Positions 1 through 27,985 of a stretch of 27,985 nucleotides of DNA are shown here, piece by piece (positions within the stretch are counted from its first letter, which is position 1; the number at the start of each line of letters is the position of its first letter). Source of the DNA: a virus; IMG/VR virus record IMGVR_UViG_3300025133_000488, positions 1 to 27,985 of that record, one strand, 5' to 3'. Both the position numbers and the translations under genes were made by a program. Under the pieces are notes generated by a model. It saw only the letters and a program-made list of their open reading frames with translations, had not been told where the DNA came from and did not search any database.

Positions 1-172
1 TTGGCTTTTCGTCATCCCTATCCATCTCTGCTGGATTGATGACTACCCATCCCTGCTTCTCAAGTACCATCGCCTGCCGATCAAAGGCAGGATAGTTATA
101 ATCCTTGATGCCTCTCATCGGACCTGCGATGTATATGGTGGGTGGTCGAGTTTTTATGTTTTCATTATCCAT
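1..172 (-). CDS. DUF4406 protein, nucleoside deoxyribosyltransferase-like (3' end outside window)
   Basis: The 57 visible N-terminal residues contain IYIAGPMRG at about residues 13-21, then NYPAFD and a GWVVINPAEMDRD stretch. This is the start of the DUF4406 family, which has the Rossmann-like fold of nucleoside 2-deoxyribosyltransferases. A role in nucleotide salvage or base exchange is therefore plausible but is inferred only from the family; substrate residues further downstream are cut off. The ATG at 172 has no Shine-Dalgarno sequence. It sits 6 nt after a perfect -10 box, so the transcript probably starts at or next to the start codon. The family assignment is quite sure, the biochemical role is not. 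Confidence 0.85.
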   Translation of the reverse strand, partial: MDNENIKTRPPTIYIAGPMRGIKDYNYPAFDRQAMVLEKQGWVVINPAEMDRDDEKP

Positions 173-178
173 ACAAGA

Positions 179-207
179 ATTATATCCTATTATAGTTCCA
201 ATGTCAA
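179..207 (-). promoter_or_regulatory. Consensus sigma70-type promoter for the DUF4406 gene, probably leaderless
   Basis: On the minus strand TTGACA (207-202) and TATAAT (184-179) are separated by exactly 17 nt, a perfect match to the consensus in both boxes and spacing. The ATG begins 6 nt after the -10 box, so initiation would fall at or near the ATG. This indicates early transcription by unmodified host RNA polymerase. Confidence 0.8.
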
Positions 208-210
208 GAT

Positions 211-1107
211 TCATTTGGACACAATAAGAATTTCATGGGATTTTTTTGGTTCATTGCCAGATTCTATTTTATTCTTACCGATTCTTGTTTCACCAAGGGC
301 ATAAGAATAGTGCCACTCGGGATAATAGAAATCACACCAATCATAATAATCCCTTATAGATTCGCAATTATTATAAGAAAGAACAAAACCACCCTTATGC
401 TCTTTTAATAGATTTGCAAGCAATTCATGATCAAACCCAGAATGGTGGACATCAACGTTGGCGTTTGGATATATGCCTTTGAACATTTTATTATCATTGT
501 CCCTTTCCAAATAATAAGGAGGATCTAGGTACAGAAAATCTTTATTGTGATTTGGAATTACTTTCTCAAACGATCCCATCTCAACTGATAAATTTGGATT
601 ATGAAAATTACGAATCTTGTTTATCATATTGCGCCACTTATTTTTATCCTGATAAGTTTTACTAATCCATCCAAGATACATTGGACCATATGATAAATTA
701 TGATTGAAAAAATAATAAGAAGCAGCGGTCACAGCATCCAATTCAATAGAATCTCGTTTGTAGTAATCAGTTTTCCAATCTTTTAACATTTCCTGTGTGT
801 AGTCCCATTGCATTAGTATTTCTTTCACTTCTGCATATTTTTCTTTTGTTGGTTCAAGTTCAGACAAAGCATCTGCCAACTCATTTGGGGATTCTTTTAT
901 TACTTTCCAAAAGTTAACTAATGGGTAAAAAATATCATATCCAATAACCTCGACACCAACTTCACCGGACCATCTACATTCCATACTACCACCACCAACA
1001 AAGGGCGAAATGATCCTTTTCGTTTTTGGTATGTGGTTTATTATTTTTTTATACGCTTTGGTCTTTCCTCCAGCGTATCGCAGAGGGGTCTTATGGAACG
1101 AAGTCAT
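211..1107 (-). CDS. dam: DNA adenine-N6 methyltransferase, D12 (Dam-like) class
   Basis: This 298-residue protein transfers a methyl group from S-adenosylmethionine to adenine N6 in DNA. It has the D12-class order: PLRYAGGK at residues 8-15, the SAM-binding FVGGGS at 36-41, a GYD acidic motif soon after, and the catalytic DPPY at 195-198. The length fits Dam and T4 Dam (about 260-280). The ATG overlaps the stop of the upstream GIY-YIG-like gene by 4 nt (ATGA), so the two are translationally coupled. The target sequence cannot be read from the protein; GATC is only the default guess for this class. It may protect phage DNA from host nucleases or be the M part of a restriction-modification pair. 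Confidence 0.92.
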   Translation of the reverse strand: MTSFHKTPLRYAGGKTKAYKKIINHIPKTKRIISPFVGGGSMECRWSGEVGVEVIGYDIFYPLVNFWKVIKESPNELADALSELEPTKEKYAEVKEILMQWDYTQEMLKDWKTDYYKRDSIELDAVTAASYYFFNHNLSYGPMYLGWISKTYQDKNKWRNMINKIRNFHNPNLSVEMGSFEKVIPNHNKDFLYLDPPYYLERDNDNKMFKGIYPNANVDVHHSGFDHELLANLLKEHKGGFVLSYNNCESIRDYYDWCDFYYPEWHYSYALGETRIGKNKIESGNEPKKSHEILIVSK

Positions 1108-1640
1108 TTATTTACATTCTCCAGCAATTTCACATGAGCATTTTGAATTTCGTCTGGCCATTTTCTATTACTTTCTTGATAATTCCATTCTGGATATTTA
1201 TTCATCACTTCATGATAATCACTTAAACACTTATGTTCCATTTCTTTGAATGGAGAAACGCTCACTCGTTCTTCTGACATTAGTCCTTTAACTTCAGCAA
1301 TAATATTTTCAGATATTATCATATAAACCTCAACAGACTTATTTAATTTTATGTTTTCAACAATATGACAATTTACACCAAAGGATCTAATGGATGGTCT
1401 TCCCGTATTACCCCCAAGATAAAATTGGAGAGTGGTTTTGATCCCACCCTTTGATTGGGATCCTCCAATCTTATAAATTTCTCCATCTATTGTCATTAGA
1501 TATACTCTTCCGGCATTATTTTTTAAAACCTGAGAGTCGAGATTGGGGTCGTATTTCATTCTTAGATTCGATTTTGTTTTCTTATCATTAAGAATAATTT
1601 CACCAATATACACAGCATTTATAACCCTGTCTATATTCAT
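1104..1640 (-). CDS. GIY-YIG-like putative restriction or homing nuclease next to the methylase
   Basis: The 178-residue protein has GRVYLM at about residues 44-49 followed by EIYKIGGS at 54-61, the spacing of the two conserved strands of GIY-YIG nucleases, then R81 in a GRPSIRSF segment and a C-terminal CLSDYHEVMNKYPEWNYQE block. In GIY-YIG enzymes the two tyrosines, an arginine and a later glutamate form the active site; the last two cannot be assigned with certainty here. The chosen ATG at 1640 overlaps the upstream stop by 4 nt; an in-frame ATG at 1658 is the alternative. Its stop overlaps the methylase start, an arrangement suggesting a coupled R-M pair. A free-standing homing nuclease is also possible. 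Confidence 0.55.
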   Translation of the reverse strand: MNIDRVINAVYIGEIILNDKKTKSNLRMKYDPNLDSQVLKNNAGRVYLMTIDGEIYKIGGSQSKGGIKTTLQFYLGGNTGRPSIRSFGVNCHIVENIKLNKSVEVYMIISENIIAEVKGLMSEERVSVSPFKEMEHKCLSDYHEVMNKYPEWNYQESNRKWPDEIQNAHVKLLENVNK

Positions 1641-2260
1641 TTGTCGATGTCTTGCCAATTCTTATCAGCAGCACGATGCATCGCCCAGACTCCCATACCA
1701 TTACCTGGATCAGAGACTTCATTCCCGACTTCCTCAAAGATGAACGGACGACCATTCACCATCGAAGTATAGATGGGAGAGGTGTGACCAAGACGACCGC
1801 GCTCAAACTCATCTTTCTTTCCATATCCAGGCCATGCATTATCACATTTGTTCGTACCAATCAGATATCCCTTTGCAGGATTATTCTTGATGTTTACATC
1901 CATTGCGCCCTTCTGGACGAACAAGATAGAATCCTGCTCAAACTCTTTGCCAAGTTTCCGTAGTTCCTTCTCCAGACTACCAGAGTCCTTCAAGTCTACC
2001 ACAAAGTAAGACTCTTCCTTACCGACACTGCCACCTTCAGGATAGGTTCCCTTTAATTTAGTAACACCATATCCCTTGCTCTTGAGTTTCGCAAGAAGAG
2101 ACTTGTTGCGTTGTGCATTTTCTTTCTTGGTGTATGGTTCGCCATTACCACAATCAGGTGCCTTACGGAACGCTGTCAATGCGCCACAATCGTGTTCGTG
2201 ATTATGCTTCCATAGACGAGAGAGTGATGACTCGTTGATGAATTGTTTATAGTCTTTCAT
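1637..2260 (-). CDS. DUF3293-like protein with T4-type capsid-targeting leader
   Basis: The 207-residue protein starts [10 protein letters not shown], sharing six of ten positions (M1, K2, Y4, F7, I8, E10) with the T4 internal-protein leader MKTYQEFIAE that is removed by the prohead protease after (I/L)xE. The body has the DUF3293-type pattern: LTAFR near residue 30, ENAQRN, a GTYPEGG turn, EESYFVVDL and a later [14 protein letters not shown]3293 has no established activity. If the leader works as in T4, the mature protein of about 197 residues is packaged with DNA and injected. It overlaps guaC upstream and the GIY-YIG gene downstream by 4 nt each. The family call is from pattern memory and is moderate. 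Confidence 0.55.
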
Positions 2261-3291
2261 TTGGTGTCTCCGAATATAGTATTTAGTTGTCTGCTAACTC
2301 TAACAAACGTAGTACACTTTGGTAGTTGTTTGAGATTCTTTGCGCCAGTGTAAGTACATGCACTTCGGACTCCGCCGAGAATCTGCTGAATGGTGTTCTT
2401 GATGGAACCACGATACTCTACTTGCACCGTCTTCCCCTCAGACGCTCTGTACGTTGCTACACCGCCATTATGCTTCTCCATAGCAGTATCACTGGACATT
2501 CCATAGAAAGTTTTATAGAGCGTCCCATCTTCCCCTGCAACCATATCACCAGCAGACTCGTCATGTCCTGCGAGCATTCCACCGAGCATCACAAAATCTG
2601 CTCCCGCTCCGAATGCCTTTGCAACATCACCCGCTGACTGGCACCCACCATCCGCCATGATGTGTCCGCCGATCCCGTGTGCTGCGTCTGCGCACTCCAT
2701 CACTGCGGACAATTGAGGATATCCCACACCTGTAATCTTCCTTGTTGTGCATACACTCCCCGGTCCTATTCCCACTTTTACTATGTCTGCTCCAGCGAGG
2801 ATCAACGCTTCTGTCATTTCTGATGTTACCACATTTCCCGCGATTATGATTTTGTCTTTCCATTGTTTACGAACCCTCCTTACGAATTCTACAAACTTTT
2901 CTGAGTAACCATTTGCAACATCTAAACAAAAGAAATGATGCGGTGACATATAAGTTGAAGTTTCCCCGCGAAGAATGTCTTGATCTTTCTTTGACATTCC
3001 AAATGAAAGTGCCATTGTTTTTCTTTCATTTATAGACACGTTGTCGGGAATAAAATCAATATGTTTGCTCAAGCAGGTGAGCATGTTATATTGTGCAAAC
3101 TCTTTGCCAATTTCTATAGTTCCGGTGGTGTCCATGTTTGCAGCAACGATGGGAATCCCTGTCCACGTTTTACCATTCTTGAATGTGAATGTTCGGTGCA
3201 AATCAACTTCTTTGCGGGACTCAAGTGTAGAACGCTTTGGACGAATTAGTACGTCCGAGTAATCAAGTTTGATATCGTCTTCAATTCTCAT
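2257..3291 (-). CDS. guaC: GMP reductase
   Basis: The enzyme reduces GMP to IMP with NADPH, linking guanine to adenine nucleotide pools. The 344-residue sequence closely follows E. coli GuaC throughout: [20 protein letters not shown] at the start, [32 protein letters not shown] with the catalytic cysteine at C181, then [12 protein letters not shown] and FYGMSS. The start at 3291 is chosen because homology begins there and an AGGGGA ribosome site precedes it; the reading frame is open upstream but encodes the overlapping 46-residue membrane protein in another frame. It is full length and apparently intact. In a phage it would shift host GMP, for example from RNA breakdown, towards dATP precursors. 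Confidence 0.95.
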
Positions 3292-3428
3292 GGGAATTCC
3301 CCTGTCACAATAAATATAATTGCAATTACAATAGCAGAAAATAACAAAGTCAAAGAAAAGTACCACTCACGTTTTTCTTTTCTTTTTCGTTTTATATCAC
3401 GATTTTGTTGAAATTCACTTTTAGACAC
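3288..3428 (-). CDS. Small membrane protein, 46 residues
   Basis: A GTG start at 3428 follows GGAG with 8 nt spacing, and the stop overlaps the guaC start codon (ATGA), so this is a real coupled gene although it is short. The N-terminal half is highly basic ([14 protein letters not shown]) and is followed by a single hydrophobic helix of about 20 residues rich in Leu, Ile and Val, then a short TGEFP tail. The positive-inside rule predicts a cytoplasmic basic N-terminus. I recognise no family. It lies between tRNA-Ile and guaC. Confidence 0.7.
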
Positions 3429-3444
3429 TTTTCAATCTCCGAAG

Positions 3445-3519
3445 TAGGCTGGGTGAGATTCGAACTCACGAAAAAACATTGTTATAAGCAATGCTGCTGA
3501 TGCCATCCGCTTCCAGCCC
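3445..3519 (-). tRNA. tRNA-Ile(UAU), unusual D arm
   Basis: Minus-strand reading gives an acceptor GGGCTGG/CCAGCCT (one G-U pair), a perfect T arm GTGAG-TTCGAAT-CTCAC, and an anticodon stem CATTG/CAATG around loop CTTATAA, so the anticodon is UAU for the AUA codon. The length between acceptor and anticodon stems is a normal 19 nt and GG is present in the D loop, but the D stem pairs poorly and position 8 is A rather than U. CCA is not encoded. AUA is common in the AT-rich genes here, which fits a role in codon supplementation. Confidence 0.75.
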
Positions 3520-3524
3520 ATGTG

Positions 3525-3779
3525 TTAATTCAAAGAAACTCTCGTTTTCTTATTACTCACATGGTCGTTTTCGTTTTTGTCAAGGTAATTGGACTTTTGT
3601 CGATCTTCATCGTGACCCAATCTATAATTTAATTGTTCAATGTTATATTTCTCATTCAAGAAATTCAATTCTTTCCGATGCGAACTCAAGAACTCTTGAA
3701 TGAGAAGTTTGCTCATATTAATCGCTTTCTCTTCACCAGTTCCTAGTGGAATATCAATGTGTAATCTATACTGACTCAA
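3525..3779 (-). CDS. Conserved small phage protein, 84 residues
   Basis: The protein begins YRLHIDIPLG, contains a helix-forming central part, and has YRLGHDEDRQKSNY followed by HVSNKK near the C-terminus. I recall similar YRLGxDxDRQxxNY...GHVxxKK proteins in other large phages, all of unknown function. The ATG overlaps the stop of the gene upstream by 4 nt (3776-3779), and the stop lies 5 nt from tRNA-Ile, so it belongs to the minus-strand cluster from 5780 to 3525. No catalytic motif or membrane segment is visible. Confidence 0.75.
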   Translation of the reverse strand: MSQYRLHIDIPLGTGEEKAINMSKLLIQEFLSSHRKELNFLNEKYNIEQLNYRLGHDEDRQKSNYLDKNENDHVSNKKTRVSLN

Positions 3780-3979
3780 TTGTCCGTCTCCATGTCCTGA
3801 TCTTCTGCACCTTCAAATTCAATATTAATATCTGGTTGAAAATCAGACGCAAATTGATTTGCTCTCTTCCATATATCTTCATCCACTTCCCGCACATAAT
3901 GTAATGCCGTATAAAGAAACTTAACGCTATCTAATAGGTTGTCCAACACAAAATTATGGTCTTCGTTTGAATTCATCAT
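3776..3979 (-). CDS. Hypothetical acidic protein, about 67 residues
   Basis: AGGAG precedes two consecutive ATG codons at 3979 and 3976; I chose the first, although either fits. The open frame continues further upstream, but that part overlaps the preceding gene and lacks a ribosome site. The protein is mainly helical in appearance with an acidic C-terminus (FEGAEDQDMETD). It overlaps the previous gene by 26 nt and the next by 4 nt. No family is recognised. Confidence 0.65.
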   Translation of the reverse strand: MMNSNEDHNFVLDNLLDSVKFLYTALHYVREVDEDIWKRANQFASDFQPDINIEFEGAEDQDMETDN

Positions 3980-4154
3980 CACTCTCCTGTTCATAGTAGA
4001 TGTCCACTTGTTTCCTCAATGATAGCATAATTCTAGACAAATCCCTATGAGAAAGTTGATCAAGTAGATATTTTTCATATGCTAAAATCAAAATATCAAT
4101 TTCATCCACAAGTTCTTTTGTGAATTCTTTTAATTTATCGTTTGAATTAGTAAT
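3954..4154 (-). CDS. Hypothetical helical protein with a probable ATT start, 66 residues
   Basis: The coding part (KLKEFTKELVDEIDILILAY and onwards to DDEFKRRP) is a charged, amphipathic helical protein. The open frame extends upstream to 4280, but that stretch lies inside the preceding gene in another frame and looks like its shadow. AAGGAG, located over the end of the preceding gene, stands 10 nt before an in-frame ATT at 4154, with no ATG, GTG or TTG in the right place. ATT is therefore the best start; a GTG about 20 codons later would remove conserved-looking sequence and has no ribosome site. Function unknown. Confidence 0.5.
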   Translation of the reverse strand: MTNSNDKLKEFTKELVDEIDILILAYEKYLLDQLSHRDLSRIMLSLRKQVDIYYEQESDDEFKRRP

Positions 4155-4749
4155 TTTTAGGAGACTCCTTAGTGTATTCCTTCTTAGATTTCTGTTCAAT
4201 GGTTTCTGTAGAAACTTTAATAAATCTTGCATAAGGAATAACCATAAGGTCTTCCAATAAAGGCATATTTTCCATATCAATACTATAAACTTCAGAGCGC
4301 AATCCTTCCCTCAATTTATAAGTCTTAAAACAGGGTTTGAGATATTGACCCATCTCTTTCCATGCCATTTTAAGAATCGCTCTTTTGAGAGTAGGAGATG
4401 GACCGGTTGCTTTACTTTGTTCTGATTTAAATCTAGCATTTGTTTCCGACATCATCCCAAACATTCTTTTCATTAAATACATTCGTTTTCTTGGAGTTAA
4501 ATAATGAAAATTATGACCGGTCAAAACGCCAGTGACAGGATTGAAGTCTTGAAACATCACCAAAGGATATTCGTCATATGATGGAACAACTTGTGCATCA
4601 TAGTTGAATGTCATAAAAGTACTAAATAATCGCCATGGGTCTGCTTGCGTGAAGTCACGCATAATTCGACCACCATTACGAACAATCTGATCCTTAACCT
4701 GATTAAAATTGGTAGTGGTTGGATCTAGAATATTCAGTTTTGGTGCCAT
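4147..4749 (-). CDS. Conserved T4-like phage protein, 200 residues, function unknown
   Basis: Start MAPKLNILDPT at 4749 is preceded by AGGAAA with about 8 nt spacing; the longer open frame runs into the upstream gene and is rejected. The middle has FNYDAQVVPSYDEYPLVMF, then GHNFHYLTPRKRMYLMKRM. This resembles a family I remember from T4-like marine phages with YDxFPLV and GLNxHYLPPKxR, some members of which have been annotated as DNA end protector-like or structural proteins. I cannot confirm that role. The protein ends in a charged tail rich in Lys and Glu. It overlaps the next gene by 8 nt. Confidence 0.65.
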   Translation of the reverse strand: MAPKLNILDPTTTNFNQVKDQIVRNGGRIMRDFTQADPWRLFSTFMTFNYDAQVVPSYDEYPLVMFQDFNPVTGVLTGHNFHYLTPRKRMYLMKRMFGMMSETNARFKSEQSKATGPSPTLKRAILKMAWKEMGQYLKPCFKTYKLREGLRSEVYSIDMENMPLLEDLMVIPYARFIKVSTETIEQKSKKEYTKESPKNY

Positions 4750-4759
4750 GAAGCGTTTC

Positions 4760-5401
4760 CTATCTATTTGCCCCCACCGGACCATCAGTAGGTGGTTGTT
4801 GATGATTTTTTCCACAACTTGCGCATGGTTTAGCAAATGGTCTTAAATCTGCATTTGAATCGTGATTCATTGCATATCCATTATTGGGATTAATTTTTTC
4901 AGAAACCAGACGTTCGCCTTGTTTATTTTCAATCAAACTTCGTCTATGAATTTCTGTTAGTCCGTTTTCTTGTTCTAATCGGAATTTTGCAGTAGGAACA
5001 TGCTCCAACCAGTAATCTTCAATTTTCTTCTGTTCGTCGCCGTTAACAATGAAGTAACGAGCAATATAAGTCTTTCTTGCCATAATATAGTCTTCATGAA
5101 GTTTCATTTTAGCAGGGCAGTTTTTATGAGTTTCTGATGCTTTACCCAATTCCGCAGGACCGCATGTAACAACAACTGTAACAGCAAAACCAGGTTTAGG
5201 TGGATACGTTCCCTTCTTTTGATTTTCTTCAACATGACCCTTCATTTGCAAACGTGCCAAATGTTCTTTTTGCTCATCCGGAAGACCACGAAATTGTTCC
5301 ATTGGAATTTTCACTTCTCGTCCTTGTTCATCCATAAAAACAAAAGGTGGCTCTACTTGTGGTCGTTTCACTTCTCTCGGTTTAAAATTCATTTTACTCA
5401 T
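4760..5401 (-). CDS. Hypothetical phage protein with Cys motifs, 213 residues
   Basis: The start MSKMNFKPREVKRP is set by GGAGAT 8 nt upstream; the longer open frame is not supported. There is a short beta-type segment FVFMDEQGREVKIP, a hydrophobic strand AVTVVVTCGPAE, a cysteine in HKNCPAK, and a C-terminal CASCGKNH. The cysteines and histidines could bind zinc, but their spacing does not match a family I can name. It lies 10 nt upstream of the next gene. A near-late box (TATAAATG) and an AT-rich leader lie just before it at about 5402-5445. Confidence 0.65.
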   Translation of the reverse strand: MSKMNFKPREVKRPQVEPPFVFMDEQGREVKIPMEQFRGLPDEQKEHLARLQMKGHVEENQKKGTYPPKPGFAVTVVVTCGPAELGKASETHKNCPAKMKLHEDYIMARKTYIARYFIVNGDEQKKIEDYWLEHVPTAKFRLEQENGLTEIHRRSLIENKQGERLVSEKINPNNGYAMNHDSNADLRPFAKPCASCGKNHQQPPTDGPVGANR

Positions 5402-5445
5402 AGTAATATCTCCTTCATTATATAATGAGTTTACACATTTATATA

Positions 5446-5607
5446 TCAGTCCCAATCGCCTTTTCTGAGACTCGACTTAGTTTTATACCTATCTTTTTCC
5501 TTTTTCGGGGAATCACTCCACGTTTTCGCTCTAGGATGCTCATACCCATCCTCTCCGATCCTTCGCACCCACCGCTGCCCTCTACGCGATTTTCTAGCGT
5601 TTTTCAT
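5446..5607 (-). CDS. Small basic protein, 53 residues
   Basis: The ATG at 5607 overlaps the stop of the membrane protein upstream (ATGA), which supports translation. The protein is very rich in Lys and Arg (KNARKSRRGQRWVRRIGEDG at the start, later KKEKDRYKTK) and contains three tryptophans. Nucleic-acid binding is a reasonable guess, but no family is recognised. Its stop is 44 nt from the next gene. Confidence 0.6.
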   Translation of the reverse strand: MKNARKSRRGQRWVRRIGEDGYEHPRAKTWSDSPKKEKDRYKTKSSLRKGDWD

Positions 5608-5780
5608 CCAAACAACCCCCCAGCAAGATGGATTCCCAGACCAATCAAAAACCCAAACATAATCAAACCTGCCGCAACACCAAAAAATTTACCAATACGA
5701 AACATACTTTCGTTTCCAGTCGTTTCGTTAGCATCCGCACTTAAATCTAATGTTTTGAATTTATACTTTACGTTTTTCAT
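5604..5780 (-). CDS. Small membrane protein, 58 residues
   Basis: The N-terminal half is polar (MKNVKYKFKTLDLSADANE), followed by one long hydrophobic segment with repeated glycines (GVAAGLIMFGFLIGLGIHL) and a short AGGLFG end. One transmembrane helix is predicted. The start lies 7 nt after a TATAAATA late box with no convincing ribosome site, so the message may be leaderless when made from that box. It is coupled to the basic 53-residue gene downstream. A holin-like role would be speculation. Confidence 0.65.
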   Translation of the reverse strand: MKNVKYKFKTLDLSADANETTGNESMFRIGKFFGVAAGLIMFGFLIGLGIHLAGGLFG

Positions 5781-5787
5781 AATACCC

Positions 5788-5795
5788 TATTTATA
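5788..5795 (-). promoter_or_regulatory. T4-type late promoter box TATAAATA
   Basis: An exact TATAAATA on the minus strand lies in the 20 nt between tRNA-Glu and the 58-residue membrane gene. In T4 this 8-mer alone defines late promoters read by the gp55/gp33/gp45-modified polymerase. The ATG follows 7 nt downstream, close to where transcription should start. Confidence 0.6.
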
Positions 5796-5800
5796 AAAAA

Positions 5801-5872
5801 TGACCCCAAGGAGAATCGAACTCCTGTTCCCAGGATGAAAACCTGATGTCCTAGCCGCTAGACGATGGGGCC
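5801..5872 (-). tRNA. tRNA-Glu(UUC)
   Basis: Minus strand: acceptor GGCCCCA/TGGGGTC with discriminator A, T arm GGAG-TTCGATT-CTCC inside, and anticodon arm CAGG-TTTTCAT-CCTG giving anticodon UUC. The conserved GG and TAG features of the D arm are present. CCA is not encoded. It is 6 nt from the basic 44-residue gene. Confidence 0.92.
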
Positions 5873-5878
5873 AAATTA

Positions 5879-6013
5879 TTATCGCACTCGTTTCCCATTG
5901 CCTCTTCGTGATGTGCGTGGGGGTGCATTGCCTTTTCTTTTCTTAGAGTGTCGCGGTGAACCAATTTTAATCCTGTTAGACACTGTAGAATCGTATGATG
6001 AGTTTTTTGCCAT
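5879..6013 (-). CDS. Small basic protein, 44 residues
   Basis: The ATG at 6013 is preceded by AGGAGAT and by a good promoter at 6040-6067. The sequence starts MAKNSSYDSTVSNRIK and the remainder is rich in Arg, Lys, Pro and Gly (SPRHSKKRKGN and later TSRRGNGKRVR). A nucleic-acid-binding peptide is likely from charge alone; no family is recognised. It is cotranscribed with tRNA-Glu. Confidence 0.65.
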   Translation of the reverse strand: MAKNSSYDSTVSNRIKIGSPRHSKKRKGNAPPRTSRRGNGKRVR

Positions 6014-6039
6014 TTGTTATCTCCTGTTGTTAATAATAA

Positions 6040-6067
6040 ATTATAATACAGATATACACAAAGTCAA
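6040..6067 (-). promoter_or_regulatory. Sigma70-type promoter for the 44-residue gene and tRNA-Glu
   Basis: Minus strand TTGACT (6067-6062) and TATAAT (6045-6040) with a 16-nt spacer. The -35 box overlaps the last codons of the lysozyme gene. The ATG of the downstream gene is about 27 nt from the -10 box with AGGAGAT in between, a normal leader. Confidence 0.7.
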
Positions 6068-6522
6068 TGAAAAAACCCACCTTTCGAGACTGCACATTCC
6101 GATCCGATCTTCATGACACGTTTCACTTTAAGCCAATATTTGATCGTGTTTTCTTTTCGAAACCCGTTTGGACCTCCATTCCAAATTCTTGCACGATTCT
6201 CGTCTGTGACGGAGCCTCCGACCCTCTCAGGGGTAGCATAGCGTTCCATGTACTTACGAAAAACAATAACAGCATAGTCCAAGTCCACACAATCCATCCA
6301 CTCACCTTCAACACCACTATCCACCCATGCAGCATGAGAGATTTGCAGTGGACCGAGTGATGTGTGATTGTCACCCCAAATCTCACCGACTCTGCTGTTC
6401 GTCTCCACTTCCCATATTGCACTTTCCAGCGGTGTCAATTCCACAGAGAAGTTGTTGCTCAAACATATTGAATAAACCACCATCGATGTCATCAGTGCAA
6501 TTATCTTCGTCAATGTGTGCAT
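6064..6522 (-). CDS. Secreted lysozyme-like (SLT/i-type-like) muramidase
   Basis: The 152-residue protein has an export signal (MHTLTKIIALMTSMVVYSIC; hydrophobic core about residues 6-19) and a lysozyme-like core: SAIWEVETNS with probable catalytic Glu near 38-40, GDNHTSLGPLQISHAAWVD at about 50-68, then WMDCVDLDYA and a C-terminal WNGGPNGF...TIKYW pattern seen in phage transglycosylase-like lysozymes. It should cleave peptidoglycan at lysis; the signal suggests Sec-dependent export, as in SAR or secreted endolysins. The start at 6522 has a weak AGGA site. The first 140 nt overlap the 3' end of the preceding gene in another frame, which is unusual; a later GTG start would lose the signal peptide. 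Confidence 0.75.
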   Translation of the reverse strand: MHTLTKIIALMTSMVVYSICLSNNFSVELTPLESAIWEVETNSRVGEIWGDNHTSLGPLQISHAAWVDSGVEGEWMDCVDLDYAVIVFRKYMERYATPERVGGSVTDENRARIWNGGPNGFRKENTIKYWLKVKRVMKIGSECAVSKGGFFH

Positions 6523-6766
6523 TAGTTCGTAATCCTGTGAGTCGGTCAATTGTGATAATATCTGTGATTGGAATGTGCATCCACACTTCATCACGGACGT
6601 TCCATAAATGTATAACTTTTTCTGTAGAATTATTCTCATCATCTACATTTGGCAAGTGATTTTTTGACAACGTGGCAGCGATATTGTGTTCTACTGAATA
6701 TGAGTCAGTATAAATCACTTCGCATATGCCTGCTGTGAGTTCGTTCATTACTTCGTTTTGGTCCAT
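6383..6766 (-). CDS. Hypothetical acidic protein, 127 residues
   Basis: The start MDQNEVMNELT at 6766 follows AGGAA with 7 nt spacing; the longer open frame runs through tRNA-Asp and is rejected. The protein has a mixed alpha/beta look, with VIHLWNVRDEVWMHIPITDI in the centre and an acidic loop (DEDNCTDDIDGG) towards the end. No family is recognised. Its last 46 codons overlap the signal-peptide region of the lysozyme gene in another frame. The downstream partner suggests involvement in the late or lysis programme, but this is only context. Confidence 0.6.
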   Translation of the reverse strand: MDQNEVMNELTAGICEVIYTDSYSVEHNIAATLSKNHLPNVDDENNSTEKVIHLWNVRDEVWMHIPITDIITIDRLTGLRTNAHIDEDNCTDDIDGGLFNMFEQQLLCGIDTAGKCNMGSGDEQQSR

Positions 6767-6797
6767 TAAGGTTCCTTTGTTTGGGGGGTTTTTTAAA

Positions 6798-6871
6798 CGG
6801 CGCAGACGAGACTTGAACTCGCAACCCCCGGCGTGACAAGCCGGTACTCTAACCAATTGAGCCACTGCACC
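6798..6871 (-). tRNA. tRNA-Asp(GUC)
   Basis: Minus strand: acceptor GGTGCAG/CTGCGCC with discriminator G, anticodon stem CCGGC/GCCGG around TTGTCAC giving GUC, and T arm with TTCAAGT loop. All arms fold canonically; CCA is not encoded. It is separated by 7 nt from tRNA-Asn and is probably processed from the same transcript. Confidence 0.93.
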
Positions 6872-6878
6872 TATGAAA

Positions 6879-6951
6879 CTCCCCCGGCAGGACTTGAACC
6901 TGCGACGAATCGGTTAACAGCCGATCACTCTACCAACTGAGTTACAGGGGA
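6879..6951 (-). tRNA. tRNA-Asn(GUU)
   Basis: Minus strand: acceptor TCCCCTG/CGGGGGA with discriminator G, anticodon stem ATCGG/CCGAT around CTGTTAA giving GUU, and T arm GCAGG-TTCAAGT-CCTGC. It is the first gene after the promoter at 7112-7140. CCA is not encoded. Confidence 0.93.
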
Positions 6952-6965
6952 CTGGGTTGTAAATT

Positions 6966-6993
6966 GGCAGAGTCGCCGTTAAGCGTCTCTGCC
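6966..6993 (-). other. Hairpin in the leader of the tRNA transcript
   Basis: GGCAGAG (6966-6972) and CTCTGCC (6987-6993) form a perfect 7-bp stem 15 nt upstream of tRNA-Asn on the transcribed strand. No T-tract follows, so it is not a classical terminator. It could be a processing signal or a relic of another RNA. Confidence 0.45.
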
Positions 6994-7111
6994 TTAACAT
7001 CGTTCATCTTTCGTGAGAACTGTGTCAAGCACGATTGCGTTTAAAGTCAATGCTTCTCTGGATAAATTACCAGTAACCACACCTTGCAACGGACTTCTAT
7101 TATAAGTCTAT

Positions 7112-7140
7112 ATTATATCATGTTTATGGTTCTGTGTAAA
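7112..7140 (-). promoter_or_regulatory. Sigma70-type promoter for the tRNA-Asn/tRNA-Asp cluster
   Basis: Minus strand TTTACA (7140-7135) and a perfect TATAAT (7117-7112) are separated by exactly 17 nt. Transcription would run through the leader hairpin into tRNA-Asn, tRNA-Asp and probably the 127-residue gene and lysozyme. Confidence 0.75.
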
Positions 7141-7379
7141 GCATTTTATGCGATCCTGTGGAGTCTATTTTTTACCCGCGAAAAAATTTAGAATTCATGG
7201 GGGTGGGGGTCGTTTTTATCTCCGGCATGCTAGCGTCAAAATAAATATTATCTTTTTTTTTATTATTTGCTGTCCGCCTTCAATATTATTTTTTATTTTT
7301 GCATAACGCGCATCCGTATATACCCTTGCGCCTCAAATGTCGCCACCCTACCCTAACGACAATTATGCAATCCTCACCC
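7141..7379. other. AT-rich gene-free stretch with G-tracts
   Basis: No convincing gene or ribosome site was found. The stretch contains homopolymeric A/T runs and a short G-rich patch around 7198-7210 (ATGGGGGTGGGGG). It separates the minus-strand block ending at 7380 from the tRNA promoter. A terminator for the upstream block is expected here but no strong stem with a T-tract was seen. Confidence 0.4.
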
Positions 7380-7595
7380 TCAGACAGCCATATCGGCGGC
7401 AATCATAAACCCACCCTTGCGTCCACGCTTGAACGTGATGCGCTCGCCGTAGTGTTCCGCCAAGCGGTCACGCACGGTGGGTCCACTAGCACCTGCTGAT
7501 TCAGCAATGGGTGCAATCTTGTGCATCATGCCTACTGGCGCAGCGTCAAGGGTATTAAAATCAATTGAAATGTTCTTACGAGGTCGTGCCATCAT
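7380..7595 (-). CDS. Small helix-turn-helix-like DNA-binding protein, 71 residues
   Basis: After a basic start (MARPRKN) comes IAPIAESAGASGPTVRDRLA at about residues 27-46, which fits a helix-turn-helix with the recognition helix in the TVRDRLAEHY part, then a basic wing-like FKRGRKGG. A small phage transcription regulator is likely. Two adjacent ATG codons (7595, 7592) follow GGAG; the first overlaps the upstream stop. It is the last gene of the block 9375-7380 and shares its higher GC content. Confidence 0.6.
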   Translation of the reverse strand: MMARPRKNISIDFNTLDAAPVGMMHKIAPIAESAGASGPTVRDRLAEHYGERITFKRGRKGGFMIAADMAV

Positions 7596-7849
7596 TCATT
7601 CTCCATGTTGTGGCTGTTGTTATAGTAATACAATGCATTAATGCATGTACTGATTGTTTCTTCAACGATGTCAATCTCATCGTCTGTAAAGTATTCGGGT
7701 CCATACTCATTAGTCAATGCACCCACGGTGGTTAGTAAATCAAAAACGATGCCCATGTATGCAGGATGGTCTTGTTCGTGGAGTAGTACCATAATACCCT
7801 CTTGAAGCAGGTCCAGTGCAATTGAAATTTCCATGGTTGTCGAGTTCAT
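7592..7849 (-). CDS. Hypothetical helical acidic protein, 85 residues
   Basis: The sequence looks all-helical: a Leu/Ile-rich first half (MEISIALDLLQEGIMVLL), a DHPAYMGIVFDLLTTVGALT middle and an acidic segment FTDDEIDIVEETI. No motif or family is recognised. It overlaps both neighbours by 4 nt, so it is translated as part of the CobS-like operon. Function unknown. Confidence 0.65.
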   Translation of the reverse strand: MNSTTMEISIALDLLQEGIMVLLHEQDHPAYMGIVFDLLTTVGALTNEYGPEYFTDDEIDIVEETISTCINALYYYNNSHNMENE

Positions 7850-8151
7850 ATAAAATCTCCTTGAGAATCCATTGTTGCCAATAGATCATATCCATCAGCA
7901 GTGAGTCCATGCGCGTCCTGTAGCGGCGGATCCCAGTCTGGATCTTCTTCGCCATAGGGGTCTAGGTCATGCCACCAGTCAGACTCCACCGCGTCACCTT
8001 CCTCTTCATGTGGCACCTCGTCCAGATCGGGGTCTGACTCAGGCCACTCATCAGGGTTTTCAAGATAGTACTGCTCCTGGTCCGGGGTCCAGGGGGTCCA
8101 GTCAGGGTCGTTCATGCGGAAGAGGTCCAATTCGGCTTGCCAATATGCCAT
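7846..8151 (-). CDS. Extremely acidic Trp-rich protein, 101 residues
   Basis: By direct count 32 of 101 residues are Asp or Glu, with only one Arg and no Lys, and there are seven Trp. Acidic runs such as PDEWPESDPDLDEVPHEEEG fill the middle. Such charge is typical of DNA-mimic proteins (for example T7 Ocr), but it has no sequence match I can name, so that role is only a hypothesis; a partner-binding acidic peptide for the ATPase is the alternative. RBS AAAGGA lies before the ATG at 8151. It lies directly downstream of the CobS-like ATPase gene. Confidence 0.65.
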   Translation of the reverse strand: MAYWQAELDLFRMNDPDWTPWTPDQEQYYLENPDEWPESDPDLDEVPHEEEGDAVESDWWHDLDPYGEEDPDWDPPLQDAHGLTADGYDLLATMDSQGDFI

Positions 8152-8163
8152 ATTTCATTCCTT

Positions 8164-9375
8164 TCAGAAGGGGCATTTGTTGTCGTCAGTGACTGCGGCA
8201 GTCTCTGCATTCTCATCCGTTCCTGCACGAAGATCAGCATCGATCTTCTCGTATAGACTCAGGAACGATTCCCGCGTCTCATCGTCAAACCGAGCAAGAC
8301 ACAAATTGATCGCTTTCTCACGCTCTCCGAAGATCGCGTATGCGTTCACGATGTCCACCAGACGGCGAGTAGAGATGATCTCATCCACTGCACCAGCATA
8401 GAATCCTTTGCGAACCGAATCAGACCAGGAGGTCAGATGATCGGCAAATTCAGCATCGCCCAGTCCCGCCTTGGTGAGAATCTTCTTCTCAGTGGACTTC
8501 GTTGGATAGGGTTGTTCAAACGTCACGGGGAAACGATCAAGCATCGCCTCATTCATAACACCAGTACCGACGAATCGTCCATCATCTGAACCCTTGCCTT
8601 TGGTATTAGCCGTGGCGAAGACGGTGAACCCGGCGGCGGGAGTGACCCACTGACCGATCTTCTTGAGGAATACACCCTTACCCTCAAGAACGGGTTGCAT
8701 GCACATCAGGTTGGCGGATCCGAGGTCAATCTCGTCCAGAAGCAGCACGCCACCATTCTTCATAGCGGAAACTACAGGACCATCCACCCATACGGTATTG
8801 CCGTTGATGAGGCGGAATCCACCCAGCAGATCGTCTTCGTCTGTCTGGCGCGTGATGTTCACGCGATAACATTCTCGCTTCAGTTTCGCACAAACCTGCT
8901 CCACCATGAGGGTCTTGCCGTTACCAGAAAGACCAGTCACGAAGATCGGGTAGAACTGCTTGGAGCGGACGATCTTCTCAACGTCAGAGAAGTGTCCCCA
9001 GGCGACATATCCGTCAAAGGCGGATGGGACGAGGGTAGCACGTTCGCCACCAGTCATACCCATCGTGAATGCTGCATTGGCAGCAGGAACGGACTCTACC
9101 GCACCCTGCGGTGCCACTGCGGGCACGGTGGCGCAAGCATTGGGCGCAGGGGCGGGAGTCTCGTCCTTCGGGGAAGCGGAGGCTATCTCAGGAATGTCGT
9201 AAAGACCCCGACCCGCTTTGCGGGTTGAGTCTTGCGTAATCCATGAAGGCGGGCATGTATAAATGCCCGTTGATTCACAAGCGGCGACTAGATCGGCGCG
9301 CGTGACTGGTGAAGTGCAACCCGCTGCCGCTAGGGCGTTCACGAATTGTTGAGGTCGTTGTTTGAGTTTCATCAT
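8164..9375 (-). CDS. MoxR/CobS-like AAA+ ATPase
   Basis: The 403-residue protein has an N-terminal winged-helix-like part (residues 5-60), an Ala/Pro-rich linker (65-105), then the AAA+ core with Walker A GLSGNGKT at 148-155, Walker B LLLDEID at 211-217 and a sensor-type TANTKGKG segment. This is the MoxR/CobS clade. CobS is the ATPase of aerobic cobaltochelatase and the name is often used for T4-like phage homologues, but no cobalamin genes are visible here. With the divergent VWA/HExxH protein it more likely forms a MoxR-VWA complex that remodels or processes protein targets. GGAGAC precedes two consecutive ATGs; transcription probably starts from the extended -10 at 9423. Confidence 0.85.
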   Translation of the reverse strand: MMKLKQRPQQFVNALAAAGCTSPVTRADLVAACESTGIYTCPPSWITQDSTRKAGRGLYDIPEIASASPKDETPAPAPNACATVPAVAPQGAVESVPAANAAFTMGMTGGERATLVPSAFDGYVAWGHFSDVEKIVRSKQFYPIFVTGLSGNGKTLMVEQVCAKLKRECYRVNITRQTDEDDLLGGFRLINGNTVWVDGPVVSAMKNGGVLLLDEIDLGSANLMCMQPVLEGKGVFLKKIGQWVTPAAGFTVFATANTKGKGSDDGRFVGTGVMNEAMLDRFPVTFEQPYPTKSTEKKILTKAGLGDAEFADHLTSWSDSVRKGFYAGAVDEIISTRRLVDIVNAYAIFGEREKAINLCLARFDDETRESFLSLYEKIDADLRAGTDENAETAAVTDDNKCPF

Positions 9376-9395
9376 GTCTCCGAAGGAAGGTCCGT

Positions 9396-9416
9396 GTCGC
9401 GGTTCCGTCCCGCGAC
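9396..9416 (-). promoter_or_regulatory. Leader hairpin of the AAA+ ATPase transcript
   Basis: GTCGCGG (9396-9402) and CCGCGAC (9410-9416) form a perfect 7-bp GC-rich stem with a 7-nt loop, placed between the -10 box and the GGAG ribosome site. It begins about 7 nt after the -10 box and would lie at the very 5' end of the mRNA, where it could stabilise the message. Confidence 0.6.
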
Positions 9417-9422
9417 CTGTGT

Positions 9423-9431
9423 ATTATAACA
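9423..9431 (-). promoter_or_regulatory. Extended -10 promoter (TGnTATAAT) for the AAA+ ATPase operon
   Basis: Minus strand TGTTATAAT followed by ACAC. No good -35 box lies 16-18 nt upstream, so recognition would depend on the extended -10. The same TGnTATAATACAC word occurs at the divergent VWA gene (9789-9797 onward). Confidence 0.6.
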
Positions 9432-9788
9432 GAAATTTGCCCTCATGTGGGGGTTAGGATAGACAAAATCCAGAAAATAAGGGTCAAATGACGTAAATAC
9501 CTGCAAATACAGCACTTGTGGAAGAAAATATAGTTTGTTCGGGTCTTGTTCGGTGCTTGTGTGCGTATAAAGACAGGAACGCGCACATGCACGCGCGAAT
9601 ACCATAATTATAACTCTGTGTCAATGGGTGAATGTTATAAAAATGGAAAAAAGAGTGAAATTAATGAAAAACACGGAGCAATTAACGATAAATCTATCCA
9701 TGTTTCGTGATTATCCTAGTGTCCGATAACAAAATCTTCGTTATTTTCCCATTTTGTCCATCCCAACCCCCATTTTAGGGTGAATTTG
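9432..9788. other. Divergent intergenic region between ATPase and VWA genes
   Basis: About 360 nt without a supported gene. One minus-strand open frame here has no ribosome site and poor composition. The region is moderately AT-rich and carries no clear repeats or hairpins besides the two extended -10 promoters at its edges. An operator for joint control could lie here, but none is visible. Confidence 0.4.
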
Positions 9789-9797
9789 TGGTATAAT
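9789..9797 (+). promoter_or_regulatory. Extended -10 promoter (TGnTATAAT) for the VWA gene, probably leaderless
   Basis: TGGTATAATACAC ends only a few bases before ATG 9805; 7 nt separate the -10 box from the ATG, so the mRNA should start at or within a few bases of it. No Shine-Dalgarno sequence is present. No good -35 box is visible. Confidence 0.65.
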
Positions 9798-9804
9798 ACA
9801 CGCG

Positions 9805-12033
9805 ATGAAACAGGGAACCCCTAACGTACGAACCGCCGCCAAGGACATCCTTGCGCGCCTCCTCGCGTCCGAAGACCTCACGGTCCAGCATGACGCATCT
9901 GCTGAGACAGCGTACTTTGACACTCAGAACCGTATTCTGTGCCTGCCCGTATGGGAAGACATGGATTCACACATGTATGACATGCTCGTCGGGCATGAAG
10001 TGTCCCACGCGCTGCATACGCCCGCCGATGGTTGGCAAGGATTCGTCGGTGACGATGCTAATTCACAATTGCGTCATATGTGCCTGAACGTCTGCGAAGA
10101 TGTCCGCATTGAACGCAAAATAAAAGATAAGTTTCCCGGACTCCGCCGTGACTTTGCCAAAGCATACAAGTCGCTGCATGAGCGGGATATCTTTGAAATG
10201 AAGGGTAAGTCAGTGTCTGACCTGCCTTTGATTGACCGCATCAACCTGTACTACAAGGGTGAGATCTACGGACAGATGAATATCCCATTCACCGCTGAAG
10301 AGCGGGAGTGGTTGACTCGTCTGGATGCTGCAAATTCCTTTGAGGATATCATGGAAGTCGCATCTGACCTCTTTGACGCAACCAAAGAAGAGCAAGAGCA
10401 GCAACAGCAGCAACAGCAAGTCCAATTGGACGAAAACGGCGAAGAATCAGCGCAAGGTGTCGGTGAAGGTGAGGGCGGTTCTGACTCTGAGAAGGGTGAG
10501 ACCTCCGAATCCGCATCTGGTGCTGGTGCTGGCGACGAACAAGGCGACAATGAGCAGGGCGAAGACTCTGGACAATCCGCTGATGACGATACCGACGATG
10601 GCGAGTCTGCTGATTCCCAACAAGGTGAGCAGTCCAGCGAATCTGGCGATGACCTGTCCTACGATTCCTATAATAATGACCCCTCACCTGGTTCCACTCA
10701 ACGGAACTACGAGAAGGCTCAAGATTCAATGCGGGATGATAATGCGAAGGAACATTGTTACTTCAACGTCCCACATGCCAACCTTGACAACATTATCATC
10801 TCCCCTACGCAAATTGCAGCAGTATGGGATGAATTTCTCAGTTCTACGCGGGGAGATCGGGACCAGTACGCTCGGTACGTCCAGTCCTGTCGGGAATTCA
10901 AGTCCAACTCCAAAGCAATTGTGAATCATATGGTTCAGCAATTCCAGCAGAAGCAAGCAGCGGACGCATCCAAGCGTTCCCATGTTGCGAAGACTGGCGT
11001 TCTTGATACCACTACGATGATCAACTATCGTTGGAGCGAAGACATCTTCCTCAAGAATGAAGTCCACTCAGACGGCAAGAATCACGGCATCGTCCTGTTC
11101 CTTGATTGGTCTGGTTCAATGAGTGGAATCCTCAAGGATACCATTGAGCAGTTGCTGATTCTTGTGGAATTCTGCCGCAAAGCAGGAATCCCCTACGAAG
11201 TATATGCATTCACTAGTTGCATGTTTAATGATGACTTCAATCACTACTGCCACAGCGAAGAAGCACTGAAAAAGCGTGAAGCATATTACGCCAATCAATT
11301 CGCCACTGACGATAATACATTGAGTCCTCACGGATTCCAATTGCTCAATTTCCTCAGTAGCAAGCAGAATGCAAAGCAGCATATTACTGCTGTTAACAAC
11401 CTCTACAATTGTGGTTGCAATAACTACCGCGTTCCACCAGTCCTACATCTCGGTTCCACTCCCCTGAATGAAGCAATCGTCGCTGGTTTGGAGATCGTCC
11501 CGCAGTTCCAAAGTGAGAACGCGATTCAGATCGTAAATACCATATTCCTCACCGATGGCGATGGACATAACATCCTCGGTAACGGATACTACAATTCCTC
11601 AAATAAGTTTATCCAAGATCCTGTGACCCGTAAGACCTATGCGGTTCGTAATAGTGATACCAACGCACTCATTCAATTGCTCAAGGACCGGACTGGTGCT
11701 AGTGCGATCAGCATCCGCTTGCACGATTCCAACAATATCAAATCCCTGCGATATCGCTACTTCTCTGGTAGTGATTGGGATACTGAGAATGCACAATTTG
11801 AGAAAGCGTGCAAAGCATACAAGACTGGACATCACTTCGTTCATGAGACTGGTGCATGGGATCTGAATCTGGTAGTCAAGGGCAACCTCAAGGTTGAAAC
11901 AGATCCGTTTGAGAATCTTCCCGGAGACGCGAGCAACACTCGGATTCGTAATGCATTCATCAAGGGTGGCAATCGTAAGAAGTCCAGTCGGGTGATCTCT
12001 AATCGGATCGTGGATGTGATTGCGGTAGGTTGA
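9805..12033 (+). CDS. CobT-like VWA-domain protein with HExxH metal site
   Basis: This 742-residue protein combines three parts. The N-terminal part carries HEVSH at residues 64-68 and a later NVCEDVRIERK helix, the layout of a zinc metallopeptidase site. Residues about 190-310 are low-complexity and rich in Gln, Glu, Asp and Ser. The C-terminal part is a von Willebrand A domain with a MIDAS DWSGS at 434-438 and FLTDGDG near 577. CobT of cobaltochelatase has a similar acidic linker and VWA domain, and T4-like phage relatives are named CobT or peptidase. Facing the AAA+ gene, it is the likely partner subunit. The HExxH suggests proteolysis rather than metal chelation, which is inference. It has no ribosome site. 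Confidence 0.8.
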   Translation: MKQGTPNVRTAAKDILARLLASEDLTVQHDASAETAYFDTQNRILCLPVWEDMDSHMYDMLVGHEVSHALHTPADGWQGFVGDDANSQLRHMCLNVCEDVRIERKIKDKFPGLRRDFAKAYKSLHERDIFEMKGKSVSDLPLIDRINLYYKGEIYGQMNIPFTAEEREWLTRLDAANSFEDIMEVASDLFDATKEEQEQQQQQQQVQLDENGEESAQGVGEGEGGSDSEKGETSESASGAGAGDEQGDNEQGEDSGQSADDDTDDGESADSQQGEQSSESGDDLSYDSYNNDPSPGSTQRNYEKAQDSMRDDNAKEHCYFNVPHANLDNIIISPTQIAAVWDEFLSSTRGDRDQYARYVQSCREFKSNSKAIVNHMVQQFQQKQAADASKRSHVAKTGVLDTTTMINYRWSEDIFLKNEVHSDGKNHGIVLFLDWSGSMSGILKDTIEQLLILVEFCRKAGIPYEVYAFTSCMFNDDFNHYCHSEEALKKREAYYANQFATDDNTLSPHGFQLLNFLSSKQNAKQHITAVNNLYNCGCNNYRVPPVLHLGSTPLNEAIVAGLEIVPQFQSENAIQIVNTIFLTDGDGHNILGNGYYNSSNKFIQDPVTRKTYAVRNSDTNALIQLLKDRTGASAISIRLHDSNNIKSLRYRYFSGSDWDTENAQFEKACKAYKTGHHFVHETGAWDLNLVVKGNLKVETDPFENLPGDASNTRIRNAFIKGGNRKKSSRVISNRIVDVIAVG

Positions 12034-12053
12034 AAAGTGCATTTAAAGGCTGG

Positions 12054-12082
12054 AATCATTGGTTGCCCCTAGGCAGAGGTTG
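12054..12082. repeat. 29-bp repeat, copy 1
   Basis: Copy 1 differs by one base from copy 2 at 12251-12279. The core GGTTGCCCCTAGGCAGAGG contains a small hairpin TGCC-CCTA-GGCA and is flanked by GGTTG direct repeats. The copies are 197 bp apart in a gene-free region. No tRNA or known att site is recognised. Confidence 0.7.
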
Positions 12083-12123
12083 ATATTCCCTGCGTGACCC
12101 TATGTGGGTGACGTTTCATCATG

Positions 12124-12151
12124 CAGCACCCCGACTTTGGTTGGGGTGCTG
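12124..12151 (+). terminator. Terminator of the VWA gene
   Basis: CAGCACCCC (12124-12132) and GGGGTGCTG (12143-12151) form a 9-bp GC-rich stem with a 10-nt loop followed by TTATAATTATT. The T-tract is weak but the stem is strong. It lies 91 nt after the stop codon. Confidence 0.7.
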
Positions 12152-12194
12152 TTATAATTATTGATTATATTTAATTCTCCGGGGTTCTGGACGA

Positions 12195-12213
12195 CCACCC
12201 GGGACCCGGGTGG
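12195..12213. repeat. Perfect GC-rich inverted repeat
   Basis: CCACCCGG (12195-12202) and CCGGGTGG (12206-12213) pair over 8 bp with a 3-nt loop GAC. There is no T-tract on either side, so it is not a clear terminator. It could be a protein-binding site or an RNA stability element. Confidence 0.6.
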
Positions 12214-12250
12214 CTTAGTAATAATGTAAGAATGTGCGTTTATGAGTTAT

Positions 12251-12279
12251 AATCATAGGTTGCCCCTAGGCAGAGGTTG
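12251..12279. repeat. 29-bp repeat, copy 2
   Basis: Second copy of the repeat at 12054-12082, with one mismatch. It is preceded directly by TATAAT at 12248-12253, which the first copy lacks, so a transcript could start inside this copy; no -35 box is visible. Confidence 0.65.
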
Positions 12280-12349
12280 GGGCGTGCTGTCGTATTGGGA
12301 AAAACTCCGTTATCGGTTGCAGGCTGTACTTACCATACCCATCGACGTT

Positions 12350-12394
12350 CCCCCACTCTCTCCCACTTTCCCCCACAATACCCCTATTTTCCCC
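12350..12394 (-). other. Predicted G-quadruplex motif (minus strand)
   Basis: The plus strand has C-tracts of 5, 3, 5, 4 and 4 separated by 5-7 nt (12350-12354, 12362-12364, 12370-12374, 12381-12384, 12391-12394). The minus strand therefore fits a G3+N1-7 quadruplex pattern, and the plus strand an i-motif. The surrounding 12330-12440 is strongly C-rich and G-poor on the plus strand. No gene was supported here. Confidence 0.6.
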
Positions 12395-12445
12395 TACATT
12401 CCGCTATTCCACCAACACTCCACAACACACCCACATATCCATGCA

Positions 12446-12479
12446 AAAACCCCACTGACAATTACGCCAATGGGGTTTT
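12446..12479 (-). terminator. Terminator of the minus-strand operon 13835-12498
   Basis: AAAACCCCA (12446-12454) and TGGGGTTTT (12471-12479) form a perfect 9-bp stem with a 16-nt loop. It can act on both strands; it lies 18 nt after the stop of the 86-residue gene and faces the plus-strand terminator at 12124, so the two close a convergent region. Confidence 0.75.
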
Positions 12480-12503
12480 ATAGTATACATTTTTAGTTTA
12501 TTT
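12479..12503. repeat. 25-bp direct repeat, copy 1 (vestigial gene start)
   Basis: Identical to 12747-12771. On the minus strand each copy spans the stop of one gene and the start codon context of the next (TAAACTAAAAATGTATAC). After this copy the reading frame is broken by the terminator stem, so it marks a lost third gene copy or a junction left by recombination. Confidence 0.8.
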
Positions 12504-12758
12504 ATGATTGATTCTATCTTGTCTTGGAGGAAGTGCATTCTTCACGCGGCTGTTGGTGGGATGGGTATCCAGTAGATTACCAACTTTTTTTGCAACCTTT
12601 TTTGCAACATCTGCTACCTTACCTTCATCAACAAAATCTCTTACAGCATCAGCAGTCTCTAACAACTCATTGAATGCTTCCATGATATCTTCATCGGACG
12701 TAGACTCATTGAGTTCGTCACCAAAGTAACCTTCAAGATATTCTAGTATAGTATACAT
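12498..12758 (-). CDS. Acidic helical LNE-repeat protein, shorter tandem paralogue (86 residues)
   Basis: After MYTILE comes the domain YLEGYFGDELNESTSDEDIM...LLETADAV, nearly identical to the upstream gene, then a Lys/Val-rich stretch (VADVAKKVAKKVGNLL) and a basic tail. It lacks the 30-residue N-terminal part of its paralogue. There is no ribosome site; the ATG is 7 nt after the upstream stop, so it may depend on reinitiation. The LNE triplet fits a T4-type prohead protease site, which could place it among prohead core proteins. Function unknown. Confidence 0.65.
   Translation of the reverse strand: MYTILEYLEGYFGDELNESTSDEDIMEAFNELLETADAVRDFVDEGKVADVAKKVAKKVGNLLDTHPTNSRVKNALPPRQDRINHK
12643..12743. 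repeat. 101-bp duplicated coding segment, copy 1
   Basis: This segment and 12971-13071 align without gaps with about ten mismatches over 101 bp (about 90 % identical). Both encode the YLEGYFGDELNEST domain of the two tandem paralogues, showing recent duplication. Confidence 0.8.
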
Positions 12759-12771
12759 TTTTAGTTTATTT
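12747..12771. repeat. 25-bp direct repeat, copy 2
   Basis: Identical to 12479-12503. It spans the stop codon of the 129-residue gene and the start codon of the 86-residue gene on the minus strand. The pair defines a 268-bp unit that contains the shorter gene. Confidence 0.8.
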
Positions 12772-13155
12772 TATACCGGAAATATATGGTCCTGCGGCTT
12801 GTGATCTATTGAAAGCAAGCATTTCTGGACTCATTGGTTTCTTTCCCATAAGTTCGTCTCGTCTGCGGGCACGATCCGGACTCAGGGGTTTTTTATTCTT
12901 CGTCTTCGGTACGGCGGAACCCCTCTTTATAGAATCACCAGTTCCTATAAATTCTTTCAAATAATCTTTAACAGCATCAGCAGTCTCTAACAATTTAGCA
13001 AATGCTTCCATGATGTCATCTTCAGAAGTAGACTCATTGAGTTCGTCACCAAAGTAACCTTCAAGATATTCCATTACCAGTTGATCACGCTCAGTATTAT
13101 CAAGGTTAACTACGCTAATGATTGATTCTATAAGTTGTTGGTCGATTTTATCCAT
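12766..13155 (-). CDS. Acidic helical LNE-repeat protein, longer tandem paralogue (129 residues)
   Basis: Residues 1-30 are an amphipathic helix (MDKIDQQLIESIISVVNLDN), followed by MEYLEGYFGDELNESTSEDD and a helical LLETADAVKDYLKEF, then a basic Pro-rich tail with two KPLSPD/KPMSPE segments (two short, similar motifs). A GAAGGA ribosome site precedes ATG 13155. The DELNES motif resembles the (L/I)xE cleavage site of T4-like prohead proteases. Related domains occur twice in the gene at 15337-15771. I associate such sequences with T4-like marine phages, function unknown. Confidence 0.7.
   Translation of the reverse strand: MDKIDQQLIESIISVVNLDNTERDQLVMEYLEGYFGDELNESTSEDDIMEAFAKLLETADAVKDYLKEFIGTGDSIKRGSAVPKTKNKKPLSPDRARRRDELMGKKPMSPEMLAFNRSQAAGPYISGIK
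12971..13071. repeat. 101-bp duplicated coding segment, copy 2
   Basis: Partner of 12643-12743, about 90 % identical, encoding the homologous domain in the 129-residue gene. Confidence 0.8.
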
Positions 13156-13190
13156 GGGATAATTTTCCTTCGTTGTTACTTTATGTATAA

Positions 13191-13835
13191 TTATGGTTTC
13201 GTCTGTTTGTGTTCAATGTTTAGTTCAATTTCAACTTCGCGTCGTGCGTCTTCCATTGCAATCATCATTATGTTTTCGTCTATCTCGTCCACTTTACCTA
13301 GACTACACCAGTGTACCATGATGTACCCAATGATTTGTCCATCATCACCACGAACAGGAAGAAAACTAAATGCGACAACTGCATTGGAATGTAATAGGTT
13401 TTTCATGTGACACGAATTCATCTGTTCTGTAATTATGAGTTGCGGGTCATCTTTCATCATCAAGTTCATAGAGTCTACAACCAATGTGAGCAGAATATCC
13501 TTCTTTGTGTTCAACCCACTACCATCCATCTCGGATGCAATTCCTGCTTCTAGTGATTCGTGGGTGAGGGACATCTTCTTCATAGAAATGCCATCAAGGA
13601 AGTAACCAGTATTATGAAACTGGACCAACTGCGCTCTTGCACAATCGGTCTTCAATCTTAATTCAGTAAGAGTTTCATGTATTCTGGTGTGAATTTTCCA
13701 AAATTCATTATTTGGGAAGTTCTTTTTCACAAGATTCCGAGCATGCGACTTTGCAATTTTATAGCCACCCACAATACCACCACCCAAGACAGCGACGATG
13801 ATTCCCGACAATTCAAACCAACTCTCTAGACTCAT
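13191..13835 (-). CDS. Membrane-anchored GAF-like domain protein
   Basis: The 214-residue protein has one N-terminal transmembrane helix (GIIVAVLGGGIVGGYKI, residues 11-27) and a cytoplasmic domain with RAQLVQFHNTGYFLDG near residue 68-83, SLTHES, and a late AFSFLPVRGDDGQIIGYIMV strand pair. This pattern resembles GAF-like sensor domains found in many phages; ligand and output are unknown. The RBS AGGAATTACAT precedes the ATG. It is the first gene of the minus-strand unit that continues into the LNE-repeat genes. No kinase or cyclase motif is present. Confidence 0.65.
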   Translation of the reverse strand: MSLESWFELSGIIVAVLGGGIVGGYKIAKSHARNLVKKNFPNNEFWKIHTRIHETLTELRLKTDCARAQLVQFHNTGYFLDGISMKKMSLTHESLEAGIASEMDGSGLNTKKDILLTLVVDSMNLMMKDDPQLIITEQMNSCHMKNLLHSNAVVAFSFLPVRGDDGQIIGYIMVHWCSLGKVDEIDENIMMIAMEDARREVEIELNIEHKQTKP

Positions 13836-13894
13836 ATGTAATTCCTGATCTTATTATATTTATTTAAAATTACTTTCTTTCATGGTATATATGC

Positions 13895-13923
13895 TTGAAT
13901 TTTACTTGGGTCCGTGATATAGT
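13895..13923 (+). promoter_or_regulatory. Sigma70-type promoter for the 13954 gene
   Basis: TTGAAT (13895-13900) and TATAGT (13918-13923) with a 17-nt spacer, ending 30 nt before the TTG start. It reads a single plus-strand gene placed among minus-strand genes. Confidence 0.65.
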
Positions 13924-13953
13924 GCAGTATACATATATCGTCTGGAGAGTGAA

Positions 13954-14235
13954 TTGCCGAAACGTAAAGAATATCCCATCGTTGAAGTGATATGGATTGA
14001 CGCTGAAGAACACGGCGATGTGGGGTGGAATGATCTGAAAACACAACTAGCACATGCAAAGAAACCATGTCCCGAAATGTACACGGTTGGTTATTGTGTT
14101 TACAGAGACGATGAGCATATCAGTATATTGAGTACAATTGGCTATAAAGAATCTAGTACTCTAGAGAAGATACCATTGGGTTTTGTTGTAAGTGTGAAAG
14201 AACTGCAATCAAAGATTGAACCACCTACTCCATAA
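13954..14235 (+). CDS. Conserved small phage protein, 93 residues
   Basis: Translation probably starts at TTG 13954, which follows GGAG with 6 nt spacing; no ATG fits before the conserved VEVIWIDAEEHGDVGW. Further motifs are CPEMYTVGYCVY, ISILSTIGY and a final IPLGFVVSVKEL. I recognise the pattern (VExxWxDA...VGYxV...IxxIPxGxVxxIxxL) from many phages and some bacteria, with unknown function. The last 27 nt overlap the 3' end of the convergent HNH gene. Confidence 0.75.
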   Translation: MPKRKEYPIVEVIWIDAEEHGDVGWNDLKTQLAHAKKPCPEMYTVGYCVYRDDEHISILSTIGYKESSTLEKIPLGFVVSVKELQSKIEPPTP

Positions 14236-14724
14236 TTCTTTACCAGAAGTATCCAGACCTACCATTTGAAGAGCAAGTCTCTTTGGTTTGGTAGGTTTGT
14301 TTTTTAGTTCCATGTCACATTCCTTGAGAAGTTTGTGTCCCTTCTTACAATTGCAGGTTGGACATGCAGTGACAAGATTTGTCCATTGTGTTCCACCACC
14401 CTTTGATTGTGGATAAACGTGATCTATTGTGAGTTTCTTGGGATTCTTTGACACGAACCCACAATACTGACATGTCCAGTTGTCTCGTTTGAAGATGTTT
14501 CTTCTTGTGGGCGAGTGGTCCTCGTAAGGTAAATACACAAAACGAACAAGGACGATTGCAGCGGGTATCTTGTACTCACCGCGAACCGTCCTAATGGAAT
14601 AAGTTTTATTGTAGTTATATGGTTTCGTTGCTTTCCCTGCGGAGAGCAACTTAACAGCCTTCTTCCAGTCTATGACTTTTAGGATTTCTTCGCTGGAATT
14701 GAGTAGAAGTACGTCTCTGCTCAT
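14209..14724 (-). CDS. HNH endonuclease with zinc ribbon
   Basis: The 171-residue protein has an N-terminal domain common to HNH proteins (MSRDVLLLNSSEEIL...W..A), then C85-x2-C88, the catalytic LTIDHVYPQ with D101-H102, N116 in WTNLVTACPTCN, C121-x2-C124 and H130. These give an HNH metal site and a structural zinc knuckle. It cuts DNA, as a free-standing homing nuclease or in genome processing; no intron or intein is visible nearby. The ribosome site is weak (GAGAA). It is the last gene of the minus unit 15771-14209. Confidence 0.88.
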   Translation of the reverse strand: MSRDVLLLNSSEEILKVIDWKKAVKLLSAGKATKPYNYNKTYSIRTVRGEYKIPAAIVLVRFVYLPYEDHSPTRRNIFKRDNWTCQYCGFVSKNPKKLTIDHVYPQSKGGGTQWTNLVTACPTCNCKKGHKLLKECDMELKNKPTKPKRLALQMVGLDTSGKELWSRWFNL

Positions 14725-14744
14725 GTGGCATTTCTCATGTATTA

Positions 14745-14942
14745 CTATCTCTTTCTATTAGTTTCCTGATAACGACGAAAAGCAGCAGCAATTTCCCTTG
14801 TGTTTGCTGCTCCCCTGGGATTTAGTTTTAATTGCTTTTTTAATTGCTTTTTTATGACAGCATGATTAAACTTAATAGGATCATCATGCTGTCTAATTAG
14901 CCGAAGCAATGGACCTTCTGTTAAGTGTTTATATGATGTCAT
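14745..14942 (-). CDS. Small basic protein with possible capsid-targeting leader, 65 residues
   Basis: The start MTSYKHLTE resembles the T4 leader in length, the Tyr at position 4 and a closing LTE. The remainder is strongly basic (IKKQLKKQLKLNPRGAANTR) and ends NRKR, as expected of a DNA-associated internal protein. The gene abuts the next upstream gene (stop and start share base 14942). No family is recognised; internal virion protein is a hypothesis. Confidence 0.6.
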   Translation of the reverse strand: MTSYKHLTEGPLLRLIRQHDDPIKFNHAVIKKQLKKQLKLNPRGAANTREIAAAFRRYQETNRKR

Positions 14943-15340
14943 TATGATGTCTTTATGCCGTTTTCACTTGTTTTTGCAATCATCAATTTACGAATTCTTT
15001 CCGACTCTGATTTTCTCATACGGGGTAAGAGTTTCTTGGCAAGTTTTGATATTGCATTTTTCTTTTTATCCAATGCTTTTGAGACAGTTTGTTTTTGTCC
15101 CAAACTCATTTGTGAATATGGCGTATCACCAAACAACTTTTTAATGAGTTTATTTCGTGCTGACTTGCTAGCCTTCGCTTTAAGTTGGTCGCCAGTCTTT
15201 ATTCTCATTTGCTTTCTTTTACGAGTGTTGGCTCTTCTTTTTGCAGTTCTTCTAGCAGCACGAGCCATTTTACGGCGAGTATCCATAGATATCGCTTCAT
15301 TCAAAAGCATAGTTATAAGATATTCCCTAGTTTCGTTCAT
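14942..15340 (-). CDS. Highly basic conserved T4-like phage protein with LNE leader, 132 residues
   Basis: The first 15 residues (MNETREYLITMLLNE) end in LNE followed by AIS, a likely prohead-protease site. The rest is very basic: RRKMARAARRTAKRRANTRK at about 22-41, then YSQMSLGQKQTVSKAL and KLAKKLLPRMRKSE. I know this layout (Lys/Arg cluster, YxxLS..K, I..IAKRLLPxVRK) from many T4-like marine phages, without function. Charge and leader suggest a DNA-condensing prohead core or internal protein. It overlaps the acidic upstream gene by 4 nt, so a basic and an acidic protein are made together. Confidence 0.75.
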   Translation of the reverse strand: MNETREYLITMLLNEAISMDTRRKMARAARRTAKRRANTRKRKQMRIKTGDQLKAKASKSARNKLIKKLFGDTPYSQMSLGQKQTVSKALDKKKNAISKLAKKLLPRMRKSESERIRKLMIAKTSENGIKTS

Positions 15341-15771
15341 TCATCTGAAAAATATAAATCAAACGCTTCACAAACCAATGCAAGTTGATCGAATGCTTCT
15401 TCAATTTCTTCTTTTTGCACATCCTCATTAAGCGAATCGGCAAAATACGAGTTGAGGTACTCATCAACAACTGGTTCTAACTCTTCATCGCCAGTTTCAG
15501 CATACTCTAAAACACATGCATATACTTCCTTATATGCATTGACACACTCCACTACTGATTCATTAATGTCCTCTTCGCTTGAAGATTCGTTCAACGAATC
15601 GCCCACATATAAATCAATATGTTCAAACACGAAATCCTCAAGATTATTTATGTCGATCTCTTCTTTAGTCTCTTTAGTCTCTTTAGTCTCTTTAGTCTCC
15701 CATAGATTCTGGGGGTTCTTAGAGACTTCTTCTAATCCTTGAAGATGCATTAAAAAATCATTTTTATTCAT
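15337..15771 (-). CDS. Acidic protein with two LNE-type repeats and KET repeat, 144 residues
   Basis: Residues 24-36 are a TKE-type tripeptide repeat encoded by four 9-bp units. Two copies of the roughly 40-residue domain follow: IDLYVGDSLNESSSEEDI and YLNSYFADSLNEDVQKEEI, each continued by a helical acidic part. They match the domain of the paralogues at 12498-13155. LNES and LNED may be prohead-protease sites. Acidic, helical and cleavable proteins occur in T4 prohead cores, but the role here is inferred. It is the first gene of the operon, with AAAGGA and a good promoter upstream. Confidence 0.7.
   Translation of the reverse strand: MNKNDFLMHLQGLEEVSKNPQNLWETKETKETKETKEEIDINNLEDFVFEHIDLYVGDSLNESSSEEDINESVVECVNAYKEVYACVLEYAETGDEELEPVVDEYLNSYFADSLNEDVQKEEIEEAFDQLALVCEAFDLYFSDE
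15663..15698. repeat. Four perfect 9-bp tandem repeats (CTTTAGTCT)
   Basis: Four head-to-tail copies inside the acidic 144-residue gene encode alternating Lys-Glu-Thr on the minus strand. The unit is a multiple of three, so copy-number change would lengthen the linker without frameshift. Confidence 0.85.
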
Positions 15772-15795
15772 GGTTATGGTTCCTTTGTTGCTATT

Positions 15796-15823
15796 ATTAT
15801 ATATAATAGTGATTATTTGTAAA
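15796..15823 (-). promoter_or_regulatory. Sigma70-type promoter for the minus unit 15771-14209
   Basis: Minus strand TTTACA (15823-15818) and TATAAT (15801-15796) with a 16-nt spacer, 24 nt before the ATG at 15771. It overlaps the ribosome site of the divergent FmdB-like gene. The overlapping palindrome TATATA also offers a plus-strand TATAAT at 15802-15807. Confidence 0.7.
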
Positions 15824-15833
15824 GGATATTATT

Positions 15834-16115
15834 ATGCCGAGTTATGATTTCAAGTGTGAAAAATGTGAATATCATTTTGAGGAATTTCTGCCTATGAGCA
15901 ATTCCCAATCTCCCTGCAAGAAGCCATGTCCCAAATGTAGTGAAAATGCCGTATATAAAGTATTTTCCACTTCTGCCCAAGGGGTGGACATGACCAAAAC
16001 AGCAGGTTCCGATTTTAAACAATTAACTGAAGGTATGAAGCGTGGACTGCCCAAAAGATTCCATGAAAATTTGGACAGAGCGTCAAGTGGCACCTTCGGC
16101 AAAATGTCTAGTTGA
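15834..16115 (+). CDS. FmdB-like zinc-ribbon protein
   Basis: The 93-residue protein starts MPSYDFKCEKCEY with C8/C11 and has C32/C35 in PCPKCSEN, the CxxC pair of FmdB/CxxC_CxxC_SSSS zinc ribbons; PSYDFKCEKC and a following aromatic plus acidic segment are typical. FmdB was named for a regulator of formamidase/amidase genes, but phage members have no proven role. The C-terminal part (SDFKQLTEGMKRGLPKRF) is longer than the ribbon alone and would be mostly helical. AAAGGA precedes the ATG. The stop overlaps the convergent gene by 8 nt. Confidence 0.8.
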   Translation: MPSYDFKCEKCEYHFEEFLPMSNSQSPCKKPCPKCSENAVYKVFSTSAQGVDMTKTAGSDFKQLTEGMKRGLPKRFHENLDRASSGTFGKMSS

Positions 16116-16344
16116 GTTTATATCCAGTAGCACCACTTACATAGGTATGAATCTCTACTGGCACAATGGTCATATCATTAGCAGGAACATCAATAACCAT
16201 CGATGCCGTCCCGCCCGATTGTGAATATGTGTACAATGCTACTGAGATTGCTGCTCCTGTTGTGTTTGAGAGCAAAATGCCTTTATTTGGACCCAACACA
16301 GAACCTGTTGAAACTGGAGTTGATTTCTGATAAAAATTTGACAT
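16108..16344 (-). CDS. Small beta-rich protein behind a late promoter, 78 residues
   Basis: The start MSNFYQKSTPV is set by AGGAAA before ATG 16344; upstream codons in the open frame are dropped. The sequence is rich in Ser, Thr, Gly and Val with alternating hydrophobic residues (AAISVALYTYSQSGGTASMV, then IVPVEIHTYV), like small decoration or tail-associated proteins of phages. The late box TATAAATA at 16375-16382 lies 30 nt upstream of the start, the normal distance for a leader with a ribosome site, which supports late, structural expression. No family is recognised. Confidence 0.65.
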   Translation of the reverse strand: MSNFYQKSTPVSTGSVLGPNKGILLSNTTGAAISVALYTYSQSGGTASMVIDVPANDMTIVPVEIHTYVSGATGYKLN

Positions 16345-16374
16345 AGTGATTTTCCTATATATTGTAGTCATTAC

Positions 16375-16382
16375 TATTTATA
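16375..16382 (-). promoter_or_regulatory. T4-type late promoter box TATAAATA
   Basis: Exact late box on the minus strand 30 nt before ATG 16344, with AGGAAA between. This is the best-placed late promoter of the window. It lies within the leader of the plus-strand gene at 16397. Confidence 0.7.
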
Positions 16383-16396
16383 TCAAAGGATTATTC

Positions 16397-17023
16397 ATGC
16401 CGACAGAATTACAAGAAATATCAAGTGCAATTAAGTCAGCAGTTCATACTGCCGCAGCAACAGGGCGAAAGTTTGCTAATAAACCAGGAACTGGAAGTAT
16501 AACCAAAATGTCTCTGGATAAACTTTCTGATAAAATTTCTAATAGACTTTCTGATGTCAAGCGATCAACAAACAACGCCAGGCGAACTGCTTCTGCTATC
16601 TCGCAACGTGTCGCTAAATCTAGACCCGTGCGAAGATTTAATGTCCGTCTAAAACAAGACATAAAACGATTACGAGGAAAGAAAACTGGTTATGATGCTA
16701 ACGTAGCAGCAAAGGCCGCTTCCGCACCAACAACTCCTAAGAAAGCCTCGGCAACAACTCCTAAGAAAGCCTCGGCAACAACTCCTAAGAAAGCCTCGGC
16801 AACAACATCAGGAGCGGTTAAAGCAGCAAGTAAAGTAGCAAGTAAAGCAGCAAGACGCATACCGGGTTCCAACGTGGGCAAACCGGACTTGGGTGACATG
16901 ACAAGAAATGCACTGAGGAAGCATGGCGGAATAGAAGGAATTAAGAACAAATTTGGCACCAAACGGGCCGCTGAGTTTCAGAGACTCATCAACGCACAGA
17001 GACGCCGGAGACGCAATCAATGA
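16397..17023 (+). CDS. Histone H1-like basic protein with TTPKKASA repeats
   Basis: The 208-residue protein starts MPTELQEIS after AAAGGA. It is dominated by Lys, Arg, Ala, Ser and Thr. The N-terminal half holds amphipathic helices with many Arg/Lys, three perfect TTPKKASA repeats follow at about residues 111-135, then GAVKAASKVASKAARR and an Arg-rich end (QRRRRRNQ). Repeated PKKA-type motifs characterise histone H1 and bacterial H1-like tails that compact DNA. DNA condensation in the head or on replicating genomes is likely but inferred. Its stop overlaps the next start (ATGA). Alternative: scaffold-associated basic protein. Confidence 0.7.
   Translation: MPTELQEISSAIKSAVHTAAATGRKFANKPGTGSITKMSLDKLSDKISNRLSDVKRSTNNARRTASAISQRVAKSRPVRRFNVRLKQDIKRLRGKKTGYDANVAAKAASAPTTPKKASATTPKKASATTPKKASATTSGAVKAASKVASKAARRIPGSNVGKPDLGDMTRNALRKHGGIEGIKNKFGTKRAAEFQRLINAQRRRRRNQ
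16730..16801. repeat. Three perfect 24-bp tandem repeats encoding TTPKKASA
   Basis: Copies lie at 16730-16753, 16754-16777 and 16778-16801, identical at every base including third positions, and a partial fourth begins after. Perfect identity suggests recent slippage or unequal exchange. Confidence 0.9.
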
Positions 17024-17382
17024 CTGACATAAACCCTAATGATTATGAAGATTTTGACTTTGGTTTTACTAGCGTAGACGAAGACGAACTAAATAACTTG
17101 TTGACTGGTGATACAACAACACCAGATGAAATACTAGCAATCAAAGAAAAATTGGATATGATACTTGAAATCAATTCTACCTGCGAAGGCGCGGGAGCAG
17201 TCAAGCAACAATATGATGAACTGGTAACGGTTAAAATGGAAGAAATTGAAAAGATTGTCCTCCCACTACTGGTTAATTTGAAAAAGAATAAAGGCAAGGA
17301 TTACCTTTATTGGCCTGGCGCACAAAGAGAATCGCAATGTGAACTTCAAATACAAAAATTACTCAACGTGACCAGGGGATAG
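17020..17382 (+). CDS. Conserved T4-like phage protein (FGFTxVDEDEL family), 120 residues
   Basis: The N-terminus DFDFGFTSVDEDELNNLL, a helical acidic middle and a C-terminal YLYWPGAQRESQCE...LLNVTRG match a family I know from T4-like cyanophages and related marine phages (YIYWPxR...ITxxTRG). No function is established. It overlaps the H1-like gene by 4 nt (ATGA) and is followed by a strong promoter for the exonuclease, so it ends a transcription unit unless read through. The protein is acidic, in contrast to its coupled basic neighbour. Confidence 0.75.
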   Translation: MTDINPNDYEDFDFGFTSVDEDELNNLLTGDTTTPDEILAIKEKLDMILEINSTCEGAGAVKQQYDELVTVKMEEIEKIVLPLLVNLKKNKGKDYLYWPGAQRESQCELQIQKLLNVTRG

Positions 17383-17410
17383 TTGACATTGACAAATAAT
17401 TGTATATAAT
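17383..17410 (+). promoter_or_regulatory. Consensus sigma70-type promoter for the exonuclease gene
   Basis: TTGACA (17383-17388) and TATAAT (17405-17410) are perfect matches with a 16-nt spacer. A second TTGACA at 17389-17394 is too close to serve. The start ATG 17433 is 22 nt downstream, preceded by AAGGTG. Confidence 0.8.
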
Positions 17411-17432
17411 GAATGTAAATAAGGTGTATAGT

Positions 17433-18113
17433 ATGGAAAAACAAAAGCAATTTACGCATAGAGAAAAAGAATGGAATTTGGAAGAGATGTCGGCAACGAC
17501 TAATACCGGAATCCGCTTATACAATTCCCCAATCGGCAATCTTCCAAGTGTCACGACTGTAACCGGATGGAAGAAGAAGGATTTCTTTGCTGAGTGGAGA
17601 AAAAACAATCCAAAAGAATCCAAGAGAGTGTGTGACCGAGGAAATGTAATTCACGACACTATAGAGCATTATCTCAACAATGAAAATGTTGATGTGGAAT
17701 CTATACCGAAACTTGAGGCGGAAATGTTTACGAACGCTCTTTCTGAACTGAACAGAATAGACAACATATATGAATTGGAAACGTCTCTGTGGTCTGAACT
17801 TCTTGGTCTTGCTGGTCGTGTTGATTGTATCGCTGAGTTTGATGGTAAACTATCCGTGATAGACTTCAAGGGAAGTACCAAAAAGAAATCAAAGAAATAC
17901 ATTAGTAACTATTTTCTTCAAGCGACTGCATATGCTATTATGTTTCAAGAAAGAACCGGTATTGAAATTGACAATATTGTGATTCTTGTAACATGCGAGG
18001 GTGGTCCGGTTCAGGTTTTTGAAGAAGAACCCAAACGATATATAAAATTGTTACACCACACAATAAAAGAGTACCGCAATGAAAATGAAATGCCTCAGCA
18101 CCTTCCTGTCTGA
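17433..18113 (+). CDS. PD-(D/E)XK exonuclease, RecB/MGME1-like
   Basis: The 226-residue protein has the RecB-type nuclease layout: H74 in DRGNVIHDTIE, E117 in ELETSLW, LAGRVDCIAEFDGKL with D131, then VIDFKGS with D144 and K146, and the helix YFLQATAYAIMF with Q163. The first part (LPSVTTVTGWKKK) is typical of MGME1-like phage exonucleases. It should digest single-stranded or duplex DNA ends using two metal ions, in recombination or replication. The start at 17433 follows AAGGTG; the open frame begins earlier but overlaps the promoter. Its last 29 nt overlap the ligase-like gene. Confidence 0.88.
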   Translation: MEKQKQFTHREKEWNLEEMSATTNTGIRLYNSPIGNLPSVTTVTGWKKKDFFAEWRKNNPKESKRVCDRGNVIHDTIEHYLNNENVDVESIPKLEAEMFTNALSELNRIDNIYELETSLWSELLGLAGRVDCIAEFDGKLSVIDFKGSTKKKSKKYISNYFLQATAYAIMFQERTGIEIDNIVILVTCEGGPVQVFEEEPKRYIKLLHHTIKEYRNENEMPQHLPV

Positions 18114-19272
18114 ATCTAAAAATACACACCTAGAACATATTGAAGATTCTATCTTCATGAGTTCAGATGAAGTGAAAGATTCTATTCGTTTCCTGACTTC
18201 ATTGCGAAACATGCTCGGGGGACATTCATCAAAAGGTATTGGTCTTACCGTCAAGTGGGATGGCGCACCCGCAATCATTTGTGGGAAGGATCCAGAAAAT
18301 GGTAAGTTTTTTGTTGGAACAAAAAGTGTATTTAACAAAACTCCCAAAATCAATTACACCAATGCAGACATTAACAAAAATCATAGTGGTGGATTAGCAG
18401 ATAAACTTAAAATTGCACTAAAGCATTTATCTAAATTAGAAATCACCGGCGTTCTTCAAGGTGATTTAATGTTCACTGAGGGCGATTTCGTCTCAAAAGA
18501 AATTGATGGTGAACAATTCATCACTTTCACCCCAAATACAATTACATATGCTGTGTCAGAAAATAGTTTATTGAGCAGCAAACTTAAGCGAGCAAAGATG
18601 GGGATTGTATTCCACACAGAATATAAAGGCAGAACCATTCAAACAATGAGAGCATCCTTCGGTCCCAAACTACGACTTAAGAAAAGCAATGATGTTTGGT
18701 ATGATGATTCGTCGTTTAAGGACTTTTCTGGAGTCAATTTATCTTCATCGGATATAAATAAATTTGATGCATCGTTAACAAATGCAACATCTCTCATCAA
18801 ACGTGTGGGTCGCTTCTTGGATTCCATTGAACCTAATGTCCAGTCTCTTCTTAAAATATACATCAATTCCAAAGTGCGAGTAGGCACGCTAGAGGTTTCA
18901 CATAATGATTTTGTGAAATATGTCAATGGTGTGTATGAGGGAAAGATTGATAAGTTGGGAAGTGATGCAGGAAAGTCTCGAAAGAAGAAAGAATTAGATT
19001 CTATCGTCTCAACGTTGAATTCACAATCTTCGAAATATGACGATATGTTTGATTTATTTGGGGAACTTTTAGTGTTAAAAAACATTATTGTTAGTCAACT
19101 CAATAAAATCAAGGGCAAAATGAAAACTTTCGTAAAGACAGACTCTGGATATAAAATCACTGCCCCTGAAGGATTTGTAAGTATTGACCAAAAATCCGAC
19201 AAAGCATTTAAGTTGGTTGACAGACTTGAATTTTCAAAAAACAACTTTACCGTTGCAAAAAATTGGGATTAA
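18085..19272 (+). CDS. Ligase-fold nucleotidyltransferase-like protein (DUF6267-like) with capsid-targeting leader
   Basis: The start MKCLSTFLSE is a ten-residue leader with F7, L8 and E10 like T4 MKTYQEFIAE; ATG 18079 is the alternative. Then THLEHIEDSIF and LRNMLGGHSSKG lead to VKWDGAPAIICG, in which K57-W-D-G60 matches the nucleotide-binding KxDG motif of ATP-dependent DNA/RNA ligases. LQGDLMF at 124-130 and GIVFHTEYKG near 173 sit where motifs III and IV fall, though Glu of these motifs is replaced. I know this family from T4-like marine phages (DUF6267); activity is unproven. Fold assignment fairly good, ligase activity uncertain. 395 residues. Confidence 0.75.
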   Translation: MKCLSTFLSESKNTHLEHIEDSIFMSSDEVKDSIRFLTSLRNMLGGHSSKGIGLTVKWDGAPAIICGKDPENGKFFVGTKSVFNKTPKINYTNADINKNHSGGLADKLKIALKHLSKLEITGVLQGDLMFTEGDFVSKEIDGEQFITFTPNTITYAVSENSLLSSKLKRAKMGIVFHTEYKGRTIQTMRASFGPKLRLKKSNDVWYDDSSFKDFSGVNLSSSDINKFDASLTNATSLIKRVGRFLDSIEPNVQSLLKIYINSKVRVGTLEVSHNDFVKYVNGVYEGKIDKLGSDAGKSRKKKELDSIVSTLNSQSSKYDDMFDLFGELLVLKNIIVSQLNKIKGKMKTFVKTDSGYKITAPEGFVSIDQKSDKAFKLVDRLEFSKNNFTVAKNWD

Positions 19273-19273
19273 A

Positions 19274-19612
19274 ATGCTAAATAGAGATGATGTAAACCGG
19301 AAGAACACTCGGACTTGGGTAAAAATTAACGAAGATTCAAAGAAAAAACATTATCAGAAAATATTTTTAGATAAATATGGTGGATGCTTTAAAAAAGTGA
19401 ATAGAGGACTTATATGGGAAGAGGTTGTTAATAACTCCCAGACGAAGGAAAAGACGATATATCGCTTATTCTTTCCAGATGGTAAAGAAGAAGTGGTCGA
19501 TAATGTCACAAAATTCTGTAGGAAAAACAACCTAAACAAATCAGCCCTCTATGCAGTTTTGAGAGGCGAACGTAAACACCATAAAGGATTCACAATCCAA
19601 AAGGAGGATTAG
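19274..19612 (+). CDS. NUMOD-like DNA-binding protein, probable homing-endonuclease remnant
   Basis: The 112-residue protein starts MLNRDDVNRK just 1 nt after the ligase-like stop, without a clear ribosome site. The C-terminal third, FFPDGKEEVVDNVTKFCRKN followed by LNKSALYAVLRGERKHHKGF, is a NUMOD1-type module, the DNA-binding repeat attached to HNH and GIY-YIG homing nucleases. No catalytic HNH or GIY-YIG motif remains in the N-terminal part. It may be a remnant of a homing nuclease or a free DNA-binding protein. Its stop is followed 2 nt later by the 38-residue membrane gene. Confidence 0.65.
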   Translation: MLNRDDVNRKNTRTWVKINEDSKKKHYQKIFLDKYGGCFKKVNRGLIWEEVVNNSQTKEKTIYRLFFPDGKEEVVDNVTKFCRKNNLNKSALYAVLRGERKHHKGFTIQKED

Positions 19613-19614
19613 CC

Positions 19615-19731
19615 ATGTTTTCAAGTATTTTAGGAACCGTATTTTACAGCATTGTACTTTTCATTGCAGGAACCGTTGTAGGCAGACCCCTCTGGACTTG
19701 GGCAACTAAATCTCTCCCGTGGAATAAATAA
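19615..19731 (+). CDS. Small membrane protein, 38 residues
   Basis: AAAGGAGG, the strongest ribosome site of this strand, lies 7 nt before ATG 19615. The product is one hydrophobic helix (ILGTVFYSIVLFIAGTVVG) and a Trp-containing, weakly basic tail (PLWTWATKSLPWNK). One membrane-spanning segment with C-terminus probably in the cytoplasm. No family is recognised. It is the last gene before the structured gap at 19734-19890. Confidence 0.7.
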   Translation: MFSSILGTVFYSIVLFIAGTVVGRPLWTWATKSLPWNK

Positions 19732-19733
19732 AA

Positions 19734-19860
19734 CACTGATCAACCGCTACGGCTAATCAGTGTGGTAGGATAACGCGGAGGAGGTGTCCAATATCCCGTT
19801 TTTTAAAATAAAACGTCTCGAAGCGAGGCGACCCACTGTTAGTTGTGGGCGGTAAATAAG
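19734..19860 (+). ncRNA. Structured non-coding region, possible small RNA or 3'-UTR element
   Basis: Three stems precede the terminator: CACTGAT/ATCAGTG (19734-19740 with 19756-19762), CGTCTCG/CGAGGCG with one G-U pair and a 3-nt loop (19814-19820 with 19824-19830), and CCCAC/GTGGG nearby (19831-19848). No open reading frame with a ribosome site is present. Ending with a strong terminator, the stretch could be a processed RNA. It does not match tRNA or a riboswitch I know. Confidence 0.4.
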
Positions 19861-19890
19861 GCAGAGAGATTAATAGTCTCTCTGCTTTTT
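19861..19890 (+). terminator. Rho-independent terminator before the 1109-residue gene
   Basis: GCAGAGAGA (19861-19869) and TCTCTCTGC (19877-19885) form a perfect 9-bp stem with a 7-nt loop, followed by five T. It ends only 24 nt before ATG 19914, so that gene needs read-through or its own promoter; a TATATAAAA sequence at 19892-19900 is near the late box. Confidence 0.85.
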
Positions 19891-19913
19891 ATATATAAAA
19901 TGGAGGTTTGCGC

Positions 19914-22900
19914 ATGAAAACTGCTGTATTTACATTTGGTAGATTTAATCCACCAACCATAGGTCATGTTAAATTGATTACTAAAGTAAAGAAGACTGCT
20001 CGCTCTGTGGGTGGTGATTCTTTCATATTTGCAAGTCCGTCTCATGACAGCAAAAAAAATCCATTGACGTACAATTCAAAAGTCAAACTCTTAACCAAAA
20101 TAGCAAGAAAAAGTAATGTCATAAACAACGATGAAATAAGAACCCCGTTCCATGCATTAGCATACCTAAGTGCATTGAATTATGATACCATTTATATGGT
20201 TGTGGGTTCCGATAGAGTGAAAGAATTTGAACGAAATATGTCCAAGTATATTGGAAGTGGGGAATACAAGAACATTAAAAAAATTGTCGTGGTGTCTGCT
20301 GGTGAACGCGACCCCGATGCAGAAGGCGTTTCTGGTATGTCCGCGTCTAAAATGAGACAAGCAGTGGTAGATGATAATTTAAACACATTTCAATCAGGAA
20401 TGCCAACAATGATTAATAAAAGAGAAGTCCAACGAGTATTTCAAGAAATAAAAAGAAACATGAATATCCGAGAATGGGTAGATATAGATGAACTCTATGC
20501 ATTTATATGTGAACATGGTCATCGATTCACAGAAGATATAAACAACCTATTTGAAGCAAACGAATTGTCCGTGTATGTTGTTCGCACCAAAGAGAATGAT
20601 GTTGAAATAACAAGACATATTAGTGGGGATGTTAAAAAGGTATTGGGTAGAAGTAAGGAAGGTACATCCGAGAAAGCAAAGGATGCCCCCATACTCAGTA
20701 AAGGTTCCATTAAAAGTATAATTCGACCTGCTATTCAAAAAGGTGAGTTTAGAGTTACACCCACGGCAAAAGAATTCCTTGATGATGAAATAATCAAAGC
20801 AGCAAAAACAAGTTATATTGGGAATACTAGTGAATATGAAAAGGATGTAGAGAAGAAAGACGACACTTCTTCCAAAGAAGAAAGAAAAGACACAACAAGA
20901 AGTGTTCCAACACCCGTTTCCACATCACCAATAAAACGCAAGAGTATGGATATTAAACCACAAGGTGCAAAAGTTAGTGTTAGTGAATTGTCCATAAATG
21001 ATTTAACAACACAATATGGTGTGTTGAAGAAAAAGGGTGGAAATTTAGGTCTTCAGTTAGAATTCGCAACAGTATTATTGGCTCGTATCGCAACAGGACA
21101 AGATATTGAGGATCTCCGTAATGATCCTAAATTCTTTACATTCTCAGAAGAGGCACTTGAACAAGCAAAGGGATGTATAAGTCAACTCGGACCCGAATGT
21201 CTACAAAATCTAAAGCACTCCACAGAGGTAGATGTTAGAGGAATTAACGGGGGCGAACCAAAGACAGATCTTTTATGTGGCGACAATCGCTTCAGTATGA
21301 AGGCAGATGGCGGATATCAATTCTCTTCTGCTAATTATTCAACAACCGGAAAAGAATTTAGAAGAGCATTAGAAACCACAGCCCAACGAGTAAGTGAAAA
21401 TCCTTCTTTAAAAAGCAACAAGTATGTTCAAGAGGGTATACTAAAAATGGTAGAGTCTCTAGAGGCTTTCCCAAAGTATCTCCTAAACCAAGAAAAAATT
21501 GATGCTAAGGTAGGGGAAAATCCTGAAATCATTGAAACCCTACAAAATACCCCAATCGAATATGACGATGGTAGAGATGCCGGTATGATGATGTTAGAGG
21601 ATGGTTCAATAAATCCAGAATGTGACTTTATAAGTGCAAGAGAACATCTTGATTCTGCGTGTTCAGAATTTTTAGATAATTATAATAAGGCTCCAGACGA
21701 ACAAGAAGAATTTATGCGTCTGTTTAAAGAAGAGTTAACACATGTGCAGGTAACCGGAGAAGGACTAGGCTTCGACGACGAAAGAGCAGCAGCATCGCAT
21801 GTGTTAACACCAACAGGGATCTATGCAGCAACAAGAAAGTATTCTAAAGATCTGGCCGAAGTTAACACACTTCGTCTTTCTGTTAAAGAGAAAAAGTTCG
21901 GGCTTGTGAAATTTGCAAAGGGTGTGGCCAAGAAACTCAAAGGCAGAAAAGCCGTAGACGCTGGACAACGAACATCAGTACGCTCTGAAGTACGGGCGGG
22001 CGAAGGACTCAAAAGAGCAAAAGAGTTAGCAAATAGTCATAAAGTTCAGATAGAACAAATCGACCAGCAGTTCAGCAACTTGATGGAAGCAAATGGAATT
22101 GATATCTCCTCACTAGGAACTACAACAGAAGATGTTAAAAATTCTGTTAATGAAGAAGACTTTACTCACACTATGGTAGGTGTATCTAACATAGAACTAG
22201 ACATGTCTTATATTCCTGGTGTGTCTATAGATGATATGACAAATAGTGCTTCTAGAAAAAATACAATCAGGATAAATGGGAAAGATATTATAATAGAAGT
22301 TGAACCAGAGGAAATTCCTTCATTGATTAATCATGAAAATTCTGTTAATGAAGAATTTAATCTCATATTTGAAGTCCAAGATAGAGCAGACGAAGAAGAC
22401 ACAAAGTCAGCAAAGAAAAGAGAACGATCCAACCAAAAGACACGCCGAACAAAAGAACAACATCAGAACTCTTCAGATGAAGAATTTACTTCAATAAAGA
22501 AACCAAAAGCAGAAACTGACGTAGATGCAAGATTTGAAACGGAAATTGATGACCCCTTGATGTCTAGATCTGGAGAATGGATAGGACTAGAACCAGACAT
22601 GAAGTTAGACAGAGCAAAGGAAATCAAAGACGCTCTTTATGAATTGTTAGCAGATGAAGAAATGGCGGAAAAGTTAGATCCGAATGATAAGTACGTCAAA
22701 GAGTGGTATATCAAAACCCGACCATTTTACGATGCTTACATTGAGGACGAAAAAAGCGTCACCATGTATAGTACCGCGTCTGATGTGAAGGATATTATCA
22801 ATAATTGGGAAAGTCTTGACAAGCAATATGATAACATCTCAAAAAAGGTAAAGAAGACTGGTGTAAAGAAATCTACTGCTCATATCCGCGACTTTGATCC

Positions 22901-23243
22901 GCCAGAACCTCCTGAAGAACCCGCAGCAGAAGGGGGGGAAGAGAAGCAACCGGTGGATGAATCATTCTCTAACCTGTTTGAAAAGAATGCAAAAATTGAA
23001 ATGGCTCTTCCAGGATATCCATACCAAAATGATAATTGGGAAGTGGGATATCCGCCAAGACCCGTGAAGATTAAAAGAAAAACAAATGAAGACTATGGTT
23101 CCGGTTTTGATGGAACGTCTGATTACGTTAGAAAACTCATAAAAGACACACCTGGTGCAGAAGAACCTGATTTTCTCAAAAAACAAAAAAAGGGTGAGTC
23201 CAAAGAAACTAAATGCAGTAAGGGAACTGCGAATCGCGTCTAA
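19914..23243 (+). CDS. Nucleotidyltransferase/nuclease-like protein with repeated prohead-protease-like sites
   Basis: ATG 19914 follows GGAGG at 19902-19906; the TTG at 19908 is rejected. Residues 1-170 are a cytidylyltransferase-like domain: FTFGRFNPPTIGH with T15-x-G-H18 and a late SASKMR at 143-148, equivalent to the (I)SSTxxR motif of NadM/NMNAT-type enzymes that transfer nucleotides. Near 450, PKTDLLCGDNRFSMK gives D452 and S461-M-K463, a PD-(D/E)XK-like pattern known from phage nucleases. Four related sites, NNLFE (E214), SNLME (E725), NLIFE (E820) and SNLFE (E1023), match (L/I)xE cleavage sites and separate five segments. Hence it may be a virion polyprotein. Substrates unknown. 1109 residues. 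Confidence 0.75.
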   Translation: MKTAVFTFGRFNPPTIGHVKLITKVKKTARSVGGDSFIFASPSHDSKKNPLTYNSKVKLLTKIARKSNVINNDEIRTPFHALAYLSALNYDTIYMVVGSDRVKEFERNMSKYIGSGEYKNIKKIVVVSAGERDPDAEGVSGMSASKMRQAVVDDNLNTFQSGMPTMINKREVQRVFQEIKRNMNIREWVDIDELYAFICEHGHRFTEDINNLFEANELSVYVVRTKENDVEITRHISGDVKKVLGRSKEGTSEKAKDAPILSKGSIKSIIRPAIQKGEFRVTPTAKEFLDDEIIKAAKTSYIGNTSEYEKDVEKKDDTSSKEERKDTTRSVPTPVSTSPIKRKSMDIKPQGAKVSVSELSINDLTTQYGVLKKKGGNLGLQLEFATVLLARIATGQDIEDLRNDPKFFTFSEEALEQAKGCISQLGPECLQNLKHSTEVDVRGINGGEPKTDLLCGDNRFSMKADGGYQFSSANYSTTGKEFRRALETTAQRVSENPSLKSNKYVQEGILKMVESLEAFPKYLLNQEKIDAKVGENPEIIETLQNTPIEYDDGRDAGMMMLEDGSINPECDFISAREHLDSACSEFLDNYNKAPDEQEEFMRLFKEELTHVQVTGEGLGFDDERAAASHVLTPTGIYAATRKYSKDLAEVNTLRLSVKEKKFGLVKFAKGVAKKLKGRKAVDAGQRTSVRSEVRAGEGLKRAKELANSHKVQIEQIDQQFSNLMEANGIDISSLGTTTEDVKNSVNEEDFTHTMVGVSNIELDMSYIPGVSIDDMTNSASRKNTIRINGKDIIIEVEPEEIPSLINHENSVNEEFNLIFEVQDRADEEDTKSAKKRERSNQKTRRTKEQHQNSSDEEFTSIKKPKAETDVDARFETEIDDPLMSRSGEWIGLEPDMKLDRAKEIKDALYELLADEEMAEKLDPNDKYVKEWYIKTRPFYDAYIEDEKSVTMYSTASDVKDIINNWESLDKQYDNISKKVKKTGVKKSTAHIRDFDPPEPPEEPAAEGGEEKQPVDESFSNLFEKNAKIEMALPGYPYQNDNWEVGYPPRPVKIKRKTNEDYGSGFDGTSDYVRKLIKDTPGAEEPDFLKKQKKGESKETKCSKGTANRV

Positions 23244-23279
23244 CTGACGTATATTATACATATCATAAAGGAGTATTGT

Positions 23280-23759
23280 ATGAGAAAATTCAAAGAACTA
23301 AGAGACTTTCTTAAAGAAAGTGAATATACACCAACTACTGACACTTGGCAATCGGCATATAGTGACTATGGTGTATATCGGATTGAGAATGAAGAGCAAT
23401 TGAATAAAATCAACGCATTCATTCACACTTTCACCGAAAGATCATTCATTGAACCTAGACATGCTATGTCCCAACTCAGACAAAAGTTGAATCTTGCTGG
23501 GTTGGATTTTGAAATGCCGAGCAACAACTCCATCAAAGAAGGTACGACTTCCTATAAAATCAATCGGTTCGGTGGTGAGTTTGGTACTACACCAACACAC
23601 AACCTCATGAAGAATGGTTTTTACAAAGGTGATGGTATATCTCACAATAACAATGGTGTCGGTATGTCTCTACAATGCACTTATGACGTTAATGAGTCTG
23701 GTCTTTATAAAATAAAGGCAATGATTGTTCCTGATAATAAACCTAACAATGAAGAATAA
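23280..23759 (+). CDS. Conserved phage protein with capsid-targeting-like leader, 159 residues
   Basis: The start MRKFKELRDFLKE ends in LKE followed by S, a probable prohead-protease site, and AAAGGAG precedes the ATG. The body has YGVYRIENEEQLNKINAFIH and PRHAMSQLRQKLNLAGLDFE, a pattern I remember from T4-like phages (YRxxNxEQLxRINxF...RxKLNxxGLxF) without known function, then a Gly/Asn-rich C-terminal part with NLMKNGFYKGDGI. It would be an internal virion protein if the leader functions. It starts the gene string 23280-26027. Confidence 0.65.
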   Translation: MRKFKELRDFLKESEYTPTTDTWQSAYSDYGVYRIENEEQLNKINAFIHTFTERSFIEPRHAMSQLRQKLNLAGLDFEMPSNNSIKEGTTSYKINRFGGEFGTTPTHNLMKNGFYKGDGISHNNNGVGMSLQCTYDVNESGLYKIKAMIVPDNKPNNEE

Positions 23760-23767
23760 TTCTCTAC

Positions 23768-24139
23768 ATGCACATTTTAAATGATGATAATTTTATATTA
23801 TATGCGATGAAACTTTACGACAACCCTCAATGCAAAAACATGGAGGAATTCAACGAAGACATCGACCGGATTAAGTATATAAAAAGACTCCTTTGCAAAT
23901 ATATAAACAAGGGTGTGTTACGAGAGAGATTAGTTTTAAATCACATAATAGTTTTAGGGAATTTATTTACGCCACTAGGATGCACAAAAATGCTTTTTTA
24001 CAAACTAGACAGAGAGATGTATCCTCAACTTAAATCATTTCTTTCATATCTAAACTATCTACCAGAGGAAATTGAAGGTGTCAATCTTAAAGACGTTGAG
24101 GTTGACATCTTTATCATTAAGAAGTTAAAGGAAATATAA
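23768..24139 (+). CDS. Conserved T4-like phage protein (DUF7207-like), 123 residues
   Basis: The sequence is all-helical and well ordered: NFILYAMKLYDNPQCKNMEE, FNEDIDRIKYIKRLLCKY, RLVLNHIIVLGNLF and a late LSYLNYLPEEI. I recall the pattern (NFxLYAMKxYxNPQCxxxEEFxEDLxRxKYIKRL..RLxLNHxIxLxNxF) as one of the most conserved small proteins of T4-like marine phages, of unknown function. It could be a structural or assembly factor. Stop and next start overlap (TAATG). Confidence 0.75.
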   Translation: MHILNDDNFILYAMKLYDNPQCKNMEEFNEDIDRIKYIKRLLCKYINKGVLRERLVLNHIIVLGNLFTPLGCTKMLFYKLDREMYPQLKSFLSYLNYLPEEIEGVNLKDVEVDIFIIKKLKEI

Positions 24140-24729
24140 TGGCAGGATTACTCAGCCCAATGCGAATATTTAATGGATTTGTAATCTACAAGTTTCTGAA
24201 GTATATCACAACTGATTTTGTTGATATGCCTGCGTATAAATTAGGCATCATTGATGATAAAGGTAACTTTCTCAAGAAGCAAAGAGATTTAGAAACTTCA
24301 GAAGAAAAGTTATCAAGTAACATATTTTTCCGGTTGGTTATAAATTTAAGGAAGATTTTAATGAAAGTGCCCCTAGTGAAAAGTAAATTGGGCAGAGTTG
24401 CATCTGCATTGTTCTTAGTTCGGGAAGAATTAAACAAAACAGACCCGTCTGGAAAATCTGCAAACCTAATAGAACAAGCCTTTATACAGCACTGCGAAGA
24501 AAATGACATTGACATCAAAACAGATGTTCTGAATGAATCCTTCTCTGCGACCGAAGAACCTAAAATTGGAGACTTGGTTGAAGATTATGAAGGAAATATT
24601 TGCAAAATAGAACAAAAACCGGTAGTAATTGATGACGTACTTGGTATAAATATATACGAATCAACCACCAACAACCAACGAATCATATTCACAAAACTAC
24701 AGGTAGATGCTAATGGGATGCGGATGTAA
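24139..24729 (+). CDS. Conserved T4-like phage protein, helical domain plus SH3-like tail, 196 residues
   Basis: The N-terminal part (FNGFVIYKFLKYITTDFVDM, AYKLGIIDDKGN, FFRLVINLRKILMKVP) is conserved in T4-like marine phages as far as I recall. Around residue 133 there is VLNESFS with LNE, a possible cleavage site, and then a beta-rich end (KIGDLVEDYEGNICKI) that looks like a small SH3/KOW-type barrel. Function unknown; virion or assembly role is inferred from relatives and neighbours. It overlaps the 53-residue gene by 17 nt. Confidence 0.7.
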   Translation: MAGLLSPMRIFNGFVIYKFLKYITTDFVDMPAYKLGIIDDKGNFLKKQRDLETSEEKLSSNIFFRLVINLRKILMKVPLVKSKLGRVASALFLVREELNKTDPSGKSANLIEQAFIQHCEENDIDIKTDVLNESFSATEEPKIGDLVEDYEGNICKIEQKPVVIDDVLGINIYESTTNNQRIIFTKLQVDANGMRM

Positions 24730-24874
24730 TAAAAACAGAAACAACCCTCCGGTGAGACAGAGGGTGATTAAAAAAACAATAAACTCCAACGTCAGACCAA
24801 AAAAGAAAGTCCCACCCCAACAAATAACTAGCAACACGAACTACAAGAACCCAACACCGAGGAAGAGAAAATGA
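24713..24874 (+). CDS. Small basic Cys-motif protein, 53 residues
   Basis: The frame overlaps the previous gene by 17 nt and the next start by 4 nt (ATGA), as in a tightly coupled operon, and an AGG lies 9 nt before the ATG. It begins MGCGCNKNRNN and is then rich in Lys, Arg, Pro, Asn and Gln, ending RKRK. Small MGCGC-type basic proteins occur in other T4-like phages as I recall. Function unknown; the two cysteines could bind metal or form a disulfide. Confidence 0.6.
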   Translation: MGCGCNKNRNNPPVRQRVIKKTINSNVRPKKKVPPQQITSNTNYKNPTPRKRK

Positions 24875-25356
24875 AAACATTTGGTCAACTAATAAATGAA
24901 ATAACAAACGTTGCTAACCCTGCTGCAATTACTGGATTGGGTAATGAGCCTCCAGTACATCCAGAAAAGAAAAAGGACAAGTTTGCTGGATGCAGTGTGT
25001 TTGATGTTACTCCCAACGAGTATGCCAAGTGTATGCGTGGTCGCATGAAGTTTGAACGTTGGGGGAATAAATTGAACATGGAAGACGCACACAATTCTGA
25101 AATTCGTTCTTATTCTCACAAGAATCCGGGTTCACCTGTTATTGTACGAAATCAAATGACTGGTGAAATGTCATATCTTATTCCAAAAAGAGTAGACGAA
25201 AATTCTCCCAATCCAGAAAATATTAGCAAACGATTAGATGACCTTCGTGCAAAAAACACAAGAATCGATGATGCAAAAAGAAAAGAAAAAATAGGATTCG
25301 TGACCATAGTTGGTCAGGGTACTAGCACGGTAGCAAAACGACCCCAAGATGTGTGA
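24871..25356 (+). CDS. Conserved phage protein with capsid-targeting leader, 161 residues
   Basis: The start MKTFGQLINE matches the T4 leader at M1, K2, T3, I8 and E10, with INE as the predicted cleavage point. The body has CSVFDVTPNEYAKCMRGRMK, ERWGNKLNMED and HKNPGSPVIVRNQMTGEMSYL, a pattern I know from other T4-like phages, without function; the tail is basic and helical. It starts with ATGA coupling to the 53-residue gene and GAGGAAGAG upstream. The mature protein would be about 151 residues and packaged. Confidence 0.7.
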   Translation: MKTFGQLINEITNVANPAAITGLGNEPPVHPEKKKDKFAGCSVFDVTPNEYAKCMRGRMKFERWGNKLNMEDAHNSEIRSYSHKNPGSPVIVRNQMTGEMSYLIPKRVDENSPNPENISKRLDDLRAKNTRIDDAKRKEKIGFVTIVGQGTSTVAKRPQDV

Positions 25357-25361
25357 ATGAA

Positions 25362-26027
25362 ATGAAACTCTTCCTCTTTACATTATGTCTATTACTACCA
25401 GCATGTGAATCGGCACCAGACATTGTAGTTCGTGGTGATACATCACAAAGACTTGAGTATATTGCAGAGGATGTTCGTCAAATACCGGAACCTGACGAAC
25501 TCCCCATAATTGCAGATCAAATAGATGTTGCGGCAGATGAAGTAGAAGTGCTGGAAGTAGAAAACTCACAATTCAGAGATGCAGAACGCAAGGAAGCAGT
25601 CCAAAGTTTATACTGGATTGCAAGTGTAACCGCAGGTGCGGGTTTACTATTGTGTATTGGTGGTATCGCTGTTGCTATATTCATCAACCCAAAACTTGGT
25701 GCATTATTATTCCTGATGGGTGCGGTGACTGGTGGACTTGGAACCTATGCAACCCTCTACATGGAACATGTTGGTATATTTGGTGGTGTGTTTGCTGGTC
25801 TGGGCGTTCTTACTGGAATTGGTATAGTTGTGTATCAATTCAGAAAGGATCGTAAGGCGTTGGAGGAGGTCGTGTATAGCGTTGAGACAGCAAAAAATGG
25901 TGGAGAGGTGATAGACCATGGGGAATTCAAAAAGACATCAAATATGATACAATCTAGGTCCACTCAGAGAGAAGTTGCTTCTATCAGAAAAGACTTCAAG
26001 AAGTGGAGCGGAGATGATATTCACTAA
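25362..26027 (+). CDS. Lipoprotein with three transmembrane helices, 221 residues
   Basis: The N-terminus MKLFLFTLCLLLPAC is a lipoprotein signal peptide with C15 as the acylated residue. An acidic, helical periplasmic part follows (about 16-85), then three hydrophobic segments (WIASVTAGAGLLLCIGGIAV, then GALLFLMGAVTGGLGTYATL, then IFGGVFAGLGVLTGIGIVVY) and a basic cytoplasmic tail. This resembles holin or spanin-associated layouts, or a superinfection-exclusion protein, but I cannot assign it. A GTG nine bases upstream (25353) is an alternative start. The last 4 nt overlap the convergent RuvC-like gene. Confidence 0.65.
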   Translation: MKLFLFTLCLLLPACESAPDIVVRGDTSQRLEYIAEDVRQIPEPDELPIIADQIDVAADEVEVLEVENSQFRDAERKEAVQSLYWIASVTAGAGLLLCIGGIAVAIFINPKLGALLFLMGAVTGGLGTYATLYMEHVGIFGGVFAGLGVLTGIGIVVYQFRKDRKALEEVVYSVETAKNGGEVIDHGEFKKTSNMIQSRSTQREVASIRKDFKKWSGDDIH

Positions 26028-26581
26028 CTTGTAGTGTCTGGGTATAATTCGTTGTGCAAATATTTACAGATGTAGAATGAATCTACTATATCGTTGATGG
26101 GACTTACCACCGAAGCAGCACCCATTTTTTCTTTGAGATGTATTCCCGTCTCTCTAATAAAACTTTCATACATTCGTTCTTTATTAGAGTTGCCCTTACC
26201 CGATGCAAATTTCTTAATTGTGGTTGGGGGGATTATCTCAACTGGTATGCTATTTTCCCACAATTTATATTTCAACACACCTGTGTTTTCTGCAATATGA
26301 AAAACTCTACCCGTGCTGCTATATGCATATCCTTCCAGTGCAACTTGGTCTGCCCCTAGCACAACAGAACATGCCCAATCAGATATTGTACTATATCTTT
26401 CACATTCAGTATTATATTCCGAGAAAGTTTTCCCGTGTATATTTTTATCTACTGACTTAGCATATTTCTTTGTATCTGTGAGATAATAAAAATTACAATT
26501 ACCATATGTAAAAATTGAACCACCATTGAACACACATATCGCTGGTCCGGTAAGGCTGTAATCTATTCCTGCAATAATCAT
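26024..26581 (-). CDS. RuvC-like Holliday-junction resolvase / RNase H-fold nuclease
   Basis: The 185-residue protein has GIDYSLTGPAI with D7 in the first strand, ALEGYAYSSTG with E83, KKFASGKGNSNKERM, and PINDIVDSFY with D164 and D167, the four acidic residues of RuvC-type RNase H-fold nucleases. Such enzymes resolve branched DNA during phage recombination and packaging; T4 uses gp49, so a RuvC-like enzyme may replace it. The start at 26581 is chosen because the family begins MIIAGID; upstream codons in the open frame lack support. It converges with the lipoprotein gene. Confidence 0.88.
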   Translation of the reverse strand: MIIAGIDYSLTGPAICVFNGGSIFTYGNCNFYYLTDTKKYAKSVDKNIHGKTFSEYNTECERYSTISDWACSVVLGADQVALEGYAYSSTGRVFHIAENTGVLKYKLWENSIPVEIIPPTTIKKFASGKGNSNKERMYESFIRETGIHLKEKMGAASVVSPINDIVDSFYICKYLHNELYPDTTS

Positions 26582-26657
26582 ATCACTCTTCCATATCCAA
26601 ACTTGAAGCAAAAAACAACAACAAAAGAATCAACAATTCAAAGACATGTGTTTCCAA

Positions 26658-26765
26658 TTACAACCCCCTTGCAATTAAAGTTCCTATCATGAATCCAATC
26701 AACGAAACAATCATTCCTTCAGGTGTCGCTAGTAACATCAATCGCGTTTTCCAAAACTCCTTCAT
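26658..26765 (-). CDS. Putative 35-residue membrane peptide
   Basis: The frame starts MKEFWKTRLMLLATPEGMIV and continues through a hydrophobic glycine-containing segment to a basic end (IARGL). One membrane helix is predicted. GAGGAG lies 13 nt before the ATG, rather far, and the first 47 nt overlap the end of the protease gene in another frame. Small membrane peptides are frequent in such genomes; expression is uncertain. Confidence 0.45.
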   Translation of the reverse strand: MKEFWKTRLMLLATPEGMIVSLIGFMIGTLIARGL

Positions 26766-27510
26766 GTTTATTTATACTCTCCTCTATCCAATGTTTAAAC
26801 ATACTAACTCTTGTTGCAGAACATTCTACTATTTCTCCATCCAACATCATATAATTAGAGATGATTCCAATGAGCAATCTCTGTCCACGCCAATCCGTAA
26901 ATACTGCTCCACCTGAATCGCCGTGCCATATTGTTGCTTTCCTTGGAAGAAATTTAATCTCACCAATATCTTCTAGTACGATACCATAGTACTTAAAGGT
27001 TCCGGGTTTGCTATATTTTTTGAAAGAAAAAGAAAAACCAACCGTGGTTATGTCTACAAACCTACAGATGAACTGACCGTCGTGTAGGGTTGCTGGTTCA
27101 ACTCCATACACATCATGTTCTAAAAACAGAAGTCCAATGTCATGGGGAACACGCATAAACAGATCATAGTTGGGGTGGATCAGTGTCTCTGATATGCATA
27201 TTATCTGATTCCCGAAGGAAACGTGAGATAATTCTATATCGTCTATACAGTGTCCAGCCGTTAGCACTACATTAGGTGCGATGAGGACACCGCTACCAAT
27301 GACATTCCCCATGACACCAGACAATGAACACACTGTTGGGTATGGATCAAAATCATACCAATGTACAGTTTCAAAACCATCCAGAAAATCTGTTTTGGTT
27401 TCTTCTGCTTTTGTTTCTTGTATTTTTTGTTGCGGAACTGGTGTCTGAGTTATACACCCTACTAACCATAATGTAGTTGCTAAGAAATATGCACTTTTTG
27501 AACTAAGCAT
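26719..27510 (-). CDS. Trypsin-like serine protease lipoprotein
   Basis: The 263-residue protein has a signal peptide with lipobox LVGC (C19), a Gln/Glu/Thr-rich linker to residue 45, and a chymotrypsin-fold domain with the full triad: H87 in LTAGHC, D124 in HDIGLL and S199 in HGDSGGA. It should be lipid-anchored in the periplasm or outer membrane and cleave proteins there. Trypsin-type enzymes are common in bacteria such as Vibrio but unusual in phage genomes. The late box at 27520 suggests expression late in infection. Role in receptor removal or envelope weakening is inference. No propeptide is obvious. Confidence 0.88.
   Translation of the reverse strand: MLSSKSAYFLATTLWLVGCITQTPVPQQKIQETKAEETKTDFLDGFETVHWYDFDPYPTVCSLSGVMGNVIGSGVLIAPNVVLTAGHCIDDIELSHVSFGNQIICISETLIHPNYDLFMRVPHDIGLLFLEHDVYGVEPATLHDGQFICRFVDITTVGFSFSFKKYSKPGTFKYYGIVLEDIGEIKFLPRKATIWHGDSGGAVFTDWRGQRLLIGIISNYMMLDGEIVECSATRVSMFKHWIEESINKHEGVLENAIDVTSDT
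26769..26776 (-). promoter_or_regulatory. TATAAATA late-promoter-like box inside the protease gene
   Basis: Exact TATAAATA on the minus strand, 3 nt before the ATG of the 35-residue peptide and within the 3' end of the protease gene. Transcription would begin inside the peptide gene, so it more likely serves the RuvC-like gene, if it is used at all. Confidence 0.4.
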
Positions 27511-27519
27511 TCCATAAGT

Positions 27520-27527
27520 TATTTATA
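27520..27527 (-). promoter_or_regulatory. T4-type late promoter box TATAAATA for the protease gene
   Basis: Exact late box on the minus strand, located between the porin terminator and ATG 27510, 9 nt before the ATG. The predicted transcript has almost no leader and no clear Shine-Dalgarno sequence. Confidence 0.6.
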
Positions 27528-27559
27528 AACGAAATGACGTTTTTTATTATTTTGTTGAT

Positions 27560-27595
27560 AAAAAAAAACAACCTTACGGAAAATCCGTAAGGTTG
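27560..27595 (-). terminator. Strong rho-independent terminator of the porin gene
   Basis: CAACCTTACGG (27569-27579) and CCGTAAGGTTG (27585-27595) form a perfect 11-bp stem with a 5-nt loop. On the minus strand it is followed by eight T (27568-27561) and lies 25 nt after the stop codon. It separates porin transcription from the protease gene. Confidence 0.92.
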
Positions 27596-27620
27596 CTGAA
27601 GTGTCGGGAATATTCCCGAA

Positions 27621-27985
27621 TCAGAACTGAATTTGAAGTTGGGTGCGAAGGAGATACTCTCCACTAGCAGTGGTTGTATTCCAACCAGTATCACCCAAGT
27701 TCCAGCCTGCATCAATAGAATTGAGTGCATAACCAAGATCGGTTGTCCACTTGATATTCTTATTGACGTAGTAGTTCACACCGAAGGTAGCGACACTGAG
27801 GTCTTCAGTGCTACCATCAAGTGAACCACGTTCATACTGGACAAATGGTTCCCACTTATCCATTGTGTATGCAGCATTCCAAACCGTGCCCCAATTGTCA
27901 CCGACATCACCGCTTGTTGCAGTGTATGAACCAGTGAGTTTGAGTGCATTCCAATTGATGACAGCATCGGCAGTCCAAGTGTTGT
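27621..27985 (-). CDS. Outer-membrane porin, C-terminal part (5' end outside window)
   Basis: The visible 120 residues are a run of amphipathic beta strands with turns: DAVINWNALKLTGSYTA, WGTVWNAAYTMDKWEPFVQY, VATFGVNYYVNKNIKWTTDL, GYALNSI and a last strand LLRTQLQIQF ending in Phe, the signal read by the BAM complex. The style (large, OprP/OprO-like porin) indicates a trimeric porin for small anions, but the specific type cannot be given from the fragment. It ends with a strong terminator. A porin gene within a phage genome is unusual; it could remodel host nutrient uptake or replace a receptor. Confidence 0.8.
   Translation of the reverse strand, partial: NTWTADAVINWNALKLTGSYTATSGDVGDNWGTVWNAAYTMDKWEPFVQYERGSLDGSTEDLSVATFGVNYYVNKNIKWTTDLGYALNSIDAGWNLGDTGWNTTTASGEYLLRTQLQIQF

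Follow-up and report, generated by a model that had tools for sequence, protein, structure and literature searches.

T4-like cyanophages have cobS among their core genes, and in many ocean surveys it is counted as an 'auxiliary metabolic gene' for vitamin B12. In the viral DNA analysed here (27,985 nucleotides, IMG/VR record IMGVR_UViG_3300025133_000488, hereafter the window), an ATPase gene of this type lies divergently beside a gene encoding a VWA protein with an HExxH motif. This locus raises the question of whether such a pair belongs to a cobaltochelatase or to a MoxR-VWA machine bearing a metallopeptidase. Our main reading, to which we give a probability of about 0.5 as a whole, is that the pair would form a phage MoxR-VWA remodelling machine with a zincin clipping domain, acting in early or mid infection on a substrate of replication or recombination. 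If the metallopeptidase partner and this role are real, the counting of cobS as a vitamin B12 auxiliary gene would be misleading. The features of the pair are as follows.

8164..9375, minus strand: MoxR/CobS-type AAA+ ATPase, 403 aa, phrog_249 (AAA_5, 8.9e-20; phrog_249 profile, 2.1e-112 over residues 112-392, i.e. the ATPase core; phmmer)
8725..8748, minus strand: Walker B VLLLDEID, aa 210-217 (translation)
8911..8934, minus strand: Walker A GLSGNGKT, aa 148-155 (translation)
9805..12033, plus strand: zincin-VWA (CobT-like) protein, 742 aa, phrog_459 'peptidase' (full-length profile match, 8.9e-179 over residues 10-740; AF2 mean pLDDT 78.8)
9805..10440, plus strand: predicted N-terminal zincin-like domain, aa 1-212 (AF2 pLDDT 91.2, pTM 0.86; best structural matches)
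9994..10008, plus strand: HEVSH, aa 64-68, with the two His as predicted zinc ligands and the Glu as predicted catalytic residue (sequence, conservation)
10087..10113, plus strand: NVCEDVRIE acidic helix, aa 95-103, candidate third ligand E98/D99/E103, D99 preferred (conservation, alignment)
10372..10695, plus strand: acidic low-complexity linker, aa ~190-297 (sequence; pLDDT <50 at 214-285)
11074..12030, plus strand: VWA domain, aa 424-742, MIDAS D434, S436, S438, T552, D584 (VIA, profile match, conservation)

Both reading frames are open over these coordinates and are separated by 429 bp. The pair is the already known phrog_249/phrog_459 pair, which carries the 'peptidase' label in hundreds of cyanophages; the assignment is well supported and practically certain. 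In T4-like cyanophages (Kyanoviridae), phrog_249 ('porphyrin biosynthesis') and phrog_459 ('peptidase') share their motifs with the window pair and lie near each other, with ~30-35% identity to the window in the VWA protein and 48-64% in the ATPase. The window group differs from them in that its genes are divergent and distant from gp46 and gp45. The two genes also occur together: the ATPase was present in 8/8 IMG/VR records >100 kb tested, and both tblastn searches returned equal record counts (365 Synechococcus, 61 Cyanophage and 24 Prochlorococcus phages). The ATPase was not seen nearby in 38/86 relatives' loci, many of which are fragments. In Herelleviridae (A511), the ATPase is present and the VWA motif was absent from the four neighbours read.

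A preliminary description, made from the DNA letters, had proposed an AAA+ protein with Walker A and B, an acidic linker and a MIDAS DWSGS, and all of these are found. The AAA_5 core, the two Walker motifs and the divergent VWA partner gene characterise the ATPase as MoxR AAA+, and phmmer matches it to CobS 9ujv (9e-21) and to NorQ (4e-12). The DWSGS of the VWA protein occupies residues 434-438, and its MIDAS is complete, with conserved residues. Direct sequence matching of this protein to Pfam, NCBIfam or PDB gave nothing useful; its VWA domain reached VIA Z scores of 17.9 to the midasin MIDAS domain and 15.6 to the VWA domain of NorD, the NorQ partner. NorQ/NorD, CbbQ/CbbO, RavA/ViaA and midasin likewise combine a MoxR-type ATPase with a MIDAS VWA domain. 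We know of no HExxH zincin domain in the VWA partner of any of these four systems.

The window VWA protein has a predicted domain of this kind at its N-terminus. As the preliminary description had noted, HEVSH stands at 64-68 and is followed by a helical Glu, which falls in a predicted helix at 87-109 (AF2). HExxH was kept, together with N..EDxx[IVM]E, in 80/80 full-length homologue N-termini, a sample unbiased as to HExxH since the loci were fetched by VWA-domain patterns alone. The six closest relatives, ~50% identical in the VWA part, retain it too. In a 64-row alignment (~50 clusters), H64, E65, H68, N95, E98 and D99 are invariant. HExxH is no chance motif: 0.05 per protein would be expected from composition alone, and the five most conserved columns of this alignment include H64 and H68. 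Nor does the predicted fold appear unrelated to zincin peptidases: at a pLDDT of 91, its best structural matches are zincins, although their scores are low in absolute terms (Z <=6.4, Foldseek E >=0.05). Neither of the observations that would have refuted the preliminary description, an unconserved HExxH or an unrelated fold, was therefore made. Foldseek ranks the minigluzincins selecase and jannalysin highest (prob 0.93-0.99, E 0.05-0.27), and the best VIA rows are all zincins (ArdC 6.4, BlaR1 6.0, jannalysin 5.9, abylysin 5.6, IrrE 5.0). The minigluzincins (jannalysin, abylysin, selecase), ArdC, IrrE and Wss1 resemble the predicted N-domain in fold, with HExxH on the active-site helix; the N-domain has no sequence match to them, its structural scores are weak, and its third ligand is a choice among candidates. 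The candidate ligands E98, D99 and E103 lie on the next long helix, and D99 and E103 are acidic in the aligned HExxH-bearing members. Judging from the model, the N-domain probably adopts a metal-binding zincin fold, and its metal site is probably intact; the VWA protein is itself rather likely to be an active peptidase. DUF2201_N (PF13203) was also considered as the source of the domain and rejected: its motif spacing is similar, but hhalign gave E 0.08-0.29 against 12 members (local mode), with no Pfam match.

According to the main reading, the CobS-type ATPase would assemble as an AAA+ ring, and the CobT-type VWA protein would dock on it via its VWA/MIDAS domain and present substrates. Since the N-domain is a predicted zincin with an apparently intact metal site, a protein remodelled by the ring would probably also be clipped. 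Expression of the pair would fall in early or mid infection. The most likely substrate would be part of the DNA replication/recombination machinery of phage or host, such as an inhibitor bound to DNA or a DNA-protein complex that is covalent or has stalled. The 'three-function machine' of the preliminary description is not a new idea, being already present in Iyer et al. 2021 and in public annotation.

Remodelling may also proceed without proteolysis, the zinc site being structural or metal-sensing and the N-domain merely binding substrate or the ATPase ring. Genuine CobT works without HExxH, and several lineages have lost the motif and kept the VWA motif (L011 with REVST, L267 with QEVAK, L269 with HLAAGH), two of them (L011 and L267) with an adjoining ATPase; proteolysis may therefore be dispensable. 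We nevertheless consider this explanation unlikely, because E65, at the catalytic position, and both His are strictly kept in 80/80 phage homologues, as catalysis would require.

The target proposed for the remodelling and clipping machine comes solely from its gene neighbourhood. In S-PM2, the gene order is gp47-gp46-peptidase-CobS-gp45-gp44. Among 86 phage loci, gp46 was found in 34, gp45 in 31 and gp13-gp23 in none, while the S-PM2 context genes were all absent in ~40; the window pair adjoins neither gp45 nor gp46. SXT/R391-type ICEs and IncC/IncHI plasmids carry an AAA-DUF3150-VWA module whose N-domain is homologous to the phage one (hhalign 99.2%, 1.2e-19), with HExxH in 6/8 sampled, a VWA domain and usually an AAA partner. 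This module differs in its extra DUF3150 gene, none having been noticed beside the window pair (without a PF11348 profile scan), and it adjoins ssb, bet, exo, radC or primase. The order is ssb-bet-exo-AAA-DUF3150-VWA-radC-primase in pR997; ssb-bet-exo adjoins the module in an IncC plasmid, and recT-exo does so in another plasmid. Pol III alpha lies near the pair in one Klebsiella phage and one Acinetobacter plasmid. Such neighbourhoods are weak evidence for the target, replication genes being common on conjugative plasmids anyway, and a replication/recombination protein as substrate is a tentative proposal, at somewhat less than an even chance. The conjugative-element homologue would permit a direct laboratory test.

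The same neighbourhoods bear on the proposal of Iyer et al. 2021 (PMC7824862), who described a MoxR AAA+/metallopeptidase-vWA pair in group 2.2 jumbo phages. By its description, that pair resembles the one in the window, with an N-terminal metallopeptidase fused to vWA and a MoxR partner. By analogy to ATV tail chaperones, they put forward for jumbo phages a virion-assembly chaperone with a processing peptidase, which would assemble and trim structural proteins. For the window pair we find this improbable. The cyanophage pair sits in replication/recombination clusters, apart from gp13-gp23, and the module also occurs on conjugative plasmids and ICEs, which make no phage head. The late-promoter motif TATAAATA, of which the whole window has six (1.46 expected), was not found near the pair. 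According to PMC10665884, four T4-like cluster C cyanophages are without cobS, yet one has a very long-tailed virion. The S-SCSM1 virion proteome text (PMC9602691) names three non-structural proteins, the pair not among them; that proteome also includes 13 proteins of unknown function, which fall outside this comparison. The pair is not named in the text of either virion proteome paper (PMC10665884, PMC9602691), where only some of the detected proteins are named.

The preliminary description had read the pair as a protease complex rather than a cobaltochelatase, and this stands only in part. A metallopeptidase-bearing MoxR-VWA machine appears more likely than a cobaltochelatase, because HExxH is strictly conserved, the predicted fold is zincin-like and no CobN was found. 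The contrast with CobT was too sharp, since the VWA half matches solved CobT (profile, 5.5e-21) and profile comparison connects the N-domain, via HExxH proteins from T5-like phages, plasmids and ICEs, to the HExxH-less N-domain of genuine CobT. AAA+, acidic linker and VWA are common to the pair and to the aerobic cobaltochelatase CobS/CobT (PF06213, PF11775; PDB 9uka), which requires CobN. CobN (PF02514) was not found in 9 related records, 8 of them >100 kb, and the window genes scanned include no further cobalamin gene, in agreement with the preliminary description. Against the CobS equivalog TIGR01650, the ATPase scored 61 bits, below the cut-off of 558.55, and the window VWA protein had no match to PF06213/PF11775 at E up to 1. 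The lists of structural matches to the models (cut lists, library to April 2026) do not include CobT, an absence that carries no weight either way. HExxH is absent from the first 250 aa in 28/29 alphaproteobacterial CobT, and genuine CobT has [AS]DxxA where the phage domain has HExxH; the selection that keeps HExxH in phages would thus point to a different job. A cobaltochelatase CobST using host CobN and raising cobalamin (Liu et al. 2021) is therefore very unlikely, for although the homology to CobS and CobT is true and some hosts have CobN-type subunits (PF02514 was detected in Synechococcus elongatus, our positive control), the scores, the CobN searches, the motif and the family's presence on plasmids beside recombination genes all stand against it. 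Because profiles connect the phage N-domain to that of genuine CobT, the labels peptidase-vWA (Iyer et al. 2021) and CobST (Liu et al. 2021) both fit, and this link would explain why one protein bears two names, 'peptidase' and 'CobT'. A doubtful extension would be that phages, ICEs and conjugative plasmids have spread a single ancient MoxR-zincin-VWA machine, which clips or strips proteins in replication and recombination, cellular CobT being a derived form that lost the zincin metal site.

Finally, the region between the two genes contains the following elements.

9396..9416, minus strand: hairpin GTCGCGG..CCGCGAC in the ATPase 5' leader, both sides changed in relatives L147 and L148 (by eye, without a formal covariation test)
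9420..9431, minus strand: promoter-like element TGTTATAATACA ahead of the ATPase gene
9789..9800, plus strand: twin promoter-like element TGGTATAATACA ahead of the VWA gene

One promoter-like element precedes both genes in the window and in relatives (with two exact copies of a 16-mer in L148 and of a 17-mer in L152), which suggests that the ATPase and VWA genes may be co-regulated. The ATG of the VWA gene lies 7 nt after TATAAT, and its mRNA is therefore predicted to be leaderless.

The two genes of the pair are divergent, with start codons 429 bp apart in this virus record of 27,985 bases:

8164-9375, minus strand: AAA+ ATPase of 403 aa (AAA_5, 8.9e-20; phrog_249)
9805-12033, plus strand: VWA protein of 742 aa; HEVSH spans 64-68 and NVCEDVRIE 95-103, and besides an acidic linker there is a VWA domain containing DWSGS (434-438)

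Translation bore out the HEVSH pointed out in the preliminary description, which also named a helical Glu after it. A profile search matched the full-length VWA protein to phrog_459, annotated "peptidase". By composition, only 0.05 HExxH would be expected per protein of this type. What makes the pair interesting is the broader pattern and not the window copy. Because some earlier loci had been fetched with HE-containing patterns, we redid the homologue collection with VWA-only patterns: HExxH and the acidic helix were retained in 80 out of 80 full-length N-termini. In a 64-row alignment reaching down to 27% identity with the window protein, the three residues singled out for checking (H64, E65 and H68) were all invariant, together with N95, E98, D99 and R101; the MIDAS residues D434, S436, S438 and D584 were likewise invariant. 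The residues at D99 and E103 are acidic throughout the HExxH-bearing proteins that were aligned, even in Vibrio phage JSF27, which has Val at the E98 position. The alignments therefore favour D99 as the third zinc ligand, with E103 four residues further; E98 is the alternative candidate.

We used AlphaFold2 to model the N-terminal domain (aa 1-212; pLDDT 91.2, pTM 0.86). The model has three strands, an active-site helix (55-71) bearing HEVSH and a second helix (87-109) bearing the acidic motif. Foldseek ranks the minigluzincins jannalysin and selecase highest (probability 0.93-0.99, E 0.05-0.27); in VIA, every one of the best-scoring rows is a zincin (ArdC, Z 6.4; BlaR1, 6.0; jannalysin, 5.9; abylysin, 5.6; IrrE, 5.0). 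As these scores are modest, the modelled zincin fold is graded only as probable; no fold unrelated to zincins stands among these best-scoring matches. By VIA, the VWA domain resembles two partners of MoxR-type rings, the midasin MIDAS domain (Z 17.9) and NorD in NorQ-NorD complexes (Z 15.6).

Two published views of such pairs are at odds, and each has a point. A MoxR and metallopeptidase-vWA pair was described in jumbo phages, with a proposed role in virion assembly (Iyer et al. 2021, PMC7824862), whereas the cyanophage pair was named cobST and its "peptidase" annotation judged mistaken (Liu et al. 2021, PMC8651126). With its linker and VWA part, the phage profile hits solved CobT (5.5e-21). 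A Klebsiella phage relative carries both HEVGH and NALEDVYIE, and still scores against Pfam CobT (2.6e-23) and CobT_C (5e-100). In profile comparisons, each E-value coming from a single comparison, the plasmid/ICE N-terminal domain matched both the phage domain (99.2%, E 1.2e-19) and that of genuine CobT (96.4%, E 1.2e-9), while the direct phage-CobT match was weak (E 0.0065). Where the phage protein has HExxH, genuine CobT has ADxxA or SDxxA, followed by a retained helix of the FDAxEQARxEA type. Judged by this chain of sequence profiles and this substitution, genuine CobT looks like a family member that lost the site. The preliminary reading as a protease complex rather than a cobaltochelatase is partly supported: the conserved HExxH and the zincin-type matches make a metallopeptidase-bearing machine the more likely, but the profiles also tie the protein to CobT.

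Natural loss of HExxH was found in three relatives' loci, all keeping the VWA DxSGS motif:

L011, 4918-6900: REVST in place of HExxH
L267, 5171-7093: QEVAK in place of HExxH
L269, 5827-7575: HLAAGH in place of HExxH

These proteins are candidate pseudo-peptidases. The ATPase gene is retained in L011 and L267. Since the VWA motif, and in these two loci the ATPase, outlasts HExxH, remodelling may be the base function of the family and clipping an addition.

The ATPase was found in all eight related records >100 kb tested. In the window group, a common upstream element precedes both divergent genes (window copies TGGTATAATACA and TGTTATAATACA). These twin promoter-like elements are identical or near-identical inside one phage and differ from phage to phage:

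Window, 9420-9431 (minus) and 9789-9800 (plus): one before each gene of the pair
L148 (a relative's locus), 4406-4421 and 4818-4833: exact 16-mer twice
L152 (a relative's locus), 1835-1851 and 2010-2026: exact 17-mer twice

The gap between a -10-like box and the VWA start codon after it is 6-9 nt in the six genomes read (6/6), from which a leaderless VWA mRNA is predicted. The T4-type late promoter motif TATAAATA occurs six times in the window (1.46 expected), which fits a T4-like phage:

5788, 16375, 18753, 24645, 26769 and 27520: TATAAATA sites

Although enriched, the motif was absent near the pair in a scan of the window, which suggests early or middle expression. A hairpin (9396-9416) lies directly downstream of the ATPase promoter-like element; L147 and L148, two relatives' loci, differ in both arms with pairing preserved. 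It is perhaps an mRNA-stabilising leader.

In S-PM2, P-TIM40, P-SSM3 and S-SCSM1, the pair lies within the gp47-gp46 ... gp45-gp44 cluster. Among 86 VWA-fetched loci, gp46 was present in 34, gp45 in 31 and gp13-gp23 in none. The family member adjoins Pol III alpha in a Klebsiella phage and stands amid helicase, primase, DNA ligase, recombinase and Pol III genes in a Stenotrophomonas phage. In PLSDB, the family is present on 2146 plasmid records (1771 conjugative), with recombination or replication genes nearby in 7 out of 8 sampled plasmids (ssb-bet-exo and radC-primase in pR997, ssb-bet-exo in IncC, and recT-exo, dnaE or toprim genes in others). The MoxR-VWA gene group had already been noted in IncP-7, IncH, IncT, SXT and R391 elements (PMC2642839); our literature search found no published function for it in plasmids/ICEs. 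Two close full-length relatives (L095, Latescibacterota MAG, 52%; L096, Phycisphaerae MAG, 42%) lie on short contigs binned as bacterial, likely mis-binned phage.

Most likely, the AAA+ ring and its VWA adaptor would pull on or reshape a target, which the zincin domain would then cut; we infer ring, docking and cutting by analogy with NorQD, CobST and RavA-ViaA. Replication or recombination proteins, e.g. fork-blocking DNA-protein complexes, are tentative candidate targets suggested by the neighbourhood, and this is the weakest step of the mechanism.

Elsewhere in the window, several N-termini resemble T4 capsid-targeting sequences of the type cut by the gp21 prohead protease:

1637-2260, 14942-15340, 18079-19272, 23280-23759 and 24871-25356: proteins with capsid-targeting-like N-termini

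The corresponding regex, picked after inspecting these proteins, matches six window proteins (0.5 in shuffles). They may be head-packaged internal proteins; inspection of the ATPase and the VWA protein found no such N-terminus in either. The region 18079-19272, 19184-19612 and 19908-23243 encodes two proteins that correspond to the N- and C-terminal portions of phrog_455 (764 aa), the second bearing a cytidyltransferase (NMNAT-like) domain. A small ORF between them ends in a NUMOD-like stretch, NLNKSALYAVLRGERKHHKGFTI, and the gene was possibly split by a homing element. An acidic motif of the type EYLEGYFGDELNESTSxxDIMEAF recurs in neighbouring ORFs (12498-12758, 12766-13155 and 15337-15771). 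Two further genes were identified:

4147-4836: DNA end protector (phrog_429) homologue
26719-27510, minus strand: trypsin-like serine protease; its N-terminus is of lipoprotein type, and a late-promoter motif (27520-27527) lies directly upstream

Follow-up and report, generated by a model that had tools for sequence, protein, structure and literature searches.

A candidate head-cargo polyprotein with internal prohead-protease-like sites in a Kyanoviridae-like phage

The stretch of viral DNA analysed here (IMG/VR record IMGVR_UViG_3300025133_000488, positions 1 to 27,985; hereafter the window) is a fragment of a Kyanoviridae-like, i.e. T4-related, phage. On its forward strand, at positions 19914-23243, it encodes a protein of 1109 residues (P0001), which is probably a head-cargo polyprotein cut by the head protease; we regard this as the best reading of the evidence. 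The precursor would begin with a nucleotidyltransferase, followed by a nuclease-like middle domain and then by two or three more segments; these parts would be connected by flexible linkers, each with a prohead-protease site at its end. It would be incorporated into the prohead core and cleaved by a gp21-type protease after E214, E725, E820 and E1023 at head maturation, and the released pieces would remain inside the head alongside the DNA and pass into the host together with the genome. These linkers may double as evolutionary joints at which cargo is exchanged, gained and lost. An earlier note on this DNA had likewise proposed a polyprotein matured inside the capsid; persistence of the sites, predicted disorder and the LxE found at cargo junctions argue for that proposal, while the missing N-terminal leader, the lack of a protease gene in the fragment and the triplets MME and MFD in one relative (L001) argue against it.

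The candidate polyprotein and its genomic setting

The gene neighbourhood and the closest relatives both point to Kyanoviridae, a group of T4-related phages that infect cyanobacteria, SAR11 and Methylophilales. The prohead protease of T4 follows the rule L/I-x-E, and the function of the leaders that it removes has been described (PMC9026906). Leaders of this kind (an arrow follows the Glu) precede several other proteins of the window: a DUF6267 protein (MKMKCLSTFLSE↓S; 18079-19272, forward strand; Pfam PF19782, 2.7e-111; PHROG 455), whose family is fused to a nucleotidyltransferase in some phages, a SAM lyase (1637-2260, reverse strand; Pfam PF23780), and two proteins on the forward strand at 23280-23759 (MRKFKELRDFLKE↓S) and 24871-25356 (MKTFGQLINE↓I). 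No prohead protease was found in the window fragment; a gp21-type enzyme is present in Melnitz (gp207), in S-CREM2 (gp143) and in the large IMG/VR records of the relatives L072 and L074. The N-termini of four capsid proteins of this group contain FLSE↓A, ALLE↓A, ALFE↓A and LLTE↓A, and by analogy this LxE↓A would sit where T4 gp23 loses its propeptide, which fits the (L)xE↓A rule.

The reading frame opens with an ATG at 19914 and closes with a stop codon at 23241-23243; a Shine-Dalgarno sequence, GGAGG, can be read ahead of the ATG at 19902-19906 (forward strand), and a terminator-like hairpin with a T-run lies just 5' of it at about 19861-19890. Both the frame and the four Glu positions are exactly where the earlier note had placed them, and they delimit five segments of 214, 511, 95, 203 and 86 residues.

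Residues 1-187 (19914-20474) form a NadD/cytidylyltransferase-like nucleotidyltransferase domain with the motifs TxGH and SASKMR. It matches Pfam PF01467 (2.4e-9) and PHROG 3041 (1.4e-54), is modelled by AlphaFold with a pLDDT of about 90, and its Foldseek matches are NadD and FAD synthetase. It thus combines the Rossmann-like fold with the (H/T)xGH and SxxxxR motifs that define the NadD/cytidylyltransferase group; G17, H18 and S143 are invariant and R148 is nearly so. The cytidylyltransferase-like domain that had been proposed for the N-terminus is therefore borne out by Pfam, PHROG and Foldseek, CTP_transf_like being the sole match in the Pfam scan of P0001.

The second segment begins with a small module recognised in the AlphaFold model (residues 219-302; 20568-20819), which is duplicated in L001 (E=7e-7), and continues with the middle domain (residues 355-710; 20976-22043; PHROG 22045). 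The latter has invariant residues E383, D452 (in PKTD), S461-x-K463 and Q469; the E, PKTD, SxK and Q are invariant in 11 proteins, with S in place of the D/E of (D/E)xK. Its predicted structure gave no match below E=0.4 in the PDB, and its matches in BFVD were cyanophage homologues only. The PD-(D/E)XK-like pattern noticed earlier is thus upheld by the invariant residues and not by a PDB fold match, and at motif level it suggests a PD-(D/E)XK nuclease. Of the enzyme-like domains of the window protein, one has a firm fold assignment and the other is a nuclease at motif level. PDB sequence searches with the nucleotidyltransferase, the middle domain and an extra segment of L001 returned nothing useful, and an ADP-ribosyltransferase that had been suspected by eye in this extra segment (R, S-T-S-like, EQE) found no support in Pfam, PHROG or PDB sequence searches.

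Segment 3 (residues 726-820; 22089-22373) is mostly of low confidence in the AlphaFold model and is acidic (K+R 5%, D+E 20%). Segment 4 (residues 821-1023; 22374-22982) is a putative helical cargo, with helical stretches at residues 827-852 and 885-981 of the model, and segment 5 is basic. The former description of all three as charged is somewhat loose: it suits segments 3 and 5, while segment 4 is mixed in composition. Segment 5 includes a conserved C-terminal module, EDYGSGFDGTSDYVRKLIKDTPG (residues 1059-1081; 23088-23156), of the pattern EDYGxGFxGT...KLIKDTPG, which is retained at the C-terminus of seven relatives (L001, L005, L006, L085, L086, L128 and L068) while the preceding parts differ. 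A direct search of annotated phages with the C-terminal 899 residues gave just one weak match, in Melnitz, and the search for relatives of segments 4-5 returned only the contig of L005.

Candidate cut sites and the exchange of segments between relatives

The four candidate sites are FTEDINNLFE↓A (E214; codon 20553-20555), IDQQFSNLME↓A (E725; 22086-22088), VNEEFNLIFE↓V (E820; 22371-22373) and VDESFSNLFE↓K (E1023; 22980-22982), hereafter sites 1 to 4. All of them fit (L/I)xE, as had been claimed, with the triplets LFE, LME, IFE and LFE. This short pattern is not enriched in the protein as such (11 occurrences versus 13.6 in shuffles). By comparison, FxxL/IxE occurs three times against 0.51 expected, a count reached in 31 of 2000 shuffles, and the longer pattern [NDQ][EQ]xFxx(hydrophobic)x[ED], which was defined post hoc, three times against 0.03. 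The repeat hence exceeds chance, chiefly in three of the four sites, since site 1 reads DINNLFE and is without the F. The resemblance between the site contexts that the earlier note had considered unexpected by chance consequently holds for the longer motif at these three sites, and neither for E214 nor for (L/I)xE by itself.

Cut sites of a prohead protease would be expected in unfolded, accessible linkers, and in the AlphaFold model all four sites lie in stretches with a pLDDT below 50 (residues 210-218, 723-725, 792-829 and 982-1068), as compared with one of the seven other LxE triplets; the chance of finding all four there is 0.015, to be read against the modest quality of the whole model (mean pLDDT 64, few sequences in the alignment) and a low pLDDT beyond the first domain that is partly due to the shallow alignment. 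The sites are thus outside confidently predicted structure, the reverse of what had been named as evidence against cleavage. A T4-type N-terminal leader (about 7-19 residues ending in (L/I)xE) is absent from P0001, L001 and L005, in all of which the nucleotidyltransferase fold comes first; the packaging signal may be provided by the internal NExF motifs or by the C-terminal module. A weight matrix built from 23 N-terminal leaders ranks none of the four internal sites highly, so that leaders and sites are alike in their LxE end and not elsewhere, and the idea that the sites are internal copies of a leader was rejected in its strict form.

The window protein was compared with L005, the one IMG/VR relative that has the same layout and is very similar in parts: its identity to the window protein is 86% in segment 1, 31-33% in segments 2-3, 73% in segment 4 and 80% in segment 5. 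At the DNA level, an identity of ~82% ends at 20557, 2 nt past the E214 codon, and restarts at 22368, three bases ahead of the E820 codon. Sites 1 and 3 are thus borders of cargo exchange between the two phages; aligned base by base, the sequences begin to diverge somewhat within the last 15 codons ahead of E214, and the border at E820↓V is sharp. In L005 every site nevertheless still fits (L/I)xE, as LFE, LVE, LLE and LIE, and the expectation that sites would be conserved while the intervening sequence varies, when checked in this way, proved correct: segments 2-3 were replaced and the sites stayed.

In L001, which has (L/I)xE at two of four sites, the triplet departs from LxE at site 2 (MME, in FMVMME, where L005 has FSVLVE) and at site 4 (MFD). 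The P1 Glu is present at every site of L005 and at all but one of the four of L001, at sites 2 and 3 within stretches otherwise of low identity to L005. The equivalent of site 3 is FME in L085 and VFE in L086, and among relatives P3 may be L, I, V, M or F.

An independent case comes from another pair, in which the counterpart of site 4 is a border between presence and absence of cargo. L001 and L128 are 96.6% identical over 900 nt up to this site and diverge within the P1 codon: in L128, GIFE↓K leads into an HNH domain and from there into the conserved C-terminal module, while L001 has DMFD↓A and reaches the module almost directly, without the HNH cargo. In L001 the HNH cargo and the canonical site-4 Glu are missing together. 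In three further relatives HNH cargo directly follows NESFSALFE (L006), DESFINFME (L085) and NESFNLVFE (L086).

Free and fused cargo proteins

Several of the domains concerned occur both as independent proteins and as parts of fusions. A basic protein of the window (14942-15340, reverse strand) has a leader, YLITMLLNE↓AISMDTRRKM, that starts a few residues in; its homologues are either free, with LxE leaders, or fused, mostly behind a nucleotidyltransferase (L017, L062, L068, L072, L073, L051, L067, L020 and L045). Whether free or fused, 18 of 19 such proteins have LxE at the same alignment column. Similarly, KTYEEFIKE↓VKGGTAVFTFGRF is internal in L019 and L069, behind another domain, and its near-copy KSYENLIKE↓VKGGTAVFTFGRF serves as the N-terminal leader in L020. 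Many stand-alone orthologues of the nucleotidyltransferase have a T4-type (L/I)xE leader ahead of the fold (MKKFSEIIE↓A, MKTYKNLIKE↓A, MKFKDFLAE↓K and others), and in other phages the fusion partner of this enzyme is either a zeta-type kinase or a RimK ligase with a protease-like domain. Cultured phages with a multi-segment nucleotidyltransferase include HTVC008M and Melnitz. The middle domain is free in Melnitz-type phages, with the leader MQGFKTFLSE↓A. A cut site was also expected at the joint of the S-PM2-type fusion of DUF6267 and nucleotidyltransferase, and no LxE linker is present there.

These junctions bear on an alternative in which the multidomain protein is packaged and injected whole and uncut, in the manner of polyvalent proteins, its NExFxxLxE peptides being core-binding (targeting) motifs or plain linkers. 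In the T4 leader, targeting (residues 4 and 7) is separable from processing (residues 8 and 10), and Asp at position 10 stops processing and not targeting (PMC9026906); Asp is also the P1 residue of L001 at site 4. P3 varies among relatives, and, since an N-terminal leader is lacking, the internal copies could themselves be the packaging signal. We nonetheless consider an uncut protein unlikely, because the P1 Glu is retained in L005 and L001 despite the low identity around sites 2-3, because (L/I)xE persists at the junction of the basic cargo, and because the hallmark domains of polyvalent proteins are absent, by Pfam, from P0001, L001, L005 and L006.

Evidence from virions is available for S-CREM2, in which proteomics detected a cytidylyltransferase, a SAM hydrolase, a kinase and a Cas9-annotated protein (PMC10665884); the first of these, gp154, is the homologue of the window domain and was detected by mass spectrometry (PMC10665884). 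In our reading of the sequences, four proteins of S-CREM2 are both leader-bearing and virion-detected (PMC10665884), namely the cytidylyltransferase (MKNFSSFLTE↓A), the SAM hydrolase (MKDFDSFLEE↓F), the kinase (MKRFDAFLTE↓E) and gp13. The Cas9-annotated protein has FASFMAE↓A further into its sequence, and MKDFDSFLEEFDRDQESLEE↓SSLSRL was read as the start of a virion-detected SAM hydrolase (PMC10665884). When the whole S-CREM2 proteome is considered, proteins with a leader are over-represented among those detected in virions, with p of about 0.03 or 0.007 depending on the pattern and set used, and with small numbers in either case.

Such virion-borne homologues also weigh on a second alternative, namely that the protein is a cytoplasmic multifunctional enzyme which arose by fusion of neighbouring nucleotide-metabolism genes, so that its LxE triplets are incidental and the borders simply domain borders. 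Indeed, in S-RIM50, DSL-LC02 and S-RS29, middle-domain and DUF6267-type proteins without leaders adjoin a nucleotidyltransferase after primase/helicase and MazG genes, and LxE is frequent by chance. The middle domain lacks a leader in all three phages and the DUF6267 protein in S-RIM50, which implies that they may act in the cytoplasm there. The nucleotidyltransferases of S-CREM2 and S-RIM50 (the latter starting with MKKFSAFLTE↓A) do, however, have leaders, and that of S-CREM2 is found in virions; moreover, LxE is non-random at homologous junctions, and the borders fall on or beside the P1 codon, not just anywhere in a linker. Taken together, these observations make a purely cytoplasmic role quite improbable.

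That the borders were instead made by HNH homing endonuclease activity or by ordinary recombination at conserved DNA patches, with no bearing on processing, is hardly credible: HNH cargo does occur at the L001/L128 border, the title of PMC10448857 places nuclease genes at the boundaries where phages exchange genetic material, and the conserved motif-coding DNA could seed recombination, but no HNH is found at the borders between the window and L005, the L128-type HNH lies in frame within the protein, between the site and the C-terminal module, and the retained E, the hydrophobic P3 and the LxE column shared by free and fused proteins are left unexplained.

Comparison with known systems

A head-cargo polyprotein would most resemble the internal proteins IPI-III and Alt of T4, which are head cargo processed by the L/I-x-E rule, lose their leader to gp21 and are delivered with the DNA; relatives of several window segments carry such leaders. 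The T4 proteins, however, hold one cargo per gene behind an N-terminal leader (from Alt a C-terminal piece is removed as well), whereas the window protein has several cargoes per chain, internal sites and no leader. The core proteins gp22, gp67 and gp68 of T4 are cut by gp21 into several fragments at L/I-x-E (PMC9026906), but these are scaffolds that are destroyed and mostly expelled, while the putative window pieces include folded enzyme-like domains. In the giant phage SPN3US, gp245 cuts ejected head proteins at A-x-E, some of them at several sites (PMC10052503); unlike in the proposed multi-cargo precursor, long propeptides are fragmented there and for the most part lost, leaving one mature product per gene. 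Closest in family is the Kyanoviridae cytidylyltransferase (PHROG 395/3041), virion-associated as gp154 in S-CREM2, where it stands alone with a leader, while in the window it is joined to further cargoes.

Polyvalent proteins combine many unrelated activities in one polypeptide and are thought to enter with the DNA (Iyer et al. 2017, PMC5512222), and the analogy to polyproteins has already been made for those of phages and conjugative elements (PMC5512222). They often have embedded peptidase domains and a domain set of their own, none of which was found in the window protein; their hallmarks (MPTase, ART, DdrB-like ParB, Toprim and others) were not detected in P0001 by Pfam, and release from the window precursor would take place in trans, by the prohead protease. 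In our judgement the window protein would work like the internal head proteins of T4, but without their N-terminal leader, and it does not have the hallmark domains of polyvalent proteins.

More generally, (N/D)ExFxxLxE linkers could constitute a plug-in cargo system of T4-like marine phages, serving both as prohead-protease sites and as joints for the exchange of effector cassettes, a proposal that we put forward tentatively and with slightly less than even confidence. One precursor would then deliver several injected proteins in equal numbers, with cargoes that in different phages include nucleotidyltransferase, nuclease-like, HNH, basic DNA-binding-like, zeta-type kinase and RimK-type ligase domains. 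The proposal bears on the choice, loading and renewal of injected proteins in phages beyond T4 and a few giants. If it is true, LxE junctions, together with the comparison of free and fused forms, would amount to a rule for predicting injected cargo from the sequences of abundant marine phages, and would explain how cargo is exchanged. Such a precursor would parallel, in the capsid, the polyproteins of eukaryotic viruses, with the head protease doing the cutting; the papers that we searched contained no description of a multi-cargo head precursor of this kind. As regards expression, a scan of the window placed no TATAAATA late-promoter box directly 5' of 19914, and such boxes are enriched in the window as a whole, with 6 occurrences versus 1.46 expected.

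Modules of candidate polyproteins and leader-bearing proteins

Polyproteins that are otherwise unlike each other retain a C-terminal module, EDYGxGFxGTxxYxxKLIKDTPG (23088-23156 in the window), and the TPGQ motifs of other Kyanoviridae nucleotidyltransferases are similar to it. This module is a candidate packaging signal. Several Kyanoviridae proteins with leaders, among them the S-RIM50 nucleotidyltransferase and the virion kinase and Cas9-annotated protein of S-CREM2, contain a small LGLxYxGxGxYxDxxGKxTHRS module, placed either behind the leader or between domains; it occurs in the related phage records L124 (4473-5501), L119 (4705-9847, minus strand), L054 and L066. In S-CREM2 gp160, a hypothetical protein detected in the virion (L122, 28342-29235), the stretch GATGFTGAAAPEGPVAGYDPLMG closely resembles the part of the major capsid protein's N-terminal arm that comes directly after that protein's presumed cut site.

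Extra cargo and small acidic proteins

The polyprotein relatives L001 (about 9301-10290) and L128 (154-1119) carry an extra cargo of ~330 aa, for which family and PDB sequence comparison returned zero matches; by eye, it displays an ADP-ribosyltransferase-like pattern (MYRVYYDDGTL, SWTLSS, EQEVII). Three small acidic window proteins, all on the minus strand, share the module YLEGYFGDELNESTSDEDIMEAFNELLETADAV or similar versions of it (12498-12758, 12766-13155 and, with two copies, 15337-15771), and are possibly scaffold or core proteins. A far-end protein of L001 (14717-15346, minus strand) appears to resemble them.

tRNA genes and late promoter boxes

ARAGORN identified four tRNA genes in the window, all on the minus strand: Ile-TAT (3444-3519) and, likewise found with Rfam, Glu (5800-5873), Asp (6798-6871) and Asn (6879-6951). 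The T4-type late promoter box TATAAATA occurs six times in total over the two strands of the window, versus 1.46 copies expected (plus strand: 18753, 24645; minus strand: 5788, 16375, 26769, 27520).

Follow-up and report, generated by a model that had tools for sequence, protein, structure and literature searches.

What would a T4-like phage do with a lipid-anchored serine protease? The window analysed here (the whole viral record, 27,985 bases) comes from a T4-like phage of water bacteria and contains a gene that an earlier note had read as a trypsin-like protease anchored as a lipoprotein. The coordinates given there are exact, and the strand, which was left unstated, is minus. The gene and its functional residues are located as follows:

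26719–27510, minus strand: coding sequence of an S1-family protease lipoprotein, 263 aa (ORF list, Pfam, AlphaFold2, homologue alignment)
27454–27510, minus strand: lipoprotein signal peptide, codons 1–19, with lipobox L-V-G-C19 (Cys aligned in homologues)
27250–27252, minus strand: codon of catalytic His87 (ORF translation and homologue alignment)
27139–27141, minus strand: codon of catalytic Asp124 (ORF translation and homologue alignment)
26914–26916, minus strand: codon of the nucleophile Ser199, within GDSGG (ORF translation and homologue alignment)

The protease and its relation to family S1

The protein scores 43.8 bits against Pfam Trypsin (PF00089; cutoff 20.6), and residues 69–224 match PHROG 9683 ('protease') with E 1.7e-4, a weak profile match from which membership of the same family is not demonstrable. 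Conservation was counted over 82 distinct homologues, where the catalytic triad is complete in all 82 and the lipobox Cys is aligned in 81, the sole exception being a contig cut at the N-terminal side; conservation at this level goes well past what chance would give. The residues of the triad and of GDSGG, as well as the LVGC at positions 16–19, are exactly those named in the earlier note. The sequence supports an exported lipoprotein with a predicted lipid anchor at Cys19, and we infer enzymatic activity and a location in the inner leaflet of the outer membrane. The +2 position after the lipobox Cys is Asp in none of the 66 parsed homologues, the outer-membrane sorting rule for this position having been worked out in enterobacteria rather than in the presumed host phylum.

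An AlphaFold2 model built with 28 sequences (pLDDT 82) adopts the S1 double β-barrel chymotrypsin fold (Foldseek E 1e-12), with VIA as the top structural match (Z 26.7, 201 residues, rmsd 1.9). Residues 18–39 are modelled with low confidence, as expected for a flexible linker following the lipid anchor. At residue 193, the equivalent of position 189, the 82 homologues have Ser (32), Thr (25) or His (25) but never Asp, and the equivalent of position 216 is a bulky Phe, Met, Leu or Tyr, both numberings being taken from the sequence alignment rather than from inspected coordinates. Trypsin specificity is therefore not supported, and an enzyme of the Arg/Lys type is ruled out by residue 189; of the earlier designation 'trypsin-like', the chymotrypsin fold stands, whereas the specificity determinant Asp189 is missing. 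Rather, the combination of Ser, Thr or His at 189 with a bulky 216 suggests a preference for small or hydrophobic P1 residues.

The protease resembles peptidase family S1 (chymotrypsin/elastase) in its fold, the His-Asp-Ser order, GDSGG and a C-terminal helix with a Trp. It differs, however, in lacking the IVGG (Ile16-Val17-Gly-Gly) activation N-terminus, where the aligned region reads TDFLDGFETV and retains as its sole conserved feature an aromatic at residue 46. Counterparts of the C42–C58 and C191–C220 disulphides are also absent from the sequence alignment, and the bulky 216 residue, the lipid anchor and a phage-only motif, KKxS...F...G, set the protein further apart. This motif corresponds to the block K164-K165-S167-F172-G176 ahead of the nucleophile, which is family-specific and invariant, or nearly so, among the 82 homologues. 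Judged by predicted fold and catalytic residues, the protease is thus a member of family S1, yet one in a lipoprotein branch that is specific to phages and marked by a motif of its own. An HtrA-type chaperone protease is ruled out by the TIGR02037 score (HtrA/DegP; 12 bits against a cutoff of 416, E 0.07) and by the lack of any PDZ match in the protein, and a small non-enzymatic lipoprotein of the Llp/Cor type is ruled out by the length of 263 residues and the S1 domain.

A fixed slot upstream of RuvC

The surroundings of the gene contain the following features:

26024–26578, minus strand: RuvC-like Holliday junction resolvase, conserved downstream neighbour (phrog_159, E 4e-31)
25353–26027, plus strand: lipoprotein-like ORF in convergent orientation, predicted to contain membrane segments, a possible envelope or lysis protein (from sequence)
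27520–27527, minus strand: T4-type late promoter box TATAAATA, exact, 9 nt before the ATG, conserved across the family
27560–27595, minus strand: intrinsic terminator separating porin from protease, with a 9-T run after its hairpin (from sequence)
27621–27983, minus strand: 3' part of a porin gene, 120 aa, cut by the contig end; complete relatives have 382–386 aa (relatives' sequences and model)

In nearly all pooled loci the protease gene lies directly upstream of the RuvC gene on the same strand, usually less than 400 bases away, and the usual order runs from ribonucleotide reductase through an optional porin or other short ORFs to the protease, RuvC and a set of convergent genes. More than 100 viral contigs share this arrangement, which rules out that bacterial sequence was misassembled onto a phage contig. 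Planctomycete genomes do contain secreted S1 proteases, as a junction of that kind would require, and Planctomycetota is the probable host phylum of the sub-lineage to which the window belongs; the best of these matches, however, reaches merely E 2.6e-22, and those inspected lack both the phage motif and a matching lipobox region. They share the S1 domain but are encoded in frames of about 340–480 aa with extra C-terminal parts, some with PEP-CTERM-like ends. We consider an assembly artefact to be vanishingly improbable; the gene is, as the earlier note had held, a phage gene, and its phage homologues in conserved synteny clear the refutation test set there.

The slot is not always occupied. 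Where the protease is missing, RuvC often follows straight after ribonucleotide reductase, and many such loci keep the same RuvC gene; the Pelagibacter phage Mosig, which among cultured relatives provides the best RuvC match, has RuvC behind its ribonucleotide reductase genes and no protease. The protease gene is therefore accessory, although its slot is fixed, and lysis in the phage group at large does not depend on it.

Relatives of the protease are encoded in at least 317 IMG/VR stretches found by a family-alignment search, 80 of which were retained. The first close relatives came from three further lineages with 74–84% identity, and a search by the neighbouring RuvC-like gene gave 80 loci, 31 of which have a divergent copy of the protease gene upstream of RuvC. 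Among 50,697 records of cultured phages, six divergent protease queries gave no tblastn match. The protease is common in uncultured phages and absent from cultured ones at the tblastn sensitivity used, so that the description of such enzymes as uncommon in virulent phages holds for cultured phages only. No description of the family was found in the literature searched; its presence in hundreds of T4-like metagenome contigs and in no searched cultured phage implies a common infection step that has apparently gone unstudied.

Between close lineages the dN/dS of the protease is 0.14–0.30, and by this measure the gene is under purifying selection. In comparable pairs its dS (0.43–1.04) is far below the value of roughly 2 or higher for the neighbouring RuvC (saturated values being rough), for example 0.43 against 2.36 between the window and locus L004; the contrast indicates exchange of the protease gene among these phages.

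A late promoter and a neighbouring porin

The late promoter box claimed in the earlier note is an exact copy of TATAAATA and recurs at a constant spacing throughout the family. We examined 64 distinct protease upstream regions for the box within 35 nt of the start, finding an exact copy in 23 (1.2 expected) and a copy with at most one mismatch in 48 (11.8 expected), and the box mostly starts at −16 or −17. Of 218 such boxes in the fetched viral loci, 160 have an ORF start within 45 nt, compared with roughly 10–21% for unrelated AT-rich octamers. The three largest protease-bearing genomes (118–146 kb) each encode a late sigma factor of the gp55 type, which was not found in a 62-kb fragment; the window is itself a 28-kb fragment. 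The in-frame TGA of gp55 in two records leaves long open frames there unbroken. Since the box lies downstream of the terminator that separates the porin, the protease has a transcription unit of its own. Late transcription of the protease is well supported by these sequence signals, and argues against an exclusion factor needed from the start of infection. Over all TATAAATA boxes in loci L002–L200, the commonest distance from box to ATG is 5 nt (21 cases), and boxes before RuvC genes peak at −13; with the start-site spacing of T4, such short distances would give leaderless late mRNAs.

Complete relatives of the truncated porin occur at L007 8160–9305, L004 1633–2790 and L099 7653–8822, and the model of one relative is a 16-strand barrel with an N-terminal helical segment that matches general porins. 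A scan of genome contigs with three porins gave no matches, and a wider-alignment search of genome contigs found cellular relatives solely in Planctomycetota and unnamed bins; in cultured phages the porin was absent by tblastn with one porin query. Since the planctomycete porins are the only cellular relatives found, the porin-bearing sub-lineage of the window probably infects Planctomycetota, an assignment that applies to this sub-lineage and not to those without a porin. The porin thereby points to a phylum with poorly known phages: no relevant paper on planctomycete phages was found in the open literature, and the literature yielded nothing on a phage-encoded porin that blocks superinfection.

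The porin gene has a strong ribosome-binding site of its own and no late box, so that porin and protease are probably expressed at different times. In the majority of protease loci no porin was detected within the fetched flank, which rules out the porin as an obligatory partner, and one 126-kb genome has both genes far apart. These observations bear on the idea that the protease processes, or controls the quality of, envelope proteins made by the phage, the porin or the convergent lipoprotein for example. Adjacent genes do encode secreted proteins, but the lack of a detected porin in most loci, its separate expression signals, the missing PDZ domain and an HtrA match that is not real make this role improbable. 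Between porin and protease, L007 has an HNH endonuclease gene (9368–9958, minus strand), with a relative at 14209–14724 (minus strand) of the window, that likely reflects a homing event; at the same place L004 encodes a 1095-aa ORF (2851–6138) composed of short stretches with a recurring ESVELDEA motif between them, which may represent a polyprotein with recurrent cleavage sites.

Possible roles at the end of infection

We tentatively favour, at chances just short of even, a late, outer-membrane-tethered and periplasm-facing protease that cuts host envelope proteins and chiefly helps lysis and virion release. The phage would make the enzyme late in infection and export it; the lipid on Cys19 would anchor it to the outer membrane, with the periplasm-facing orientation as default topology, and membrane-proximal substrates would come within range of the protease domain through a flexible linker of some 25 residues. 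By cleaving proteins of the host's outer membrane or periplasm as infection ends, the enzyme may then weaken the envelope, such that lysis and virion release are completed. In addition, spanin-layout lipoproteins with membrane segments are encoded nearby in many loci, which speaks for envelope breakdown. To our knowledge, the phage envelope lipoproteins described to date (spanins, Llp, Cor) bind or fuse; a lipoprotein that cuts would represent a new route by which a virulent phage remodels the cell envelope.

The convergent lipoprotein with membrane segments lies downstream of RuvC in many loci, though not universally, and its layout resembles that of unimolecular spanins (PMC6139136), making it a candidate only; Pfam and PHROG scans of the neighbouring membrane genes returned no lysis annotation and only PHROG 38283, a group with no assigned function. 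The protease is itself comparable to o-spanins and u-spanins (Rz1, T1 gp11), which are likewise outer-membrane phage lipoproteins with a role in the last stage of infection (PMC6139136), but these are not enzymes, and the protease has no membrane segment past the lipobox. About 13% of the genomes analysed in that study lack a recognisable spanin (PMC6139136), which leads us to expect further factors capable of breaching the envelope.

Alternatively, the protease could clip the phage receptor, a porin or another outer-membrane protein, late in infection, so that progeny avoid dying cells and debris and late co-infection is blocked. A good precedent is T5 Llp acting on FhuA, and Llp and Cor are, like the protease, phage lipoproteins of the outer membrane that act from the periplasm to exclude superinfection (PMC9586334); they are, however, small and non-enzymatic, and bind the receptor instead of cutting it. 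The porin-bearing sub-lineage encodes its own outer-membrane porin beside the protease, and a protease dS far below that of RuvC would be expected of a gene swapped among phages competing for the same surfaces, although ordinary recombination also explains the contrast. The late promoter would give no early protection, and an enzyme facing the periplasm touches periplasmic loops, not surface loops, unless it is flipped outwards. We regard receptor clearance as the main rival, though less likely, and lean towards envelope breakdown because both timing and default topology fit it better. A variant specific to phages of Planctomycetota, in which a phage-made porin is inserted and the tethered protease later strips the host porins, would leave the cell surface permeable and blind to related phages, but appears a long shot.

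Metabolic genes are frequent in phages that infect aquatic bacteria. Nitrogen-cycle genes provide an example (PMC8115048), and on this model the protease might be an auxiliary gene of the nutrient type, digesting periplasmic or external protein to supply late synthesis. Against this stand the late timing, the membrane tether and the finding that no peptide transport genes were recognised beside the protease, and we give the proposal very little credence.

Returning to envelope breakdown, we note that a Destabilase-type lysozyme (PF05497) with an N-terminal hydrophobic segment, a candidate signal-anchor endolysin, is encoded at 6064–6642 (minus strand) of the window; it lies about 20 kb from the protease, which leaves the window without a compact lysis cassette. 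Elsewhere in the window are an IMP dehydrogenase/GMP reductase-like phage gene (2257–3366, minus strand) as well as a MoxR-type ATPase (PHROG 249, 'porphyrin biosynthesis') close to a large 'peptidase' of PHROG 459 (8164–9375, minus strand, and 9805–12033, plus strand). N-termini resembling MKxFKxL..E occur at 1637–2260 (minus strand), 18079–19272, 23280–23759 and 24871–25356 (all plus strand), as well as at 2073–2839 of L091, and are reminiscent of the capsid-targeting sequence of the internal head proteins of T4.
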